This document shows, piece by piece, positions 1 through 64,000 of a stretch of 64,000 nt of DNA. The position numbers and the translations under genes were made by a program. The notes under the pieces are model-generated. The model worked only from the letters and a program-made list of their open reading frames with translations. It ran no database searches and was not told the origin of the DNA. Source of the stretch: Opitutia bacterium ISCC 52 (GTDB taxonomy: Bacteria; Verrucomicrobiota; Verrucomicrobiia; Opitutales; UBA2995); contig CP076040.1 in assembly GCA_014529675.2 (NCBI GenBank), positions 62,001 through 126,000 of the forward strand, in the 5' to 3' direction. Position 1 is the stretch's first letter; the number at the start of each line of letters is the position of its first letter.

Positions 1-131
1 TGGGTGTGTGTATGGTGCTAACAATTGCCGTAAGTTTTCCGACCTAACCCCGGTTGAATTTTAGTAGCTCCCGGTACATCGAATTTAGCTCTGGGCTCCT
101 CTCTAATATTTAGACCTGAGTCCTCAAAAGT

Positions 132-162
132 GCCCTGGCTCTCGCAGCCAGGGCAAATTTTT
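132..162 (+). terminator. Possible intrinsic terminator hairpin
   Basis: A perfect 9-bp stem (GCCCTGGCT / AGCCAGGGC) with a 5-base loop is followed on the plus strand by AAATTTTT. It could end a plus-strand transcript entering from left of the window. The T tract is interrupted by three As, so this is a candidate only. No gene was recognised between position 1 and this hairpin. Confidence 0.4.
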
Positions 163-213
163 GTACCGGCAAAATGATTGGACAGCTTCCATTCTTCTTC
201 TAGCATCTTTTGT

Positions 214-468
214 ATGGGCCAAAACCTGTATTCGAGTCTCTCCATTTTCATTTTGGGCATGATTGCTGCATCGGTTGCTGCGACCGCTGCTCCGGATTTT
301 GAATCCCAGATTGCCCCCATATTCGAAGGGCACTGTCTTTCCTGTCATAACAGCACAGATGCTGAGGGCGACTTTGTGCTTCAAACAAAAGCCGAGGCTC
401 TGGAGCATCCTGATGCCATACTTCCAGGCCATTCGCTCAGGATCTTGGAAACTATTCCTTCCTCGTGA
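214..468 (+). pseudogene. 5' remnant of a planctomycete-type cytochrome c (PSCyt1) gene
   Basis: An ATG at 214 opens a signal peptide (hydrophobic core after GQNLYSS, cleavage near ATAAPDF) and the start of a PSCyt1 heme domain: FESQIAPIFEGHCLSCHNS with the heme motif CLSCH, then DAILPG. Complete members continue for hundreds of residues, as does the gene at 15975-18740. Here the match stops at about 430 and the frame runs into a stop at 466-468. From 430 the DNA matches the end of a sulfatase gene in another frame. It is best read as the 5' half of a deletion or recombination scar, probably non-functional. A short secreted product is possible but has no known precedent. Confidence 0.72.
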
Positions 469-712
469 GACCTCTTATCGTCACCCACATTATACGGGAA
501 CGGAAATCGGTCCAACCGAGGCCCTCCTGTTCAATGTCGTTGAGGATATCGGAAGTGAAAACAACCTTGCATCTGAACATCCTGATATTGTCGCCCGCTT
601 AAGTGCTCTTGCTGAAGTAGCGCGGGCCGATTTGGGAGATACGGACCGAGTGGGTGCAGGAGTCCGTGCAATAGGCCAAGTAGCAAACCCAACACCACGG
701 GTAAAAGAGTAG
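430..712 (+). pseudogene. 3' remnant of a sulfatase gene
   Basis: In the frame ending at 712 the translation reads AIRSGSWKLFLPRE, then LLFNVVEDIGSENNLASEHP, then ARADLGDTDRVGAGVRAIGQV. This is the standard C-terminal end of a formylglycine sulfatase: the RxGxWKL strand, the LYNL..D.GE..N motif and the tail helix. The catalytic N-terminal domain with CxPxR is absent. The frame is shifted by +1 relative to the PSCyt1 fragment joined to it, so a read-through fusion protein would not form. It has no start codon of its own. The family assignment is confident; the deletion history is inferred. Confidence 0.72.
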
Positions 713-778
713 CATAGGCATCTTGCCTCGCCGTGCCATAGCTCGCGGATCGACGGCTGGCCTGTGTATCCACAACTA

Positions 779-847
779 GGTAGGGACGGATCGCCGAGCC
801 GTCCGAAGAACTCTGACCAACGGCTCACTCGGCGATCGAGCCCTACC
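779..847. repeat. REP-like palindromic element, family A copy 1
   Basis: The left arm starts GGTAGGGACGGATCGCCGAG and ends GCCGTCC at 804. The right arm starts CGGCTCACTCGGCGATCGAG and ends CCCTACC at 847. The outer GGTAGGG/CCCTACC and the inner GATCGCCGAG/CTCGGCGATC pair to form a long imperfect hairpin. The same design recurs at 28338-28418 and, with arms split, at 55825-56192. It is extragenic and near-palindromic, as REP elements are. It lies between the sulfatase remnant and the convergent gene ending at 1102. Confidence 0.75.
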
Positions 848-929
848 ACTTCAGGAGATGTGCGTATGAAAACTAAAGTAATCTAGGTTGGTTTACCCAT
901 GCTCTAGGTCTTGTGTATAAGCCTGTGCT

Positions 930-966
930 ATTCCTTCGTTACCTCCGTTGCCTTCTGTTCAAAATT
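930..966. repeat. Dispersed purine-rich repeat (TTGAACAGAAG type), copy 1
   Basis: On the minus strand this reads AATTTTGAACAGAAGGCAAC followed by GGAGGTAACGAAGGAAT. The same core, TTGAACAGAAG then AACGAAGG, occurs at 55979-56008, and a third degenerate inverted piece is at 56104-56122. Two well-preserved copies 55 kb apart in non-coding DNA, each beside a family A element, support a real dispersed repeat. No function is known to me. Confidence 0.55.
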
Positions 967-979
967 CTATCGCTAGAAG

Positions 980-1006
980 GGTAGGGCAAGGGCCTCCGGC
1001 CCTACC
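980..1006. repeat. Short REP-like hairpin, family A variant
   Basis: GGTAGGGC at 980-987 pairs exactly with GCCCTACC at 999-1006, with an inner GGCC/GGCC extension. It shares the GGTAGGG...CCCTACC ends of the family A elements but has a shorter, different core. Confidence 0.6.
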
Positions 1007-1054
1007 GAATTCTTACGCCTCAGCCAATCTACTCTTCTGTTTCGTATAACGATG

Positions 1055-1087
1055 TAACTCGGCGCGGCGAGACGCCGTCGCCCTACC
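1055..1087. repeat. REP-like partial element, family A variant
   Basis: A GC-rich inverted repeat, CGGCG-AGA-CGCCG, is followed by TCGCCCTACC, the right-arm ending shared with family A elements. The matching GGTAGGG left end is missing, so this is probably a half or degenerate copy. It lies immediately downstream of the stop codon at 1102. Confidence 0.5.
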
Positions 1088-1101
1088 TATTCAGGTGCTG
1101 C

Positions 1102-4100
1102 TCACTCGTCCAACAACAATGCGATCAAATCTCGCATCTGCTGCTTGTCGATGGCGTGTTCAAGACCTTCGGGCATCAACGAACGGTTCGAGGCTTTTAT
1201 AGATTTTATGTTTTGTCTTAAAATTGTTTCTTCCGCCCCACCTGCTCGTTGAAGGGTGATACTTGCGGGTGACTCCGATTCGATCCGTCCGCTAACCAGG
1301 CTACCATCCAGAAGTTCAATGAAGTACTGGGTGTAGCTGGCCAGGACATCGCGATTGGGATCGAGAATCTGAACCATCAATGATTCAGCAGTTCGGTTCT
1401 GGATCGTGGCCATGTCGGGGCCTACCCGTAAGCCTTTGGTTCCGAGCCGATGGCAAACCATACACTGCTGTTCGAAAATGCTACGCCCCCGTTCCTTGTC
1501 TCCTAGCAGGTCCAATGCGCTTCGGTAATCGTCGATAACTGCATCCCGGCTGCTGGCCCCTTGTCCGAATAATTTAATGGCGTGGTTTTTAATATCTGCC
1601 GATGGGTGCTCTTTTAGCAGGTCCTGCCTGACCGATGTTATTTCACCTCGCACAATTTGATTGGTCTCCACCGCCTCGAGCAGTTCACGGGTCCAGGATT
1701 CACGGCTGAGAAGCGTTTCAATGGTTTCACTGCGAACTTGAGGTGATTGTTTTGGAAAGGCTTCAATGAGTGCGGATCCAGTTTCGTCTATTCCAAATCC
1801 CGATAGGACTGCCAGGGCCGATAATTGGATGGTGGAAGTCTCGCTTGCAGAGAGCAGTTTGGTCAGCGGCTCTGAAACGGTTTCATACACCCCATGGGCC
1901 AAAGTGTTTACCGCCTGTTTGCGTCGGCTTTCATTCTCAGTGGAGCTGGATAAAGTCTCCATGGCTCCTTCGATGAGTTCCTCGATGAGCTTTCCGGTGG
2001 AGGGATCACTTTGTGCCACGCGGCTTAAGTTTGTCTGGGCACGCAGTTGGCCTTCTCCCAACGCAAGCACCATGGACCGGGTCTTTGAGTGATCTGCGTC
2101 ACTAATCAACGTGAGAGCTTTTTGAATTTCTTCTTCCTGGTTCCGTGCTCCAATCACCTGAAGAAGAAGCCTTAAAAACTCGGGACTCTGTTTCGATTGT
2201 GGGGCAGCTACTTCGAGTATCTTAATCGCCATTTCTGGAACAGCGCTTAGGACGGCTGTGCGTATCCAGATATCCTCTACATCGCGTTGGGCTATCCCGG
2301 CCAGCGTGGCCGCTACTTTTGAATCGTCGACCGAACCCAAGGATAAGGCAGCCTGAAATCGTACATGGGGATCTGAATCCTTTGCCAGTTGCATGACGCG
2401 TTTCAGAATACCAGAGTGAGATTGAAGATGAGACTCAGCCAGGACAATGGCATGCTTTCTGACACCACTGCTCTTATCTCGAAGAGCATTTTCAATATCG
2501 CTTGCTTCCAATGCGCCCAGACCTTCGAGAGAGTGGAGTGCATGAAGTCGGGCCAGCTCGCTCTTGCTCGATTTCAGTAATTCACGAAGCAGTGGTACTG
2601 CTGAAGCATCCTGGCTTTGGAAAATTAATCGACTTGCCGTTTCTCGCCACCAGCTGTTCGGATTCTCCAGAGTGGAAACCCACTCAGCCAAGGAGGCTTC
2701 CCCTAATTGAGGCGGTGGAGGAGCCTTGAAGCCTTTGGGTGCCAATCGGTAGATACGACCATAGTTTTCTCCACTACTGAAATCCGTTTTGGCATAAATA
2801 TCATCCGGGAGTGAGTCGGGGGTTTCAATAAACTCCCGGTACATGTCCGAGATATGCAGTGTGCCATCCGGTGCATTTGAAAAATTAGTCGGGCGAAACC
2901 AGTTGTCGTTGGAGCGAACAAACTCAGTCTCTTTATCAACGCGAACGGCTTTAAAGATTGCTCCGTCTTTTTCGAGAACTCGGCGGTGCACAATATTACT
3001 CTGCACGTCACCAACAAAAAGGTTTCCTTTGGCTGAGTCCGGATAGGCATCCCCACGATAAATAGTGACACCCGTTGTTCCTGTAAATACATCGTGAGCA
3101 ACGAAGGGTGCGGCATACACACGGTCTGCAGCCAGACGCACTTTGGTGCGAGCCTTACGCCAGGGCTCGGGAGGACTGATGCGGTAGACATCATCGCCTT
3201 CCCAGATTTCAGCTAGGAGATTGGAAACTGGAAGGTAGGGATTCCTCTCGAGATAGTGCGAAGGTAAGACTACCTGAACGGCCGGCTTCGAATTTTCACA
3301 GATGAATCGGTTACCCCAGTCGTCGATGGAATTTCCATATTGTTGCGAGCCGGAAATCGTTTGGAATTCCAGCGTTTCCGGATGAAAACGAAAATCCCGA
3401 TTGCGTAATGAAAGTGTTTTGGTATCTGGGTCGTTGACGGAACGAATATCTCCACTGCTATTTGAGCCTGCACCATAGATCCAATTGTCTAGTCCCCAGA
3501 TCAAATTGTTGGCTGTGCCTTCATCGTTGCGGAAGCCAAAACCGGTGAACAGTTTCTCACGAACTTCCGCTTCACCGTCACCATCCGTGTCTTTGAAATA
3601 CCAGAGGTCAGGAGCCGCCACTACATAGACGCCGCCCTTCCAGGGTAGAATTCCGGTGGGCCACTCAATATTGTTGGCGAAGACTTGGCTCCATTCGTAG
3701 TGGCCGTCGCCGTCTAAATCTCTTAGCATCCGAATGCGTCCATCGGGTCGATGGCTGACGCCTCCCTTCGAAGGAAACTTCAAATACTCGGCCACATACA
3801 TCTGACCATTTTCATCGTAGGAAATAAGGATGGGTTCCACGACGTTGGGTTCTGCAACTACTAGTTGCATTTCAAAACCCTCTGCAACCTCAAATGATTG
3901 TATCGCATCTTCTACGCTACGTGGGGGTATCCGGAAATCGTTCTCCTCTGGCACTTGCCCAAGCAACTTTTCCATCGCTTCGGTCAGGATGGCTTCTGCT
4001 TCTGGGCCGACATTGGATGCGCGGTCACTGGTTTCGTATCCGCCCTCCTCGTAGGCAATAGCGGTACCAATGTAGCCGGGGCCATACTCGCCATAGGCTG

Positions 4101-5316
4101 CCATGGCTACGTCGAGATCAGGTCGCATCGCTTTGGCGGCTAATTGATATTCAACGAACAGTTCCCCGGGCATGTTCAACACTCGCGCCTTACCCACGCT
4201 CAAACAGGAGATGTTGATGGCATGTCCCTCATTATAGCGACGGAGCCAAGCTAACTTATCCACCTCGGTGAGAAACGCGTCTTCTGCTTGACCCGACTTC
4301 AATAGTTCAAGGAGCTTCTCCTCATCAATATGATCCGCAGGCTCCAGACGCACCGGTTCTATGGCCCAACCGATGTCGTCAGCAGTAAGCGGATGTTTCA
4401 AAGTGGTGGTCCAGGCCTTTCGCATGCCTTGTGCCAGGCGGTCGGCCAAAACCATTCGATTTTCCGTATCACCGTCATTGTATTTACCTGCACCGATGTT
4501 TCCACCTGCTCCGTTGAAATGCACATGCAAAGCCGCTGGCTGTCCTTGCCCACGAATGAATCGAGCAATTCCGGGAAAGTCCGGACTGGGAACGCCGGTA
4601 CGGTAGTAGCTTTGCGGGTGGCAGGCGTAGTAACTCAGAACAGCCACCGGTTGATCTTCGTTCCAAAACGAAAGTAAGGACACTTCCGGATCGATCACGC
4701 CTTCCGGTTCGGCTCGAAGCCTTGGGTCAGTCGTTCGAGTCCAACGCATTTCTCTAAATGTACCGTCTTCCTCAAGCATGCGACGATTGGAGGCGATCTT
4801 TTCAACTTCCACTTCTCCCCAACCATAATGCGTGACAGGTTGCGCATCTGGAAGGGCGTCTCGAATCGCATCGGCTGCGCGCTTGATAACGACTCGTGCA
4901 AAGTCACTTTGTAGCCGCGCGTAGCCTTCCAGTCCGAGCTCCTTAACAATCTTTTCAGCTGTAAAGTCGGCCCCGGGCGCGTCGTGTTGATGCAGCGCAT
5001 GAACGGCAACATGTTGGCGATCTGTTCCTGCTGCGTCGGCCAGGGCATCTCGAAACACGTCCTGTGCTTCATTCGAAACGCCTATCCAATCAATCGCGCC
5101 CATGACGATAGGTTTGTCGATTCCAGTTATGACAATTCCACGAAATCGGATGGTCAGTTCGTTGTGATGGTGAACTTCGTCATAGGCCATCATTGAACCT
5201 ACAGGTGGCGTTGCATCTACATCAAACGTGGCCACCCGAACTTCCTCAGCCTTGGCCTCGATAAGAGCGAGCGAAATAAAACAGATAGAAAGCAGAATGG
5301 GAAATAAGCGTCGCAT
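1102..5316 (-). CDS. Ceramidase-like domain fused to PVC-type heme-binding dehydrogenase
   Basis: A 1404-residue exported protein starting with signal peptide MRRLFPILLSICFISLALI. Residues about 24-455 resemble the N-terminal domain of neutral/alkaline non-lysosomal ceramidase: the opening FDVDATPP, the His-rich HALHQHDAPGADF and GAGGNIGAGKYN, as expected for its zinc amidohydrolase core. Residues about 470-880 form a PVC membrane-bound dehydrogenase propeller (FEVAEGFEMQLVVAEPNVVE, DGDGHYEW, DTDGDGEAE). HEAT-like helices follow, then a C-terminal cytochrome c domain with CMVCH at 1285-1289. The gene is third in a leftward set, 26 bases after the sulfatase. The likely role is periplasmic amide cleavage coupled to, or merely tethered with, redox chemistry; the substrate is unknown and ceramide is not implied. 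Confidence 0.85.
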   Translation of the reverse strand: MRRLFPILLSICFISLALIEAKAEEVRVATFDVDATPPVGSMMAYDEVHHHNELTIRFRGIVITGIDKPIVMGAIDWIGVSNEAQDVFRDALADAAGTDRQHVAVHALHQHDAPGADFTAEKIVKELGLEGYARLQSDFARVVIKRAADAIRDALPDAQPVTHYGWGEVEVEKIASNRRMLEEDGTFREMRWTRTTDPRLRAEPEGVIDPEVSLLSFWNEDQPVAVLSYYACHPQSYYRTGVPSPDFPGIARFIRGQGQPAALHVHFNGAGGNIGAGKYNDGDTENRMVLADRLAQGMRKAWTTTLKHPLTADDIGWAIEPVRLEPADHIDEEKLLELLKSGQAEDAFLTEVDKLAWLRRYNEGHAINISCLSVGKARVLNMPGELFVEYQLAAKAMRPDLDVAMAAYGEYGPGYIGTAIAYEEGGYETSDRASNVGPEAEAILTEAMEKLLGQVPEENDFRIPPRSVEDAIQSFEVAEGFEMQLVVAEPNVVEPILISYDENGQMYVAEYLKFPSKGGVSHRPDGRIRMLRDLDGDGHYEWSQVFANNIEWPTGILPWKGGVYVVAAPDLWYFKDTDGDGEAEVREKLFTGFGFRNDEGTANNLIWGLDNWIYGAGSNSSGDIRSVNDPDTKTLSLRNRDFRFHPETLEFQTISGSQQYGNSIDDWGNRFICENSKPAVQVVLPSHYLERNPYLPVSNLLAEIWEGDDVYRISPPEPWRKARTKVRLAADRVYAAPFVAHDVFTGTTGVTIYRGDAYPDSAKGNLFVGDVQSNIVHRRVLEKDGAIFKAVRVDKETEFVRSNDNWFRPTNFSNAPDGTLHISDMYREFIETPDSLPDDIYAKTDFSSGENYGRIYRLAPKGFKAPPPPQLGEASLAEWVSTLENPNSWWRETASRLIFQSQDASAVPLLRELLKSSKSELARLHALHSLEGLGALEASDIENALRDKSSGVRKHAIVLAESHLQSHSGILKRVMQLAKDSDPHVRFQAALSLGSVDDSKVAATLAGIAQRDVEDIWIRTAVLSAVPEMAIKILEVAAPQSKQSPEFLRLLLQVIGARNQEEEIQKALTLISDADHSKTRSMVLALGEGQLRAQTNLSRVAQSDPSTGKLIEELIEGAMETLSSSTENESRRKQAVNTLAHGVYETVSEPLTKLLSASETSTIQLSALAVLSGFGIDETGSALIEAFPKQSPQVRSETIETLLSRESWTRELLEAVETNQIVRGEITSVRQDLLKEHPSADIKNHAIKLFGQGASSRDAVIDDYRSALDLLGDKERGRSIFEQQCMVCHRLGTKGLRVGPDMATIQNRTAESLMVQILDPNRDVLASYTQYFIELLDGSLVSGRIESESPASITLQRAGGAEETILRQNIKSIKASNRSLMPEGLEHAIDKQQMRDLIALLLDE

Positions 5317-5342
5317 GGTTCTTATGAGATTGATCGAGAAAA

Positions 5343-6716
5343 TTAGTTTGAGTTTGTTCTGGCGGCTTTGTTGATGAGTGCCTGATTACGTTGGTCGTAA
5401 AGGGGAGGATCTATGTTAGCCTCCCATTGATCCAGCATACTGCTCATGCCAAGGGCGAGCTCCATGTTGGAATCAATCAGGTTGTTCTGTTCAGCTATAT
5501 CGCTTTCCAGGTTAAACAGAAATTGTTCGCCGGCAGGAGTGTCCAGATACTTCCACTTGCCTAATCGGACCGCGCGTTGTTCCACGACTTTGCTTCGGTG
5601 AGGGTCCAGGGCTCGCCTGAAAAACAAGGGCCGCATAGTCAGCGCTTGTCCTCCTTTCAGGATAGGCATCAGGTCTTTCCCGTCTAGGGGCCTGCCCTTG
5701 GGAGGCGACCCTCCAGCCAGCTTTAATAGTGTCGCGGTCCAGTCTATCGTTTGTATTGGTATATCAGATACGGACCCGCCGAAAATGACTTCTGGCCATC
5801 GAGCGATCGCGGGCACGCGAATGCCACCTTCCCATAGACTTCCCTTGAGCCCTTTCAGCGGAGCATTTCTTGCCAGCTTTTCGCCGCCATTATCACTTGT
5901 GAAAATGATGAGTGTGTTGTCGCTGAGATTGAGTGAGTCGATGGTATCAACGATGCGCCCTACAGCCTTGTCCAAACTCTCCACCATGGGGATGTAATGA
6001 TCATCGCGGTTTCCCTCATGCCAGCTGAATTCCGAGTTTCCATCTTCGGGCCCTTGGAAGGGGAAGTGGGGTGCGTTGAAGGATGCGAATAGGAAGAAGG
6101 GTTCTTCTTTCATCTCTTCTATGAATTGGACGGCGTAGTCTGCAGTAAGATCTGTCACATAACCATCCGGATGAATAGCTTCCTCATTAATAAACAGATC
6201 ATGTGTCCCCGTCTTATCGTAGTATTCGAAGTAGTTTACATTGCCACCTAAGCAACCGAAGAAATGATCGAAACCGTGCTGGTTGGGCCTCCAACCATCC
6301 TCATAGCCTAAGTGCCACTTTCCCGACAGCGCCGTTTGATAGCCTGCTTCTTTCAGCATGGAAGCGAGAGACATCTCTGTTGGAGGCAAGCCTTCATCCG
6401 GTGCCTGATACCAGACCGCCCATTCCAGGCCCAAGCGCTGAAAGTATCGCCCAGTCATAAAGGCCGCTCGGGTAGGGGAGCAGATAGCGCTGTTCGAGTA
6501 GTTCGAGGTGAAGCGCATACCCTCCTGTGCCAAACCATTCAGGTTTGGAGTCTCTATGTCAGGTGCTCCAAAACTACCGATATCACCATAGCCCAAATCA
6601 TCGGCCAGAATGAATATGAGGTTCGGCTTATCCTCAGGTTGTTGAACGGGGTTCTGAGCCGTTAAAGAAATACTCAACAGCAAGAGGCAGCCTATTCTGA
6701 ATAAGGCTTTTTTCAC
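5343..6716 (-). CDS. Secreted sulfatase (formylglycine type)
   Basis: A 457-residue type I sulfatase hydrolysing sulfate esters outside the cytoplasm. It has an N-terminal signal peptide ending near SLTAQNP, the metal-binding stretch LIFILADDLGYGD (residues 33-45) and the active-site motif CSPTR with the formylglycine Cys at 79. SGKWHLG follows, then TSDNGG and the C-terminal FLFNLESDIAEQNNL. No maturase for converting the Cys to formylglycine is in the window. It lies 10 bases after the Gfo/Idh/MocA gene and 26 bases before the ceramidase-like gene, so the three are probably co-transcribed. The substrate cannot be read from the sequence. Confidence 0.93.
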   Translation of the reverse strand: MKKALFRIGCLLLLSISLTAQNPVQQPEDKPNLIFILADDLGYGDIGSFGAPDIETPNLNGLAQEGMRFTSNYSNSAICSPTRAAFMTGRYFQRLGLEWAVWYQAPDEGLPPTEMSLASMLKEAGYQTALSGKWHLGYEDGWRPNQHGFDHFFGCLGGNVNYFEYYDKTGTHDLFINEEAIHPDGYVTDLTADYAVQFIEEMKEEPFFLFASFNAPHFPFQGPEDGNSEFSWHEGNRDDHYIPMVESLDKAVGRIVDTIDSLNLSDNTLIIFTSDNGGEKLARNAPLKGLKGSLWEGGIRVPAIARWPEVIFGGSVSDIPIQTIDWTATLLKLAGGSPPKGRPLDGKDLMPILKGGQALTMRPLFFRRALDPHRSKVVEQRAVRLGKWKYLDTPAGEQFLFNLESDIAEQNNLIDSNMELALGMSSMLDQWEANIDPPLYDQRNQALINKAARTNSN

Positions 6717-6726
6717 GCTACCAGAG

Positions 6727-8007
6727 TCAGACCTTTGGTTTCCAACCTTTGCGGTAAGGTTTCGTCCAAAGCTTCATTGCTTCCGGATTATTTTTTATGC
6801 GTCCCCTTTCCGGACTTATATCGAGGACAGATTTCGTGCGGTAAGCAATGTTGCCCAGGTGACACCAATGGGTGCTCTTTTGCCCTTCCTCAATTTCCTG
6901 TGTAAGTGGGGTTCCTTTGCGTATCGCATCGCACATATTTTGGAAGTGAGGAACGTCGCCAGGGGTCCCGGCTCGTTCGCTGATCATCCTGCCTTTAAGG
7001 TCGTAGACTTTATAACCCGAGAAATCAAACGCCATGGTTCCGCCTTCGCCGTAGAAGGTGCAGAAGGAAATGTTTTCTTCAGGGCGACGGTGGCAACTAC
7101 TGCCATCCCAGGAGGCTCCCGCTTCACCAAATTCAAATTGAGCTACACCGGTATCGGGGGTCTCCTGATCGTCGTCAAAATAGTGCCTGGTTCCAAAGTA
7201 GCTTACCTTGGTCGGGTACTCTACACCCATACCCCAACGAGCCAGGTCCAGGGAATGCACGCCGTTGTTGATGATTTCTCCGCCGCCGTAGAGCCAATGC
7301 CAGTGCCAATTATAGTGGATCAGGTTGTCCTTGTAAGGGCGTTCCGGGATGGGACCCTGCCACAGATCGTAGTCCAGGTGGTCGGGCACAGCCGCCGGCT
7401 TGCCTTTGCCAATTCCTGCCCTGGCATTGATATACCAGGTGCGGGCATGCAGGATCTTTCCAATCGCTCCATCATGGAGTTGTTGCATTCCTTGAATCAT
7501 TGATTCGTAGCTGCGCCGTTGAGTGCCCAGTTGAACTTTACGGTCATACTTTCGAGCAGCCTTCACCATCAACTCACCTTCCTCGGGTGTATGGCTGCCG
7601 GGCTTTTCTACGTAAACATGTTTACCGGCTTCACAGGCCAGAATGGTGGCGGGTGCTTGCCAGAAGTTGGGAGCTGCGATGGATAAGATATCGACCGACT
7701 TGTCCTCCAGGATATCGCGAAAGTCTCCAGTCACTTTTGCTGGGTTCTTTTGATTGTTATTGGCCAATTTAGCTCCGGCCGCCGCACGGTTTTTATCCAC
7801 GTCGCAGACATAAGCGATCTCTACATTGGGCACCGCTTGGAAACCAGTGATGTGAGCCATTCCTCGTTTCAACCCCATGACGCCTACTCTCAGTTTTTGG
7901 GAGGGTGCCTTTTGCCCATGGAGCGATGGGAACACGGCGAAGGAGGCGACGCCTGCCAGGCTGGTGTTTTTGACAAAGTTTCTTCGTGATAGGGTAGAAT
8001 CTTGCAT
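6727..8007 (-). CDS. Tat-exported Gfo/Idh/MocA family oxidoreductase
   Basis: A 426-residue NAD(P)-dependent sugar or inositol dehydrogenase-like protein. I start it at the ATG at 8007, which places the twin-arginine motif LSRRNFVKNTSLAGVASF at the N-terminus; an ATG at 8046 and a TTG at 8073 also lie in frame. The Rossmann fold starts at KLRVGVMGLKRG, and HVYVEKPGSHTPEEGELMV carries the family EKP motif with its catalytic lysine. A C-terminal alpha/beta domain follows (YGGGEIINNGVHSLDLARW). It leads the set with the sulfatase and ceramidase-like gene and is divergent from the fusion gene at 8142. Tat export implies folding with a bound nucleotide. Substrate unknown. Confidence 0.88.
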   Translation of the reverse strand: MQDSTLSRRNFVKNTSLAGVASFAVFPSLHGQKAPSQKLRVGVMGLKRGMAHITGFQAVPNVEIAYVCDVDKNRAAAGAKLANNNQKNPAKVTGDFRDILEDKSVDILSIAAPNFWQAPATILACEAGKHVYVEKPGSHTPEEGELMVKAARKYDRKVQLGTQRRSYESMIQGMQQLHDGAIGKILHARTWYINARAGIGKGKPAAVPDHLDYDLWQGPIPERPYKDNLIHYNWHWHWLYGGGEIINNGVHSLDLARWGMGVEYPTKVSYFGTRHYFDDDQETPDTGVAQFEFGEAGASWDGSSCHRRPEENISFCTFYGEGGTMAFDFSGYKVYDLKGRMISERAGTPGDVPHFQNMCDAIRKGTPLTQEIEEGQKSTHWCHLGNIAYRTKSVLDISPERGRIKNNPEAMKLWTKPYRKGWKPKV

Positions 8008-8141
8008 TGAGAATTGGGTTGAATACCTGTCGAAAGAGAACCGCATTGTGGAGCCCGTGGTGAGGCCGAACAAGGGAAAAGGATTTCATTCTCTCCTTTC
8101 TTGTCAGACTCGCCATGCTCCGACACTCTTACCGTAACTCT
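8008..8141. promoter_or_regulatory. Divergent promoter region
   Basis: This gap separates two divergently transcribed genes, both containing Gfo/Idh/MocA domains, so it must hold promoters for both. Its exact width depends on start choice (ATG at 8007 or 8046 leftward, 8115 or 8142 rightward). I could not pick convincing -35/-10 boxes or a palindromic operator. Confidence 0.4.
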
Positions 8142-9719
8142 ATGAGATACTTAAGAATTCTTCCCATCCTTCTCTTCCTAGCTCAGGCCGCGATGTTATC
8201 AGCCGCAGAAAAAAAAGATTTACCGCTTGTCCTTCTGATCGGTGATTCGATTTCCATTGGTTACACGCCCTTTGTGCAGGAGATGTTTAAAGGGAGAGCC
8301 GATGTGCTGCGCATCAAAGGCAATGGGCAGCACACCGCCACAGGATTGGAAAAGATTGATGAATGGCTGGGCGATGGTGACTGGGATGTCATCCATTTCA
8401 ACTGGGGGCTGTGGGACCTGTGCTACCGTCATTCGGAGAGCACGAACCAAGGTCATCGTGATAAAGAGCGCGGAACGCTTACACACACTCTGGATGTCTA
8501 TGAATCGAATTTGGAGAAACTGGTTGTGCGGCTAAAGAAAACCGATGCCAAATTGATCTGGGCGAATACCACGTTTGTTCCTGAGGGAGAAGCCGGTAGG
8601 ATCTTTGGAGACGAACTTAACTACAATGCAGCCGCGGCTCGCGTCATGGAACGGCATGGGATTTTAACCAATGATCTTCGTTCACTCACTGCTTCGTTCA
8701 ATGCCGATCTGTTTCGTGCACCGGGTGATGTCCATTTTTTAGCCGAGGGCTCTCGAAAACTCGGTATCCAAGTTGTAAATACGATTGAAACAATGATTCC
8801 TGAAACAGTTTTTAAAGTCGGCCTCATTGGCCTCGATACCTCACACGTGACTGCCTTCACCGGTCGCTTTAATGAAACGGACAATCCAAAGCATGTCCCA
8901 GGTGCTCGAGTAACCGCGGCATTCAAAGGAGGTAGTCCTGATATTGCCAGTAGTGCTGATCGCATTGATGGCTTTACCAAAACGCTGACCGAAACGTATG
9001 GCGTAAAACTATACGACACGATCGAAGAGATGTGTAAGCATGTGAGTGCGGTCATGTTGGAGAGTGTGGATGGACGTCCACACCTTGAACAAGTTATCCC
9101 TGTGTTTGAAGCCGGCTTGCCCGTATTTATTGACAAGCCGATCGCAGGGTCCCTCAAAGATGCGATTGAAATCTATAAGCTTTCGAAGAAACACGGCGTC
9201 CCCTGTTGGAGTTCCTCCTCCTTACGCTACTACCCCGGAGTGGTTGAGGTCGCCGAAGCCGAGAAGGGTGAACTCAAAGGGGCTATGTCCTATGGCCCTG
9301 CAACACTCGAACCAACGCACCCCGATTTCTTTTGGTACGGTATTCATCCAACCGAATCACTCTTCACCGTGATGGGACCAGGAGTGAAATCAGTCACCCG
9401 AACTTATACTCCGGACAACGACGTTATCACCGGCACTTGGGAAGATGGAAAAGTAGGCGTTGTCTATGGCATTCGTAATTCCAAGCGCGATTACAAGGTC
9501 ACCGCCTTTGGCACAGAGAAGATCGTCGAGCAAACCCAGGGTGGCGACTACACACCTATGCTTCAGGAAGTCGTTCAGTTTTTCCGCACGGGCGAAGCCC
9601 CGGTTCCATTGGAAGAGACCATTGAAATTTATGCTTTTATGGAAGCGGCCGATGTGAGCAAACGCAGAGGAGGAGTTCCAGTTTCAATAGACGAAATTCT
9701 GAATAAGAATGGATGGTAA
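8142..9719 (+). CDS. Secreted SGNH hydrolase fused to Gfo/Idh/MocA oxidoreductase
   Basis: From the ATG at 8142 the protein has 525 residues and a signal peptide (MRYLRILPILLFLAQA). An in-frame start at 8115 would add nine polar residues in front. Residues about 27-220 are an SGNH/GDSL esterase: LIGDSIS with the Ser nucleophile at 36, FNWGLWDLC for the third block, and PGDVHF for the Asp-x-x-His dyad. From about 225 a second domain begins with a Rossmann-like FKVGLIGLDTSHV and continues with a dehydrogenase body (PVFIDKPIAGS, SSSLRYYPGV). The DKP resembles the EKP lysine motif of Gfo/Idh/MocA proteins. The domain order suggests deacylation of a sugar followed by oxidation, which is inference. 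Confidence 0.85.
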   Translation: MRYLRILPILLFLAQAAMLSAAEKKDLPLVLLIGDSISIGYTPFVQEMFKGRADVLRIKGNGQHTATGLEKIDEWLGDGDWDVIHFNWGLWDLCYRHSESTNQGHRDKERGTLTHTLDVYESNLEKLVVRLKKTDAKLIWANTTFVPEGEAGRIFGDELNYNAAAARVMERHGILTNDLRSLTASFNADLFRAPGDVHFLAEGSRKLGIQVVNTIETMIPETVFKVGLIGLDTSHVTAFTGRFNETDNPKHVPGARVTAAFKGGSPDIASSADRIDGFTKTLTETYGVKLYDTIEEMCKHVSAVMLESVDGRPHLEQVIPVFEAGLPVFIDKPIAGSLKDAIEIYKLSKKHGVPCWSSSSLRYYPGVVEVAEAEKGELKGAMSYGPATLEPTHPDFFWYGIHPTESLFTVMGPGVKSVTRTYTPDNDVITGTWEDGKVGVVYGIRNSKRDYKVTAFGTEKIVEQTQGGDYTPMLQEVVQFFRTGEAPVPLEETIEIYAFMEAADVSKRRGGVPVSIDEILNKNGW

Positions 9720-9784
9720 GCGTCTTAGATTGCAATGGCCCTAGTTACCGTTTGAAGAAAAGTTCCTAAATCACAGATTGATCC

Positions 9785-10225
9785 ATGCTCACCTGCAAGA
9801 AAACCTACGCCGATATTCCGTTCGCGCATCGTCAGCATTCGCACGACGGGCACTGCGCCTTTATCCATGGTCACAATTGGAGTATCAGTCTCACCTTTGC
9901 CTGCACCGAGACAGACGAGAACGGTTTCGTCATCGACTTCGGTAAACTCGGTTTCATCAAAACGTGGATCAATGACAACTTGGACCATGCCTGTGTATTC
10001 AACGAAGATGATCCCCAGCGAGAAGTAATGATAAACACCTCACAGACTTGCTGGAAGCCCTATGTGGTCGACAATTGTTCCTGTGAAGGACTGGCCCAAC
10101 ATCTATTTGAACGCTTCAGCAAAATAGTGAGTGAGCGCACAAAGGGCCGCGTATCCATTTATGAAGTTGAGGTGAGAGAGGACTCAAAAAACTCTGCTGC
10201 CTATTCTGCGGATGGCTGCTCGTAA
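9785..10225 (+). CDS. queD: 6-pyruvoyl tetrahydropterin synthase / QueD family enzyme
   Basis: A 146-residue cytoplasmic protein of the PTPS/QueD family, which turns dihydroneopterin triphosphate into 6-carboxytetrahydropterin for queuosine, or into a related pterin. The zinc ligands are visible: His15 in PFAHR and His28 and His30 in FIHGHNW. The catalytic Cys is at 24 in [17 protein letters not shown] and [12 protein letters not shown] carry further conserved acid and base residues. No other queuosine gene is nearby, so the exact product is by family only. It is followed by 368 bases without a recognised gene. Confidence 0.85.
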
Positions 10226-10593
10226 GGAGTTTCGTTGAGAGATGTCACTCAATTACTGTGTATTTATTGCCATATTCATCACGTCCAATACCTAGGAAAA
10301 GGGGTGATGGCGGGTGTTTAGAGCAAGCATTCGGTTAACTCCTGTCTATTAAGAAACAGGAAGCATAACCCTCGAACTTATAGCCAACCTTATTGCTGAT
10401 GAGCAGGAGATTCTTCACAACGGAAGGCATCTGCCCATTTCCCAAGTTTAAAAATTCTTTGATAAATGGCCAGATTTCCTATTCATTCTGGCCTGATTTA
10501 GTGCTGCTTAAACTGTTGGGCGAGTACTTCCTAGCCGGTGTGGCTTTCCTCATCGCAACTCCTCGTTCATCAAAATAGCCCGGCCCTCCATAT
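10226..10593. other. Intergenic region with no recognised gene
   Basis: I find no credible coding region or repeat here. The only open frame, a 61-codon one at 10393-10578, shows no domain, signal peptide or family resemblance and no ribosome binding site. The region presumably carries the promoter of the broken glycosyltransferase that follows. Confidence 0.4.
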
Positions 10594-11697
10594 ATGAGTA
10601 AACGATTGCTGATATTTTCTCTGCGGAACATCAATAAGGAAATATTTTGATGCTGTGACTATGAATATGAGGATGTGATTAGCAAATCGGACCCTGCTGA
10701 TTTGTATTTACCGGAACTGCGTCACAAGTCCCCACTCCTGTCCTTATTCACACGATCGTTGTCAAAAAAACTACCAGGGATTCCATGGGATTCATCCTTC
10801 CTATTCCCTAAAATCGAAAAGAATTACGACATCTTCTTTGCGATGTTAATATTTACCTATGATTTGGAAGTACTACTTCGCATGCCTGATTGGAGAAGTA
10901 AGACTGGGTCCTCAATATGCTATATTGACGAATCGTTTGTGAGATCCTTTAAAAATTATCCTGCTTACCTGAGAGTGTTGGAACGGTTTGACTGTCTGGT
11001 GATCAACTGTTCTGAAACAAAGAAGTTTATTGAAGAAAACCTGGACATAAACATGGTGGTGGTTTCTTCAGGAATTGATGCGGCTCGCTTCTTTCCAGGA
11101 ATCCCCCCGCCTTCAAGACCCATAGACATATTTGGTATGGGTCGACGTGTAGAAGTTGAGCACGAGAAATATAAAAAATTGGAGAGTGAAGATGAGTGGC
11201 TATACGTGTACGACACGGGAATGCCCGGTCTGTGTCACAACCCTTCCGAGCACCGCAACAACCTGGCGACCAAAATGAGTCGCTCTAAGTTTTTTGTAGT
11301 GAATCCTTCCAAATTTGATTGTCCGGATGACACCGGAGGTCAGGAAGAAATTGGGTTTAGGTATTTTGAAGGATCTGCAGCGGGTGCAGTTTTGATTGGG
11401 AGATTTCCTGATAATCCAAATTTCAAGGAGCACTTTCCCTGGGAGGACGCTGTGGTGGAAATGCCTGATGATCCCTCTCATATAATGGATTTCATGTGAG
11501 AATTGAAATCAGATAAGGAGCGTATGGCCCGAATGAGCTTTAATAATGTTAAGGGAAGTTTGGATGGGCATGATTTCGTATATGGCTGGGAAGACATGCT
11601 CACCGGGTGTGGGTTAGAAATCCCCAATAGTGTTCAGGTTCGAAAAGATCTGCTTCAGGAATTAAAGTCTAAGTGGATTGAGGCGAGCGACTCGTAA
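10594..11697 (+). pseudogene. Glycosyltransferase gene interrupted by two in-frame TGA codons
   Basis: One reading frame runs from ATG 10594 to the stop ending at 11697 (368 codons), broken only by TGA at 10648-10650 and 11497-11499. It opens MSKRLLIFSLRNINKEIF, stop, then CCDYEYEDVISKSDPADLY. In relatives known to me the stop position is Trp (EIFWC.DYE), so TGG to TGA is the simplest event. The middle has DIDESF-like and SSGIDAARFFPG segments and IGFRYFEGSAAGAVLIG, typical of CgeB/YkvP-type glycosyltransferases. After the second TGA the frame continues ELKSDKERMARMSFNNV, then HDFVYGWEDML, the usual C-terminal helix. No indels are seen, so the gene died recently, was mis-sequenced, or is read through. 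Confidence 0.75.
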
Positions 11698-11776
11698 GCC
11701 TGTTGGGCGTATCTGGTAAAAGCATACACTACTGACGGCAGAATTGATAAGTGTTCTATGTGCAAATAAGTTTTCA

Positions 11777-12682
11777 CTATGAAACTTTAAACCCGCCACG
11801 AACTTCACCAGCACCTACGGCGCCAAAATTGGCTTCGAACTTTGGATCAAGAGGGCGGCTATTGGGCATACTTAACCAAGCCCGGAACAAACATCGTTTC
11901 TCTTCCGGATCTCCGTGATCTATAAAGGCAGAACGCCGATGCAGGGTTACCCAATTATTCAGTAATAGCACGTCTCCAGGCTCCTGCCGAAAGTGATAGG
12001 CCATCTGCGGTTGTTCGGCAACGGACTCGAGAAAATCCATGGCTTCGATCTGTTTATCTGTCAGATTAGGAAGTTCTGGGTCAGAGTGAGCTCGGTTGAT
12101 AAGCACTCGCAAAAAGCTGCAGGCGAAATGCCCATTCCGAAACGAGAAGATGGGCTGTTCACAGTAGGATTGTTTATTTCCCAAGTCGACCGTGTGTCGC
12201 TTATAAACATAGGAGTCCATGAGCACTTTCATTAAGTTAGGTCGTCGTTGTGCGATCTCATTGTATAGGTGCATAGAGCTTATGAGCTCATTTTCTCCAC
12301 CCGACTCGGCCTGCTTCCAGCAAAGAAATCCAATGACATCACAACGATCCGTATGAAAGGAAAGTTTCTTATTCGTATTTGGACCGCGTTTACGTGGGTC
12401 GTCTTTTTTGAACCCCGCATCGCTTACATCGAAGATAGTATCACCCGATTCATTTTGAGAAAGTAGGGTGCCGGGTTTCGAACACCACTCCCGGAAACTC
12501 TCACGAGCACTCTCTTTATCCAGCTGGTCTAAAGGAAACCCGCGTAGAAGTACCACACCCGGACCTTCTTCCAGCCGAGTCTGGATGTCCTTTACCGAGA
12601 GACTACCAAAACGTGCTTCCCAGTCTGAAGAGGCTCCCAGTTCAGCCCCTTTCCAGGCCGCTGGATGTTTGATTGTTTCCAT
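11777..12682 (-). CDS. TauD/TfdA family Fe(II)/2-oxoglutarate dioxygenase
   Basis: A 301-residue cytoplasmic oxygenase without a signal peptide. The iron triad is His110 and Asp112 in LSFHTDRCD and His248 in VTLHRRSAF; Arg267 in CLFRAWLSMP fits the 2-oxoglutarate carboxylate ligand. The N-terminal VVLLRGFPLDQ and C-terminal DVLLLNNW strands are those of the TauD/TfdA double-stranded beta helix. The family hydroxylates taurine, alkyl sulfates, carnitine precursors and amino acids. A role in releasing sulfite from an organosulfur compound would suit the sulfatase-rich setting but is not shown. It stands alone, with 501 bases upstream to the next gene. Confidence 0.88.
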   Translation of the reverse strand: METIKHPAAWKGAELGASSDWEARFGSLSVKDIQTRLEEGPGVVLLRGFPLDQLDKESARESFREWCSKPGTLLSQNESGDTIFDVSDAGFKKDDPRKRGPNTNKKLSFHTDRCDVIGFLCWKQAESGGENELISSMHLYNEIAQRRPNLMKVLMDSYVYKRHTVDLGNKQSYCEQPIFSFRNGHFACSFLRVLINRAHSDPELPNLTDKQIEAMDFLESVAEQPQMAYHFRQEPGDVLLLNNWVTLHRRSAFIDHGDPEEKRCLFRAWLSMPNSRPLDPKFEANFGAVGAGEVRGGFKVS

Positions 12683-13183
12683 CCTTATCTTCTCTGAGCC
12701 TTTGCAAGTCTGCGCGAGCCTTAATTCCCAGGGAAACGCTGAAACTTGTTCCCCAACCTGGGCTCAGTAAATTGATTATTGCACAGGTTAAAACTCTCAT
12801 TCTCTGAAAAATGCATAATTTTGCCAACTTGGCTTTGAAACCGTAAGACCGATTTCCAAGCCGCCGTCCTAATGTGTGTAAACTCAGAAACCAGCGCCAG
12901 CGGACCTTAAGCTGAGGTGATGAATTCTGCTAATCGATAGCATTATAATCTTTCACGGTAATTATGAGACTGAAGTCAGGTCTGGTTGGGCAGGTGGCAT
13001 ATCAAGTGCTAATTTGAGGAAGTCCCAAATGGGAATTAATGAAATCAAATACTGAATACGAAATTATGAAACACTTGATAACAACACCTTCCACTATCAT
13101 TCAAAAGCACCTTACAGTTTAGAATCACTTTTAAACCTAAAGACGACGTACTAGCATGTGGAGCTCAACTGAACCCACACGCA
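12683..13183. other. Intergenic region with no recognised gene
   Basis: This 501-base, AT-rich stretch lies upstream of the dioxygenase gene and downstream of the aldo/keto reductase gene, both leftward. It must hold the dioxygenase promoter, but no clear boxes, repeat or coding signal was found. An open frame at 12642-12827 on the minus strand overlaps the dioxygenase start and has no family features. Confidence 0.4.
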
Positions 13184-14365
13184 CTATATATGCTGAATAT
13201 CGACCTTTAGTCCTGCTACGGAAGTATTCTCAATAACCATCTTCGGGCTTATCATATCCGAAATGCAGCAAGTAATATTCGGATTCTGAAGGGCCCACAA
13301 GTAAGCCTTCGCATGTTTCGAAACATCGTTTGGAATAGCTGTATTCAATTTATCAATGCGCCATTGCGGGGTATCTTCCATACTGATGATTCTGGCGACT
13401 TTCATGGCGACAATGCCCATGCCTTTCTTGCTCGCTTTGTAAATCAAACGATCGAGAGCGGCGTGATTCCCTATATTGTAGGCGAACATGGCTCCGTCAT
13501 AGAATCCAAGATCAATGGCCTTATCCAAGTTTCCATCCACGTCATTGTGCATAGAAAGAGCGGAATAACGAATCGTGCCCTTGGCTTTCAGTTCTTCCAT
13601 TACTTCCCGGATATTCTCATCTTCCAGCATTTCGGGCATAGCCACTCCGTGAGGACAGTATAGTAAATCAAAGCGGTCGGCCTGAGTGGCTTTCAGGGAA
13701 TTCTCCGTGAGCTCATGCATGCGCTTCTTTATGTCGGTTTTCCACTTTTGCATATTCCCGTATTCCTGGGTCACCAGGTAGCGGATATAGGTTGCCTCAA
13801 TTTTGTTCTCTTGCCCCTTCCAGTAATTAAAATGATGACCGGGCCGAAGAATGCCGCGTTCGGCAATCAATTCTTGTGCTTTCTTTTTCAGAGCAGACTG
13901 CTTCTCACTGGGGAGACCTTTGAGAATGCCATCGGAGAGCTTAACCATATATTCATCGTAGAAACTGATTTTGTTGGAAACGAAGAGTTTGTCTCTATTG
14001 CCAGATCGTTTCAGATAGGCACCAACAAGCTTTTCTGCTTGGCCTTGTTGATAGGCAGGGGCGGTATCGATAAGATTTACACCTCTCTCATAGCCCACTT
14101 CAAAAGCCTTCACGAAACTCTCATCTTTCCAGAGGGCGGTTCCCTGCACGACCTCCGAGAGCATCATCCCGGTGTTTCCGTACATCCGGTAAGCCATATC
14201 GGATTGTTTGTTACGCCAATCCTTTGAACCTGCTTTGGCCGAGCTTTGGGACTTCTGAGACTTTGATTCGCCCTGCAAAATCGCCGGGGTAACGGCTGCC
14301 AGGCCTATTGATGTTGCTACGGTTTCCTTAACAAAGGTTCTTCTGCTACGTTCTGGTTTATCCAT
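13184..14365 (-). CDS. Tat-exported aldo/keto reductase
   Basis: A 393-residue protein with a twin-arginine leader (RSRRTFVKETVATSIGLAAV) and a 30-residue Ser/Lys-rich spacer before the TIM barrel. The AKR catalytic tetrad is present: Asp100 and Tyr105 in NLIDTAPAYQQG, Lys132 in LFVSNKI, His239 in LLYCPHG. The barrel carries an insertion (about residues 140-215) rich in Lys/Glu and aromatic residues. No cysteine cluster for an iron-sulfur tail is seen at the C-terminus, unlike some Tat-exported relatives. The family reduces carbonyls of sugars and aldehydes with NAD(P)H, here probably in the periplasm. Single gene; a hairpin lies just upstream at 14438-14471. Confidence 0.87.
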   Translation of the reverse strand: MDKPERSRRTFVKETVATSIGLAAVTPAILQGESKSQKSQSSAKAGSKDWRNKQSDMAYRMYGNTGMMLSEVVQGTALWKDESFVKAFEVGYERGVNLIDTAPAYQQGQAEKLVGAYLKRSGNRDKLFVSNKISFYDEYMVKLSDGILKGLPSEKQSALKKKAQELIAERGILRPGHHFNYWKGQENKIEATYIRYLVTQEYGNMQKWKTDIKKRMHELTENSLKATQADRFDLLYCPHGVAMPEMLEDENIREVMEELKAKGTIRYSALSMHNDVDGNLDKAIDLGFYDGAMFAYNIGNHAALDRLIYKASKKGMGIVAMKVARIISMEDTPQWRIDKLNTAIPNDVSKHAKAYLWALQNPNITCCISDMISPKMVIENTSVAGLKVDIQHI

Positions 14366-14437
14366 TGAATTGACGGGTCGGTGATTACACAGAGCTGAAT
14401 TAGCGCATAGTATGTCACAAATTCAGCATGCCAAACT

Positions 14438-14471
14438 CTGGACTTCCTATGAGAATCAAGTCCAGTTTTTT
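14438..14471 (+). terminator. Terminator-like hairpin reading on the plus strand
   Basis: CTGGACTT at 14438-14445 pairs perfectly with AAGTCCAG at 14458-14465 and is followed by six Ts, the form of an intrinsic terminator for plus-strand transcription. Both flanking genes are on the minus strand, for which the structure has no T tract. It would therefore stop antisense transcripts rather than either gene. Confidence 0.5.
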
Positions 14472-14493
14472 ACGCCCGCAGTTGAGCAATTAA

Positions 14494-15978
14494 TTAGGCC
14501 AATACGTCCTTCACCACATGCCCGTGCACGTTGGTTAGGCGGCGCTCGATACCGTTGTGGTAGAAACTTAGGCGTTCGTGGTCGAGGCCCATGAGGTGGA
14601 GTAGGGTGGCGTTGAAATCGTAAACGGTGGTTGGGTTGACCGCGGCCTTGAATCCAAATTCGTCGCTCTCGCCGTAGCTGAAGCCTTTTTTCACACCGGC
14701 TCCGGCGAAGAAACAGGTGAACGCATCCGGGTTGTGGTCGCGACCGGTTCCGTTGCCTTGCAGAAAAGGCATCCGGCCAAACTCGGTGCACCAGACGACC
14801 AGGGTATGGTCGAGGAGTCCCCGGCGTTTCAAGTCGTGGATCAATGCTGCGGTTGGCTGATCCATGATCTCAGCCTGCATGGCGTGCGTGTCAGCGATAT
14901 TCGCATGCGAGTCCCAGTTGGTGATTCCGTTTCCACCGGAAGGGTCACTTCCGTTAAAGAGTTGGACCACCCGCACTCCTTTTTCGACGAGGCGGCGGGC
15001 CAGGATACAATTCTTGGCATACTCACGTTTGAGGTCGCTGCCTTGATCGGTGCCGTATTCCTTGTGAATGGATTCCGGCTCGTTTTCGATACCCATGATC
15101 TCGGGGATCGAAGTCTGCATCTTTCCGGCTAGTTCGTAGCTGGCGATGCGGGCTGCCAGGTCGGCGTCCCCAGGAAATTTCTCGAGGTGGGACGCATTGA
15201 GGCGCTGCAGTAGATCCACGGTGTTCTTATCGTCCGCAGCAGATAGGCCTTCAGGACGGACGAGGTTGGAGGGTGGGTTCTTGGCACTGAAATCTGTTCC
15301 CTGGAAAGCAGCCGGGAGGAATCCGTTTCCGAAGTTGTTCTTTCCGGAACGGGCCAGACCGCGAGGATCGTTGATCGCAACAAACGCGGGGAGCTCTTCA
15401 TTCTCAGATCCAAGCGCATAGGTACACCAGGCACCGAATGAAGGAAAGCCCTCCATGGTGAAGCCCGTGTTCATAAAGTTTTCACCTTGGGGATGAGCAC
15501 TGGTCTGCGTGGTCAGCGAGTGAATAAAGCAAAAGTCGTCCACTTGCTCAGCCAAGTTGGGAAGGAGGTCGGAAACCATCTTGCCGGTTTGCCCACGGGG
15601 TTTGAAGTCCCAGAACGGTTTGGCGATGTTTCCGGTTGGCCCCTCGAAGGTAACTGCTGGAATATTGGGCGGCTTTTTGCCATGCATTTCAGTTAACGCC
15701 GGCTTATAATCAAAGGTATCCACATGGCTGACCGCGCCAGGGCAATAAATGACTAGTACCTGTTTTGCGGGTACATCGAAGTGCGCGCCGCGTGGTGTGT
15801 AGGGATTGTTCGGATCAATGTCTGGTCGGATCGGTGCCTTGCCGAACATAGGCTCGTCCTTGGCTAGCAGTTGCGTGAGCGACAATGCACCGAGGGACAT
15901 ACCAGCCTGTCCGAGGAAGTTGCGGCGACTTAATAGACGCCTTCCGTGAAGGGAAATTTTTTCTTCAGAATTGTTCAT
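14494..15978 (-). CDS. DUF1501 family Tat-exported protein
   Basis: A 494-residue protein of the DUF1501 family, distantly related to the alkaline phosphatase/sulfatase fold and almost always paired with a PSCyt1-DUF1549-DUF1553 protein in Planctomycetota and Verrucomicrobiota. The leader has SRRNFLGQAGMSLGALSLTQ, a Tat motif. Family stretches include VLVIYCPGAVSHVDTFDYKP, FCFIHSLTTQTSAHPQG, GGNGITNWDSHANI and WCTEFGRMPF, with HLMGLDHERL near the end. Its start overlaps the stop of the upstream gene by four bases (ATGA at 15975-15978), so the two are translationally coupled. Biochemical function is not established for the family. Confidence 0.9.
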   Translation of the reverse strand: MNNSEEKISLHGRRLLSRRNFLGQAGMSLGALSLTQLLAKDEPMFGKAPIRPDIDPNNPYTPRGAHFDVPAKQVLVIYCPGAVSHVDTFDYKPALTEMHGKKPPNIPAVTFEGPTGNIAKPFWDFKPRGQTGKMVSDLLPNLAEQVDDFCFIHSLTTQTSAHPQGENFMNTGFTMEGFPSFGAWCTYALGSENEELPAFVAINDPRGLARSGKNNFGNGFLPAAFQGTDFSAKNPPSNLVRPEGLSAADDKNTVDLLQRLNASHLEKFPGDADLAARIASYELAGKMQTSIPEIMGIENEPESIHKEYGTDQGSDLKREYAKNCILARRLVEKGVRVVQLFNGSDPSGGNGITNWDSHANIADTHAMQAEIMDQPTAALIHDLKRRGLLDHTLVVWCTEFGRMPFLQGNGTGRDHNPDAFTCFFAGAGVKKGFSYGESDEFGFKAAVNPTTVYDFNATLLHLMGLDHERLSFYHNGIERRLTNVHGHVVKDVLA

Positions 15979-18740
15979 GGTAGAAATGCAAATTCGTTGG
16001 AATTGATCAGGGAGCGGCTAACCAGTGCCAGACCTCCACTTCGTGTGACCTCCATTGAAGCTTCCAGCTCAGCTGAGGTCGGCTGTCTTCCGAGTATGAT
16101 ATTGAATAGTTCTTTGGTAGCGGCGACTTCGTCTCCATTCGTTGCCTCTTGTGCCCGCTCGGCAATGAACCCTGCTTGCTCAATCGCGAAAGGGCTGTTC
16201 ATCAGGTTCAATGCTTGTAAGGGTGTTGTGGATACAGGGCGTCGAGCACGAATCTGGCCGCAGTCAGGAAAATCAAAGGCGGTGAAGATCTGATCGTCTA
16301 CGCGGCGCATGCGTTCCTGATAAATCATACGGCGCCAGGTGTGTGGCCCGTGGTTATCCACTACCTGCCACTGGGCGTAGGTTTTCTTCTCGTTGTGGAT
16401 ACGGAAGCTCTGTCCCCCCAGTTGTGGGTCGAGCTTTCCGGACGCTTGCAGAATCCCATCGCGGATGACCTCTGCTTCAACCCGGCGAGGCGGGAAGCGC
16501 CAGAGATATAGAGTCGATCCGTCGGCGGCCAATCCATCCTCGCGCGGAGCGCTCGATTGCCGGTAGGCGTCGGTCAATAGAATGGTGCGAATGAGGTTCT
16601 TGACCGACCAGGGTTCACCACCGGTTACGGTCGGCTCTACAAACTCAGCAGCCATCCAGTCCAGCAATGGTTGATTGGTCGGAGGTGCGCCTACGGTTCC
16701 AAAATCAGAGGGCGTTGCCACGATACCGGTGCCAAAAATATGACTCCAGATACGGTTGGCCATGACGCGGGCTGTGAGTGGGTGATCGGGTTCGGTCAGC
16801 CAGTTTGCAAATTCCATGCGCCGTTCCGGATCCGGGGAAGAAGAATCGAGACCCAGGTCACCTTCCAGGGAATCGAAGCCGGCTGGCAGCACCTCCTGCT
16901 TCGGGTTTTCAGGACTACCCCGGTGTAAGACGTAGCTTGTGACGGGGTCGATAAACTGCCCGACGAAACTTGGTTGTTGGCCTTCTTCGGCCATTTGGAC
17001 GATGAGAGATTGGATGTTTTCAAGGACCGCTGCTTTCTCAGTGCTTACGTTTTCCTCAGGTTCCACTTTTCTTGTAGCAGCAATATCCCTCCATGTGCTG
17101 TCCGTCTGCAGCGCTTGTAAGGTATAGGTATAATTGGTGCCTGGTGTGAAGCTGGTCAGGTAATCGGTTTCGAGAAAGTAGTGCTTGTTGGAGCTGATGA
17201 CCAGGCGGTCGACGGTTTGTGGTTCTTGAAATTCAAGAATGAGCCAGGGTTTTTCATCGCTATCCTTGGGAGCTGCTGATCGCCAACGATTTGTGCTGAG
17301 CTCCCCGTCGTTTGCGAAGAATACCTCTGAACGGATTTGTGTCATGGAATCGTCCGTCTTGGCTACGGAACCGAGAGAGGACAGAGCCAGGTTGGTCGTG
17401 GGTGCCTTTGGGCCGTAAAGTTCGATTTCTTCGACCCCCACGTTTTTGGTGGTGAAAGCGAGACGCACCGCTTTGGTCTCCGTGGCGGGAAAATGCAGCT
17501 CGTTCCATCCGGTCCAATCTTCTTCCCAGTAGGTTCCTTGGGAGCGAAGTTTGCTGCGTTCTGAATTTAGCGCTAATTTAAGTTTCTGCTCCCGTTTCAG
17601 GAGTGGATTGTCCTCAGCGAGCTCGGGATACCGGGCTCCAAATTCAATGCCTTGGAAGACAGCGGTGAGCGAATAGTAATCCTTGATAGAAATAGGATCG
17701 AACTTGTGGTTGTGACAGCGAGCGCAGCTCACGGTCATGCCCAGCATGGAGGCCCCGACAGTTTGCATGATCTCGTCCATACGGTCAGCGCGAGCCTGGC
17801 GAATTGCACTGGGTTCGCGTCCTACGGTGGCAGTCGGAACGTGCGGACCTGCGACAATAAATCCGGTCGCTTCACCTACGTTCATTTGGTCACCAGCGAG
17901 TTGTTCGGTGATAAACTGGTCGTAGGGCTTATCCTCATTGAAAGCGTTGATGACATAGTCGCGGTAGTACCAGGCATTCTTGCGGTAAAGGTTGGCCTCC
18001 GATCCATTGGTCTCCGCCCAACGGATGACATCGAGCCAGTGTTGCGCCCATCGCTCGCCAAAGTGAGGTGACTCCAGGAGTTCATCGACTAATCGCGTGT
18101 AGGCGCGATCCTCGTTCCTGGCATAGGCCTTGGAAAAGGTTTCAACTTGTTCCGCACTGGGAGGCAGTCCAGTCATTAAAATGGACGTGCGACGGATGAG
18201 TGAGCGGGCGTCCGCCGCTGGATTGTAGGCCAGTCCTTTTTCATCCAGTCTTTGCCGGAGGAAAGCATCGATGGGGTTACTAGTTCCTCTTATGCTTGGA
18301 ACGTCGGGACGCTCAACCGGAAGGAGCGACCAGTGATCGATGGTTCCGAGATCAGCCTCTTCTTCAAAATCGTCCGGAAGCTTGGCCCCTTCTTCGATCC
18401 ACTTTTCCAGAAGCACGATCTCCTCCTCGGGTATCGCATCCTCGTCGTATGGCATGCGGTATTCGTCATCTGGTTCGCGAACGAGTTCGATGAGGTAGCT
18501 ACCCACAGGATCGCCAGGAAGGACGGTTTCGATCCCGGAGCCTCCACCCCCAATGAGCGTAGCCTTGCGGTCTACGCGGAAATCCGACTCCACTTCGTCT
18601 GGGCCATGGCAGGCGATACAGCGTCTTTCGAGGATGGGCTCGATATCGCGGCGAAAATCAATTGTGTCTTCGGCTACCAGGGGGCTGATCCCGAGCAGGA
18701 GAGTTAGGCTGATTGAAATTTTAGAAAGAGTAGGCATCAC
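15975..18740 (-). CDS. PSCyt1-DUF1549-DUF1553 cytochrome protein
   Basis: A 921-residue exported protein with a signal peptide (ISLTLLLGISPLVAEDT). The N-terminal PSCyt1 heme domain has CIACH at 41-45 in IEPILERRCIACHGPDEVES. DUF1549 follows (FGERWAQHWLDVIRWAETNG, AGDQMNVG, SCARCHNHKFDPIS with a second CxxCH). A discoidin-like insert with FTSFTPGTNYTYTLQ comes next, then DUF1553 (NRIWSHIFGTGIVATPSDFG, LLDWMAAEF, RRVEAEVIRDGIL, NLMNSPFAIEQA). These proteins are periplasmic or surface cytochromes of PVC bacteria with unproven roles, often near sulfatases. It forms an operon with the DUF1501 gene and is divergent from the IclR/AraC-type regulator at 18942. Confidence 0.92.
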   Translation of the reverse strand: MMPTLSKISISLTLLLGISPLVAEDTIDFRRDIEPILERRCIACHGPDEVESDFRVDRKATLIGGGGSGIETVLPGDPVGSYLIELVREPDDEYRMPYDEDAIPEEEIVLLEKWIEEGAKLPDDFEEEADLGTIDHWSLLPVERPDVPSIRGTSNPIDAFLRQRLDEKGLAYNPAADARSLIRRTSILMTGLPPSAEQVETFSKAYARNEDRAYTRLVDELLESPHFGERWAQHWLDVIRWAETNGSEANLYRKNAWYYRDYVINAFNEDKPYDQFITEQLAGDQMNVGEATGFIVAGPHVPTATVGREPSAIRQARADRMDEIMQTVGASMLGMTVSCARCHNHKFDPISIKDYYSLTAVFQGIEFGARYPELAEDNPLLKREQKLKLALNSERSKLRSQGTYWEEDWTGWNELHFPATETKAVRLAFTTKNVGVEEIELYGPKAPTTNLALSSLGSVAKTDDSMTQIRSEVFFANDGELSTNRWRSAAPKDSDEKPWLILEFQEPQTVDRLVISSNKHYFLETDYLTSFTPGTNYTYTLQALQTDSTWRDIAATRKVEPEENVSTEKAAVLENIQSLIVQMAEEGQQPSFVGQFIDPVTSYVLHRGSPENPKQEVLPAGFDSLEGDLGLDSSSPDPERRMEFANWLTEPDHPLTARVMANRIWSHIFGTGIVATPSDFGTVGAPPTNQPLLDWMAAEFVEPTVTGGEPWSVKNLIRTILLTDAYRQSSAPREDGLAADGSTLYLWRFPPRRVEAEVIRDGILQASGKLDPQLGGQSFRIHNEKKTYAQWQVVDNHGPHTWRRMIYQERMRRVDDQIFTAFDFPDCGQIRARRPVSTTPLQALNLMNSPFAIEQAGFIAERAQEATNGDEVAATKELFNIILGRQPTSAELEASMEVTRSGGLALVSRSLINSNEFAFLP

Positions 18741-18941
18741 TTAATTTGGAAAGTTCTTTCTGATGATTTGTTTCGGATTATTCGATACAAATCGGGCAAG
18801 GAAGCCCTGCCAATACTAGCATATAGTGATTCAATTTATTATCTATGCAATTTTTGACTGTGCATATGGCTTTTTCGATTGGTTGGCTTGGGCGGACTTG
18901 ACCGCCTCTGCCGCTCATCGCTTAATACGTATTCTTGGCTT
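18741..18941. promoter_or_regulatory. Divergent promoter region with direct repeats
   Basis: This gap lies between the cytochrome/DUF1501 operon (leftward) and the hybrid regulator (rightward). GCATATAG at 18819-18826 and GCATATGG at 18862-18869 are near-identical direct repeats 43 bases apart, about four helical turns. That would suit an AraC-type regulator, which commonly binds direct repeats. The binding assignment is inference. Confidence 0.35.
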
Positions 18942-19862
18942 ATGAGTGAAAACCAAATTGGAAACACGGCTGTTCTTATACAGAATTCTTCCGACTTGCT
19001 GGCGGAACTGCGGGATAAGACCCGCATGACGGCGGCGATGGCGGTTCTGTCTGAGGAACAGAACCGTGGGGTGGTCTTGGCCTCCTTTCCAGGAACGGGG
19101 GACCACGCCTATGTCCCACGAATTGGTTTTCACTTTCATTTGCATCCAACTGCCCCAGGGAAAGCAATACTGGCTGCCCTGCCGGAACTTCGGCAAAACG
19201 ATTTGTTGGCTCGGATGAATTTCAGGAAATTTACAGAAAAGACCTGTAGGGATGCATCGGCTTTCAAGAAGGATCTCGCGCAATGTTCGGAGCAGGGATA
19301 TGCGGTGGATGTCGGCGAGTATGCGGAAGGGATCAATTGCCTCGGTACTAGTATTTGTGATCAGGATGGCCAACCGCTCGCTGCTATTTGGATCACCGCC
19401 CATTCGCTGGACTTACCCGTCGATGCATTCCCAGCATTGGCCAATGATCTGAAGCGGGTGGCTCAAGAGATCGGCGAGCGGCTTGCGAGAAACAACCCGG
19501 ATACCTCCACCTACGTCACCGAAACGCTGAAGCAGGCCAAACAGTTTATGGATGAGAATTTTGCCAATGAGGAGACCATCTATGAATTCGTGCAGGATCT
19601 TAACATGAGCGAGAGTTGGTTTCGCACCTGCTTCCGGAAGACCTTTGGTATCAGTCCGATGCAGTATCGGCAAAAGCTAGTCTACGATAAGGCCCGAAGC
19701 CTGCTCGAACATACGCAACTCAGTATCAAGGAAATTGCCTTCCAACTGGGTTTCGACACGCAGAACTATTTTTCGCGAGCGTTTAAGAATCAACAAGGCG
19801 TTTCTCCCGCTCAGTTTCGAAGTCAGGTCCAAGAAGCCAGCTCTGAGGAGTCATCTGAATAA
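18942..19862 (+). CDS. Hybrid regulator: IclR effector domain plus AraC DNA-binding domain
   Basis: From the ATG at 18942 (a start at 18879 is less likely) the protein has 306 residues. The first 170 or so follow the IclR effector-binding domain: HPTAPGKAILAALPE, GYAVDVGEYAEGINCLGTSI and LAAIWITAHSLDLP. The usual N-terminal winged helix of IclR is absent. The C-terminal 100 residues are instead an AraC domain with two helix-turn-helix motifs: YEFVQDLNMSESWFRTCFRK, and SIKEIAFQLGFDTQNYFSRA with GVSPAQFR. It probably senses a small sugar- or aromatic-type ligand and controls the divergent cytochrome operon. Confidence 0.88.
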   Translation: MSENQIGNTAVLIQNSSDLLAELRDKTRMTAAMAVLSEEQNRGVVLASFPGTGDHAYVPRIGFHFHLHPTAPGKAILAALPELRQNDLLARMNFRKFTEKTCRDASAFKKDLAQCSEQGYAVDVGEYAEGINCLGTSICDQDGQPLAAIWITAHSLDLPVDAFPALANDLKRVAQEIGERLARNNPDTSTYVTETLKQAKQFMDENFANEETIYEFVQDLNMSESWFRTCFRKTFGISPMQYRQKLVYDKARSLLEHTQLSIKEIAFQLGFDTQNYFSRAFKNQQGVSPAQFRSQVQEASSEESSE

Positions 19863-20079
19863 TCAGATCAGCTGAACCGCGATAGCGCCGGAACACCTTC
19901 AGCCTCGTCGTTACCCCTAAAGGCAAGGTGATGAGAACCTGTGATGATTCTTCGGAAAAGCTGCTACACTTCAATAATCTCATGCCCAATAAGGGATGAT
20001 GGGTTCTAGTCGTATTAGATGATAGGATACGGAAACAATTCAACGATTGTCGCCAAGTTATCCAGGCTCAGGCCTGAAG

Positions 20080-21474
20080 TCACTTACTCTCTTTTTTTCG
20101 GGAAGCTGCTAGTGGAATGGGTTCAGTACGATCGCGAAAACGAATGTACTTATCTCGTCGGAGCTTCACGTAGATTTCCGCTTCGCCCCAGCGTGGAGGT
20201 ACCGTTTCGGAATTCCACGCATCGTAATGATAAAGGATTTGATCGACTCTCTCTGGATGTTCATTGGCGATTTCGTCGTATTCGCCCAGGTCGTTGTTTA
20301 AGTTGTAGAGCATGACCGGCAAGCCCTCCGTCTTGATCAGCTTCCAGTCACCTACACGAGCTGCGGAGCCTTCCAGCTTTTTCCAAAACAGCATCGCGTG
20401 GGGCGATCCGCTTTTGTCGCCTGTCACATACGGCATGATATCCACTCCATCTAGTGGTTTGGGGACGCGCTCGCCGCCAGCGAGTTTGAAACTGGTGGGA
20501 AAGATATCCATGGCCGAAGTCAACCCGTCGAAGGATTTTCCCGCGGGGACGTGGCCGGGCCAGTTCATGACGAAGGGCACCCGCTGGCCGCCTTCGAACT
20601 TTATGCCTTTCATACCATTGAGTGGATCGTTTGAAGCCGAGCTAGCCGTACCGCCGTTGTCACTGAAAAACCAGATGAGTGTGTTTTCGCGCAGTTCCTT
20701 TTCATCGAGGAATGAGACCAGGCGGCCAATGTTGTCGTCCATGTTTTGCACAAGGGCCACATAGGGATTTCGCTTTGCAGCTCGTGCGAGATCGGCCTCT
20801 TCGGCTTCTAGTGGCCCGTGCGGCGCCGTGTAGGAAAGAAATAGAAAGAACGGTTTATCGGCAGAGCCAATCATACGCATAGCCTGATCGGTGAACCGGT
20901 CTGTCAAGAAGCCATCGAATTCGATCTGCTCGCCATTACTCTCGATGGCATGACTATTGCCCGGTCGGTCTGATCCTTTCGGTTCATACCAATAGCGACG
21001 GCTTCCTTCCCGCAGACCCCAAAACTCGTCGAAACCTCGACGTGTCGGATAGTATTTTTCATCGTTGCCGAGATGCCATTTGCCGACCAGGAACGTGGCG
21101 TATCCGATATCCTGGAAGGCCTGGCCCATTGTGTACTCACTGGTTTCCATTCCCTGTCCCGGTTTAGGAACGTTTGCCTCGTGGCCAAAGCGTTGTTGAT
21201 AACGACCGGTAATGAATCCTGCCCGCGACGGACTGCAAACGGATGCAGATGTATGGGCATCTGTGAATACAGTGCCTCCTGCAGCAAGCTGGTCGAGGTG
21301 CGGTGTTTTGATCCACTCTGATCCCTGAAAACCAAGATCATTATAACCCAAGTCGTCCGCCAGAATGACGATGACGTTGGGGCGTTCGGCACTCGCAATG
21401 TGTATGAGGCCCACCATAGCGATTACGAATGAGGTAGTCACCCATCTAAAGACGAAGTTTTTAGTTTCAGGCAT
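20080..21474 (-). CDS. Secreted sulfatase
   Basis: A 464-residue type I sulfatase. A signal peptide (FVIAMVGLIHIASAERP) leads into VIVILADDLGYNDLG, then CSPSR with the formylglycine Cys at 80, VGKWHLGNDEKYYPTRRGFD and SYTAPHGP. FFSDNGGT is the conserved C-terminal part of the active site, and LYNLNNDLGEYDEIA the tail strand. The CSPSRAGFITGRYQQRFGHE block groups it with the 44256-45833 enzyme. It converges with the regulator gene ending at 19862 and is divergent from the EF-hand esterase at 21776. Confidence 0.93.
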   Translation of the reverse strand: MPETKNFVFRWVTTSFVIAMVGLIHIASAERPNVIVILADDLGYNDLGFQGSEWIKTPHLDQLAAGGTVFTDAHTSASVCSPSRAGFITGRYQQRFGHEANVPKPGQGMETSEYTMGQAFQDIGYATFLVGKWHLGNDEKYYPTRRGFDEFWGLREGSRRYWYEPKGSDRPGNSHAIESNGEQIEFDGFLTDRFTDQAMRMIGSADKPFFLFLSYTAPHGPLEAEEADLARAAKRNPYVALVQNMDDNIGRLVSFLDEKELRENTLIWFFSDNGGTASSASNDPLNGMKGIKFEGGQRVPFVMNWPGHVPAGKSFDGLTSAMDIFPTSFKLAGGERVPKPLDGVDIMPYVTGDKSGSPHAMLFWKKLEGSAARVGDWKLIKTEGLPVMLYNLNNDLGEYDEIANEHPERVDQILYHYDAWNSETVPPRWGEAEIYVKLRRDKYIRFRDRTEPIPLAASRKKESK

Positions 21475-21775
21475 ATAAGAACTTTTTTAGGAAAATGAAT
21501 GTAGTCCTCAGCCAACCTGCCTTCCTAATCGGCTACAATCAATAAAACATACTTACTGGATTTCATAACTCCGGATGGGGAGGAATTCAACGAAAGTAAG
21601 GAGCATCTGAATGAGCCTTTCGGGGTTGCCCCCTCGAGAAAGTAGATTCCAGATTAAGGGGGTATGATATGAGAGAGCGACAGAAATGTCTCAATTTCAG
21701 GATAGTAATTTCATTTAAAATGGGTGAAGATTTACTTTTGGACTCTACTCTATCATTCAGATTCTTACCCATACG
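21475..21775. promoter_or_regulatory. Divergent intergenic region, sulfatase / esterase
   Basis: These 301 bases separate a leftward sulfatase and a rightward esterase and must contain both promoters. No coding frame of family character, no repeat shared with other sites, and no unambiguous promoter boxes were found. Confidence 0.35.
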
Positions 21776-23023
21776 ATGAAATACTTAAGATCGCTCCAAT
21801 CTGTGCTCAATTATGTGCCTATCCTGGCGCTTATCGGTAGTTGTCAGTTCATTTCCGCACAAACCTCCAACGAAGATGCGCAAAAGGAGCAACGTATCCA
21901 GATGTGGTTGGACGATCAGGATAAAAACCAGGATGGTAAAGTCTCTCCCGATGAAGCCATTCGTCAGATGAAGTCCAACTTCAACAACCTGGATCGTAAC
22001 AAGGATGGTTTTATTGATCGGGCTGAGCTGGGCCAATTAGCCGACCAGTTGTCAGGGAATCGTAACCGGAATGGAGGCAATCGTAACGAAGCACCTTCCC
22101 AAGATAATCGTCAGCAAAACCAAGCCAACCGTTCTGCTTCAGATTCGGTACTGCTGATCGAAAACATCCCCTATGCCGGCACGGACAATCCGCGTCAAAT
22201 GCTTGACCTGCTGTTACCGAAAGATCTCGAAGGTGAACCATTGCCGGTTGTCGTTTTCATCCACGGTGGCGGCTGGCGAAATGGTAATAAGCAAGGCGGT
22301 CGCAATCGGGTTAATCCATTCGTTGCCAGTGGTAACTATGCCGGAGTAACCGTCGCTTACCGCCTGAGCGGAGAAGCCCAATGGCCATCTCAGATCCACG
22401 ACTGTAAGGCTGCTATTCGTTGGATTCGTGCCCATGCCAAACAATACAATCTCAATGCAGACCGTATTGGTGTTTGGGGAACCTCAGCTGGCGGACATCT
22501 CGTGACCATGCTCGGAACCAGCGGAGATGTGAAGGCCATGGATGGTTCACTGGGATCCAACAATGAGTATTCAAGCCGAGTGACTTGTGTGGTCGACTTT
22601 TTTGGTCCAACCAACTTTCTGACTATGAATGAAACAGCTATTGAGTCTGCCCGATTGGACCACGACGCAGCAGATTCTCCAGAGTCGCTACTCATCGGCG
22701 GTGCCATTCAGGATAATCCGGAGAAGGTAGCCACGGCTGATCCCATTACCTATGTAAGTGCCGACGATCCGGCTATCCTCATCGTGCATGGGACCATGGA
22801 TCCTTTAGTCTCTTTCAATCAGTCGGAGCTTCTTTATGCGGCATTGGAGAAGAAGGGAGTTGAGAAAACCCTCATCACCGTCGAAGGCGGCGAACACGGT
22901 CGGGGGTTCCCTCCCCTAACCGGTGAGCTCGTCGAAAGATTCTTTGATCACCACCTACGGGGAAACAAAACAAGTTGGTCCGATCAGACGGTTCAGGCGG
23001 TCGCCACTAGACGAGGGCGTTAG
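21776..23023 (+). CDS. Secreted alpha/beta-hydrolase (esterase) with N-terminal EF-hands
   Basis: A 415-residue exported protein. After a hydrophobic leader come two perfect EF-hand loops, residues 49-60 (DKNQDGKVSPDE) and 73-84 (DRNKDGFIDRAE), then an Asn/Gln/Arg-rich linker to about 122. The catalytic domain is an HSL/BD-FAE-type esterase: oxyanion motif HGGGW at 163-167, nucleophile Ser237 in GTSAGG, Asp in HGTMDPLVS and His in GGEHGRGF. Such enzymes remove acyl groups from polysaccharides or small esters. The EF-hands probably bind calcium and aid folding or attachment, as in many PVC exported enzymes. A Cys at 23 in LIGSC is a weak lipobox. It is monocistronic and converges with the sulfatase at 23090. 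Confidence 0.88.
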   Translation: MKYLRSLQSVLNYVPILALIGSCQFISAQTSNEDAQKEQRIQMWLDDQDKNQDGKVSPDEAIRQMKSNFNNLDRNKDGFIDRAELGQLADQLSGNRNRNGGNRNEAPSQDNRQQNQANRSASDSVLLIENIPYAGTDNPRQMLDLLLPKDLEGEPLPVVVFIHGGGWRNGNKQGGRNRVNPFVASGNYAGVTVAYRLSGEAQWPSQIHDCKAAIRWIRAHAKQYNLNADRIGVWGTSAGGHLVTMLGTSGDVKAMDGSLGSNNEYSSRVTCVVDFFGPTNFLTMNETAIESARLDHDAADSPESLLIGGAIQDNPEKVATADPITYVSADDPAILIVHGTMDPLVSFNQSELLYAALEKKGVEKTLITVEGGEHGRGFPPLTGELVERFFDHHLRGNKTSWSDQTVQAVATRRGR

Positions 23024-23089
23024 GCGCAGGTTCCTAATTTAGATTGGGGAGTGTATCCCGTTCTCTATATATTGAGACTTTCCGATGAG

Positions 23090-24571
23090 CTACTTCTCAT
23101 TCGTCGGTTTATCATCCCATATCTCTCGGGTGTAGATCCAGTTTTTTGACTCATCGATTTGCCAGGGCACTTCAGTTTCTGGAATCCATCTTCGATGATC
23201 GGCGAGGACAGGAGCATATTGAGGATGCATCGCTAGGTTCTCCCATTCCCAGGGATCGTTATCATGGTCATAGAGCTCCTCACTTCCGTCGCTGTAACGA
23301 ATGTAGCGCCAGCGCTCGGATCGGATTGCATGGTTGCCACGCCCCATCGTCATCAATGCCGGACGCTCCCAACTTGTATTTGGATCTTTCAGCAGGGGTA
23401 GCAGGCTTTCACCATCCAGGTCCTCTTTCTGCGGAAGTCCACAAAGGTCGATTAGAGTTGGATATATATCGAGTAAACTCACGGGCTGTTCGCAAACCGT
23501 TCCTGGTTCGGTGACGCCAGGGGCAACGATTATGAAAGGCACGTGGTTGGCCTTTTCCCAGAGGGTAAACTTCACGCAACTTTTCTTGTCACCGAGGTGA
23601 TAACCGTGATCGGAAAATAGAACGATGATGGTATTGTCGGCCTCGCCTGTCGCATCGAGTTTGTCTAGCACCCGGCCGACCATCTGGTCCGCATAGTCCG
23701 ATGCTGCCTGGTAGCTTTTCACAAAGGTGTGGAGACTTCCCGGATGCTGTTCCGTTTTCCCTAGCACATTGTCGGTGATGAAAAATTCTTTGTTGGCCAT
23801 GTTGCGTGCAATGGCTCCGACGTCGTCGAGGTCATTGTCCTGAACAGGGGGCATGATCAATCCTTGGTAGGGATACCTGTCCCAAGTAGCTTGGTTTGAA
23901 TAGAAGGGCATGTGTGGTCGGAATATACCAGCTGCCATGAAGCTAGGTTTATTGGACGACTTATCCATGGCTTCCTCGACCCATTCAACCGTATCGAGAT
24001 CAATGATCTTTTGATCGTGTACCCCCCAGTCGAATACAGTCTTTGCCAACAAACCTTCGGTATAGCCATTGTGGTTAGTGTCTGGTGCACGAGTGGCCAG
24101 CATATCAAAAAACTTCTCAAAGGACGGATTGTCAGCGCGATCCTTCCCGGCATCTCCGTGGTGGAAAATTTTACCAGCCCCTTGGGTGGCATAACCATTG
24201 TCTTTAAAATATTGAGGCAACGTCACTGCATCTGGGACTAAGGTTCGCCAACTGTCTTTGTTTCCGTAGACCCCGGTCGTTGATGGATGGAGACCTGTTA
24301 AGATCGCCGTGCGTGAAGGATTGCAGGCTGGGGAGACACAGTAAGCTTTATTGAAAAAGGTACCGCGAGCGGCGAGACGCTGCAGGTTGGGTGTCTGGAT
24401 GGGATTGTTCGGATCGAAGAGGGTAGTCCAATCATTCATGTCATCGATGGCGATGAAAAGAACGTTGGGGGCAGTGGCCACCGGTTTCTGATTCGCGCAC
24501 CCGCCTAGCAGGCCCAATGCCGCTCCAAATAACGCCAATGCATGGGTCTTCTTAATTGAATTTAAATCCAT
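23090..24571 (-). CDS. Sulfatase lipoprotein, iduronate-2-sulfatase-like
   Basis: A 493-residue sulfatase with a lipoprotein signal: ALGLLGGC places the lipidated Cys at 25. The active-site motif is CNPSR, Cys at 83, in SPACNPSRTAILTG. The metal site FIAIDDMNDW and the GAGKIFHHGD motif are those of iduronate-2-sulfatase-like enzymes rather than GKWHLG arylsulfatases; VLFSDHGYHLGDKKSCVKFT completes the family pattern. It is the last gene of the long sulfatase operon, 23 bases after its neighbour. Its closest relative in the window is the 28459-29982 gene. Confidence 0.93.
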   Translation of the reverse strand: MDLNSIKKTHALALFGAALGLLGGCANQKPVATAPNVLFIAIDDMNDWTTLFDPNNPIQTPNLQRLAARGTFFNKAYCVSPACNPSRTAILTGLHPSTTGVYGNKDSWRTLVPDAVTLPQYFKDNGYATQGAGKIFHHGDAGKDRADNPSFEKFFDMLATRAPDTNHNGYTEGLLAKTVFDWGVHDQKIIDLDTVEWVEEAMDKSSNKPSFMAAGIFRPHMPFYSNQATWDRYPYQGLIMPPVQDNDLDDVGAIARNMANKEFFITDNVLGKTEQHPGSLHTFVKSYQAASDYADQMVGRVLDKLDATGEADNTIIVLFSDHGYHLGDKKSCVKFTLWEKANHVPFIIVAPGVTEPGTVCEQPVSLLDIYPTLIDLCGLPQKEDLDGESLLPLLKDPNTSWERPALMTMGRGNHAIRSERWRYIRYSDGSEELYDHDNDPWEWENLAMHPQYAPVLADHRRWIPETEVPWQIDESKNWIYTREIWDDKPTNEK

Positions 24572-24594
24572 AGCTTTTCTACATTCTGAACTTT

Positions 24595-25965
24595 TTATTC
24601 TGTCTCAATGGCTGCCATAAATTGATTGAGCTCTTTTTCTAGCGCTTTGACAACCTCAGGATAATCATGGGCCAGGTTCCAGCGTTCCCCGATGTCGGAT
24701 TCCAAATCGTAGAGCTCGTAGTCATTCGTTCCATAATCCATGACATACCGGTGAGGTTTTGCGGGCTCGCGCCCCGGGAGTAAGAGTTTCCAGTTTCCCT
24801 TGCGAATACCTATACCCAGATAAGGGCTGTCCACTTGCCTTACCTGATCGTAGATAAATGTATCACGACCTTCGTCGGTGTTTCCAAAAAGGAGATCGCT
24901 CTGATCCTGCCCATCGATCGCTTTATCTGAAGGTAGATCGGCGCCAGCCAGTGAGACAATAGTGGGTAGAAAATCAATAGTGGCCCAAAGGGCATCTGAA
25001 GTCTTTCCTGCTGGAACTTTACCCGGCCACCGGACGATACAGGGAACGCGGGAGCCTCCTTCGTATGCAGAACCCTTGGCGCCTCTGAGTGGTCCTGGGT
25101 CTCCCCAGAAAATGGTGCCCTCCGGCATAAACCATGCAGGATTGCTGCTGTTGGGTCTACCGATGCGTCCCTGCTTCACGAGGGTGTATCGCGGCTGACT
25201 CCAGGGGCCATTATCGGAGGTAAAAATGACCAGGGTGTTTTCACTCAATCCCAGCGCATCGAGGCGGTCCAGCAATCGTCCGGTTTCAATATCAAATTCC
25301 TCAACCACATCCCCATACAATCCTCCGTCCGAGGTTCCTTTGAACTTGGGAGAGGCATCAATATTGGTATGCATCATCGTATGCGCCAGGTAGAGGAGGA
25401 ACGGTTGATCTGACTTCCGTTTGTTTTCCAAATAGTCGATGGCCTTATCGGTGTACAATCGAGTCAGGCTTCCCATATCCGTTGTTTGCCCGGCAGGCTC
25501 GTTGTTGTGATGAAACTTTACGGTGCCACCGTCGTTCGCTCCCAGTGGGCCAAAGTAATAATCAAAACCCTGGGCATTCGGCATGCGGCCGATGATGGCT
25601 TTACGATTCGAAACATCCCACTTGCCGATGCAGGCGGTCTGGTAGCCTGCAGGTTTAAGTAACTCAGCAAAGGTGATTTCCTCGGCTGGCATATCCCAGC
25701 CTTTACTTCGGATAGGATAGCGACCGGTCAAAAGGGCAGAACGCGAGGGTCCACATACCGGTTGAGCATAGAAGTCGGTAAAGAGCGTCCCTTCTCGTGC
25801 CATCTGATCAAGCCGAGGCGTTTTGATCAGCTCATTGCCATAGCATGCGACATCCCCATAACCCTGGTCGTCGGTGAAGATGATCAACACATTGGGTTGA
25901 TCTGCAGCGAAACAGGATAGGATTGTGACAACAGCCAATAGAAATTGGAGATTTAGATGCTTCAT
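24595..25965 (-). CDS. Secreted sulfatase
   Basis: I start at the ATG at 25965 (456 residues), which has AAGGAA just upstream and opens directly into a signal peptide (MKHLNLQFLLAVVTILSC). The frame stays open to 26058, but that would overlap the previous gene and add a polar extension. The motif is CGPSR with the Cys at 71, after LIIFTDDQGYGDVACYGN. IGKWDVSN replaces the usual GKWHLG, so one of the conserved His residues is absent at that site. FTSDNGPW and YDLESDIGERWNLA follow. It sits 19 bases after the unknown exported protein gene. Confidence 0.92.
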   Translation of the reverse strand: MKHLNLQFLLAVVTILSCFAADQPNVLIIFTDDQGYGDVACYGNELIKTPRLDQMAREGTLFTDFYAQPVCGPSRSALLTGRYPIRSKGWDMPAEEITFAELLKPAGYQTACIGKWDVSNRKAIIGRMPNAQGFDYYFGPLGANDGGTVKFHHNNEPAGQTTDMGSLTRLYTDKAIDYLENKRKSDQPFLLYLAHTMMHTNIDASPKFKGTSDGGLYGDVVEEFDIETGRLLDRLDALGLSENTLVIFTSDNGPWSQPRYTLVKQGRIGRPNSSNPAWFMPEGTIFWGDPGPLRGAKGSAYEGGSRVPCIVRWPGKVPAGKTSDALWATIDFLPTIVSLAGADLPSDKAIDGQDQSDLLFGNTDEGRDTFIYDQVRQVDSPYLGIGIRKGNWKLLLPGREPAKPHRYVMDYGTNDYELYDLESDIGERWNLAHDYPEVVKALEKELNQFMAAIETE

Positions 25966-25984
25966 AGGTTTGTATTCCTTGTGA

Positions 25985-26935
25985 CTATTTATGGACTTTA
26001 GGATGTTTGGGGAGATCGCCTCCAGCGGCAAGATAGTCTTCCTTCTCACCCGGAACATTTTCGTTCTTCTCCCAGAAACGAGTAATCAAATCCGGATCCA
26101 CTTGGCTCAGGTGCTCAGGCTTTTGCATAATACTGGAGACCCAGGCGTTTCTTTGCTTGCGGGTTGCTTCTACGACTCCGGTTTTGAAGTAGTGCACGAG
26201 GCCGAGATCGCTTATATCGTAGGGCTTCACCGTCGCGATTTCTCCGTCACGGCGTGTAACATTAGCGCCCCATCCGCCAGCTCCGAAGTCTGTCCGTGGA
26301 ATTTCCAGAATCGTCACTCCCAGATCACTGATCCGGGCCAAACTAAGATACAATCCACGGCGCAGATCCACCTCGTGAGAATCTAACAAGGGTGGATCAC
26401 CGGCTTTTTTGTTTGCATCGTAGCCTCTGCGACCATCCAGCTCATTCCAATTGCTGTGGGTTACCAGAACGATGTAGCTGAAATTGTAAGCACTCTCCGG
26501 AAGCTCGGTTAGCCAGGCTAGCACGTGTCGTGAATGCGCACCCATGGCGAGACCGACCTTTCCCTTCTTACTGGCATCTGCGAGAACCTGTGCATCCTTA
26601 ACCAGATCCTCCACTTCTACCTTTCTCGGATTCCGGTTGGGAAGGTCGCTCAGAATCGTGACATTCTGTTTGATCCTTGGATTTCTATTCAGTTCTTCGC
26701 CAACTAATTGATTGTCCGCGTCGCCTCCATCCCAGTCATTGATCAGGAATATACGTCCTTCGAATTTCTCTTCCGGGGCAACGATGAGATCGATCGTTCC
26801 ATTGGGTAATTCGAGGGAGGGATCCGCTGCCACGATTGTATTGCAGTACATGAGCCCTGCAAACGTGCAGACCCATCGGATAAATACCGATCCGGGCACC
26901 TTATGGAGACAAACTATGGGGTTGGTCTTTTTCAT
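25985..26935 (-). CDS. Exported protein of unknown function in the sulfatase operon
   Basis: A 316-residue protein I do not recognise. An N-terminal hydrophobic segment (FIRWVCTFAGLMYCNTIVAA) looks like a signal peptide ending near residue 38. The rest alternates beta-rich and helical stretches: FEGRIFLINDWDGGDADN, KKGKVGLAMGAHSRHVLAWL, FSYIVLVTHSNWNELDGRRG, LGVTILEIPRTDFGAGGWG. The strand-turn-HSR and VTHSNWNE segments suggest an alpha/beta core with conserved His and Asp, possibly a hydrolase or lyase. It is embedded between two sulfatase genes with gaps of 7 and 19 bases, so it is almost certainly co-expressed with them and probably acts on the same substrate. Confidence 0.75.
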   Translation of the reverse strand: MKKTNPIVCLHKVPGSVFIRWVCTFAGLMYCNTIVAADPSLELPNGTIDLIVAPEEKFEGRIFLINDWDGGDADNQLVGEELNRNPRIKQNVTILSDLPNRNPRKVEVEDLVKDAQVLADASKKGKVGLAMGAHSRHVLAWLTELPESAYNFSYIVLVTHSNWNELDGRRGYDANKKAGDPPLLDSHEVDLRRGLYLSLARISDLGVTILEIPRTDFGAGGWGANVTRRDGEIATVKPYDISDLGLVHYFKTGVVEATRKQRNAWVSSIMQKPEHLSQVDPDLITRFWEKNENVPGEKEDYLAAGGDLPKHPKVHK

Positions 26936-26942
26936 AAGAAAC

Positions 26943-28322
26943 TTAATTCCCAGATCGCCATCCGGTTCCTGCCTTCTTCATGAGCAGTCCCTGACGATCA
27001 AACGCGAGTTCTTGCTCTGGTGGATAAATCGTATTCACGGAATCCAGGTAATCCATCATTCTTGTGTGCATCGCATCCGCTCGTTCAGGCATCGATTGAC
27101 TAAGGTCTTTGGACTCACTTCGATCGTAGCGTAGGTCAAACAGCTCTACACGGTCGAAAGCCCAGGTCTTTACGATCTTGAAATCCCCTTGCCGCAATGA
27201 TGATTGGGCCGGCCACACCCCAGTTGGATAGTGGAACAGTAGAAAGTCGTTAGACCTTTCGATTGAGCCACGGCCGCCATTAGCCAGCACTGTTAGGAGG
27301 CTACCTCCTTCAATGATTTCGGGCAGTTCAAACGCCGGGTCAATCCAGTTGAGGATAGTTGGCATGAGATCGTAGCCGACTACCGGTGCTCTTGATATGG
27401 ATCCAGCTTTGATTCCCGGACCTCGCACGATAAAAGGCACACGTATCCCACCTTCGAATACAAAGCCTTTGCTGTAGCTCAACGGCCAGGCTTTGCGCCG
27501 GGGATTGCCATGCAGTTTTCGTGGTGATTCGTCATAACCGTTATCGGCGGTATAAATGACGTAGGTGTCATCCGAAATGCCTAGACGATCAATCGCTTCG
27601 AGAATTTGACCAACACCGGTATCCAGGTCTTCATTCATGCCGGCAAACACGGGGTCCGAATGTCGCTCACCCTTCGGCTGGTTTTTATATTTCTCCAGCG
27701 TCTTCGGGTTCGATTTAAAGGTCAGGTGATCGGCGTAGTAGGAAACCTGCAGAAAGAATGGCTGTTCCGTTCTTGCCGTTCTATCCAGGAAATCAACGGC
27801 ACGATCAGTTACCTCAAATGTTCGCTTGGGATCCTCTTTGCTCTTACTGTTACTGCCCTCCCGGTTACCAGTGTCACCATCTGATTCGTCATAGCCACAA
27901 TCCTCTGGGCTCACCGATACATGCCACTTACCGAAGTGGGCGGTGACATAACGGGAATCCGCTTTCTTAATCAAATTTGGAATAGCCAGGTTGGGATCAC
28001 AGAATTGTTTGTGCTGCGGGTCGTTGTGCGTCACCCGAGTCTTAGCCGGACTGATACCAAACTGAATACTGTGTCTTGTTGGGGAACAGACCGGAGCCGG
28101 TGCATAGGCATCGGTAAAGCACATACCTTCTCCTAAGAGACGATCTGTATTGGGTGTCTGGTAAAAATCGCTTTTCGATCCGACTACATCAGGATCGGTT
28201 GGACTGTAGAGGGCGTTCCACCCCTGATCGTCAGCCAGAATCAGGACGATGTTGGGTGAAGCACTATCGGCGAATAAGATCGAACCAAATAGGCAGCCGA
28301 AAAGACAAATAATTGTTTTCAT
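26943..28322 (-). CDS. Secreted sulfatase
   Basis: A 459-residue sulfatase with a short signal peptide (LFGCLFGSILFADSASP). LILADDQGWNALYSPTDPDV and CSPTRHSIQFGISPAKTR (Cys at 79) match the 35964-37346 enzyme closely, marking the two as a paralogous pair with QFG in place of the usual TGR. FGKWHVS, the ADNGYDESPRK loop and LFDLRYDRSESKDLS complete the domain. It lies 7 bases before the unknown exported protein gene. The 136-base gap upstream carries a REP-like element. Confidence 0.93.
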   Translation of the reverse strand: MKTIICLFGCLFGSILFADSASPNIVLILADDQGWNALYSPTDPDVVGSKSDFYQTPNTDRLLGEGMCFTDAYAPAPVCSPTRHSIQFGISPAKTRVTHNDPQHKQFCDPNLAIPNLIKKADSRYVTAHFGKWHVSVSPEDCGYDESDGDTGNREGSNSKSKEDPKRTFEVTDRAVDFLDRTARTEQPFFLQVSYYADHLTFKSNPKTLEKYKNQPKGERHSDPVFAGMNEDLDTGVGQILEAIDRLGISDDTYVIYTADNGYDESPRKLHGNPRRKAWPLSYSKGFVFEGGIRVPFIVRGPGIKAGSISRAPVVGYDLMPTILNWIDPAFELPEIIEGGSLLTVLANGGRGSIERSNDFLLFHYPTGVWPAQSSLRQGDFKIVKTWAFDRVELFDLRYDRSESKDLSQSMPERADAMHTRMMDYLDSVNTIYPPEQELAFDRQGLLMKKAGTGWRSGN

Positions 28323-28337
28323 GATTTACGCAGAACT

Positions 28338-28418
28338 GGTAGGGACCGATCGCCGAGCGGTCCGGTATGATTACTTCGTTTGTTGGCTCCACGGCTCGCT
28401 TGGCGATCGAGCCCTACC
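28338..28418. repeat. REP-like palindromic element, family A copy 2
   Basis: The left arm begins GGTAGGGACCGATCGCCGAG and ends CGGTCC at 28363. The right arm begins CGGCTCGCTTGGCGATCGAG and ends CCCTACC at 28418. Arms and order match copy 1 at 779-847. It sits inside the long sulfatase operon, between a stop and the next start, where it could act as an attenuator or mRNA stabiliser; that role is inferred. Confidence 0.78.
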
Positions 28419-28458
28419 TTCTCGCTACTTGCAATCATCTTTAAACACTCCAACACTC

Positions 28459-29982
28459 CTAAGGTCTTTTCGACAAATTCTTCGGCAATCCAATTCCTGG
28501 AGCAGCTGGAGGTCTGAGTAAGTGGGCCATGGCTTCTCCCGGTGCTTCTTTCTTCGGTAACCATTTACGATGCTCCGCAATAACGCCGGCGTATTGGGGA
28601 TCCCCCGCCAGGTTGTTGTGCTCCCAGGGATCATTACGATGATCATAGAGTTCTTCGTCGCCGGTACTGTAGCTGATGTAGCGCCAGCGCTCAGAGCGGA
28701 CCGCATGGTTGCCTGGGCCCTCATTCATGAGGGCAGGGCGTACCCATTTCCCGTGCGGGTTTTTAAGTAAAGGTACGAGACTGAGGCCATCGTTGTCTGC
28801 TTTGGGAGGCAGCCCCGCCAGTTCCAGGAGAGTGGGGTAGATATCAATTAGGCCCACCGGTTGATCGATCCGTGTACCCGGAGTGGTGATACCGGGAGCA
28901 ACGATGATGAAAGGCACCCGGTTGGCTTTCTCCCAGAGCGTGAATTTCACACAGGCTTCCTTGTCTCCCAAATGGTAGCCGTGGTCAGACCACAGTACGA
29001 TAATGGTGTTGTCGGCCATACCGGTGGCATCGAGTTTGTCGAGGAGTCGCCCGACCATTTGATCGGCGTAATCGGTTGCTGCCTGGTAGGCTTGAACCAT
29101 ACGAGGAAGACTCCCCGGCGCTTCCCGTGGCTGGGCCGTGGTGTTGTCCCAGATCCAGTATTCCTTCCTTACCATCCGTCGGGCCATATCGCCCACATCA
29201 TCGAGATCTCCCATTGGCATGGGTGGCATGCGCAGGGTTTCAAACGGGTAGCGATCGAAGGTTTCCTGAGGGGCATAGAAGGGTAGGTGTGGATTAAAAA
29301 TCCCTGCGGCGAGAAACAAGGGCTTGTCTTGTCCTGAGCTCGCCGAAGGGCCCATGAACTTCTCCATCTGCGCTTCCACGTATTCACACATGTCGACATC
29401 GATCATTTTCTGATCATGGACGCCCCAGTCGAAGGCGACTCGACCCAGACGTGGATTCGAATCCGGTTTGTAGCCGTTGTAGTTTTTGCCTACTCCGGAA
29501 CCGCGAATATCCAGTTTCTTAAAGAATTCCTGAAAGGCCGGTTTACCTTTCGGTTCCTGACCGGTTGTCCCGTGATGGAAAATCTTGCCTGCTCCTCGTG
29601 TGGCGTAGCCACCCTCCAGTTCGAAGTATTTTGGGATGGTTACCGCATCCGGAATGATCTCTGCCCACGCCGTCTTGTTTCCGTAAACACCGGAAGTAGT
29701 CGGACGATAACCCGTCATGATGGCTGTTCGGGAAGGATTGCAACCCGGCGAAGCACAGTAGGCACGACTGAAAAAGGTGCCGCGTGCAGCCAAGCGCTTT
29801 AGATTGGGTGTTTGGATCGGATTGCCCTCATCAAACAAAGTCGTCCAATCGTTCATGTCGTCGATTGCGATGAAGAGGACATTTGGCCTTGCGATCACTT
29901 GATTCGCTATTGTGCACTCCAGTACCAGGCATGCTACAGATGCTGTTAACCAGGAGATTGTCTTAGATGATTTTAGATTCAT
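28459..29982 (-). CDS. Secreted sulfatase, iduronate-2-sulfatase-like, with repeat insertion
   Basis: A 507-residue sulfatase, sister of the 23090-24571 enzyme: FIAIDDMNDWTTLFDEGNPI, CNPSRTAIMTG with the Cys at 81, GAGKIFHHGTT and LWSDHGYHLGDKEACVKFT. Relative to that sister it carries eight extra residues, GPSASSGQ at 211-218, just before DKPLFLAAGIF. Those residues are encoded by a 24-bp repeat-like element (29329-29352) related to one in the 44256 gene. The insertion is in frame and lies in a surface linker between helix and core strand, so activity may persist. The start at 29982 opens a signal peptide (WLTASVACLVLECTIA). Confidence 0.92.
   Translation of the reverse strand: MNLKSSKTISWLTASVACLVLECTIANQVIARPNVLFIAIDDMNDWTTLFDEGNPIQTPNLKRLAARGTFFSRAYCASPGCNPSRTAIMTGYRPTTSGVYGNKTAWAEIIPDAVTIPKYFELEGGYATRGAGKIFHHGTTGQEPKGKPAFQEFFKKLDIRGSGVGKNYNGYKPDSNPRLGRVAFDWGVHDQKMIDVDMCEYVEAQMEKFMGPSASSGQDKPLFLAAGIFNPHLPFYAPQETFDRYPFETLRMPPMPMGDLDDVGDMARRMVRKEYWIWDNTTAQPREAPGSLPRMVQAYQAATDYADQMVGRLLDKLDATGMADNTIIVLWSDHGYHLGDKEACVKFTLWEKANRVPFIIVAPGITTPGTRIDQPVGLIDIYPTLLELAGLPPKADNDGLSLVPLLKNPHGKWVRPALMNEGPGNHAVRSERWRYISYSTGDEELYDHRNDPWEHNNLAGDPQYAGVIAEHRKWLPKKEAPGEAMAHLLRPPAAPGIGLPKNLSKRP
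29329..29352. repeat. 24-bp in-frame insertion element, copy in sulfatase gene
   Basis: The plus strand reads TTGTCCTGAGCTCGCCGAAG then GGCC. It matches the element at 45732-45755 at TGTCCTGAGCT and, with changes, CGCCGAAGGG against TGTCGAATGGG. It adds exactly eight codons to the sulfatase compared with its paralogue. Family resemblance to widespread short repeats of the GAAGGGCTTGTCCTGAG type is from memory. Confidence 0.6.
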
Positions 29983-30046
29983 TTATAAGTGATCTCGCAT
30001 TTTGTAGAAAGATTACATTTCTCTTTTAACCAGAACAGCCGACTTC

Positions 30047-31027
30047 CTATTTGTCTGTCTCTTTCGAATTTGAAAGATCCAGTATCGGAAGTTCCATTCG
30101 GGTGATATACCTGCACCTGTCATCAGGAAACTTCACTTTCATTCCCCAGAAAACGCCGTTGTTATTGACGCCATTTCCAAAATTCTCAGGGCAGTAAAGG
30201 CCGACTGTTTTAGGTGTCCAATCGGACGTCTTTACAAAGGTGAAACCATCTTTCGACCAGAAGGTGCCGTACCCAAACCCGGCTACACCGTTACGGTGAA
30301 CCCAGGTTGTGAAGGCATGCCCAGGGAACACAGGACTCTTCTCATATTTCGTGTAAGGTCCCAGAAGGTTATCAGAAGTTGCCACCCCGATTTTTGTTTC
30401 GGATGGCTCGGCTCCAAACGGTCTTCCCTTATAATAAAGAAACCACTTGCCGTCGAAAAAGATAATATTCGTATCGTCAATGTGAACACCGTCCCATTCC
30501 TCCTTATTGCCAGTAGGCCAGAGGAGTTTTTTGCCAGACTTTTCCCAGGGTCCATCTGGTGTATCCGCAGTGGCATAGCTGATACCTTTCAGCTCGGCGG
30601 CGCTTCCGTATGCGGTGTAAAAGAGGTAGTAATTTCCGTCATGAGGAACGACGTAAGATGTGATGGCGGCCTTATCGTCGATGTCTCCTTTTTCGCCAAC
30701 AGGAATTGCGACGCCCTGGGCGGTCCATTTGAGTCCATCCGTGGAGGTCGCCAGCCGAATGTGACCTTCCCAACCGTTGGTCACCTCTGGGTGCTGCGTG
30801 TACCACAGGTAGTATTTGCCGTTGTATTTGATAATGTTTGAGGGATCGTGATGGTGCTTGTCTGGCACATCAAGCACGTCCACGTAGACTTCTCTATCGG
30901 ACACCTCGATCAACTCTTTGGGTATTTCGCCAGCCAATGCGGTCTTTTTATTGGGTGCGGTGCAACCGACCAGAACAGTAGCAAACACTGTGGCAGAAAA
31001 TGTAATCAACCGCGTTCTGTTCATCAA
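30047..31027 (-). CDS. Lipoprotein glycoside hydrolase, GH43/GH117-like beta-propeller
   Basis: A 326-residue lipoprotein (lipobox FATVLVGC, Cys at 22) with a five-bladed propeller pattern: HHHDPSNIIKYNGKYYLWYT, HIRLATSTDGLKWTAQG, YLFYTAYGS and EEWDGVHIDDTNIIFFDGKW with FLYYKGR. The Asp in HDPS and the Asp-Asp in HIDDTN are candidate catalytic acids. WDGV.I.DTNII..DGKW..YYKGR resembles GH117 (anhydrogalactosidase) as well as GH43; I cannot choose without a profile search. In the operon with sulfatases it would release monosaccharides from desulfated oligomers at the outer membrane. Gaps are 64 bases to the next gene and 34 to the previous one. Confidence 0.8.
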   Translation of the reverse strand: MMNRTRLITFSATVFATVLVGCTAPNKKTALAGEIPKELIEVSDREVYVDVLDVPDKHHHDPSNIIKYNGKYYLWYTQHPEVTNGWEGHIRLATSTDGLKWTAQGVAIPVGEKGDIDDKAAITSYVVPHDGNYYLFYTAYGSAAELKGISYATADTPDGPWEKSGKKLLWPTGNKEEWDGVHIDDTNIIFFDGKWFLYYKGRPFGAEPSETKIGVATSDNLLGPYTKYEKSPVFPGHAFTTWVHRNGVAGFGYGTFWSKDGFTFVKTSDWTPKTVGLYCPENFGNGVNNNGVFWGMKVKFPDDRCRYITRMELPILDLSNSKETDK

Positions 31028-31061
31028 TTAAGCTACAAAGATTGAAGAAAGGCTTTCCGGT

Positions 31062-32831
31062 CTACTTCCGTGTGACTTTGACGTAGATCGCACTGCACAA
31101 CTCGTTTCCGTTTATATCGGAAAACAGAGTGCTGAGCTTCGTTTTTCCAGCACCCAACTTCGCAGTAAAGGTGGCATGGGTCGCGTCCTTTCTTGGAACT
31201 ATCGTCTCCTGGAATCCGGCGACATGAATGCTTGCGTAGTGTATCGGACGTTCCCCTACATAACCTGTGAACGGATTGTGAGCCTTTATTTTTTCTCCCT
31301 CAACACCCGAGCTCAAAGCCAAATTTGCCGATTCCGGCCAACGGCGCAGTTCAAATTCATAGGTGCCTGCTTCTGCTACTTCTATGTCCCAATAACCGGT
31401 TGTGTTTGCGGCAACCAAATTGGGTGGGTTGTCACAGTAACCTCCCTGCCAGTCATTGGAAAAGAGCGTCAGACTTGGATCTGCATCGCTCCCGACGGTA
31501 ATGTAGCGGGGTGTATCGAAACGGAGTTTGGCCTCGGTATACCACTGTTCGTAGTGGTCGCGCATGGCCTGTGCGACATCCGGAAATTGTTTTATTACGT
31601 TATTATCCTGATGTGGATCGGTGGCGATATTGTGGAGCGTATCGGGTCCCACGAGGCGCCATTTGTCCCACAGCACAATGGCATGATCCCAGCGAACGGC
31701 TGAGGTATTACGGTTGGAGTATTGAATCACGATTTTGCGGTCATCCAATTTCGATTGTTTGCCCTGTAGCAATTTAGCGAGGCTGGTTCCATTGATGTCT
31801 GCTGATGGTTTCGGCAAACCGCACAATTCAGCCAATGTGGGAAGAATGTCCTGAACCATGGCCAGGTCGCCAATGTCTCGGGCGCCGTGGAATCCTTCCG
31901 GCCAACGCCAGAAGCAACCCACCCGGTGTCCACCATCGAGCATACCGCGTTTGAATCCCTGCATGCCCGCATTGTAGATTTGCGAGGCCTCCTTACTTTG
32001 AGAACCATTGTCATTCAGGTAAATCAAAACGGTGTTCTCCTTTAATCCTTCTTTTTTCAGAAAGGCATCCAGCTTGCCCATATTCTCATCAATGTTGGCG
32101 ATCATGCCATAAAAGGCGGCCGGCACCTCGACCCCGTTAAAGGTCCCCACTTGCGCGTAAGGTTTTGAGTATTCCTCATCGACCCAGTTTGGGACGTGAG
32201 GTGTATTGGTTGGTAAATAGAGGAAGAACGGTTCGTCGGCTTCTTTTTGTTCCTTCATCCAATCCATGGCTTCGCTGAAAAAGATGTCTGTGCAGTAGCC
32301 TTTATACTGTTTCTCAACGCCGTTGTGTTCCAGCCAGGGATCCCAATAGGAGTTCCCGAAATGATCAGCCAAGGAGGTTATGCCCCAAGCCGGATGATGC
32401 AGCGTCTCCTGAAAACCACGATCTTGGGGACGGTGCGGGTAGCTATCGCCCAGGTGCCATTTACCAAAGTGTCCGGTCGAATAACCAGCCTCAGCAAAAT
32501 ACTCGGGCATCAACTTAATTCCATTTCCCATCATGGAGCGTCCCTGGCAAACCGCGGTAGCTCCGTTGCGCATAGCATCCATTCCTGTCATCAATTGGCC
32601 ACGTGTTGGAGTGCACATGGGAGCCACATGAAAGTCCGTCAGACGGAGGCTCTCGGCGTGGAGCTTGTCGAGTTCTGGAGTCTTCAACAATGGATTTCCA
32701 TGACAGCTGTAGTCACCATAGCCCTGATCATCTGTCAGGATCAGGATGACGTTGGGACGGTCTGCCGCGAAGGCAGAAGAAAGCGCGAAACAAAGCGCCA
32801 GAATCAGGTGGTAATAATGTTTAATCTTCAT
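31062..32831 (-). CDS. Secreted sulfatase with C-terminal beta-sandwich extension
   Basis: Starting at the ATG at 32831 (589 residues) gives a clean signal peptide (MKIKHYYHLILALCFALSSA) and an 11-base overlap with the upstream GH32-like gene, consistent with coupling. The frame remains open to 32948 but that stretch is coding in another frame. The motif is CTPTR with the Cys at 73, after LILTDDQGYGDYSCHGN. FGKWHLGDSYPHRPQDRGFQ and LNDNGSQS follow. The last 130 or so residues (TTGYWDIEVAEAGTYEFELR to the end) look like a carbohydrate-binding-type beta-sandwich. That layout is common among arylsulfatases acting on polysaccharides. Confidence 0.92.
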   Translation of the reverse strand: MKIKHYYHLILALCFALSSAFAADRPNVILILTDDQGYGDYSCHGNPLLKTPELDKLHAESLRLTDFHVAPMCTPTRGQLMTGMDAMRNGATAVCQGRSMMGNGIKLMPEYFAEAGYSTGHFGKWHLGDSYPHRPQDRGFQETLHHPAWGITSLADHFGNSYWDPWLEHNGVEKQYKGYCTDIFFSEAMDWMKEQKEADEPFFLYLPTNTPHVPNWVDEEYSKPYAQVGTFNGVEVPAAFYGMIANIDENMGKLDAFLKKEGLKENTVLIYLNDNGSQSKEASQIYNAGMQGFKRGMLDGGHRVGCFWRWPEGFHGARDIGDLAMVQDILPTLAELCGLPKPSADINGTSLAKLLQGKQSKLDDRKIVIQYSNRNTSAVRWDHAIVLWDKWRLVGPDTLHNIATDPHQDNNVIKQFPDVAQAMRDHYEQWYTEAKLRFDTPRYITVGSDADPSLTLFSNDWQGGYCDNPPNLVAANTTGYWDIEVAEAGTYEFELRRWPESANLALSSGVEGEKIKAHNPFTGYVGERPIHYASIHVAGFQETIVPRKDATHATFTAKLGAGKTKLSTLFSDINGNELCSAIYVKVTRK

Positions 32832-34503
32832 CGTAAATACTTTCCATTTGCCAGGCATCGAGTGAGACCAGCTTCGCATCCGCACCCTGCGCACGCAACG
32901 AAACTCCGAGACTGTCTTTTCTTCCCGGATACACACGAGCAGCCACACAGGCTTTCCCGTTCACAAAGACTTCAACCACACTGCGGTCGATAAACACATG
33001 GAGTTTGAGGGGTGCACCTTTCTCACGCAGAAAACTATCAATCTCTGGAGGGCGGGACTGCGCGTCTGGAAGGATGGACGACCTGGAGTTGTCGAGTGTG
33101 ACTACCGTATCATAGACTACTGCACCCGATCTATTGCGTTCCCTGGCCTTAATCACTCCGTAGATCCTGGGATTGTTGCCACGTTCGGGCTGAATGAGCA
33201 GACGGGTAAGTTCTTCCCCTCCTGGTGAGCGCAGCAGTTCAATTTCAATGGTCTGGGCGGACTTCGGATCAATTTTCGCAATCAATTCCATGGTATTGCC
33301 CTGGATATTCTCTAGAACAACTTCCTCATTAGCAGGTAAGCTGAGGTTTTGAACGCTTTGGTGTTTCCCACGGAGCGAAGCATAGTCCCCGGTAGGTTCC
33401 TGACGAATGGGATCGTAGGGATCATCGGGCGCCAGGGTTATTTTGCGCGGTAGCGACATAAGCTGATTCCACCCCTTGCTTGGGTAGCCTGGGTTCATAT
33501 TGAAAATGACATTGATGCCACCCTTACCGTCGGGATAAGCGGAAGGAGCGTGGACGCCACCAGGTCCAGAGGCCCCTTGGTTAAAGCCCCCGCCATCGGT
33601 CGCCACAAATTTCATCCGCTTCTTATCGAGGTCTCCCAGGAGCCATTTCCCGCCCGTCGTGTGGCTGTAGTGAATGAGAATATACTTATCATCTCCAATC
33701 GGCCAGAAGTAGGGACAGGCTCCGTCGTCACCGATGATTCCAAAACGATCCCCTTCCAGGAATTGATGCATGTATTCCCAGTTGACCAAGTCCTTTGAGC
33801 GATGCAGAAATTCCGCGCGCACCCATTTCCCGCCGGGACCATCTTCAGATTGGCCAGCGGTCAGCGCATAATAGTAATCATCACCATCAATCTTCCAAAT
33901 GGAAGGGTCAAAGATTCGGTTCGGCAGTGGGGGTGCCCCGGCCACGGATTCCGGAATCACCGCTTTGCCGGTTAGCTTCTCCCAGTTTAAGAGTAGTGGA
34001 TCACTGGATACAGCAACCATCGAGCCGACTTCCGTATAGTGATACATGGCAATCGCCCGATCATCTTCTATATAGACCGTCCCCGAAAAGCAGGCTCGCT
34101 CCGGATCGGGGTAAATGGCATAAGGTAAATCGCGCCAATGAATCAAATCGTCACTGATGGTATGCCCCCAATGCTGACGAGGAAATTCCGGTGGGTAACC
34201 CTGGTAAAACATATGCCACTGGCCATTCCAATAGCTGAGACCGTTCGGATCATTCAAGCGGTTCTCCGGACTACTGAAATGGTAGCGCGGGTAGTGAGGA
34301 TCTTTTAACAACTCGGCCCGAGACTTGCGAAACCGTTCCAGCAAAGGATTGTTAGCCAATTCCCTTTCCTGTTCTTCCAAAGAGTCCGAAAAGGTAAATT
34401 TGGGGACGGGGGAAGCGTTCTTTCCAGATGCTGTCTGCGCCTCTACGCAGATTGCGAATGCTAATCCCACACCCACCATTGAAGATAACAAGATTCTTTT
34501 CAT
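32821..34503 (-). CDS. GH32-like protein with altered catalytic motifs
   Basis: A 560-residue exported protein. The five-bladed GH32 propeller is clear: NRLNDPNGLSYWNGQWHMFY with the nucleophile Asp85, HWGHTISDDLIHW, CFSGTVY, and a C-terminal beta-sandwich with LHVFIDRSVVEVFVNGKAC. The second motif, normally RDP, reads FDP at 198-200. The third, normally EC with the acid/base Glu, reads DDGACPYF at 259-266, leaving no Glu before the Cys. Classical GH32 enzymes cut beta-fructosides such as levan or inulin. This one may use Asp259 or Asp260, act on another sugar, or only bind. It overlaps the downstream sulfatase by 11 bases and starts 6 bases after another sulfatase. Confidence 0.87.
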   Translation of the reverse strand: MKRILLSSMVGVGLAFAICVEAQTASGKNASPVPKFTFSDSLEEQERELANNPLLERFRKSRAELLKDPHYPRYHFSSPENRLNDPNGLSYWNGQWHMFYQGYPPEFPRQHWGHTISDDLIHWRDLPYAIYPDPERACFSGTVYIEDDRAIAMYHYTEVGSMVAVSSDPLLLNWEKLTGKAVIPESVAGAPPLPNRIFDPSIWKIDGDDYYYALTAGQSEDGPGGKWVRAEFLHRSKDLVNWEYMHQFLEGDRFGIIGDDGACPYFWPIGDDKYILIHYSHTTGGKWLLGDLDKKRMKFVATDGGGFNQGASGPGGVHAPSAYPDGKGGINVIFNMNPGYPSKGWNQLMSLPRKITLAPDDPYDPIRQEPTGDYASLRGKHQSVQNLSLPANEEVVLENIQGNTMELIAKIDPKSAQTIEIELLRSPGGEELTRLLIQPERGNNPRIYGVIKARERNRSGAVVYDTVVTLDNSRSSILPDAQSRPPEIDSFLREKGAPLKLHVFIDRSVVEVFVNGKACVAARVYPGRKDSLGVSLRAQGADAKLVSLDAWQMESIYDED

Positions 34504-34509
34504 AAGGAT

Positions 34510-35922
34510 TTATTCAGATCGTTCCAATGCTTCGAAATCGTTCATGCCCAAATAATCGCGAAGTTTCGGTAGGCCGCCTGGTTCGCTGATGAGAAAATCT
34601 GAGTGGTCGAGCATTCCGGGAGGGCGGGTGTTAGCAGCGAGTTCTTTTGCATGGGCATCGAGGATTGCTTTCAACTCATTTGCCAGCTTGGGGCGTTTTT
34701 CGATCAGGTTCGTTGTTTCACCCAAATCGTTCTTCAAGTTGTAGAGCTCGAACTTCCCTTTACCTCCACGAACCAGTTTCCAGTTGCCGCGGCGAATGGC
34801 ATCGACCTCGTAAAAAAGTACTTGGTGTGGTGATTTTGCTTTCGGTTTCCCGAGCAAGGCTTCCAGGGAGTTTTTCCCATCAATGATGCGGTCGTTGGGC
34901 ATTTCGGCTCCGACTAATTTGGCTAACGAGGGCAAGACATCGACCGAAGCGGTTATCGCTTCGGTGACCTGACCGGCTGGGACGGTTCCCGGCCACCAGG
35001 TGAGAGTCGGTTCCCGCATGTGCCCTTCGTATTTAGGGCCTCCTTTATTTCCGCGAAGGGGTCCGGCGCTCATTCCACGTGCCGGACCATTGTCGGAGGT
35101 GAAAATAAAGAGGGTATTTTCATCAATCCCCAGTTCCTCCAGGGTATCAAGGATTCGACCTACACTGGTATCGACTTCTTCAACGGTGGCTCTATCCACA
35201 TCGCCATCCGCTTTCTTTGCCAGATCCAGCCGACCAAAGCGGGGCAAGTGGACATATGCATGTGGCATATAAAGAAAGAAAGGTTGGTCTTTGTTTTTCT
35301 TTATGAACTTAACGGCCTCATCAGTAATGACCTCACAGAGTAAGGATTGGTCGGCTCCGTCGCTGACATAAGCTACTACTTCGTCCTGCCTGAGAACTGA
35401 AAGGGGCGTGTAGGTTTCTTTAGTGTGCCGGTGACCATTAAGATTAAACGGCCACATGTCGTTGGAGTAGGGAATGCCAAAATAGTCATCGAAGCCATTT
35501 TGCAGGGGTAAAAACTCCCGTTGATCTCCCAGGTGCCATTTCCCGAAAATGCCGGTTCGGTAGCCCACGGATTTCATAGCGTCGCCAATGGTAAACTCGG
35601 ATGGATTGAGACCTCGTTTTTCATTAGGGAAACAAACCACTCCATCCATCCCAATGCGGGTAGCATAGGTGCCCGTCATAAGTGCTGCCCTGGAAGGCGT
35701 GCAGGCGGTGTTAGATGTGTAATATTGGGTAAGGATGTTTCCGCCCCTTGCCATACGGTCCAGATTGGGAGTCTGGTTGATGGTGTTGCCAAAGGGACCG
35801 ATGTCGCCATAGCCCATATCATCAATGAACATGAGCACTACGTTTGGCTTGTCTGCGGCGGCGCAGGTCAAGTGGGTAACGAGAAATATCAGGAATACAG
35901 AAAATGGTTTCTTAGTGAGCAT
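34510..35922 (-). CDS. Secreted sulfatase
   Basis: I start at the ATG at 35922 (470 residues), which gives a signal peptide (MLTKKPFSVFLIFLVTHLTC); the frame extends to 35967 but would overlap the upstream gene. The motif is CTPSR with the Cys at 74 in SNTACTPSRAALMTG, after LMFIDDMGYGDIGPFGN. FGKWHLGDQREFLPLQNGFD and FTSDNGPARG follow, then LYNLKNDLGETTNLIEKRP. Located 6 bases before the GH32-like gene. Confidence 0.93.
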   Translation of the reverse strand: MLTKKPFSVFLIFLVTHLTCAAADKPNVVLMFIDDMGYGDIGPFGNTINQTPNLDRMARGGNILTQYYTSNTACTPSRAALMTGTYATRIGMDGVVCFPNEKRGLNPSEFTIGDAMKSVGYRTGIFGKWHLGDQREFLPLQNGFDDYFGIPYSNDMWPFNLNGHRHTKETYTPLSVLRQDEVVAYVSDGADQSLLCEVITDEAVKFIKKNKDQPFFLYMPHAYVHLPRFGRLDLAKKADGDVDRATVEEVDTSVGRILDTLEELGIDENTLFIFTSDNGPARGMSAGPLRGNKGGPKYEGHMREPTLTWWPGTVPAGQVTEAITASVDVLPSLAKLVGAEMPNDRIIDGKNSLEALLGKPKAKSPHQVLFYEVDAIRRGNWKLVRGGKGKFELYNLKNDLGETTNLIEKRPKLANELKAILDAHAKELAANTRPPGMLDHSDFLISEPGGLPKLRDYLGMNDFEALERSE

Positions 35923-35963
35923 GCGGATAGTTGGTAAGGTTCTAATTCTTTTGTCCGGATAGC

Positions 35964-37346
35964 TCATTTTTTGGGAATTTGTGATTCATCCCAATCGAGG
36001 CGTTTGAAGTAGGCCGTTAGTTGGGTGTAGAGTTCTTTCGTCAGTGCTGGTTGCTCATCCGCCAGATTATTGCTCTCGCCGATGTCCTCGGCCAGGTCGT
36101 AGAGCAGTAGTTGATCTGAGTCGGCATCCTTGATGAGTTTGTGCTGTCCCTGAATGAGCGTGAGATCGTGCCGGTTGTCGGGCTTGGTGTATTTAAAAAC
36201 GAGGAAAGGGTCTTTGCGGCGGATCGGTTGTTTCCCACTGCTTTTCAGATGGTCGAGTAAAGAGGCACCTTCCACTGTGTCTGGAAGCTGGCTCGTGCCG
36301 TTTATGATCTCCATGGCTGTGGTATAGATATCTGTGCCTACTACCGGTTCCGGTGAATGGGTATTCGCTGGGATTCCCGGTCCTCGGACAATAAAGGGAA
36401 CACGAATACCTCCCTCGCTTACATGGTATTTGTGGCTGCGTTGTGGGTAGGCTTTGTAATAACCCCGCTGCTCGACAGGTCGGTGGAAGTCATGCTTGTC
36501 CTCGTAACCATTATCCGCGGTGTAGATGACGTAGGTGTTATCCCGAATGCCCAGTGCATCGATGGTGTCGAGCACACTACCCACTCCGCTATCAAGGTTC
36601 TCATTCATCGCAGCCCACAAAGGACTCTTTTGATACGGGGTCGCCTTGTCCACGTGCTGGGTCTTGTACTTTTCAATCGTTTCCGGTAGGGCCTGGTAAG
36701 TGAGGTGGTTGGCGTAGTGAGAAATTTGCAGGAAGAAGGGTCTGTCTGATTGCACCTGTTCCTTGATGAATTGATTAGCCTTTCTGGTCAGGCTGAAGAT
36801 GAAACGTGGATCCCGGGGGTGAGGCGAATCCGGGTTGTTGCGGTTCTTTCCTCGGGTTGCGTGCGGATTGTGCCCATCCCCGTACTCGGCCACGTCATAA
36901 CCGAGTTCTGAAGGCTCCCACTCGATATGCCATTTACCCATATGCGCACATGCGTAATCCGGATTCGCTTGCTTAAGGCGATTGGCCAGGGCGTCCTTTA
37001 CAACCGCATCGATGTTCTTGCCGATATTGTCGGCTGCCCAGATTTGAAGACTGGATGGGCTGCGGCCAAACTGAATGGCATAGCGGGTGGGTGAGCAGGT
37101 AGGAGCTGGAGCGTAAGCCTGCGAGAAGCGCATGCCTTCCTCGGCTAATTGCGCCAGCCTTGGAGTCTGGTAATAGGTGCTGCCTGATCCCGGAATATCC
37201 GGATGCATCCGAGTGGAAAGTGCGTTCCATCCCTGATCATCGGCCAGAATAAGGACGATGTTGGGTGAGCTCTTCCCAAATGTGAGGGCCGTTGTGCAAA
37301 GCAAGACCCAGAAGAAAAATATTCCTAAAAGATGCTTCGTACCCAT
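35964..37346 (-). CDS. Secreted sulfatase
   Basis: A 460-residue sulfatase, paralogue of the 26943-28322 enzyme: LILADDQGWNALSTRMHPDI, CSPTRYAIQFGRSP with the Cys at 84, and MGKWHIEWEPSELGYDVAEY. ADNGYEDKHDFHRPVEQRGY is followed by LLYDLAEDIGESNNLADEQP. The QFG after the active-site helix and the DQGWNALS opening set this pair apart from the other sulfatases. It has a signal peptide (GIFFFWVLLCTTALTFG). It is the first sulfatase of the operon, 12 bases after the DUF1552 gene. Confidence 0.93.
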   Translation of the reverse strand: MGTKHLLGIFFFWVLLCTTALTFGKSSPNIVLILADDQGWNALSTRMHPDIPGSGSTYYQTPRLAQLAEEGMRFSQAYAPAPTCSPTRYAIQFGRSPSSLQIWAADNIGKNIDAVVKDALANRLKQANPDYACAHMGKWHIEWEPSELGYDVAEYGDGHNPHATRGKNRNNPDSPHPRDPRFIFSLTRKANQFIKEQVQSDRPFFLQISHYANHLTYQALPETIEKYKTQHVDKATPYQKSPLWAAMNENLDSGVGSVLDTIDALGIRDNTYVIYTADNGYEDKHDFHRPVEQRGYYKAYPQRSHKYHVSEGGIRVPFIVRGPGIPANTHSPEPVVGTDIYTTAMEIINGTSQLPDTVEGASLLDHLKSSGKQPIRRKDPFLVFKYTKPDNRHDLTLIQGQHKLIKDADSDQLLLYDLAEDIGESNNLADEQPALTKELYTQLTAYFKRLDWDESQIPKK

Positions 37347-37358
37347 AATATGGATGCC

Positions 37359-38702
37359 TTAGCTGAGGAGCGGCTTCAGTGTGCCTGTACTGTCAGCAAA
37401 TTTCTCAAGATTCAACCCCATGGTTTTGGCTTGAGTGAGCCATAGGTTGGCGAGGGGTGTGCCGTCTGGGCAATGGAGATGCTGCCCCGTATTCAATTTT
37501 CCCTGACCTGTTCCGGCTACTACGATAGGGAGGTCATTGTATTGATGGGTGGATCCATCCCCCAGTCCGGAGCCATAAGTGAACAACGTGTTATCGAGCA
37601 GGCTACTTCCATCAGACTCTATGATACTGTCCATCTTTTCCACGGTATAGGCAAACTGATCCATGTAAAAGCGGTCCACCTGCATTAATTGATCCACATA
37701 AACGGGTTGGTTATGTGACATCTTGTGATAACTCACGGGATTGTCGAATAGGCCTTCGAACATGAAGGGCGTATTCCATCGTTCAGGACCGATCATAAGG
37801 GTCGCAACGTTGGTCAGGCCGGTTTGCAAAGCGATGACCATGAGGTCACCCATTAAACGAATGTATTCGCCTCGAGGCAGGTAAGCCGCCGTGGGTTCCT
37901 CCATGGTGACCTGCTTCAGTTCACCTTTCATTTCCTCCAGTCGATCCATTTGCGTTTCGATCGTACGAATGGAGTCTAAGTATTCAGAAAATTTTTGTTT
38001 GTCGTTGTAACCCAGCTCCAATCGCAAAGACCGGGCATCTTCAAGCACCAGGTCGGTAATATTGCGAAAGCGCTGAATTTCCTGCGTGACAAACAATCGT
38101 CGATACACTTTGCGTGGGTCGCGAATGGAAGGCGCCACATGACCGGTGCCGTACCAGGAGATATTATCAAAGTAAATCGACTCCAGGTTATCTTTGTGAC
38201 TGTTGCAGCTTAACTCGAGTGTACGGAAAGGTGTATTCTTTCCCACATGATCACCCACCATCTGGTCGAGCGTGCGGTCCAGCGGCCAGGCCGATTTAGA
38301 AATGGAGAATGGTTCGGCACTGCTCAGAAAACAGGATGCGCATTGGGCGTGCACATCGGTGCCGTTTTGGAAAGTGCGATCCATGCCCGTGATTAGAGTC
38401 ACCTTGTCTTGGAGCTTCTCTAGAGGCTGAAGCGTATTCGTCCATTGAATGGGCTGAAATCCTACTTTGGTTTTTAGCCAGGAGGTATCAATGACGGGTG
38501 GGCTGTTCCCGATAGGAATAGCCGCGGCCTGTTCACCAGGAAAGAAACCTCTACGAACTACCCCAATGGGTACGTAGAAGAAGGCCATTCGCTGAGCGGG
38601 CACGGGTCGACTGGCCGCGAGAGAAATACTTTCCATCCAGGGCAGGGCCATTAAAGCACCGCCCGCTCCACGTAAAAAGGAACGCCTGGATATCGATTTC
38701 AT
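37359..38702 (-). CDS. DUF1552 family Tat-exported protein, head of sulfatase operon
   Basis: A 447-residue protein with a Tat leader (MKSISRRSFLRGAGGALMAL) and the DUF1552 pattern: RMAFFYVPIGVVRRGFFPGE, LITGMDRTFQNGTDVHAQC, ASCFLSS, LDQMVGDHVGKNTPFRTLEL, MGDLMVIALQTGLTNVATLM and YGSGLGDGSTHQYNDLPIVV. DUF1552 proteins normally sit next to a DUF1592/DUF1588/DUF1585 cytochrome protein; here that partner is at 51457-53625, 13 kb upstream. The function of the family is not established. It is the first gene of a run of eleven leftward genes reaching 23090. The preceding 120 bases probably hold the operon promoter, although the small gene at 38823 could read through. Confidence 0.9.
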   Translation of the reverse strand: MKSISRRSFLRGAGGALMALPWMESISLAASRPVPAQRMAFFYVPIGVVRRGFFPGEQAAAIPIGNSPPVIDTSWLKTKVGFQPIQWTNTLQPLEKLQDKVTLITGMDRTFQNGTDVHAQCASCFLSSAEPFSISKSAWPLDRTLDQMVGDHVGKNTPFRTLELSCNSHKDNLESIYFDNISWYGTGHVAPSIRDPRKVYRRLFVTQEIQRFRNITDLVLEDARSLRLELGYNDKQKFSEYLDSIRTIETQMDRLEEMKGELKQVTMEEPTAAYLPRGEYIRLMGDLMVIALQTGLTNVATLMIGPERWNTPFMFEGLFDNPVSYHKMSHNQPVYVDQLMQVDRFYMDQFAYTVEKMDSIIESDGSSLLDNTLFTYGSGLGDGSTHQYNDLPIVVAGTGQGKLNTGQHLHCPDGTPLANLWLTQAKTMGLNLEKFADSTGTLKPLLS

Positions 38703-38822
38703 AGGGTAGATTGAAAGAGTAAGGGAAGAGTATTAGGAGGTTTGTGGGCTGAGCTCAATTGGAAACTTTAGGAAGGGGTTGTCTAGCGCCGCAGCCTACA
38801 CTGGCGAAGTTGGGTCCGCCGG

Positions 38823-39335
38823 TTATCGTTGTAGTGCTTCTATCAGAGGCCCTTGCTCTGTGCGACGGGTCATCACTTCCGTTTCCATAAATTCTACAAA
38901 ATCCTCCGGCCAACTTGTTTTATCCTGAGACCAGAATGTTTTAAAATGGTTGGAATGGTAGGGCCCTTGCTGCATTCCCAAATACAATACCGTCTCCTTT
39001 TCCAAGATTCCCAATTTAAATTGCAGATAGCGGTTCATATTGAGTCGCATGAGCGACACGTAAAAGAACGTTACTTGGGCATCTTGATCGGATGATAGGG
39101 CTGCCTCGTTCCATGCGAGTAAAAATGCGATTCTAAGGTCTTCGTTTTGTACCATCATGTCTGCTACTGCAATGGACTGCTCAGAAATTGCCTGAATCGT
39201 AGCGCTCTTAACCGCCTCTGTATTTTGCCGGATTTCCCAGGCCACGAAGATGAGCGACAGGATTACGCCCAGTGCTCCCAAAAGTTGCCCCAGGAGTTTC
39301 CATTTTGGTTTTTTGGCCTCTGCTTCTTCACTCAT
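38823..39335 (-). CDS. Small membrane-anchored protein of unknown function
   Basis: A 170-residue protein with a short charged N-terminus (MSEEAEAKKPKWK), one transmembrane helix (LLGQLLGALGVILSLIFVAW) and a helical, probably outward-facing C-terminal part. The EIRQNTEAVKSATIQAISEQ segment after the membrane helix resembles many uncharacterised bacterial proteins of this layout. No catalytic motif is visible. It lies between the first RND pump gene and the sulfatase operon, all leftward. Confidence 0.7.
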   Translation of the reverse strand: MSEEAEAKKPKWKLLGQLLGALGVILSLIFVAWEIRQNTEAVKSATIQAISEQSIAVADMMVQNEDLRIAFLLAWNEAALSSDQDAQVTFFYVSLMRLNMNRYLQFKLGILEKETVLYLGMQQGPYHSNHFKTFWSQDKTSWPEDFVEFMETEVMTRRTEQGPLIEALQR

Positions 39336-39387
39336 GGGAAGGAGCTTACAGAGGTGTGGAGAAGTGGGACAACTGGAATGTTAAAAT

Positions 39388-39457
39388 TGTAGGAGGTAGC
39401 TTGCTGCCGATTTGTCAGTCCTTGGAGGTTTGATTCGGCAGCAAGCTAGCTCCTGCA
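39388..39457. repeat. REP-like inverted repeat, family B copy 1
   Basis: The left arm (39388-39410) begins TGTAGGAGGTAGCTTGCTGC. The right arm (39435-39457) begins TCGGCAGCAAGCTAGCTCCT. The 23-base arms pair with two mismatches across a 24-base loop. The TGTAGGAG...CTCCT(G/A)CA ends are shared with the element at 42672-42734. It is located just downstream of the first RND pump gene, where it could also serve as a terminator or mRNA-stabilising hairpin. Confidence 0.7.
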
Positions 39458-39468
39458 GATAATTCCGA

Positions 39469-42400
39469 TTACGCTACCTGAGATGCTTCTTCCCCTCTGT
39501 TTCGAAACGGCCGGAAATACCACTGCTTCATGTGGCTCAATACCGTCCCACAATCCTCAGCAACTAGCAATGAGCAGGGAATCAAATAAAGCGTAATGAC
39601 CGTGGCAAACACCACGCCGAAGCCAAGGGACACGGCCATCGGAATCAGGAACTGTGCGTGTAGAGAGGTTTCCAGCATTAATGGAAGCAGCCCGACAAAG
39701 GTAGTGATGGAAGTGAGCATGATGGGGCGGAAGCGTTTGCCTCCTGCTTCCAGGCAGGCCTCGAGAAGTGGGATGCCTTCACGTGTTCGCTGATTAACAA
39801 AATCCACCATCACCAGTGAGTCATTTACGACCACACCAGCCAGGGCGAGCATACCGAAGATCGAAAGGTAAGAGGGCGTCAATCCCATGATCATATGCCC
39901 CAGTAGTGCTCCGATCACGCCAAAGGGAAGGGCGATCAAAACAAAGAAGGGTTGGACCATCGACTTGAACGGAATAGCCAGAAGAGCGTATAGAATGAAG
40001 ATCAGGGCGAGGGAGCCGATAATGGTGCGACGCTTCGATTCTTCGGCTTCGGCCACGTAGCCTTTCCATTGGTAGGAGATGCCTTCGACTTCGTTGCAGA
40101 ACTCCTGAATTTGCGGAGTAAGTTCTTTCGATATGCCGATGATATCCACCGTCTCATCCATGGGTTGTGCACCAATGCGAATGATTTCCGCCCGATCGTT
40201 ACGTTCAACAAAGGTGGGTGCCTGGGCAAAATTTATTTCTGCGACCGTGGTGAGAGGGACATCTGCGCCGCGCGGTGCACGGATTTTTATGCGTTCGAAG
40301 GTGTAGAGAGATTCACGTTCGTCATCCGGCAATCGAACCATGACCCGGATGTCATCCACATCCTCTAGCACACGTTGGGCTTGTTCCCCATAAAAGGCCT
40401 GCCTGATCTGGCGTGCCAGCAATTGTTGCGTCAGTCCTAATTCGATGGCCCGTGGTTTGAGAGAGACCACCAGCTCCTCCGCTCTGAAGTTAATATCCGC
40501 CCAGGCGGTGCTGATGCCTTCATAATCCATGAGCAGGTCTCGGATTTTTTTTGCCACTTCGGCTTTCCCCTCCGAGCTGGGGCCGCGCAGTTCGAGGTTT
40601 AAATATTCTTCGTTGTTCTCTCCCCCTTGTTTGAAAGAGGATTCTGAATACACACGGAATTGTCTGGCCCCCGGGATGGGGCCAATGATCTCGGCCCAAC
40701 GATTGGCTATCACGCTGTTTCGGGGTCCGGGTTCGCTTCGACCTTCTGGAGGGATGACCTCCACCTGGACGAACCCTTGCGATTGACTGTACCCTTTTCC
40801 TGGGTACTTAGCGCCTGAGACTAGGGAAACATTGCGGACCAGCGGTTCACCGGTGCCAGGATCGAGAAACTCCTCCTTCAACTGATCGACTGCGCCCACT
40901 ATTCTTCGTATGTAGCGATCTGTGATTTCCACTGGAACATCACCAGGAAAGGCTAGGGTAGCGGTCAGGCGAGCCGTATCGACCGAAGGGAACGATTGAA
41001 AACCGAGGCGGCCGCCTATGCAATAGCCTGCCATAAGTAAACCCATGGTTGTGAAAAGCGCCAGAACCGAAAATCGGTTTGATGTCGCGAACTTGAGGGA
41101 GGGTCGATACACCTTTTCGACAAAACGCTCAAGATTGTTAGCGATGGAACCCTGGAATCGGGTAAAGAAATTTGGGTGACGGCCTACGCGGACATGTTTC
41201 AGGTGAGCCGGAAGGATCAGCTTTGATTCGACGAGGGAGAAAATCAAAACCGCACCTACAATCGGTGGAATCTGTTTCGCAAAATCTCCCCAGACACCGT
41301 CAAAATAGAGCAAGGGCAGGAAGGCGACAATGGTGGTGATAACTCCAAAGGTTACGGGTACGGCGACTTGTTTGGTCCCAAGGATGCTTGCTTCGGTGGG
41401 ATCCATTCCTGTCTTCAGTTGCGTGTAGACATTTTCCCCGGTAATGATCGCGTCGTCGACCACCACACCCAATACCAGGATGTAACCGAAGAGGCTCATG
41501 ATGTTTGCCGAAATCCCAAAAACCGGCATGAGGAGTGCACCTCCTGCAAAGGAAACCGGGATCCCCAACACAACCCAGAATGCTACCTGCGGGCGCAAAA
41601 AGATCCCCAGGATGATCATGACCAAAATGCTGCCTTGGAACAAGGATGTGACCAGGGTATCCAGTCGTCCGCGAATGCTATCCGACTCATCCTTCCAGAT
41701 ATGAAGATTCACACCATCCGGGAAACGATCGTGGGCGTTCTCCACATAGTCGTGTACTTTGTCCGAGATATCGATCGCGCTTTCCTGCCCGACTCGCATC
41801 ACCTCCACGTAGAGTGCTGGTTTCTCATTAAATTCAACAAATTTCGTTCCGCCCTCAAAGGTATCGATTACCGTGGCCACTTCACCGATCAATACATCGG
41901 CGCCGTTGGCCGATCGAATGGGAATTTTCGAAAAATCTTCTTCTGAATACGCCTGTCCTTTTGTTCGTACGTTGAGTCGACCGCTTTCGGTCCGAATGGA
42001 ACCGGCTGGCATATCGATGGAGTTGCGACGGATCGCATCGGCAATATTTTGGAACGTTAGGTTGTAAGACCTGAGTAGCTTTTCGTCAGCCTCAATGGAT
42101 ATTTCCCGATTCCGGTCTCCTTGAATGTTGGTTCGGCTGATCCCAGGAATTTCCAATAAATCATCCCTGACTTGACGAGCGGCTTTCAGAAGATCGTGGT
42201 CGCTCAGATCTCCAGAAACTGCAACGGTGAGCACTTCCCGCGAATTAGCGGATTCGGGGATAAATATGCGGGGAGGTTCGGTTTCTCTGGGGAAGGTATT
42301 GATGGTGTCTACCTGGGCTTTTACGTCATCCATTAATGCCCGAAGATCTACACCGTCTTTGGCTCTCAAATAAAATCGGGCTCGGCCGTTGCTGCCATCG

Positions 42401-42642
42401 GCGTTCAATTCCTTAATGCCCTGAACGCTTTCCAGCGCTGCCTCAACCGGAATGAGAATGGCCTTTTCGATATCCTTGGGTGTGCCGCCTCGGTAACGCA
42501 TATCCATCATTACCAGGTCCCAGCTAAGCGCAGGCGATACTTCCAGTGGTATCTTGAAAAAGGCCGTGTACAAACCTGCCAGCAGGATGCCAACCATGAG
42601 AAAGTTGGCCGCGATGCCATTCTTTGTGAACCAGCGAATCAT
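39469..42642 (-). CDS. RND efflux transporter, AcrB-type inner membrane pump
   Basis: A 1057-residue proton-driven pump of the hydrophobe/amphiphile efflux type: a first membrane helix (GIAANFLMVGILLAGLYTAF), a large periplasmic loop, a second cluster of helices, a second loop, then the last helices. VLGVVVDDAIITGENVYTQL carries the Asp-Asp proton-relay pair of helix 4, and MLALAGVVVNDSLVMVDFVN is the matching helix of the second half. The membrane fusion protein gene precedes it with a 151-base gap containing a REP-like repeat. No TolC-type outer membrane channel is in the window. Substrate unknown; the locus context would allow export of a metabolite. Confidence 0.93.
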   Translation of the reverse strand: MIRWFTKNGIAANFLMVGILLAGLYTAFFKIPLEVSPALSWDLVMMDMRYRGGTPKDIEKAILIPVEAALESVQGIKELNADGSNGRARFYLRAKDGVDLRALMDDVKAQVDTINTFPRETEPPRIFIPESANSREVLTVAVSGDLSDHDLLKAARQVRDDLLEIPGISRTNIQGDRNREISIEADEKLLRSYNLTFQNIADAIRRNSIDMPAGSIRTESGRLNVRTKGQAYSEEDFSKIPIRSANGADVLIGEVATVIDTFEGGTKFVEFNEKPALYVEVMRVGQESAIDISDKVHDYVENAHDRFPDGVNLHIWKDESDSIRGRLDTLVTSLFQGSILVMIILGIFLRPQVAFWVVLGIPVSFAGGALLMPVFGISANIMSLFGYILVLGVVVDDAIITGENVYTQLKTGMDPTEASILGTKQVAVPVTFGVITTIVAFLPLLYFDGVWGDFAKQIPPIVGAVLIFSLVESKLILPAHLKHVRVGRHPNFFTRFQGSIANNLERFVEKVYRPSLKFATSNRFSVLALFTTMGLLMAGYCIGGRLGFQSFPSVDTARLTATLAFPGDVPVEITDRYIRRIVGAVDQLKEEFLDPGTGEPLVRNVSLVSGAKYPGKGYSQSQGFVQVEVIPPEGRSEPGPRNSVIANRWAEIIGPIPGARQFRVYSESSFKQGGENNEEYLNLELRGPSSEGKAEVAKKIRDLLMDYEGISTAWADINFRAEELVVSLKPRAIELGLTQQLLARQIRQAFYGEQAQRVLEDVDDIRVMVRLPDDERESLYTFERIKIRAPRGADVPLTTVAEINFAQAPTFVERNDRAEIIRIGAQPMDETVDIIGISKELTPQIQEFCNEVEGISYQWKGYVAEAEESKRRTIIGSLALIFILYALLAIPFKSMVQPFFVLIALPFGVIGALLGHMIMGLTPSYLSIFGMLALAGVVVNDSLVMVDFVNQRTREGIPLLEACLEAGGKRFRPIMLTSITTFVGLLPLMLETSLHAQFLIPMAVSLGFGVVFATVITLYLIPCSLLVAEDCGTVLSHMKQWYFRPFRNRGEEASQVA

Positions 42643-42671
42643 GGAAGTGCAAGGGGTTCAGAAACAGTTGT

Positions 42672-42734
42672 TGTAGGAGCAAACTTGTTCGCGACCTGAA
42701 GATGCAAAGAGTCGCGAACAAGTTTGCTCCTACA
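42672..42734. repeat. REP-like inverted repeat, family B copy 2
   Basis: A perfect 24-base inverted repeat with a 15-base loop: the left arm (42672-42695) begins TGTAGGAGCAAACTTGTTCG and the right arm (42711-42734) begins GTCGCGAACAAGTTTGCTCC. It lies between the membrane fusion protein and RND genes. Its TGTAGGAG ends match the copy at 39388-39457, so the RND gene is bracketed by two family B elements. Confidence 0.78.
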
Positions 42735-42793
42735 GTTTGTTAAAAGTCGGTTCATTTCCTTTTCACGCATCCGCTTAGCCATCCAGAAACTTA

Positions 42794-44116
42794 TCATTTT
42801 TTTCCGCCTCCGCCTCCTTTAAGACTTTTTCCTTTATCCGGCTTACCGGCCTTGGGATCCACTATGGTGGTGTTGAGGGGAGCGTTCGGATCTATGTCTG
42901 GAAGAATTTCTACCTGCGCACCTTCCGGAGTATAAGTTAATTTGGTGGTAGCCAGAAGCGATCCATCCGGAATGTTTGGATCGCGAATCAGTATATAGTG
43001 TTCATCCGACCAGACGGACTCAATGGTTCGGTTGTGCAGCGTCAACTTTTTCGGATCTACGATGTAAACCTGGTTCAGCCGTTTTACCCCAAGTCTGGGT
43101 AATGCCATGACGTTTTCCAGTACTTTACCAGAAACCGATGCCGTTACCGGCTGGCCTATTCGTAAGGGTGGTTTACCGGATATGATGCCGAAAGGATCAT
43201 CTACTTTAGCGATCGCAAATAATTCAAGTGAGCTGGGGTCGAGCGCACCCTCGGTGCGAATGATCTGTGCTTTCCAGGTGGTTTCATTGGCGGGATTCAG
43301 AGTGTCTTTCAGCACGACCTCTACGGGGGGATCACCTACCTCTTCCGGCAAAACGAGAAGAGGTAAATCCTCCCCAGGAATCGGCAGGCGTATCTCCGCA
43401 TAATCGGAAGCGAATATAGTCCCCAGAGAAGAATTGATACGTATCGCCTGGCCCAGACCTACCGTTCGTTGCTTCACCCGGCCATCAAAGGGTGCGCGAA
43501 TCCGAGTGCGTTCTAATTCACGCTGCGCGCGACCGAGTTGAGCATCGGCAGATTTCACGTTGGCTTCCGCTTGTTTTAATTGAGGAATGCGGAGCACTAG
43601 TGGGTCAGGTTCTTCATTTAAGTTCAGTTTCTCCCAATTGGCACGTGCAACATCAGACTGGGCTTTTTCCAGCGCATACTGGGAGGTCATTCGAGCGACA
43701 TTTGCTTCGGCATTTGCTACTGCCGCTGCATAATCGGCTGTGTCCAGCTCCACCAAAATCTCTCCTTCTTTAAAGAATCCACCATCTTCAAAGCTGGGAC
43801 TGATACTCACAATCTTCCCCGACACTTCTGAATTCAGGGTAATTTGGTCGTGAGGACGTACATTTCCCTGGGTTACTATTTGAGTGGGGTAATCCTGGGT
43901 TATGAGCTCCACTACCTGGGTCTTGATGGGCCGCGGCTTTCCTTTCGGGCGCTTCTTTTCTTCTGGTTCTACGGATAAGGAAGAGTAACCGAACCATCCT
44001 ACGGCAAGGATAAGTATGGGCGGGACCAGACGCGTAATGATTGCGAGGGTACGATTACTTCCTTTGCGTTTTTCAGCAACGCGTTCGGAGGGTAGTTTCT
44101 TTTCTTCGGGTTCCAT
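42794..44116 (-). CDS. RND periplasmic adaptor (membrane fusion protein)
   Basis: A 440-residue HlyD/AcrA-type adaptor. The ATG at 44116 follows AAGG at suitable spacing; a TTG at 44134 is the alternative. One N-terminal membrane helix (LVPPILILAVGWFGYSSL) anchors it. Then come the lipoyl half-motif QIVTQGNVRPHDQITLNSEV, a coiled-coil hairpin about residues 120-190 (AAAVANAEANVARMTSQYAL) and the second half-motif RIRAPFDGRVKQRTVGLGQA, followed by beta-barrel domains. The tail ends in a Gly/Lys-rich stretch. It partners the RND pump downstream and possibly also the second pump at 45995. Confidence 0.92.
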   Translation of the reverse strand: MEPEEKKLPSERVAEKRKGSNRTLAIITRLVPPILILAVGWFGYSSLSVEPEEKKRPKGKPRPIKTQVVELITQDYPTQIVTQGNVRPHDQITLNSEVSGKIVSISPSFEDGGFFKEGEILVELDTADYAAAVANAEANVARMTSQYALEKAQSDVARANWEKLNLNEEPDPLVLRIPQLKQAEANVKSADAQLGRAQRELERTRIRAPFDGRVKQRTVGLGQAIRINSSLGTIFASDYAEIRLPIPGEDLPLLVLPEEVGDPPVEVVLKDTLNPANETTWKAQIIRTEGALDPSSLELFAIAKVDDPFGIISGKPPLRIGQPVTASVSGKVLENVMALPRLGVKRLNQVYIVDPKKLTLHNRTIESVWSDEHYILIRDPNIPDGSLLATTKLTYTPEGAQVEILPDIDPNAPLNTTIVDPKAGKPDKGKSLKGGGGGKK

Positions 44117-44255
44117 GGAGATGACCTTGGCCAATCATATCAGACGGACCTTACCAGAAGGTTATGTCTGAAAGATTTGTTTTGTTGGAGGTGGTATACA
44201 GTAAATTGAGACAGGATCATTATGAGCAATGGGGTAACGTTTCACAAATCAAATG

Positions 44256-45833
44256 CTAATTTCCGAAAAAATGTTTAAATGCGGCTGTGGCTTCCTTTTT
44301 GGTAATGAAGCCATTGTCGTTGCGGTCCATGGTACCGAAGCGCTGGCTTTGGTATTCCTTTCGAGATAGACGTCCATCCCCATTCTTGTCGTTCTCAAAG
44401 AGTCGGGCCAGTCGCTCTTCGATACTGATGTTTCCTCTACGGACGCCTTGTTTGAGCTTCCCGCCGACCTCGGCATTGGTGCGGTCCTGACGTATCCATC
44501 GCGGATCCTGCATTTGGCTACTCCAGTGTGCGTAGATTGTTTGCAGCTCTTTAAACTTTGCTGGATTCTTTTTTGCCAGGTCCTCCTGCTCCCCGATGTC
44601 TTGGGACAAATTGAAAAGCATCTCTTCCTCGCCTCGTGATTTTACGAGCTTCCAGTCGCCCACGCGTGCGGCATGTTGGCCTCCGGAACGCCAGAAGAGT
44701 TGTTCGTGCGGTTTGCTCTTGTTGGAACCATTGAGGTAGGGGAGAAGATCCTTGCCATCGATGAGGTCATCATCGTCCAACTCAACACCGGCCACGGCTA
44801 AGGAAGTGGCGGTTACGTCGAAACCCATGATGGGATGGTTATAGGTTTCTCCAGCAGGAATGTGTCCCGGCCATTGCACGGCAAAGGGAACGCGAATGCC
44901 ACCTTCCCACATCGTTCCCTTGGTTCCTCGTAACGGATCGTTTCTTGAAGTGGTTTGTGGAGTAGGACCACCGTTGTCGCTGTAGAAGAAGACCAGAGTG
45001 TTGTCTTCTTCGTCGTGTTTGCGCACCGTATCCATCACTCGCCCCATGGCATCGTCCAGTGCCGATAACATACCGGCATAGGTTTTGCGGTTCTTGTTTT
45101 TAATCTTTGGAAAACGGCTTTCGTACTTCTTGGTTGCTTCGAGTGGCAGGTGCACCGCGTTGAACGAAAAGAATATGAAGAAGGGATCTTCAGAGCGATC
45201 ACTGGCCTCGTGATCTTCAATGAACCTCACCGAGTCGCGGGCAAAGGCATCCGTCAGATACTCGGTCTCGTCATGGTAGGGTTTTCCATTCTGGAACATC
45301 TGATGGTTCTGTCGTGGGCCGTTGGGATAAAAGGTACGAGCTCCTGAATGAAAACCGTAAGTGTAGTCAAAACCGCGCTCATGAGGTCGCAAACCCGGTT
45401 GGAAACCCACATGCCACTTTCCCACCCAGGCCGTACGATAATCCACTTCCTGCAGTCGTTCCGCCAGTGTTGGCACGTCACGCGGAATGCCAAAGTTCTT
45501 GGCTGAGTATTCCTCCGGCCCCGAGTTGTTTTCAAAGCCGAAGCGGTGCTGATAACGTCCAGACAGCAACCCTGCCCGTGACGGCGAACAGACCTGATGA
45601 TTCGCATAACCATCGGTAAACTTCACACCCTTCTCCGCGATGGAATCGATGTGAGGAGTCGGGATATCTTCACATCCATTGAAGCCCACGTCGGCATAAC
45701 CCAGATCATCCGCCAGGAAGATGATGATGTTAGGCCTGTCCTGAGCTTGTCGAATGGGGCGTTCCGCCGCAAAGAGCGAAGAGCAGAGAGCGAGGAGGCT
45801 GGTAACTGAAAGAATGGAAAGTAATTTGCGCAT
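44256..45833 (-). CDS. Secreted sulfatase with C-terminal EF-hands and N-terminal repeat insertion
   Basis: A 525-residue sulfatase. After the signal peptide (LSVTSLLALCSSLFAAERP) comes an eight-residue insertion, IRQAQDRP at 27-34, encoded by a 24-bp repeat-like element (45732-45755), before NIIIFLADDLGYADVG. The motif is CSPSR with the Cys at 82; VGKWHVGFQPGLRPHERGFD and FYSDNGGPTPQ follow. The last 52 residues hold two canonical EF-hand loops, 482-493 (DKNGDGRLSRKE) and 503-514 (DRNDNGFITKKE), so calcium binding beyond the active site is likely. The gene lies between the two RND systems rather than in the main sulfatase operon. Confidence 0.93.
   Translation of the reverse strand: MRKLLSILSVTSLLALCSSLFAAERPIRQAQDRPNIIIFLADDLGYADVGFNGCEDIPTPHIDSIAEKGVKFTDGYANHQVCSPSRAGLLSGRYQHRFGFENNSGPEEYSAKNFGIPRDVPTLAERLQEVDYRTAWVGKWHVGFQPGLRPHERGFDYTYGFHSGARTFYPNGPRQNHQMFQNGKPYHDETEYLTDAFARDSVRFIEDHEASDRSEDPFFIFFSFNAVHLPLEATKKYESRFPKIKNKNRKTYAGMLSALDDAMGRVMDTVRKHDEEDNTLVFFYSDNGGPTPQTTSRNDPLRGTKGTMWEGGIRVPFAVQWPGHIPAGETYNHPIMGFDVTATSLAVAGVELDDDDLIDGKDLLPYLNGSNKSKPHEQLFWRSGGQHAARVGDWKLVKSRGEEEMLFNLSQDIGEQEDLAKKNPAKFKELQTIYAHWSSQMQDPRWIRQDRTNAEVGGKLKQGVRRGNISIEERLARLFENDKNGDGRLSRKEYQSQRFGTMDRNDNGFITKKEATAAFKHFFGN
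45732..45755. repeat. 24-bp in-frame insertion element, copy in EF-hand sulfatase gene
   Basis: On the minus strand it reads ATTCGACAAGCTCAGGACAG then GCCT and encodes IRQAQDRP between AAERP and NIIIF. Other sulfatases here read straight from AERPN into the metal-binding strand, so the eight codons are an addition, with RP repeated on both sides like a target duplication. Related to the copy at 29329-29352. Confidence 0.62.
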
Positions 45834-45910
45834 GTGGGCTAACTATAGGTGAGTAGAACCCTAGTTTAAATACGACAGCCTGACCAGCCCGCAGATAGAC
45901 GTATATGAAA

Positions 45911-45933
45911 GTATCAAACTACTCGATTGATAC
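45911..45933. promoter_or_regulatory. Small inverted repeat upstream of EF-hand sulfatase
   Basis: GTATCAA at 45911-45917 and TTGATAC at 45927-45933 form a perfect 7-base inverted repeat with a 9-base spacer. It lies in the 161-base gap between the second RND gene and the EF-hand sulfatase, about 80 bases before the sulfatase start. It is of operator size, but such short palindromes can arise by chance. Confidence 0.3.
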
Positions 45934-45994
45934 ATAGGGTATGGTCTCCTGCTGTGGATAGTGTGACATTTTTTAGAAGAATCTTCGCCGAATT

Positions 45995-48900
45995 TCAAAT
46001 GGCAGGTTCCGTTTCCTCTAGGTAAGAATTGTCCAAGCCGTAAAGGTGATAAAAGAATTGGCTCACGTCGTTGAAAATAAGGATCAGGACGGGGACAAGG
46101 ATAAGGGTGATAAAGGTGGCGAAGACAATGCCCCAACCGAGGGATACCGCCATAGGAATCATCCAGACCGCTTGCGGGCTATCTTCAAACATGAGGGGAA
46201 GCAGCCCAAAGAACGTAGTCAAAGAGGTAAGCAGGATGGGCCGAAATCGTCGTTCCGCTGCTTGGCGGACAACCTTATTGATAGAGTGTCCTTTCTTCAA
46301 TTGTTGGTTCATGAAGTCTACCAGTACCAGACTATCATTCACCACGACACCTGATAGAGCCATCATGCCCATAATCGAGGTAATTGTCAGGATGGGATTT
46401 CCTCCATTGAATCCAAAGATTCTTGCCATAATCCAATGTCCGGCAATGGCTCCGACCACGCCAAAGGGAATGGCTGACATTACAATCAATGGCTTGATAT
46501 AGCTCTTCAACGGAATGGCCAAAAGGGCATAGATTACCGCGATTACAAAATAGATTCCTTGCTGCATGTCCTTATTGGCCTGGCGGATTCTTGCAGAGCG
46601 TCCGGAAGGCTCAAAGGTCATTCCAGGATATTTGGCCGCCGCCAGTTCTGGAAGAAACTCATTGAGAATTTCTTTTTCCATGGCGGCGACATCCAGTTTG
46701 TCAGGATCGCCGTTGGCGTTTACGTTGATGACACGCTTTCGATCCATACGTAGGATGGTGGGCAAACTTTTGTCGGACGATATGGAAGCCACGGTTTCAA
46801 ACGGAACTTCCGTACCATTGGCAGTACGAATCATCATCGTGTTGAGAGAGGCGAGAGAACGCCGCTCCTTTTCCGGATAACGGACCATGACCTGGATTTC
46901 ATCGCGCCCGCGTTGAATACGTTGAACTTCGGTACCGTAAAAAGCGGTACGCACCTGCTGGGCAAGGTTGGTTGCCGTTATACCGAGGTATTCTGCCTCC
47001 GGTTTCAGGTCCAGGTTGAACTGGTCGTTGGATCGTTCATAGGAATCCTCAATGTCATAAAGACCTTCAAAGGAGGCCAGTTTCTGTTGCAGGTCTACTG
47101 ACGCCTCCTTGAGCTTACTTACATCGGGTAGAGCCAGGCTGAAACTCATAACTTCTGACTCATCCCTGGTATAGGAGAAACTGTAATTTTCTGCTTCCGG
47201 TATGGCCGGGGCGAGAGGCCGCAATTCGTTGACGAGATCCCGGCTGCTATAAGCCACATCCCGTATCTCCGAAGGAGTCAATTCAAGCAGAACTTCACCG
47301 AGCTCCGCTACGCCTGCGGCTGGCCCTCTGGTTTGGTAGCCTGCCGGTTGGAAGGGCATTCCTCCGGCAGTCGCAAACACATTCTTGATGACCGTCGTGC
47401 CGAAGCGCTCATTGACTTGCTTCTTCAGTTTCAATGCAGCTGCCTCAATGAGATTTACCTTTTGTTGAGTGACCTCAAAATTGGTCCCTGCGGGCATCAG
47501 GAGAAGGATGGTGGTGGTATCGCTGGGTGCGGACACGGAAGCCCGGTAAGCGATTCGATTTCCCAGGACCAGGCTTAGAAAGATGAGTAGCAATCCCGCG
47601 AATACGGAGAAGGTGAAATACCGATGCACTAACAGATAATTCAGAAACGGGCGGTACTGATTTTGGATAAAGTCCTCGAGCCCTGAGGAGATACTTTGTT
47701 GGAATCGTGTGAACGGCCCCGGTTTCTTTTTCTCGCTGGCCAAGCTCGCGGAATGTTTGAGGTGGGCAGGTAAAATCAGTTTGGATTCGATGAGTGAGAA
47801 AAAGAGTACCGGAATAACCACTACGGGTACACTTCCATAAATCGCTCCTCTAGTACCGGTCATTAAGAGAAGCGGAAGAAATGCGACCATGGTGGTAATC
47901 ACACCAAAGATGACTGGAATCGAAACTTCATGAGTACCGTTGATGGCAGCGGAAAGAGGTGTGGCTCCTCTTTGCATATGCTGAAAGACATTCTCTCCTG
48001 TCACGATGGCATCGTCTACTACGATGCCCAGTGTAAGAATGAATGCGATCAAAGTACCAATGTTGAGAGTGACCCCCATCTGGGGCAGAATAAAAAAAGC
48101 TCCGCCAAACGCAATGGGTATGCCCAATGCAACCCAGAACGCCAAAATGGGTCGCAAAAATAACGACAAGATTCCCACCACCAGAACAAAGCCTAAAATA
48201 GCGCTATCCTTCAGCGTATTGAGCCGAATCTTTATTCGCTCCGAATCATCATCCCAAACGTCCAGCTTTATCCCTGGCGGGAGTTGATCTTGTTTGGCTT
48301 CGATGAAGGCTTTTATGGTATCACCGACCTCAATCACATTTTGGCTGCCGGCTCGATACACATCGATGGCGATGGCTTGCTTGCCATTATATTTGGATAC
48401 GATGGGGATTTCGCTGAAGCCATCCTTGATATCCGCAATGTCCTGCAGCAGGATCTTGGTGCCATCGGATCTCGTCAGTACTGTAATCTTTGCAAAGTCC
48501 TCCTGATGGTAGGCTTGCTGATTGGTACGAAGAAGAATGCGGCCGGTTTCCGTCTTCACACTCCCGGCGGAGAGGTCGACGGAAGACCTGCGAATGGCCC
48601 GGGTGATCTGGTCGAAGCTCAGTCCATATTGCCGCAAGGTAGATTCTGAGACTTCTATAGCGATCTCGTAGGGTCGGACCGCTTTAAGAGTTACGATGGA
48701 AATATTTGGCAGATTCGAAATCTCGTCCCTCAACTGTTCGCCGAGAAGCTTGTTATCTTTTTCAGTGAGGTTTCCCGAGAGAACGATGGTGATGACTCTT
48801 TGAAGAACATTGCGGAGACTAATCTGTGGTCGCTCCGCTTCGGGTGGAAACGTTCGAATGGTGGAGACGCGGTTGGTGACTTCATCTAGTTTTTCGCTCA

Positions 48901-49204
48901 AGTTGTATCCGTCTTCAATTTCAAGCGTTACCGTCCCTCTGCCTGAGTTGGCTCGTGCGGTCAGCTCCTTAATCCCCTCAATATCAAACAGAGCTTCTTC
49001 AAGACGCGTCACAATAGCTTGTTCAACTTCCCCCGGCGTAGATCCCCGATAGGTGACCGACACATTGATCTCTCGAAACTCCCGGTCTGGGTACTCTTGC
49101 AGAATGATTTCGTTTCCACCCCAGATGCCTCCAGCTACAATACCAACCATAAGCAGGTTGGCGGCCACCCCGTTGCGGGTAAACCAGGAGATCAGTGAAT
49201 GCAT
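45995..49204 (-). CDS. RND efflux transporter, second AcrB-type pump
   Basis: A 1069-residue pump of the same family as the 39469 gene but clearly distinct. The N-terminus is SWFTRNGVAANLLMVGIVAG, the proton-relay helix reads TLGIVVDDAIVTGENVFQHM, and the second-half helix MMALSGVVVNDSLVLVDFMN. It has no adaptor gene of its own; the nearest is at 42794, beyond the EF-hand sulfatase. It follows the sigma factor and FecR-like genes with a 64-base gap, so it may belong to their operon. Substrate unknown. Confidence 0.92.
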   Translation of the reverse strand: MHSLISWFTRNGVAANLLMVGIVAGGIWGGNEIILQEYPDREFREINVSVTYRGSTPGEVEQAIVTRLEEALFDIEGIKELTARANSGRGTVTLEIEDGYNLSEKLDEVTNRVSTIRTFPPEAERPQISLRNVLQRVITIVLSGNLTEKDNKLLGEQLRDEISNLPNISIVTLKAVRPYEIAIEVSESTLRQYGLSFDQITRAIRRSSVDLSAGSVKTETGRILLRTNQQAYHQEDFAKITVLTRSDGTKILLQDIADIKDGFSEIPIVSKYNGKQAIAIDVYRAGSQNVIEVGDTIKAFIEAKQDQLPPGIKLDVWDDDSERIKIRLNTLKDSAILGFVLVVGILSLFLRPILAFWVALGIPIAFGGAFFILPQMGVTLNIGTLIAFILTLGIVVDDAIVTGENVFQHMQRGATPLSAAINGTHEVSIPVIFGVITTMVAFLPLLLMTGTRGAIYGSVPVVVIPVLFFSLIESKLILPAHLKHSASLASEKKKPGPFTRFQQSISSGLEDFIQNQYRPFLNYLLVHRYFTFSVFAGLLLIFLSLVLGNRIAYRASVSAPSDTTTILLLMPAGTNFEVTQQKVNLIEAAALKLKKQVNERFGTTVIKNVFATAGGMPFQPAGYQTRGPAAGVAELGEVLLELTPSEIRDVAYSSRDLVNELRPLAPAIPEAENYSFSYTRDESEVMSFSLALPDVSKLKEASVDLQQKLASFEGLYDIEDSYERSNDQFNLDLKPEAEYLGITATNLAQQVRTAFYGTEVQRIQRGRDEIQVMVRYPEKERRSLASLNTMMIRTANGTEVPFETVASISSDKSLPTILRMDRKRVINVNANGDPDKLDVAAMEKEILNEFLPELAAAKYPGMTFEPSGRSARIRQANKDMQQGIYFVIAVIYALLAIPLKSYIKPLIVMSAIPFGVVGAIAGHWIMARIFGFNGGNPILTITSIMGMMALSGVVVNDSLVLVDFMNQQLKKGHSINKVVRQAAERRFRPILLTSLTTFFGLLPLMFEDSPQAVWMIPMAVSLGWGIVFATFITLILVPVLILIFNDVSQFFYHLYGLDNSYLEETEPAI

Positions 49205-49268
49205 GGAGAAGAGTGGGTCGGTTCGGGAGTGCGGATTTATTTAGTGCGGCTTCGGCATTTGGACATAC

Positions 49269-50702
49269 TTACTGTTCCGGAGCCAGAAGTTCGAGGCCTG
49301 AAATCATTAAGTTGGCTTCCTGAGAATCGGTGGAGCACCACCATTGTAACAATTCTTTTCCGGCAGGATTGCTACTGCGAAGGCTCTTCCCCCAGAATTG
49401 AAACGCGGAGATCGGTATCTCCAGTTCAAATGGTCCCGTGACGTTTTTTTCAACATAGTATCTCCCTCCACTCGGAAGGCCAGAATCCAGGGCACAGAAC
49501 CCAACCATGATCTGTGTAGGTGTTTGCACTTCTCCTTTTATTATAAACCGCGCACCTTCGGCTAAATAGGTCGGACCGGCTTGGCTTAGTAGGACTGAAA
49601 GGGATGCCATATACGTCAATCCTGCTCTGGTAGCTGGATCCCGTTTCACGCGTGTGGCGTACAGGCGACCACTGTCTTCCAAAAGATCAGTCGCTCGAGA
49701 TTCCAGAAATCGACGTGCTTCCTCCTCTGTCATTTCTCCTTTGTCTCTTGCTTCCCGAACTTCCTCCCGTAGCGCATGCATTTCTGGCTTCCACCGTCCG
49801 CCAGTGACGTCTTTGGGGAGGTTGGATTTCCAAAACACCACCGGTCGCGTCTGAGGTATCACGGTTAACGAATCATTTGTTTCGGTAGTACTTAAAACAT
49901 GATGCATAGCGGGAACGTCGACTTGGGTTCCGTCTGCGCTGCGAGTGAGTCGCACGAGACCATTCTTTACCAGGAGGTTGGTCTGCGAGTGGTTGACCAG
50001 TACTTTGAAGAGCGTGCCGAGGACTTTCAGATCTGCTTCTGGTGTATGAACCACCAGAGGATGTTCTTGGGGTTGTCGGTTGGCAAAAATCCAGGCGTTA
50101 CCATAGCGCAAACGAAGTATCTTTTGTGGGTTTGCAGTTATGGAAATTGAGGTTTTACCCCAAACCCGAATCCAAGTGCCGTCGTGAAACGTTAGTTTCG
50201 CCATCCCGTCAGGAGCAAGAGACTCCAGAGTACCGCTGGTGAAACTTTGTCCTTCTTCCAAGGTCCCGATTACCAGTCCATTTGGGTCGATCCATTGAAA
50301 GCTTCCTTCGACTTCGGTTAGCTCAGCGATCACCGGTTCTTGAGTAGATTGAAAAAAGAAAAGGCTGGTTACCAGAAGCGCAAAAACAGCCGCCACGGCG
50401 ATCATCCATGGCAGTACGCTCGTTTTCTTTCTTAGTCGTTTTCCGGAATGGATGAGCGTATGAACGCCCGTAACAAAAGGATCGTTCTCAATGCGCTCTT
50501 GCAGAGAATTTAGAAACGACTCGGGTGCCTTGAGTTCATCTTCAGAGAGTGCGATCAACTCGCTCAATTCTAATTGGTTTCTGATTTCATCGAGACGCGC
50601 AGGATCCTCCTCAACCAGTTGGATGAGCTCCGCCTGCTCCTCCGTAGTCAGCTCGTCATCGACCAGGCGGCCGAGTAGTTCTTCAAATCGGTCGTGGTTC
50701 AT
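49269..50702 (-). CDS. FecR-like anti-sigma/signalling membrane protein
   Basis: A 477-residue protein. A cytoplasmic N-terminal part (MNHDRFEELLGRLVDDELTT) resembles zinc-less anti-sigma domains; one membrane helix sits at about 98-117 (WMIAVAAVFALLVTSLFFFQ). A periplasmic FecR domain follows (VEGSFQWIDPNGLVIGTLEE, GMAKLTFHDGTWIRVWGKTS, VVHTPEADLKVLGTLFKVLV). About 200 further residues of unknown fold end in a beta-rich region. It starts one base after the stop of the sigma factor gene and is certainly its partner. The likely role is to hold or activate the sigma factor in response to a periplasmic signal. Confidence 0.87.
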   Translation of the reverse strand: MNHDRFEELLGRLVDDELTTEEQAELIQLVEEDPARLDEIRNQLELSELIALSEDELKAPESFLNSLQERIENDPFVTGVHTLIHSGKRLRKKTSVLPWMIAVAAVFALLVTSLFFFQSTQEPVIAELTEVEGSFQWIDPNGLVIGTLEEGQSFTSGTLESLAPDGMAKLTFHDGTWIRVWGKTSISITANPQKILRLRYGNAWIFANRQPQEHPLVVHTPEADLKVLGTLFKVLVNHSQTNLLVKNGLVRLTRSADGTQVDVPAMHHVLSTTETNDSLTVIPQTRPVVFWKSNLPKDVTGGRWKPEMHALREEVREARDKGEMTEEEARRFLESRATDLLEDSGRLYATRVKRDPATRAGLTYMASLSVLLSQAGPTYLAEGARFIIKGEVQTPTQIMVGFCALDSGLPSGGRYYVEKNVTGPFELEIPISAFQFWGKSLRSSNPAGKELLQWWCSTDSQEANLMISGLELLAPEQ

Positions 50703-50703
50703 A

Positions 50704-51231
50704 TCAGCTTTCTATAGCTAGTTGTCGTTTTATACAGAGACGAAGTTGGCGTCGTATCCGCAGCAGCATCTGACGAATGTTGGCCGAAGTCTTTTCCGTT
50801 TGCTCCGCGATTTCGGAAGCGTTCAGACCATCCCGGTAACGGTACTCGACGACAGTGCGGTTAAGCTGGTTGAGCTTCGATATACACGTTTTCAATATTT
50901 CCATCGGCAAGTGGTCCCAGTTCGCCAGTTCCCCTTTCGCTTCGGACAAGATCATTTTAGCCAGGTCGGTGTTCAGGATACGCTGCCTTCGAGACTGCTT
51001 GCGGATTTCGTTACGGACGATGTTGGCGGCAATGCCCCGCACCCACTTGCCGAAATCTCTGGTTTGATCGAAGGATTCCCAGTCGAGATAGGCTTTTAAA
51101 AAAGCCTCCTGTGCAATGTCATCCACCCAGTCTGCGTCCACTCCCAACGTACGCACGAATGCCCGTACCCGTATGTGGTGCTCAAGAACCAGTGATTCGA
51201 ACTGATTGGAATGTTTGGAGGGTGAGTCCAT
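50704..51231 (-). CDS. ECF-type RNA polymerase sigma factor
   Basis: From the ATG at 51231 (175 residues; a GTG at 51249 is the alternative) the protein shows sigma region 2 (LEHHIRVRAFVRTLGVDADW, DDIAQEAFLKAYLDWESF, FGKWVRGIAANIVRNEIRK). Region 4 with the -35-reading helix-turn-helix follows (LNQLNRTVVEYRYRDGLNAS, EIAEQTEKTSANIRQMLLRI). It is coupled to the FecR-like gene with a one-base gap. In PVC genomes such pairs often sit beside sulfatase and cytochrome genes. The targets are not visible; the second RND pump directly downstream is the first candidate. Confidence 0.92.
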   Translation of the reverse strand: MDSPSKHSNQFESLVLEHHIRVRAFVRTLGVDADWVDDIAQEAFLKAYLDWESFDQTRDFGKWVRGIAANIVRNEIRKQSRRQRILNTDLAKMILSEAKGELANWDHLPMEILKTCISKLNQLNRTVVEYRYRDGLNASEIAEQTEKTSANIRQMLLRIRRQLRLCIKRQLAIES

Positions 51232-51382
51232 GTAGCGGAGTATGGTCACTCACTGGCTTAAGTGTGACAAATATTTCTTCGTTATATCCCTTTACGCCGC
51301 GGTTGCGGCTCTCAAATCAGTTTATCCACCCTGCTGGTTCGACACAGCTTGGAATCGTTTAGGAAGGTGACCCTGCTCTTTA

Positions 51383-51448
51383 AGGTGAACAGACCGGATG
51401 ATTGGCGTATCCATCTGTGAACGTCACGCCCTTTTCGGCGATGGAATT
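51383..51448 (-). pseudogene. 66-bp chip of a sulfatase gene
   Basis: On the minus strand these bases translate as NSIAEKGVTFTDGYANHPVC followed by SP, matching NSIAEKG.KFTDGYANHQVCSP around the formylglycine motif of the 44256-45833 sulfatase (its residues about 63-84). Roughly four in five bases agree over the shared stretch. The match stops abruptly after CSP and about 10 bases before the DUF1592 stop codon. It has no start codon and no room for a domain, so it is a recombination leftover. Confidence 0.7.
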
Positions 51449-51456
51449 CCACCTGA

Positions 51457-53625
51457 TTAATTGATGTCGGCCACTTCCGGATGGGTCGACTTGAGGTGAA
51501 AGGATTCACTGAGAACGACTTCCTTGATCAGGTCTTTTAAGCGGTAGTCGTCTTTGGCGATAGATTCAACGATCTGGTTGATGGAGGCGGTGTCGGCGAC
51601 ACCGGTTTCACGGCCAAGAGAGAAGGATAGCATGTGCGTGGCAAAGGCGCGTGCGAAGCGATCTTTCTCAGCAAGGATAGCGTCTTTGAATTCTACAATG
51701 TTCTTAAAGGGGTGCTTGTTGAAGAGCGTGCCGCGTGAGTCGACCTGCCGACCATTTTCATAGAGGTCCCGCCAGACGCCGGTGGCTCCATAATTCTCCA
51801 GGGCAAAGCCGAGTGGATCGATGCGCATGTGGCAACCGGCGCAGTCTTCGCGTTCCCGGTGCATGGCGAACTGCTCGCGCAAGGTGAGGTGCTCCATGTT
51901 TGGCTTCTCCGAGGTTTCTTCCAGGGGTGGCACATCGGCCGGAGGTGGTTCCGGTGGATCGTTAAAAATGACCGAGGCAATCCAGGAGCCGCGGGTGATG
52001 GGTTGGGTCCTTGTCGGATTGGAAGTCATGGTCATGACAGCCGCGTTGGTGATGACGCCTCCTTCACGACGATCCAACAACGGTATCCGTTTAAAAGGTA
52101 CGGCGGTTGGAATTTTACGGCTGGTCAGTGGGCCTCCGGTATACCATTGATCCAACAGATCACTGCGGTAAGTGAAATCCGAATCAATCAGTTGAAGGAT
52201 AGATCGGTTCTCAATGAGGACGGATTCAAAAAGAAGGAGCGGTTCCAACATCATGTGAATACTGACGCGGAACTTAGCGAAGTAGAAGTCGGGGAATTTA
52301 TCCGGATCAGGTACCGAGGAAATAATACGCTCCAGTTGAAGCCATTGAGAGGGAAAACTATCGCTGAAGCGTTTCAATTTCTTGTCCAGGAGCATGCGGT
52401 CGACTTGTTGCTCCAAGATTTTGGGCTCCTTTAAATGTCCGATCGCCGCCAGGTCGAGCAGCTCATCATCCGGAATACTCCCCCATAAGAAAAAGGACAG
52501 GCGCGAGGCTAATTCGTAGTCATCGATGCGCTCGGACTCATTCTCCGAACTGGCCCGATCGTAGAGATAAAGAAAGCGCGGCGAGGCGAGCACGGCGGAA
52601 GCCACTTCCTTCATGCAATCGGTGAACCCTGTCCCCGAGTCCATTTGGGCCACGGCGTAACTGGCATACCGATCCAGCACTGTGCTCGACACCGGTTGGC
52701 GAAAGGCACGGCTGAGGAATGTGCTCAGACGTTTCCTTATTTCCACAGCTGTATCACTGTCTACCGGTTCGGCAAAAAACTCATCCCAGATACCGCAGTT
52801 CTTTTCATTGAAGTCATGGCTCTCCACAATCGAACGGCTGAGCTGCAAAAAAGACTCGAGCAGTAGCGGGGACAAGGACAAGTGGTCGGCCCGGTTGTCG
52901 AATCCATGTTCGGCACGGAGGTCCTGGGGAAAGGGGGCCACTCCGGCCAGGCGTTTACCGATAAGCTGTGATTTACCCAAGGGTCGGCTACCGGCCTTCA
53001 GCTCATCTGGCATGACGCCCGAGGCGGGATCAAAGTAGTTGCTGTGGTCCCGCATCATACGCTCGGGCAGGGCAAACACATCAACCTTGAGATCAAAGAG
53101 GTCCTGCACCGCATTATTGTACTGAAAGCGATTCATTCGCCGGATGGGTGTAGCAGGAAACTCTTTGTTCGTCGCGACGGCGGTCTCGAGCAGGGCGTTG
53201 AGGTAGGAGAGAAGTTCCGTGCGAATAGCATCTTCCAGCGGCTCCTCTTCCTCCGGTGGCATTTCCTCGAAGTCCAGCACATCGATCATGTCCTGCAGCA
53301 ATTCGGGCTGATGAATCAGGTCGCTGGCCGAGTGGAGCTTGGTCAGGTCCACGTCCCCTTTGATCTTTTCCTTGGCTCCGTGACATTTCGCACAGCTTTG
53401 TTCGAAGACGGGTTGAACGAGGTCTTTAAAGATTTCTTCGCTGGCTTGTAATGAAGCCGAGCAAACAGCGATAAATCCAATCAACGCTGAAAGGCGAAAT
53501 GGATGGATGGCAAAGCACACTGGAGTCTGAAGTTTCAATGGGGTAGGTCCTTGGAGTAGGCTTTGAGTTTCTCCCAGTTTAGATGGTTCCTTCAATCCTT
53601 TTTTAAACTGAAGCACATAGCACAA
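51457..53625 (-). CDS. DUF1592/DUF1588/DUF1585 family cytochrome protein
   Basis: An exported protein of up to 722 residues. The PSCyt1-like heme domain has CAKCH at 78-82 (VQPVFEQSCAKCHGAKEKIK). DUF1587-type FPATPIRRMNRFQYNNAVQD, DUF1595/DUF1592 (LSFFLWGSIPDDELLDLAA, FPSQWLQLERI) and DUF1588 (DRREGGVITNAAVMTMTSNP, DCAGCHMRIDPLGFALENYG with a second CxxCH) follow. DUF1585 closes the protein (HMLSFSLGRETGVAD). The start is uncertain: the frame opens with TTG at 53625, and GTG at 53520 gives a cleaner signal peptide. No ATG precedes the heme motif. Its usual DUF1552 partner is at 37359-38702 instead of next door. Confidence 0.9.
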   Translation of the reverse strand: MCYVLQFKKGLKEPSKLGETQSLLQGPTPLKLQTPVCFAIHPFRLSALIGFIAVCSASLQASEEIFKDLVQPVFEQSCAKCHGAKEKIKGDVDLTKLHSASDLIHQPELLQDMIDVLDFEEMPPEEEEPLEDAIRTELLSYLNALLETAVATNKEFPATPIRRMNRFQYNNAVQDLFDLKVDVFALPERMMRDHSNYFDPASGVMPDELKAGSRPLGKSQLIGKRLAGVAPFPQDLRAEHGFDNRADHLSLSPLLLESFLQLSRSIVESHDFNEKNCGIWDEFFAEPVDSDTAVEIRKRLSTFLSRAFRQPVSSTVLDRYASYAVAQMDSGTGFTDCMKEVASAVLASPRFLYLYDRASSENESERIDDYELASRLSFFLWGSIPDDELLDLAAIGHLKEPKILEQQVDRMLLDKKLKRFSDSFPSQWLQLERIISSVPDPDKFPDFYFAKFRVSIHMMLEPLLLFESVLIENRSILQLIDSDFTYRSDLLDQWYTGGPLTSRKIPTAVPFKRIPLLDRREGGVITNAAVMTMTSNPTRTQPITRGSWIASVIFNDPPEPPPADVPPLEETSEKPNMEHLTLREQFAMHREREDCAGCHMRIDPLGFALENYGATGVWRDLYENGRQVDSRGTLFNKHPFKNIVEFKDAILAEKDRFARAFATHMLSFSLGRETGVADTASINQIVESIAKDDYRLKDLIKEVVLSESFHLKSTHPEVADIN

Positions 53626-53682
53626 GCAGATGTTCAGATTTATGAAGGCGTTGGGTTGATCCGCCCCCCAAAAAAGTAGTGA

Positions 53683-54558
53683 TCACAGCTGTTTCCTGAA
53701 TGCCTGCAGGGCGTCATTCTCTTTACTCACTTTGCAGATGAAGACCTGCTCCAGTTTGGCGTCTTCGGCTTTGAGCTTGATGGAAACCAGCGATGGGTCG
53801 GTGACCCCCAGGGCTGAGTTGGGCAGTATGGAAAAACCGCTGCCGGCTATGACCATAGCGAGGATGGCGGGCACTCCATTGGTTTCGCTGCCGATGGTGG
53901 AAAGCTTGCGGTTGAAGATGCGGGTAAGCTTTTCGCGATAGGCGGGAGCGAACACTTCGGATAAGGTAACCAGGTTTTCTTCGGAAAGCTCGACCGGTAG
54001 CAAGGAACGTTTGTGAGATAGCGGATGCTCTTTGGGCAGGATGACGCGAAGGTCCTCTGTTTTCCAGGGCACAATCTGCAGTCCGCGGATGGCACGCTTG
54101 GGTCGGACTCCGAGAAAGGCTCCATCCAGGCGACCGGCCTCCAGCTCTTCCAGCAGGCGGGCAGGGGAGAGATCAGACAAGGCGAGCTGGGTGTCAGGGT
54201 GTTTCTGCCGGAATTGCTTAAACAGTTTCAGCAGTTGTTCCTCCATCAATGCCCCCACGAAACCAATGCGCAGGCGCTTGGGTTCTCCTCTAGCCGCTCG
54301 GCGGGCGGCCTCCCTGGCGCGGTTAAGAATGGTGGGAATTTGATAGGACTCATTGAGGAAGAGCTCGCCAGCCCGGGTGAGACGGATGCGCTTTCCTTCT
54401 CGATGAAAGAGCTTCGCGCCGATGGCTGACTCCAGCTCCTGAATGTGACGGCTGAGAGGTGGTTGCGAGATATTCAGGCGCTTGGCCGCGTTGGTGAAAT
54501 GGAAATCGCGGCAGACTTCGAGAAAGCACTCCAACTGTTTCAGGGAAATATCAATCAT
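53683..54558 (-). CDS. LysR-type transcriptional regulator
   Basis: A 291-residue LysR protein: winged helix at 1-60 (LKQLECFLEVCRDFHFTNAA, ISQPPLSRHIQELESAIGAK, LFHREGKRIRLTRAGELFL), linker helix, then the two-lobed effector domain (KRLRIGFVGALMEEQLLKLF, RLDGAFLGVRP, LSHKRSLLPVELSEENLVTL, GSGFSILPNSAL). It is divergent from the aminotransferase gene at 54650 with 91 bases between, the classical arrangement of a LysR regulator and its target. The inducer is not evident; an amino acid is plausible given the neighbour. Confidence 0.92.
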   Translation of the reverse strand: MIDISLKQLECFLEVCRDFHFTNAAKRLNISQPPLSRHIQELESAIGAKLFHREGKRIRLTRAGELFLNESYQIPTILNRAREAARRAARGEPKRLRIGFVGALMEEQLLKLFKQFRQKHPDTQLALSDLSPARLLEELEAGRLDGAFLGVRPKRAIRGLQIVPWKTEDLRVILPKEHPLSHKRSLLPVELSEENLVTLSEVFAPAYREKLTRIFNRKLSTIGSETNGVPAILAMVIAGSGFSILPNSALGVTDPSLVSIKLKAEDAKLEQVFICKVSKENDALQAFRKQL

Positions 54559-54649
54559 ATTATAAAAGTATCAATATAAGATTTAGATAGCATTAGTGTA
54601 TTTAAGCAATCTCTGTTATTCTTGAAGCATAACGAACTCAGCACTTACC
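54559..54649. promoter_or_regulatory. Divergent LysR/aminotransferase promoter region
   Basis: A strikingly AT-rich 91-base gap between the two start codons. LysR regulators typically bind T-N11-A sites in such gaps and repress themselves while activating the neighbour. Several overlapping AT-rich half-sites (for example ATAAAAGTAT, CAATATAAG) are present, but I could not single out one. Confidence 0.4.
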
Positions 54650-55810
54650 ATGTACGCCTCAAGAATCAGTCGCCTAACGGGCTCCGTTGCCCGTGAAATC
54701 CTATCCCACGCAAATAAGAAGGACATGTTGTCCTTTGCTGGAGGTTTGCCGGCCACCGAGGCCTTTGAGGGTTTGGAGATGCCGGATGAGAAAGGTTCCA
54801 GCTTTCAGTATGGAGCATCCGAAGGGGAGCAGTCGTTGCGTGAACTCTTTGCCAATCGCTTTCAAGCCAAAGGCATTGAGTGTGGCTTTGAGCAGGTATT
54901 AATAACCTCCGGGGCCCAGCAGGGAGTCGACTTGGTGAGCAAGCTGTTTATTGAGCCGGGTATTCGTGTTGGCATTGAGAAGCCCACTTACCTGGCGGCC
55001 ATTCAATCGTTCGCTCTGTTCGGTGCAGCGTTTGACACCTTTTCTCTCGAACCTGATGGCCCCAACTTGGAGGAATTCGAACAGGTCCTGCAAAAGGGCG
55101 AAGTTCGATTCATTTATCTCTGTCCCAGTTTTCAAAATCCGTCGGGAATTTGCTACTCATTGGAAAAGCGGAAAGCGGTGGCGGCCTTATTGGATAAGTA
55201 CGAGGTAACGCTTATCGAAGACGACCCCTATGGCGAACTGAACTATACGGACGCTTGCACGGTTCCTATCTGTTCGTTTCTGAAGAAGGCCAAGTGGATT
55301 CAATTCAACACCGTATCCAAAATCCTGGCACCGGGATTACGGTTAGGTTGCCTGGTTTGTTCTCCAGAATTTTTCCCTTACCTCTTAAAACTGAAACAGG
55401 CTGCTGATTTGCATTCGAATCGTTTTTCACAAGCAGTCGTTCATCAATGGTTGTCGAATGAGGAGATGATGAGCCAGCGAACTCAACAGCTGCGATCCCT
55501 CTACTATGAGAAGCAGCGGTTGATGGCTCAGTCGTTGGATAAATATTTCAAAGATATTGCCGAATGGAATACTCCTGAGGGAGGCCTGTTCTTTTGGTTG
55601 CGATTGAAAGAGGAGATGGATGCCCGTGACTTGCTGGGTCGTACCTTGGAGAAAGGTGTGGCCTTTATGCCTGGTGGACCGTTCTTTCCGACGGAGAAAG
55701 AAGGAGCAGCATACATACGTTTGAATTTTAGTAACCCACCGAGTGAGCGTATAGAAGAAGGATTGAAGGTATTGGCTGAGCAGGTGAAACAAACAGCGGT
55801 GGTAGCTTAG
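54650..55810 (+). CDS. PLP-dependent aminotransferase, class I/II (2-aminoadipate/MocR-like group)
   Basis: A 386-residue cytoplasmic aminotransferase without a DNA-binding domain. Fold type I landmarks are all there: LSFAGGLPATEAF, FQYGASEGEQSLRELFANRF, VLITSGAQQGVDLVSKLFIE, CPSFQNPSGICYSLEKRKAV, LIEDDPYGELNY with the pyridine Asp, and NTVSKILAPGLRLGCLV with the Schiff-base Lys. These match LysN-like and MocR-domain aminotransferases that act on 2-aminoadipate, aromatic or branched amino acids. The order with the divergent LysR gene implies regulation by that protein. Family confident, substrate unknown. Confidence 0.9.
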   Translation: MYASRISRLTGSVAREILSHANKKDMLSFAGGLPATEAFEGLEMPDEKGSSFQYGASEGEQSLRELFANRFQAKGIECGFEQVLITSGAQQGVDLVSKLFIEPGIRVGIEKPTYLAAIQSFALFGAAFDTFSLEPDGPNLEEFEQVLQKGEVRFIYLCPSFQNPSGICYSLEKRKAVAALLDKYEVTLIEDDPYGELNYTDACTVPICSFLKKAKWIQFNTVSKILAPGLRLGCLVCSPEFFPYLLKLKQAADLHSNRFSQAVVHQWLSNEEMMSQRTQQLRSLYYEKQRLMAQSLDKYFKDIAEWNTPEGGLFFWLRLKEEMDARDLLGRTLEKGVAFMPGGPFFPTEKEGAAYIRLNFSNPPSERIEEGLKVLAEQVKQTAVVA

Positions 55811-55824
55811 GAGAGATTGATTAA

Positions 55825-56192
55825 GGTAGGGACGCATCGCCGAGGCGTCCGTTGTTGGGGTCTCCCATAACGTAATATATTACCAGAAAAAGTTGGTGAT
55901 GAGTTGTTTTTGCCCTCCTTTTTTGCCCCAAAAAACAGTGCTCTTAGGTCTGGAGAATTACTTACAGCAATGAATTTCTTGAACAGAAGATAACGAAGGA
56001 AACAAAGAACAGAAATTTCGAACCTTCCGTTATCGCGTTATGCTGGTGTCACTTCGTTCGAAACTCACGTACGTTCGTTGAGGTGTCGCCTCTGGCTTCG
56101 GTAGTTTCCTTCTGTTAAAAATGCGTCACATCAGACTTCGGCTCGTGTTGGTGTCCTCACTATGTTCCTCGAAACGGCGATCGAGCCCTACC
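55825..56192. repeat. REP-like family A element with arms split, plus purine-rich repeats
   Basis: The left arm at 55825-55850 begins GGTAGGGACGCATCGCCGAG; the matching right-arm end CGGCGATCGAGCCCTACC is at 56175-56192, some 325 bases away instead of about 20. Between them are a copy of the TTGAACAGAAG repeat (55979-56008) and an inverted partial copy (56104-56122). This fills most of the 432-base gap between the aminotransferase and the iron-dehydrogenase genes. No coding frame is credible here. It looks like a REP element invaded by, or assembled with, the second repeat. Confidence 0.6.
55979..56008. repeat. Dispersed purine-rich repeat (TTGAACAGAAG type), copy 2
   Basis: The plus strand reads TTGAACAGAAGATAACGAAG then GAAACAAAGA, matching the reverse complement of 930-966 over the core with a six-base shortening. 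It is located inside the split family A element. Confidence 0.55.
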
Positions 56193-56242
56193 TTTAAAGT
56201 GAAATAAAGTAGGAGTAGGAGGAAGAGTAAGAATGGGTTGGT

Positions 56243-57520
56243 CTACCAGTAACGCAGTGCGTCTTGAAACAGGGCAGTCAGGTCTGACTCGGTAGCTGCT
56301 TTGGGAGAAAGCTTGGTCACCCGATGTTGTGGCAGTGTGCCTTCTACCAGCTTTGGAATATCTGCTTCCGAATAGCCGACTGCCTCCAGCCCATTGGGCA
56401 TGTTCAGGGCTTTCATGAATTCAATGATTCGTTGGGCCAATGCTTCTCCGATGTCAGAATCTGAAACGCCATCTACCTTTGCTGCCAGGGCTATAGCTGC
56501 CTGGCGGTGACGTTTGGGGTTGGTCGAAGCGGTGAATCGAAACACCGCGGGTGCATTGAGGATGACCGACATGCCATGGGGAACGAGTGGGTGGTCGGTG
56601 TTGAATCCCTCGGGCACAAATTCCCGAACGTGACTCGAGACCGGGTAGGACATGCCGTGAGGCAGGTGAACCCCGGCATTGCCAAAACCTACGCCTGCTA
56701 TACCCGCGGCCAGGTGCATACGTCCTCGAGCTTCAATGTCGTTGGAATCCTGATACGCGCGGATCAAATACTGGTCGACCATTCGAAGGGCTTCGAGCGA
56801 CCACAAATCGCTGATGGGGTTTGAGCCCTGGTAAGCGGGACGGAGGATGGGTCGCTCGGGTCGTGGGCGTTCCTGAAAGTGGATGGCGGTGTAAGATTCG
56901 ATGGCGTGGCTGAGGACATCCAAGCCGGTAGATGCTACGATCGTGGCAGGAAGGCTGCTCAGGTTCTTCGGATCAATCAGCCCCAGAGTTGGCTTAAGCT
57001 GCCTGTGGGCAATGCCCGTCTTGGCATGAATGGAACTGAGGTCGAAAATTGATACGCCTGTTGTTTCGCTTCCTGTTCCACAGGTCGTTGGAATCGCATA
57101 CAAGGGTTTCACAGGTCCTGGCACCGGCTTTCCTTTACCAATGGGTGCGTTTACGTAGTCGAGTAGATCCGCAGGATAAGTCGTGTAGAGATTGACTGCC
57201 TTGGCGGTATCAATAACCGAGCCGCCACCAACGGCGACAATGCAATCAAATGCTTGTTCTTCGGCAAAGCGAATGGCGTGCAGAAAGGATTGGTCATTCG
57301 GCTCCACACGAACCTGCTTATACAGCTGGTAGGAGATCTTACTGGTTTTCAGGGAGGCGAGTGTGTTTTCGACCGGTGGAAGTTTTGCGAGGTTTTCATC
57401 GGTGATGACCAGGGCTGTTTGGTGCCCTGCATCACTCAAATCCATACCAATCTCTGCGGTGATGCCTTCACCGAAGCGAATGTTCGATGTCGCCATCTCA
57501 AATGCGGTATCATTTTTCAT
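56243..57520 (-). CDS. Iron-containing alcohol dehydrogenase, hydroxyacid-oxoacid transhydrogenase-like
   Basis: From the ATG at 57520 (425 residues; a TTG at 57535 is the alternative) this is a group III metal-dependent dehydrogenase. CIVAVGGGSVIDTAKAVNLY binds the nucleotide, LYAIPTTCGTGSETTGVSIF follows, and GLDVLSHAIESY with VHLPHGMSYPVSSHVREFVP carries metal-binding His residues. NTDHPLVPHGMSVILNAPAV and the Pro-Lys-Arg-His after it resemble ADHFE1-type hydroxyacid-oxoacid transhydrogenase. That enzyme oxidises 4-hydroxybutyrate to succinate semialdehyde using 2-oxoglutarate. It starts 11 bases after the IclR gene stop, so both share a transcript from the palindrome at 58361. Confidence 0.88.
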   Translation of the reverse strand: MKNDTAFEMATSNIRFGEGITAEIGMDLSDAGHQTALVITDENLAKLPPVENTLASLKTSKISYQLYKQVRVEPNDQSFLHAIRFAEEQAFDCIVAVGGGSVIDTAKAVNLYTTYPADLLDYVNAPIGKGKPVPGPVKPLYAIPTTCGTGSETTGVSIFDLSSIHAKTGIAHRQLKPTLGLIDPKNLSSLPATIVASTGLDVLSHAIESYTAIHFQERPRPERPILRPAYQGSNPISDLWSLEALRMVDQYLIRAYQDSNDIEARGRMHLAAGIAGVGFGNAGVHLPHGMSYPVSSHVREFVPEGFNTDHPLVPHGMSVILNAPAVFRFTASTNPKRHRQAAIALAAKVDGVSDSDIGEALAQRIIEFMKALNMPNGLEAVGYSEADIPKLVEGTLPQHRVTKLSPKAATESDLTALFQDALRYW

Positions 57521-57531
57521 GGGGTCTTTCT

Positions 57532-58341
57532 TCAACAGATGAGTTGTGAGCCCAATTCTTTGGAGGCAGTCCTTAGAGTAGGCAAGATTTCTGTTTCCAT
57601 TGCTCGCTTGGAGGTTTGCATGGCTTGGACTCCGACTGTCATGGCAGCGATAACTCGTTGATTTTGATTCCGCACCGAGACGGAAACAGAGCGAAGTCCG
57701 ATCTCCAACTCTTGATTGACCAACGAGTACCCACTGTAGCGGGATTCTCGAATAACTTCCAAGAGATCATTGATTTCGGTCTTGGTGTACTCGGTGCGTT
57801 TGACCCGGTCCATGGCTTTGAGTCTGCTGAGAATATCTTCATCGTCATAGTCTGCCAACAAGACTCTCCCCAATGAGGAGCAGTAGGCGGGTAAGCGACT
57901 TCCTATGCCCAGTGTTAAATCTATTACTTTCTTCGCGGCTGAGCGGGCCACATAAACGACTTCGTTCTCATCCAAGACGGCGAGGGAACAAGATTCACCG
58001 GTGGCATCCTTTACACGATCCAAGAATTCCTGAGCTTGAGTGGTGAGAGGTGATGCTGAGAAGTAAGTCTGGCTCAACGAAATGACTTTGGGTTCCAGAT
58101 GAAATCCATCCGCGGATTTGCGGACATAGCCCAACTGCTCCAGGGTATAGAGACAGCGGCGAACCACTGCACGGGAGAGTCCTGTTCGTTCGCTGAGATG
58201 GGTCATCTTTAATCCGGTAGCATTGTCTGAAAATGCGCTCAATACGGCCAATCCCCGGGCCAATGAGTTCATGAAATTGGGATCCCCTTTGCGAAACAGT
58301 ATGGAAGCTTGGTTCTTTTGATCTATGGGAGTTGACGTCAT
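57532..58341 (-). CDS. IclR family transcriptional regulator
   Basis: From the ATG at 58341 (269 residues; a TTG at 58377 would lie inside the palindromic operator) this is a full-length IclR protein. The winged helix is at about 24-85 (NSLARGLAVLSAFSDNATGL, HLSERTGLSRAVVRRCLYTL, LGYVRKSADGFHLEPKVISL). The effector domain follows (GESCSLAVLDENEVVYVARS, GSRLPAYCSSLGRVLLA, SGYSLVNQELEIGLRSVSVS). The sequence leans to the PcaR/PcaU/PobR side of the family, which respond to aromatic or short organic acids. It heads the leftward transcript with the dehydrogenase and faces the SDR-ALDH-esterase genes across a perfect 34-bp palindrome. Confidence 0.92.
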   Translation of the reverse strand: MTSTPIDQKNQASILFRKGDPNFMNSLARGLAVLSAFSDNATGLKMTHLSERTGLSRAVVRRCLYTLEQLGYVRKSADGFHLEPKVISLSQTYFSASPLTTQAQEFLDRVKDATGESCSLAVLDENEVVYVARSAAKKVIDLTLGIGSRLPAYCSSLGRVLLADYDDEDILSRLKAMDRVKRTEYTKTEINDLLEVIRESRYSGYSLVNQELEIGLRSVSVSVRNQNQRVIAAMTVGVQAMQTSKRAMETEILPTLRTASKELGSQLIC

Positions 58342-58360
58342 TTTATGCAATTGAAACGAT

Positions 58361-58394
58361 GTTCTTTCTTCGAACAAATGTTCGAAGAAAGAAC
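58361..58394. promoter_or_regulatory. Perfect 34-bp palindrome, probable IclR operator
   Basis: GTTCTTTCTTCGAACA (58361-58376) and TGTTCGAAGAAAGAAC (58379-58394) are exact reverse complements around a two-base AA centre. It lies 19 bases upstream of the IclR start and 65 bases before the SDR start, the expected position for a divergent autoregulatory operator. The GTTCG/CGAAC half-sites are of the kind bound by PcaU/PobR-type IclR proteins. I saw no second copy in the window. Confidence 0.75.
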
Positions 58395-58459
58395 ATTTAG
58401 GTCAACGCAAGAGTGTTGCCCGATCTCCAAACAAGCGGATAGGTTTTAAGTATCTTACT

Positions 58460-59212
58460 ATGAGCGAGCAGATGAAGCGTGTGGCGTTAATTACAGGAAG
58501 TGGTTCTGGCGTAGGTCGAGCATGTGCAGTGCGATTTGCGAAATTGGGCTTTGATCTAGTGGTTAACTACTTGGGTAGTGAGGATGAAGCCCAAGAGACT
58601 CGTCGATTAGCCGAGATTCATGGGGCGGAGGTGCTGTTAGCGAATTGTGACGTTAGTCAAAATGAGGAGGTGGTGGAAATGCTCCGAAAAGTGGAGGATC
58701 ATTTTGGCCGACTCGATTTGGTCGTTAACTCGGCAGGCACGACTCACTTTATCGACCACACAGATTTGGACGCTATGGACGAGGCCAAGTGGGATTCGAT
58801 CCTGGCGGTGAATACCAAAGGTCCGTTTTTTGTGATTCGTGCGGCGATACCCTTGCTACAGCAATCGGGAAATGCAGCCGTGGTGAATATTTCATCCGCT
58901 GCTGCTTTGTCGGGCTCCGGGTCGTCCATTGCCTATTGTGCCAGTAAAGGTGCCTTAAATACGATGACCAAGTCTTTAGCAAAAGCCTTTGCTCCACAGA
59001 TACGTATCAACGCTGTTTGTCCAGGCCCCATTGACAGTACCTGGCTACGTCAAGGCATGACTGAGAAAGAGATCGATGAGCGTGTTTCGGTGATTCCCAT
59101 TCCCGAGCTCATTCAGCCGAACGATGTCGCGGACACCGTGGTCTACCTCGCACTCGAATCCTCCAAATCAACCGGGCAGATTCTTGTGTTGGATGGTGGG
59201 AGAACGATGTGA
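58460..59212 (+). CDS. Short-chain dehydrogenase/reductase (FabG-like)
   Basis: A 250-residue classical SDR: nucleotide motif TGSGSGVG at 12-19, NSAG at 90-93, active-site Ser145/Ser146 in VVNISSAAAL, and Tyr159 and Lys163 in YCASKGALNTM. The CPGPIDSTWL and LVLDGGRTM segments are usual. An internal ATG at 58472 is an alternative start. It is the first gene of the rightward transcript from the palindrome and probably oxidises a hydroxyl group released by the esterase two genes downstream, or reduces a keto intermediate. Substrate unknown. Confidence 0.9.
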   Translation: MSEQMKRVALITGSGSGVGRACAVRFAKLGFDLVVNYLGSEDEAQETRRLAEIHGAEVLLANCDVSQNEEVVEMLRKVEDHFGRLDLVVNSAGTTHFIDHTDLDAMDEAKWDSILAVNTKGPFFVIRAAIPLLQQSGNAAVVNISSAAALSGSGSSIAYCASKGALNTMTKSLAKAFAPQIRINAVCPGPIDSTWLRQGMTEKEIDERVSVIPIPELIQPNDVADTVVYLALESSKSTGQILVLDGGRTM

Positions 59213-59312
59213 GACATGAATTTTTGAAAGGCCCAGATCTTCTCTTTGTCTTGTTTCCATGGGATGTCCTTGATTGAGTGAATCGGTTGTAATCTGAAAA
59301 CAAAATGACGCT

Positions 59313-60728
59313 ATGAAGTTTTTTCTTAATGGAAGTTGGCAGGACCGCGATGAGGTTCTCGAAGTAATTAATCCTTACGATGGTTCGTTGATTGATACGG
59401 TGCCGAAGGCTTCCCCAGACGATGTGAATACGGCGATTGCTGCGGCGCTTGAGGGAGCCAAGGTGATGGAGGCTTTAACTGGCTATGACCGCTTTTTAAT
59501 TCTTCGGAAAACGGCCGACTTGATGCGTGAGCGTCAGGAAGCCCTTGCCCAGGTTCTCAGCTCAGAGGAGGGAAAGGCGATTGCTGAAGGAAGACTCGAA
59601 GTGGATCGGGCCGCCCAGACGATCGAGTTGAGCGGTGAGGAAGCGAAGCGCCTGTCGGGAGAGATCCTACCACTGGATGGCGGCAAAGATGTTAGAAACA
59701 AACTGGGCTTCACCTTACGTGTTCCTTGTGGCGTTGTCGCGGCGGTTACCCCTTTTAATTTCCCGCTCAATCTGGTTTGTCACAAGGTCGGTCCCGCGCT
59801 GGCAGCCGGCAACGCGGTGGTGCTTAAACCAGCTAGTGACACTCCGCTCATTTCTCTGAAGCTCGTCGAGATTTTGCTTGAGGCTGGGATGCCACCCCTT
59901 GCGCTATCCTGTATTACTGGAAGTGGTCGCACGGTTGGCGAAGGTATTTGTTCAGACCCTCGGGTGCGGAAGATTTCATTCACGGGAAGTAAAGAGGTTG
60001 GCGCACATATTTGCTCAGTGGCTGGAATCAAAAAAGTAACAATGGAGTTGGGCTCCAATTGCCCCATGATCGTATTGCCCGATGCCGACATGGACTTGGT
60101 CGCTCAGCAAACAGTGGCTTCCGGATTCGCAAATGCCGGGCAGGTTTGTATATCGGCACAACGCTTATTGGTGGTCGATTCGGTGCACGACGATTTTATG
60201 AATGCGGTACTTCCCAAGGTAGAAGGGCTTATTGCAGGCAACCAACTCGACGAAGGCTCCAATGTGGGTCCTATGGTGCGTGAGTCGGACGCGGTTCGGG
60301 TTGAAAGTTGGATCCAGGAAGCTGGAGCTGCAGGTGCCCGTGTTCTGGCGGGTGGCCAACGAAATGGAGCCATCGTGCAACCTGCAATTGTGGATGGTGT
60401 CACATCGGATATGCGCATTTCTCGGGAAGAACTATTTGGGCCTGCTGTGGGCGTTCAGCGAGTGAAGGATGTGGATGAGGCCATTCGTTTGGCCAACGAT
60501 TCTGAGTTTGGGTTGAGCGCCAGCATATTTACGCAGGACATTGATGCTGCAGTTCGCTTTGCACGTGAAGTGCGTAGCGGAAACATTCACATAAACTGGG
60601 GTCCTATGTGGCGGACCGATTCCATGCCCTATGGCGGGTTGAAGGATAGTGGTCTCGGTCGCGAAGGTCCCAAGTATGCCGTTGAAGAAATGACAGAAAT
60701 GAAGTCAGTCGTGATTCATTCTAAGTAA
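59313..60728 (+). CDS. NAD(P)-dependent aldehyde dehydrogenase
   Basis: A 471-residue ALDH with all key residues: Lys172 in VVLKPASDTPLISLK, Glu245 in VTMELGSNCPM, Cys279 in ANAGQVCISAQRL, and NWGPMWRTDSMPYGGLKDSG near the end. VVAAVTPFNFPLNLVCHKVG places it among the small-molecule ALDHs that include lactaldehyde, phosphonoacetaldehyde and succinate semialdehyde dehydrogenases. With the ADHFE1-like gene on the same operator, succinate semialdehyde is a reasonable but unproven substrate. It starts 100 bases after the SDR gene and ends 7 bases before the esterase. Confidence 0.92.
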   Translation: MKFFLNGSWQDRDEVLEVINPYDGSLIDTVPKASPDDVNTAIAAALEGAKVMEALTGYDRFLILRKTADLMRERQEALAQVLSSEEGKAIAEGRLEVDRAAQTIELSGEEAKRLSGEILPLDGGKDVRNKLGFTLRVPCGVVAAVTPFNFPLNLVCHKVGPALAAGNAVVLKPASDTPLISLKLVEILLEAGMPPLALSCITGSGRTVGEGICSDPRVRKISFTGSKEVGAHICSVAGIKKVTMELGSNCPMIVLPDADMDLVAQQTVASGFANAGQVCISAQRLLVVDSVHDDFMNAVLPKVEGLIAGNQLDEGSNVGPMVRESDAVRVESWIQEAGAAGARVLAGGQRNGAIVQPAIVDGVTSDMRISREELFGPAVGVQRVKDVDEAIRLANDSEFGLSASIFTQDIDAAVRFAREVRSGNIHINWGPMWRTDSMPYGGLKDSGLGREGPKYAVEEMTEMKSVVIHSK

Positions 60729-60735
60729 GCAACTT

Positions 60736-62298
60736 ATGAAGCGTTGGGTATTACTTCTATTTTTGGTTCCGACCATTTGTTTCGGTGTACGCGGAAAGCC
60801 GGTACAGACAAAAGAAGGTATCTTGTCTGGGTTCGTTCTGGACCAGGAGACGGGGTTGGAAGTATTTCGAGGCGTTCGTTATGCAGAGCCGCCGGTTAAA
60901 AATCTGCGTTGGCGTGCCCCCTTGCCGGTTAAAGAATGGCAGGGTTTAAAAATGTGCCAGTTGTTTTCTCCCATTGCTCCTCAGAATGTGGGAAACGGTG
61001 TGAGCGAGCACCAGAGCGAAGACTGTTTGTTTCTTAATATTTGGACGACTAAAACAAATCAGCCCGAAGCTAAACTACCTGTCATGGTGTGGATTCATGG
61101 CGGAGGATTAAATAGAGGGTGGGGACATAAGGCATTTTACGACGGGAGTTCCTTTGCGGAGCGAGAGGTTGTCCTGGTTTCAATCAATTATCGTTTGGGA
61201 GCGTTAGGTTTTCTGGCTCATCCCGGCCTATCGGCAGAGACAGGCTATGGGGTATCTGGCAACTATGGGATTCTAGATCAGATAGAAGCTCTACGATGGG
61301 TTCAGCGAAACATAAAGGCCTTCGGCGGAGATCCCGACAATGTGACGATCTTTGGTGAATCAGCAGGAGGGACGAGCGTCTCAGTGCTTTGCTCCTCGCC
61401 ATTGGCGAGTGGATTGTTCCACAAAGCCATTATTCAAAGCCCTTGGATGTTTGGCTATATTGACAATATGGCTGAATCGAATTTTGCAAATCTGAAGCAG
61501 CCCGTAGCAAAGCTACCAAGTGCAGAAGAGTTAGGAGTTGAGTGGGCCAGTAAGCACACCACAGATACAGGGCCTGAAGGTATAGCCATTCTAAGAGCGT
61601 TGCCATTTAGCGAGGTCGTAAAAACGGTTGGCTACTACCGGACCCGACCGACGATTGATGGCTGGTTATTACCCGATCACCCAGAGCATATTTTCAGCAA
61701 AGGGGAGCAAGCAGATATCCCGGTCATCATTGGCACAACCAAAGACGAGGGGAACTATTTCTCCGGCTTTGTGAACTTTGAGACACGTTCTGCATTTGCG
61801 AAAAAGCTTCAGGGGTTTTATGGGTCGCGAGCGTCAGACGTGCTCGCTCTTTATCCAGCAGAAACGAAACAGGAGTTGAAGGCTGCCGGGAGTGAGTTTG
61901 TGACGGATGCCTGGTTTGTACAGCCGGCCCGGAAACTTTTGGATGGCATGGCCCCGTTATCTTCTCCCGTTTATCAGTATCAATTTTCGAGAGGATATCC
62001 CAACAATCCAAAGCTAGGAGCTCCTCATGCTATCGAACTTCGCTACGTGTTTAACACCATCAAGGAACCTGAGAGCAATCCGGATAGCCAGCGTTTGTCG
62101 GACCAGGTGACTGATTATTGGGCGCAATTTTCCAAGACAGGAAATCCAAACCTTAAGGGACTCCCCAACTGGCCAGAATACACAGCGAAGGAAAAGATAT
62201 ACTTGGATTTGGATGTGGAAATCACCACCGGAGCAGACCTTAAGAAAGAGGCCAGCGATGTTCTGGATAAGGCAACGGTTGGGATTTATCTCCCGTAG
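60736..62298 (+). CDS. Secreted type B carboxylesterase
   Basis: A 520-residue exported carboxylesterase (signal peptide MKRWVLLLFLVPTICFG). FRGVRYAEPPVKNLRWRAP opens the fold, SEDCLFLNIW is the family motif, HGGG at 121-124 forms the oxyanion hole and Ser209 in FGESAGGTS is the nucleophile. Catalytic Glu and His lie further on, near GTTKDEGNYF and APHAIELRYVF. It is third in the IclR-controlled set, 7 bases after the ALDH. The likely job is to cleave an external ester whose alcohol or acid part is then oxidised by the SDR, ALDH and iron dehydrogenase. Confidence 0.9.
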   Translation: MKRWVLLLFLVPTICFGVRGKPVQTKEGILSGFVLDQETGLEVFRGVRYAEPPVKNLRWRAPLPVKEWQGLKMCQLFSPIAPQNVGNGVSEHQSEDCLFLNIWTTKTNQPEAKLPVMVWIHGGGLNRGWGHKAFYDGSSFAEREVVLVSINYRLGALGFLAHPGLSAETGYGVSGNYGILDQIEALRWVQRNIKAFGGDPDNVTIFGESAGGTSVSVLCSSPLASGLFHKAIIQSPWMFGYIDNMAESNFANLKQPVAKLPSAEELGVEWASKHTTDTGPEGIAILRALPFSEVVKTVGYYRTRPTIDGWLLPDHPEHIFSKGEQADIPVIIGTTKDEGNYFSGFVNFETRSAFAKKLQGFYGSRASDVLALYPAETKQELKAAGSEFVTDAWFVQPARKLLDGMAPLSSPVYQYQFSRGYPNNPKLGAPHAIELRYVFNTIKEPESNPDSQRLSDQVTDYWAQFSKTGNPNLKGLPNWPEYTAKEKIYLDLDVEITTGADLKKEASDVLDKATVGIYLP

Positions 62299-62304
62299 GC
62301 GTTA

Positions 62305-63633
62305 TCAGCCGTCATCCTCAACTACCGTAATCCGCCAGTAGCGCGGGACGAGGTTGAGTCCAAAGGGATTAGGTCGCAGAGTAATGGTCGCTAAGTCCCC
62401 GTTCGTTTGATACGCAATCACTCCCGGGCCAGATTGACCTTGGCTGGAATCCCAGATCTGTTGCCAGTTTTCTAAATCGATAGAAGATTCGACTCGTACA
62501 TCGGTCACTACATTTTTGCGAAGTGAGAACCGGAAGTTACCATTGCCCAAGGCTTCTGAACGTGAATCCGGGTGAGTTGGATTCAGGGGATCAGTTAGGA
62601 GAACGTATTCAAGTAAGTTTATCCACCCATCCTTGTCCGGATCGTTGTTTGCCAGGGCATCTTCCGGATCTGAAAAACTGTTAGCGGCCTGCCAATCTTC
62701 AAACGATTGCACGTTGGATAGGACATTGACCGCAAAAGTGGTTTCACGTTTCGCGCCATCCAGGTCGGTGGCTTCAACAGTGATGGTTGCTTCTCCCGCA
62801 TTGTATGTTGAAGGAGTCAAAGTGAGCTCCCCTTCATCATTGACAGACACGGTCACCAGGTCGGTATCGCTTGAAGTGGCGGAGAATTGCAGGGGTTCGA
62901 TGAGCGAGGCATTGGTTTCCACAAAGTCCGTTCTTAGGGGGTCGTCCGGGAAAGGATCCCGGGACAATGGGAGATTTGCAAAGGCACCGCCGTAATTATA
63001 ATTAGGGATGTCTGCAATCTCGTCAGCGATAGTCATGCCGTTTCCCAAGACTTTGGCGAAGGCTGTGAAACCGCCATTCTGGAAGTCTAGATTGGAGGCA
63101 TTGTTCGACAGATTGATGAACCAACCACTCGTGGCAGAGTTAGGGGCATCTGCCAGCTTGGCCATCGCAACTGTCCCGCGAGTATTGCTAACTACAGGCT
63201 CGTTTTGAACAGAACTAAAGGCTGGTACTCTAGGGTAGGTGGAATCTTCGCCAAACCGGTAGCCACCACCCTGTATTATAAATTCAGGTACGGATCTATG
63301 AATGAAATTGCCATCAAAACGACCGGCCTCGATGTAGTCGACAAAGTTTTGCGCTGTCTTTGGGGTGTCATCCCAAAACAATGCCAGGTAGATCGGTTCA
63401 GTTTTCCCTTTATAGGTCATATCCAACTGAACAGCTGGAGAAGCGACATCGGGATCGGACATTTACTCCGTGAGGTCAATATCCAGGGTTGGCCCGTCTT
63501 GATCCAGCATTTGGTCCGGCAAAGGCGTGGTTATGGCTGGTCCCTGATTTTGTCCTGACGCATACTGCGATAAAACCAGGCCAAAAATTGCCAGTGTACA
63601 AACTCGAAAAATGGTAAATTTACTCCAAATCAT
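62305..63633 (-). pseudogene. Secreted cyclophilin-type isomerase interrupted by one TAA
   Basis: A single frame from ATG 63633 to 62305 (443 codons) is broken only by TAA at 63463-63465. Before the stop: a signal peptide (FRVCTLAIFGLVLSQYASG) and PLPDQMLDQDGPTLDIDLTE. After it: MSDPDVASPAVQLDMTYKGK, the cyclophilin core (TAQNFVDYIEAGRFDGNFIH, IIQGGGY, ATSGWFINLSNN, FTAFAKVLGNGM), an Ig-like stretch, a DPDKDGWINLLEYVLLTDPL calcium-type repeat and a C-terminal beta domain. In related proteins the stop position is usually Tyr or another aromatic (DL..YFSDPDV). The ATG after the stop could restart translation, giving a 385-residue product without a signal peptide. Confidence 0.72.
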
Positions 63634-63703
63634 CCCTGTAAATATAAGTGTCCTATTCAACAGACCCTCTCTGTCGAATAATTATTCCTCCCTTTGTTGA
63701 TTC

Positions 63704-64000
63704 CTACTTAGATTTCTTAACTGCAGGATTGGCAAACCAAGAACGAAATGGAACGACACCACGTTCATGGGCCCACTGTTCCCATTGGTGCATCATAAAA
63801 GCTGCTCGATTTCGTTCCTCCCTGGAAAGGTCATTCATCTCAGTACGGTCTTTCTCCATATCATAAAGCTCCCAGGCACTGGTGGGGCCTTTGGATACGA
63901 GTTTCCACTTGCCGTCGCGAATGGCGCGGTTGCCTTCGTGTTCAAAGAAGAGCGGTTTTCCGCGCTCCAAAGGAATACCGGTGAAGGACGGGCGCAGTGA
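63704..64000 (-). CDS. Sulfatase, C-terminal end only (gene runs off the window)
   Basis: The frame is open to the last base and ends at 63704. It reads SLRPSFTGIPLERGKPLFFE, HEGNRAIRDGKWKLVSK, then WELYDMEKDRTEMNDLSREE and a tail to FANPAVKKSK: the C-terminal arylsulfatase block (RxGKWKLV, ELYDxxxDRTExNDL). The catalytic domain lies beyond position 64000. Being cut by the window, it cannot be judged complete. Confidence 0.88.
   Translation of the reverse strand, partial: SLRPSFTGIPLERGKPLFFEHEGNRAIRDGKWKLVSKGPTSAWELYDMEKDRTEMNDLSREERNRAAFMMHQWEQWAHERGVVPFRSWFANPAVKKSK

Follow-up and report, generated by a model that had tools for sequence, protein, structure and literature searches.

The standard N-terminal fingerprint of nucleoside hydrolases is given as DxDxxxDD (PMC8910321). 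HopQ1 is reported to have DXXXDXDD in place of DXDXXXDD, and its authors state that they detected no nucleoside hydrolase activity (PMC3608555). As to the degradation of red algae, a report on Pontiella agarivorans (Kiritimatiellota) describes growth on dried Porphyra, with GH86 and GH117 abundant (PMC10880615).

A Catenovulum plasmid locus and a Persicobacter gene fusion show that some glycan loci contain nucleoside-hydrolase-like proteins. These proteins resemble L019, and Pfam places L019-like proteins in its Sde182_NH-like family. The Catenovulum protein (L045:3965-5203) adjoins an alpha-galactosidase-like gene; a sulfatase and a family-43 glycosidase are two genes away, and the same locus has a TonB receptor. 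In Persicobacter (L047:565-2343) the Sde182 nucleoside-hydrolase-like domain is fused to a GH43 domain. Relatives of the L019 type were found in one of 266 genomes and in three plasmid records, and in none of the viral contigs searched; blastn with the Sde182-type L021 returned a single 3% match. Full-text literature searches found nothing that links nucleoside hydrolases, polysaccharide utilization loci and sulfatases, and nothing for DUF1593.

Here we analyse one gene in a 64,000-nucleotide stretch of the genome of Opitutia bacterium ISCC 52 (the window). Its product, P0001, had been singled out in a preliminary description as an unrecognised exported protein and as the best candidate in the window for a new enzyme or binding protein of sulfated glycan breakdown.

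The gene and its product

The coordinates of the gene, its motifs and its neighbours are collected in Table 1. Read on the plus strand, the interval is interrupted by stops; the open frame exists only on the minus strand, from 26935 to 25985, and translates to 316 amino acids. The gene has a G+C content of 0.508, much like the 0.506 of the window. The upstream sulfatase gene ends at 26943, seven bases from the P0001 gene, and the gap to the downstream one is 19 bases, given a start at 25965 after an AAGGA site; the longest downstream sulfatase ORF, to 26058, would overlap the P0001 gene, and the 19-base gap presupposes an internal start. With that start, both spacings to the flanking sulfatases in the preliminary description agree with the ORF positions. 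The signal peptide reported there corresponds to a hydrophobic N-terminus ending in NTIVAADP, a region poorly conserved in the four-member alignment described below; judged by eye, the protein is likely exported.

Table 1. Positions of the P0001 gene, its conserved stretches and neighbouring genes in the window
Feature	Coordinates	Strand	Basis or remark
Gene for a 316-aa, likely exported protein of an unnamed family (P0001)	25985..26935	-	Open frame, homologues, codon-position divergence
Putative N-terminal hydrophobic export signal, residues 1-38	26822..26935	-	Judged by eye from the translation
Asp cluster NDWDGGDxDN, residues 66-75	26711..26740	-	Invariant except residue 73; end of first predicted strand (61-66)
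GAHSRH, residues 132-137	26525..26542	-	Invariant in 4/4; after predicted strand 127-131
HSNWNELDGR, residues 160-169	26429..26458	-	Invariant; end of predicted strand 155-161
EIPRTDxGxGGWG, residues 211-223	26267..26305	-	At and past end of predicted strand 208-213
DxSDLGxxHYxKTG, residues 240-253	26177..26218	-	Mostly on predicted helix 243-252
Downstream sulfatase (PF00884)	24595..25965	-	Pfam
Upstream sulfatase (PF00884)	26943..28322	-	Pfam
Sulfatase	28459..29982	-	
3,6-anhydro-alpha-L-galactosidase-like gene	30047..31027	-	PDB sequence matches; Pfam gives GH43 and GH32N
Sulfatase	31062..32948	-	Longest ORF overlaps next gene; true start probably internal
GH32-type glycoside hydrolase	32821..34503	-	
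Sulfatase	34510..35967	-	
Sulfatase	35964..37346	-	

Further along the window, two large genes that look by eye like RND-type transporters (39469-42642 and 45995-49204) have a sulfatase between them at 44256-45833, and positions 1102-5316 encode a 1404-residue exported protein with, again by eye, a neutral-ceramidase-type look and extra domains.

A rare and conserved family

Searches of Pfam and NCBIfam up to E 10 and of PHROGs up to E 1 returned no family for P0001, and no match among PDB sequences was convincing, so that the protein is indeed unrecognised, as first described. In particular, the Pfam profiles PF00884, PF01156 and PF07632 do not match it up to E 10, and the latter two are listed for none of the four members of its family. 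Two apparent matches were set aside as chance: one to a streptococcal pilin at E 8e-8, which is really two copies of a single 16-bit match with an i-Evalue of 0.04 each, and one to Lar_N at E 0.18, seen in only one of the four members. Full-text literature searches found no description of the protein.

P0001 is single-copy in its own genome, as judged by a whole-genome search. Scanning a species-genome collection by exact peptide patterns, an approach that catches close relatives only, yielded 100 candidate stretches, three of them with relatives. Surveys that used the protein or its alignment as query, which overlap and which sample the larger groups, gave matches in two of eight genomes of the window genome's family; its class gave matches in 3 of 384 genomes (one judged chance) and its phylum in 4 of 387 (two judged chance). 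One genome matched in each of three other surveys, covering the family of the Jejuia genome (397 genomes), the phylum of that genome (395) and the order of G094 (43). Among the matches dropped as chance were L007 and L008 (18.8 and 16.4 bits; E 0.001 and 0.006), whose listed frames are unlike the P0001 family, and L015 (22 residues, 18.9 bits). No relatives were found in the plasmids, phages, IMG/VR or E. coli genomes searched. The family is thus rare in the genomes searched.

Four distinct members, from two phyla, make up the family as we have it: the window protein and those of an Opitutales MAG, a Kiritimatiellales MAG and a Jejuia (Flavobacteriaceae) MAG. The last is L004 and the other two loci are L003 (in genome G002) and L002 (in G094); L005 and L006 exactly duplicate stretches of L003 and L002, respectively, and are not counted as extra members. 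Over the alignment, the three other proteins share 57-65% identity with the window protein; in the best local stretch the figure is 60-72%. In the alignment 124 columns are invariant, and Asp, His, Asn, Arg, Glu and Trp account for many of these. The four members differ from one another at 55-72% of third codon positions and at 19-25% of second positions. Because the third positions differ so much more than the second, the open frame is more than a chance one: the gene is real and its protein is under selection, and the purifying selection on the family is strong. Since each copy closely resembles its own locus in G+C, any transfer of the gene between these lineages does not look recent.

Sulfatases and other glycan genes around P0001

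Between 20.0 and 37.4 kb the window holds eight sulfatases. The product of the anhydrogalactosidase-like gene among them has as its best PDB sequence match an entry named 'Glycoside Hydrolase', followed by several anhydro-alpha-L-galactosidases, and we take the gene to be GH117-like. That product is short (326 aa), with a TTG start and an N-terminus that by eye is lipoprotein-like. In L003, two sulfatases are followed on one strand by a porphyranase-type gene (PF18206, PF18040; presumably GH86) and then by the P0001 homologue. The Jejuia locus has a GH31 gene, the homologue, a sulfatase 15 bases further on, an alpha-L-fucosidase and a porphyranase-type gene, and the short L002 contig carries, besides the homologue, a Gfo/Idh oxidoreductase, a sulfatase and a gene that bears a weak likeness to an alpha-galacturonidase model. 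This last gene (L002:4739-6562) encodes an exported protein of at least 608 residues that runs off the contig; its alpha-galacturonidase likeness is far below the cut-off, and Pfam gives no match at E 0.01. A full-text literature search for Jejuia together with porphyranase found nothing.

Whether homologues always sit beside sulfatases was a question raised by the preliminary description. A sulfatase lies within two genes of the P0001 member in all four loci and directly adjacent in two, which favours the link to sulfated glycans proposed there. We estimated the background with a home-made sulfatase profile in the window genome (G000) and in one Jejuia contig, where 13 of 20 and 4 of 16 sampled 16.8-kb stretches, respectively, held at least one sulfatase. 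With 13 of 20 such stretches positive in the window genome, compared with 4 of 16 in the Jejuia contig, the association is suggestive, not decisive. The window genome is very sulfatase-rich: the stretches L048-L067 contain 22 sulfatase frames in 336 kb, or roughly 300 in the 4.8-Mb genome.

The best matches of the window sulfatases in the three other loci have only 23-40% identity (the 40% over only 60 residues), and the best long sulfatase match between loci is 38% over 591 residues, compared with 58-72% among the P0001 copies themselves. Since the sulfatases are so much less alike than the P0001 copies, the P0001 gene does not seem, from these sequences, to travel with them. A travelling cassette that includes P0001 was considered and dropped, because the P0001 copies resemble one another far more than their neighbours do.

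Both the sulfatase background of the window genome and the low similarity of the neighbouring sulfatases are also what one would expect of a passenger unrelated to galactan, found near sulfatases merely because these genomes are full of them. In the Jejuia contig, however, only about 3% of sampled positions are in a sulfatase or within 200 bases of one, and the Jejuia member is 15 bases away, on the same strand as the nearby fucosidase and porphyranase-type genes. All four members, moreover, are among glycan genes, and we consider a passenger improbable.

The neighbours also speak to the substrate. A porphyranase-type gene is near P0001 in two of the four loci examined (L003 and L004). Across 63 genomes PF18206 was found in 14, namely three of the four carriers of P0001 versus 11 of the 59 non-carriers, a hypergeometric chance of ~0.03 in a set of hand-chosen and related genomes; the window genome has no PF18206 match. 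Because porphyranase-type genes occur in two loci and an anhydrogalactosidase-like gene in the window, the neighbours point to red-algal galactan. With porphyranase-type, alpha-L-fucosidase, GH31 and anhydrogalactosidase-like genes around it, P0001 likely has a role in algal galactan breakdown. The earlier proposal of a new enzyme or binding protein of sulfated-glycan breakdown is supported in part: these neighbours make a role in the pathway likely, and the association with sulfatases by itself is suggestive.

Conserved motifs and predicted fold

Both AlphaFold models described below predict strands at residues ~61-66, 92-96, 127-131, 155-161 and 208-213. In both, four of the five conserved stretches in Table 1 are at predicted strand ends, and the fifth (240-253) is on a helix. 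Of the segments that the preliminary description picked out as conserved-looking, GAHSRH is invariant in all four members, VTHSNWNE is invariant from H160 onwards, and RTDFGAGGWG is invariant except at F217 and A219, which vary. Within the Asp cluster, residue 73 is A, Q, V or K across the four members and residue 75 is Asn. As the L003 copy stops near residue 275, we place the conserved core at about residues 42-275.

A non-catalytic exported protein that binds glycans or hands them over, with the conserved polar residues lining a binding groove, would fit a small single domain that matches no catalytic family, is rare, and is near glycan genes in four of four members. The invariant Asp cluster, His, Glu and Arg, mostly at predicted strand ends, nevertheless look more like an active site, and we consider such a binding protein unlikely. 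If the protein is an enzyme, the strand spacing and the AHSRH after predicted strand 127-131 resemble by eye the nucleophile elbow of an alpha/beta-hydrolase-type esterase. Such an enzyme would strip the galactan of acyl or methyl groups, and its nucleophile at the strand-helix turn would be S135 of GAHSRH. Nucleophile elbows have the form G-x-S-x-G, which the invariant A-H-S-R-H does not fit, and the place filled by H137 in P0001 is usually small. There is no esterase match in Pfam, and a profile of two alpha/beta-hydrolase-type proteins from the window showed no signal, with 81 of 100 shuffles reaching the real score. No alpha/beta hydrolase was recognised among the matches listed for either model, which excludes nothing. 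We hold an esterase to be quite unlikely.

The two models themselves, one of the full window protein from the four-row alignment (model 1, mean pLDDT 52.5) and one of the core with L003 first (model 2, mean pLDDT 48.4), are both poor. Foldseek gave no match at E 0.001 or better for either. By VIA's own rule, Z values of 6-7 are uninformative and such matches count as ties, and no Z reached 8. The best VIA match of model 1 is a biliverdin reductase (Z 6.2, 158 residues aligned, 4.3 Å), and no nucleoside hydrolase is among its best 50 matches in Foldseek or VIA. For model 2, VIA ranks first 7jlu_B (Z 6.7, 167 aligned, 5.1 Å), presumably XopQ, and places nucleoside hydrolases at ranks 2, 4 and 6: 2c40 (Z 6.5, 157 aligned, 4.7 Å), 3g5i (RihA; Z 6.2, 156 aligned, 4.7 Å) and 3t8i (Z 6.0, 157 aligned, 4.5 Å). 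Imine reductases are in the same list (8bk1, Z 6.3; 9r79, Z 6.0). Foldseek gives 2c40 a probability of 0.87 with model 2, at rank 38 only, behind TIM barrels and sugar dehydratases. Both VIA lists being rich in Rossmann enzymes (biliverdin reductase at Z 6.2, imine reductases up to 6.3), one might think of a Rossmann-type oxidoreductase or epimerase acting on the released sugar. These Z values, however, are in the uninformative range, the first strand is followed by NDWDGGD rather than by the glycine-rich GxGxxG turn, and export would be unusual for such enzymes; we hold a Rossmann enzyme to be very unlikely.

The nucleoside-hydrolase idea was drawn from the motifs before model 2 existed. The Asp turn is T-D-I-G-G-D-P-D-D in L021, and the turns of L016 (D-I-E-A-D-P-D-D) and L020 (D-I-T-N-E-P-D-D) have the same Asp spacing, with other or Glu residues; that of the P0001 family, N-D-W-D-G-G-D-x-D-N, is one residue longer. 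These three turns are of the DXXXDXDD type reported for HopQ1, and the Asp cluster of P0001 resembles this variant motif. DxDxxxDD is not intact in the family: D67, D69 and D74 fit, residue 73 is variable and residue 75 is Asn. By eye, GAHSRH[AV] after strand 3 can be overlaid on the nucleoside-hydrolase G-x-x-[TS]-x-x-A, and S-D-L-G on the S-x-L-G of the L019 branch. HMM searches in both directions gave many shuffles that outscore the real sequences, the best real ranks being 29, 195 and 323 for three nucleoside-hydrolase profiles and 156 in reverse. With hhalign, probabilities against nucleoside-hydrolase-type profiles were below 5%. In pairwise Z-scores the best of 16 nucleoside-hydrolase-type proteins ranked 10th of 55, behind 9 of 39 controls, and in a semi-global column test 76 of 150 shuffles were at or above the real score. 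Column-shuffled hhalign with three profiles had 0, 1 and 5 of 100 shuffles reaching the real score, in alignments out of structural register; 36 of 100 did so for the C-terminal half, and 95, 5, 69, 9 and 81 of 100 for unrelated control profiles. The calibrated sequence tests of the link are thus negative, or positive only out of register.

A proposed role for P0001

Our preferred reading, which we offer tentatively as one possibility, is that P0001 takes part in the breakdown of sulfated galactan as an exported, nucleoside-hydrolase-like sugar hydrolase that depends on a metal. More doubtful is the wider proposal of an unnamed family of exported sugar hydrolases with the nucleoside-hydrolase fold, cleaving a galactan-derived sugar and passed singly between Verrucomicrobiota and Flavobacteriaceae. 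Export (judged by eye), the binding of a metal, the fold, the hydrolase activity and the substrate are all inferred, and involvement in the pathway is more probable than the nucleoside-hydrolase fold. As a hydrolase of this kind, P0001 would be a single-domain alpha/beta protein (about residues 42-275) in the periplasm or outside the cell, acting on sulfated red-algal galactan fragments beside sulfatases and galactan glycosidases. A metal ion, held by the Asp cluster that follows the first strand (D67, D69, D72, D74 and N75), would position a water for attack on the anomeric carbon of a residue derived from the galactan. The sugar would be bound by GAHSRH, HSNWNELDGR, EIPRTDxGxGGWG and D240-H248, which would also provide the acid/base groups.

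Being so rare, conserved and faithful to algal-galactan loci, the family makes a good target in the search for an unassigned step in the breakdown of sulfated galactan. Should the nucleoside-hydrolase reading be true, it would also help explain the presence of Sde182-type proteins near glycosidases and fused to them.

Comparison with known systems

P0001 has sulfatases (PF00884) as neighbours in all four loci while lacking a PF00884 match itself. Likewise, it shares its genomic company with anhydrogalactosidases and porphyranases (which we take to be GH117 and GH86) and matches none of their profiles. In the inosine-uridine nucleoside hydrolases (PF01156; 2c40, 3g5i, 3t8i) an Asp cluster ends the first strand, as it is predicted to do in P0001; in nucleoside hydrolases this cluster and a downstream Asp hold a Ca ion, and the activity is that of a ribohydrolase. 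These enzymes are cytosolic, however, whereas P0001 is predicted to be exported, and P0001 differs further in its broken DxDxxxDD, in the lack of a Pfam match, and in Z values below 8 on a weak model.

The divergent branch of Sde182 NH-like proteins (PF07632; L019, L044-L047) offers another comparison. P0001 shows no significant in-register sequence similarity to this branch in our tests, appears by eye to be much shorter between strands 2 and 3, and has an Asp turn with one extra residue and with Asn in place of the last Asp. Nonetheless, the two have in common an export-type N-terminus (by eye), a turn of GGD-x-D-[ND] type behind strand 1, conserved G..S/T, H, E and S-x-L-G landmarks whose order is, again by eye, similar, and a place in glycan loci.

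Follow-up and report, generated by a model that had tools for sequence, protein, structure and literature searches.

The window, which is the whole 64-kb stretch of DNA that was analysed, contains a divergent gene cluster built around a regulator gene of the IclR family. On the minus strand lie iclR itself (57532..58341, 269 aa), whose product was assigned as PcaR/PcaU/PobR-like from Pfam, NCBIfam and structure comparison, and a gene for an iron-containing alcohol dehydrogenase (Fe-ADH, 56243..57535), which shares 4 bp with the end of iclR. The plus strand carries genes for a short-chain dehydrogenase/reductase (SDR, 58460..59212), an aldehyde dehydrogenase (ALDH, 59313..60728), which is preceded by a gap of 100 bp, and a type-B carboxylesterase (60736..62298). 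This arrangement, with divergent IclR and SDR genes flanking a palindrome, is the one that the first-pass annotation described. The SDR gene starts at an ATG at 58460 and iclR likely at an ATG at 58341. The longest iclR frame (57532-58377, 281 aa) starts at a TTG inside the palindrome; because this TTG sits within the predicted operator, the ATG at 58341 is the likelier start. Additionally, a second divergent regulator pair, consisting of a LysR-family gene and an aminotransferase gene (53683-55810), adjoins the cluster and is syntenic in L009.

Between iclR and the SDR gene, positions 58359-58396 form a perfect palindrome of 38 bp, ATGTTCTTTCTTCGAACA-AA-TGTTCGAAGAAAGAACAT, in which two 18-bp arms (58359-58376 and 58379-58396) match in 18/18 pairs around the AA at 58377-58378. 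The first-pass annotation had reported a palindrome of 34 bp with 16-base arms around AA; the place was right, but the length was underestimated. Its distance of 19 bases to the IclR start is true for the 34-bp version and becomes 17 bases when measured from the full palindrome, the other edge of which lies 63 bases from the SDR start. The inverted-repeat search revealed no other perfect repeat with arms of at least 11 bp and a spacer of at most 10 within the 64-kb window. In 20 first-order Markov simulations of the window, the longest arm was 11 bp, compared with 18 bp in the palindrome. By chance, approximately 1e-5 such repeats would be expected in 64 kb and 7e-4 in the 4.8-Mb genome, and the palindrome is far beyond this expectation.

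Each arm holds the 17-bp element TGTTCGAAGAAAGAACA, of the form TGTTC-N7-GAACA, and the two copies are arranged in mirror orientation with their centres 19 bp apart. Site B (58360..58376, minus strand) is proximal to iclR and site A (58379..58395, plus strand) is proximal to the SDR gene; the predicted operator reads TGTTCTTTCTTCGAACA-tt-TGTTCGAAGAAAGAACA on the iclR strand. Each site has internal symmetry in 5/8 pairs, and it is the mirrored repetition of one and the same site that produces the long perfect symmetry. In a survey of the IclR family, tandem sites with centres 18-22 bp apart were predicted in 94/181 orthologous groups studied and were linked to tetramers (Suvorova & Gelfand 2021, PMC8222616). 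The window is alike in having two group-1 sites (TGT-11-ACA) at a centre spacing of 19 bp, and each site agrees with the group-1 consensus TGTYCRYW3RYGRACA at 14/17 positions, including all TGTYCR and GRACA end positions. In contrast to the published tandem sites, those in the window are exact inverted copies, which yields the 38-bp perfect palindrome. The earlier view that such a length is unusual for IclR operators was thus mostly mistaken; the layout is known, and all that is unusual is how exactly the two copies mirror each other.

We also compared the two sites with the published PcaU motif, TTTGTTCGATWATCGMACAMA (PMC8222616), and found 13/17 matching positions in each; the core is GAAGAAAGA in the window and GATWATCGA in the motif. 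The operators of PcaU and PobR in Acinetobacter baylyi resemble the window in their TGTTCGA half-sites and a palindrome of approximately 17 bp, and there too an additional box is known outside the palindrome (PMC8222616). PcaU, PobR and HmgR have three-box sites (PMC8222616), whereas the window contains four boxes, as two complete mirrored sites, and its target genes differ as well as its core. By its title, a paper cited in PMC8222616 (Kok et al. 1998) describes PcaU and PobR as activators.

The protein encoded next to the palindrome belongs to the IclR family, with scores of 55.6 bits for HTH_IclR and 128.2 bits for IclR_C, both above the Pfam cut-offs. Its best NCBIfam model was PcaR/PcaU/PobR (TIGR02431, 277.2 bits, E 1e-82), and its nearest solved structure was the Pca-regulon regulator 8eju (E 2e-58). 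The subfamily cut-off of TIGR02431 is 284.75 bits; the window regulator and its ortholog in genome G007 (277.3 bits) fall just under this value, and the orthologs in genomes G004 (302.3 bits), G005 (291.7 bits) and G211 (287.1 bits) exceed it. Judged by these scores, the window regulator is PcaU-like but not a subfamily member by the curated cut-off. TtgV from Pseudomonas putida, whose DNA-bound structure (2XRO) presents an IclR-family protein on DNA and is used in PMC8222616 as the family's structural reference, is a distant protein (E 1e-9) that regulates a different function, efflux.

Five loci were compared, the window included, with orthologs from three other genomes of the genus and one genome of another family in the order. 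A search of a phylum sample gave no additional iclR ortholog, and a scan of the genome contigs returned G007 and G004 again, together with one distant protein without a site. The regulator is 94% identical in G007 and 54-59% identical in the three more distant orthologs (G004, G005 and G211), and the five proteins differ hardly at all in their recognition helix region, TGLSRAVV(R/S)RCLYTL. A site of this type, corresponding to site A, lies upstream of iclR at the same place in all five loci, and both sites are present at the 19-bp spacing in four of them (the window, G007, G004 and G211). On the iclR strand, the operators read TGTGCGATAATCGAACA-ta-TGTTCGATAATAGAACG in G004, TGTTCGATTATCGGACA-at-TGTCCGATTAATGAACA in G211 and TGTTCGATTATCGAACA-tt followed by a decayed second site in G005; this decayed site retains 10/17 positions of the group-1 consensus, compared with 13-16 for the other sites of the relatives. 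The core of the distant relatives is TGTTCGATWATCGAACA-like, as in the published PcaU motif, and the better site of each distant relative agrees with that motif at 16-17/17 positions. With regard to a possible copying of site A from site B, the distances to the A and B sites of the relatives are similar by eye.

When pairs of sites at the 19-bp spacing were scored with the PcaU motif, each locus exceeded all 2000 shuffles of its own upstream region. A tandem pattern derived from these sites matched only at the iclR loci of G004 and G211 among 273 genomes of the order, with 0 matches for the reversed control; it was composed after the orthologs had been seen and leaves the window and G007 unmatched, and the result speaks for specificity and not for independent discovery. 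The operator of G007 is identical to that of the window except for TGTGCG in the inner box of the second site, a variant permitted by the PcaU motif, and one difference at the outermost pair. Even this 94%-identical ortholog breaks the long palindrome at two pairs, and the symmetry across 36 bp is 8/18 in G005, 14/18 in G004 and 15/18 in G211. The pair of sites does recur beside the orthologs, but the strict palindrome is not kept. As read from these alignments, conservation applies to the 17-bp site, paired in tandem, and does not extend to the long perfect palindrome.

The genes opposite iclR in G007 are SDR, ALDH and esterase, as in the window. The divergent cluster of G004 contains CoA-transferase A/B and an ortholog of the window ALDH (77% over 171 residues on the contig), and that of G211 contains CoA-transferase A/B, an SDR 64% identical to that of the window, an Fe-ADH (29%), a thiolase-like gene read from the sequence and an ALDH-like start (50% over 100 residues). 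A search of the window's own genome for CoA-transferase revealed no close one (best E 3e-4). In this comparison, the regulator and the predicted operator are retained while the dehydrogenase set shifts. Regulators of the PcaR/PcaU/PobR subfamily are characterised by a response to protocatechuate or 4-hydroxybenzoate and by control of beta-ketoadipate pathway genes; for the present cluster, a pathway that is beta-ketoadipate-like or handles a related acid would be plausible. In G005 (C150, L026), repeated DNA with GCGGCGCAGCCGCAGAGG units interrupts the CoA-transferase A frame opposite iclR, at approximately 5170-5500, after some 50 residues, and the broken gene adjoins the decayed second operator site. 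The interruption could be an insertion or an assembly fault; as a single case, the decayed site and the broken gene would fit relaxed selection.

Genome-wide counts rest on pattern searches. The pattern TGTTCGAWNAWNGAACA, with up to two mismatches, gave 20/32 hits, compared with 7/9 for the reversed pattern. Seven hits besides the palindrome were examined, of which five lie inside a long reading frame and two (L016 and L022) outside; L016, the one hit followed further, is a single site, and no second operator target was established. This lone intergenic palindromic site, ATTGTTCGCTCTTCGAACAAT (L016/L027, G000:C1:912280-912296), is like one operator site and lies approximately 130 bp before an uncharacterised gene.

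The palindrome is very probably the tandem operator of the adjacent PcaR/PcaU/PobR-like IclR regulator, laid out for a tetramer that would control both directions. Two dimers, as a tetramer, would occupy the two 17-bp sites, and the centre spacing of 19 bp, about two helical turns, would place them on the same face of the DNA. One tetramer bound between the divergent genes would control both iclR, by autoregulation, and the SDR-ALDH-esterase genes, and a small-molecule effector would switch it; control of the own gene and adjacent operons is the norm for IclR-family proteins (PMC8222616). The site pair, the motif match and the conservation are read from the sequence, and we infer protein binding, the tetramer, autoregulation, any activation or repression in either direction and the effector. 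The earlier proposal of an IclR operator, probably tetramer-bound and with divergent control, is well supported at the sequence level by the two dimer sites 19 bp apart and by the recurrence of the pair beside the orthologs. Control of all five genes, likewise proposed there, is more tentative, with a gap of 100 bp lying before the ALDH gene. A TTGACC at 58400..58405 on the minus strand is a candidate -35 element of the iclR promoter. In each of the five aligned loci, a TTGAC starts 8-10 bp upstream of site A, and an overlap between the operator and this promoter is therefore probable; a promoter scan recognised no full sigma-70-like promoter.

One tetramer might also switch between two dimer registers, because the four alternating boxes conform to group 1 when read as two outer pairs and come close to group 2 at the inner pair; by its sequence, this central box pair (58369..58386, TTCGAACAAATGTTCGAA) is near the published arrangement TGRAACA-N1-2-TGTTYCA. 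The exact mirror copies might stem from palindrome correction, by template switching between the arms, as the window/G007 lineage has the same changed core in both of its sites. We regard this combined account as rather unlikely; the common changed core could reflect either selection or template-switch correction.

The palindrome could also act as RNA, as a 17-bp hairpin in the iclR leader serving as an attenuator, terminator or stability element. Its predicted fold of -30 kcal/mol (z -8.5 versus shuffles) and one terminator-like scan match on the minus strand agree with this, but such folding is expected of any long palindrome, the tail CGTTTCAATT lacks a clean run of T, and the relatives retain each 17-bp DNA site and not the long stem, as evident from their symmetry counts. 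Moreover, an iclR transcript beginning within the operator would not contain the whole stem, and we consider an RNA element improbable. It is likewise very doubtful that the operator serves a regulator other than the adjacent one, encoded at another place in the genome: the window sites do depart from the PcaU motif in their core, but the site stays with the orthologous iclR across five genomes although some of the divergent genes differ, and the family norm of local control also argues against it. A LexA (SOS) box is scarcely credible. The central 14 bp of the palindrome (CGAACAAATGTTCG) fit the Gram-positive box CGAAC-N4-GTTCG, but exact TTCGAAC-N4-GTTCGAA occurs once in the genome, and near matches (26, versus 29 for the reversed control) are not in excess, so that nothing points to a regulon. 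In addition, the genes are unrelated to SOS, and G007, G005 and G211 do not preserve the element intact.

As the tandem operator of its neighbouring regulator, the palindrome would place a PcaU-type arrangement in Opitutales (Verrucomicrobia), a group missing from the taxa table of the published IclR survey (PMC8222616). Its symmetry, unusually clean, would also make it a suitable substrate for studying the seating of IclR-family tetramers on DNA, and the locus would be an example of an operator that is kept as the adjoining genes change.
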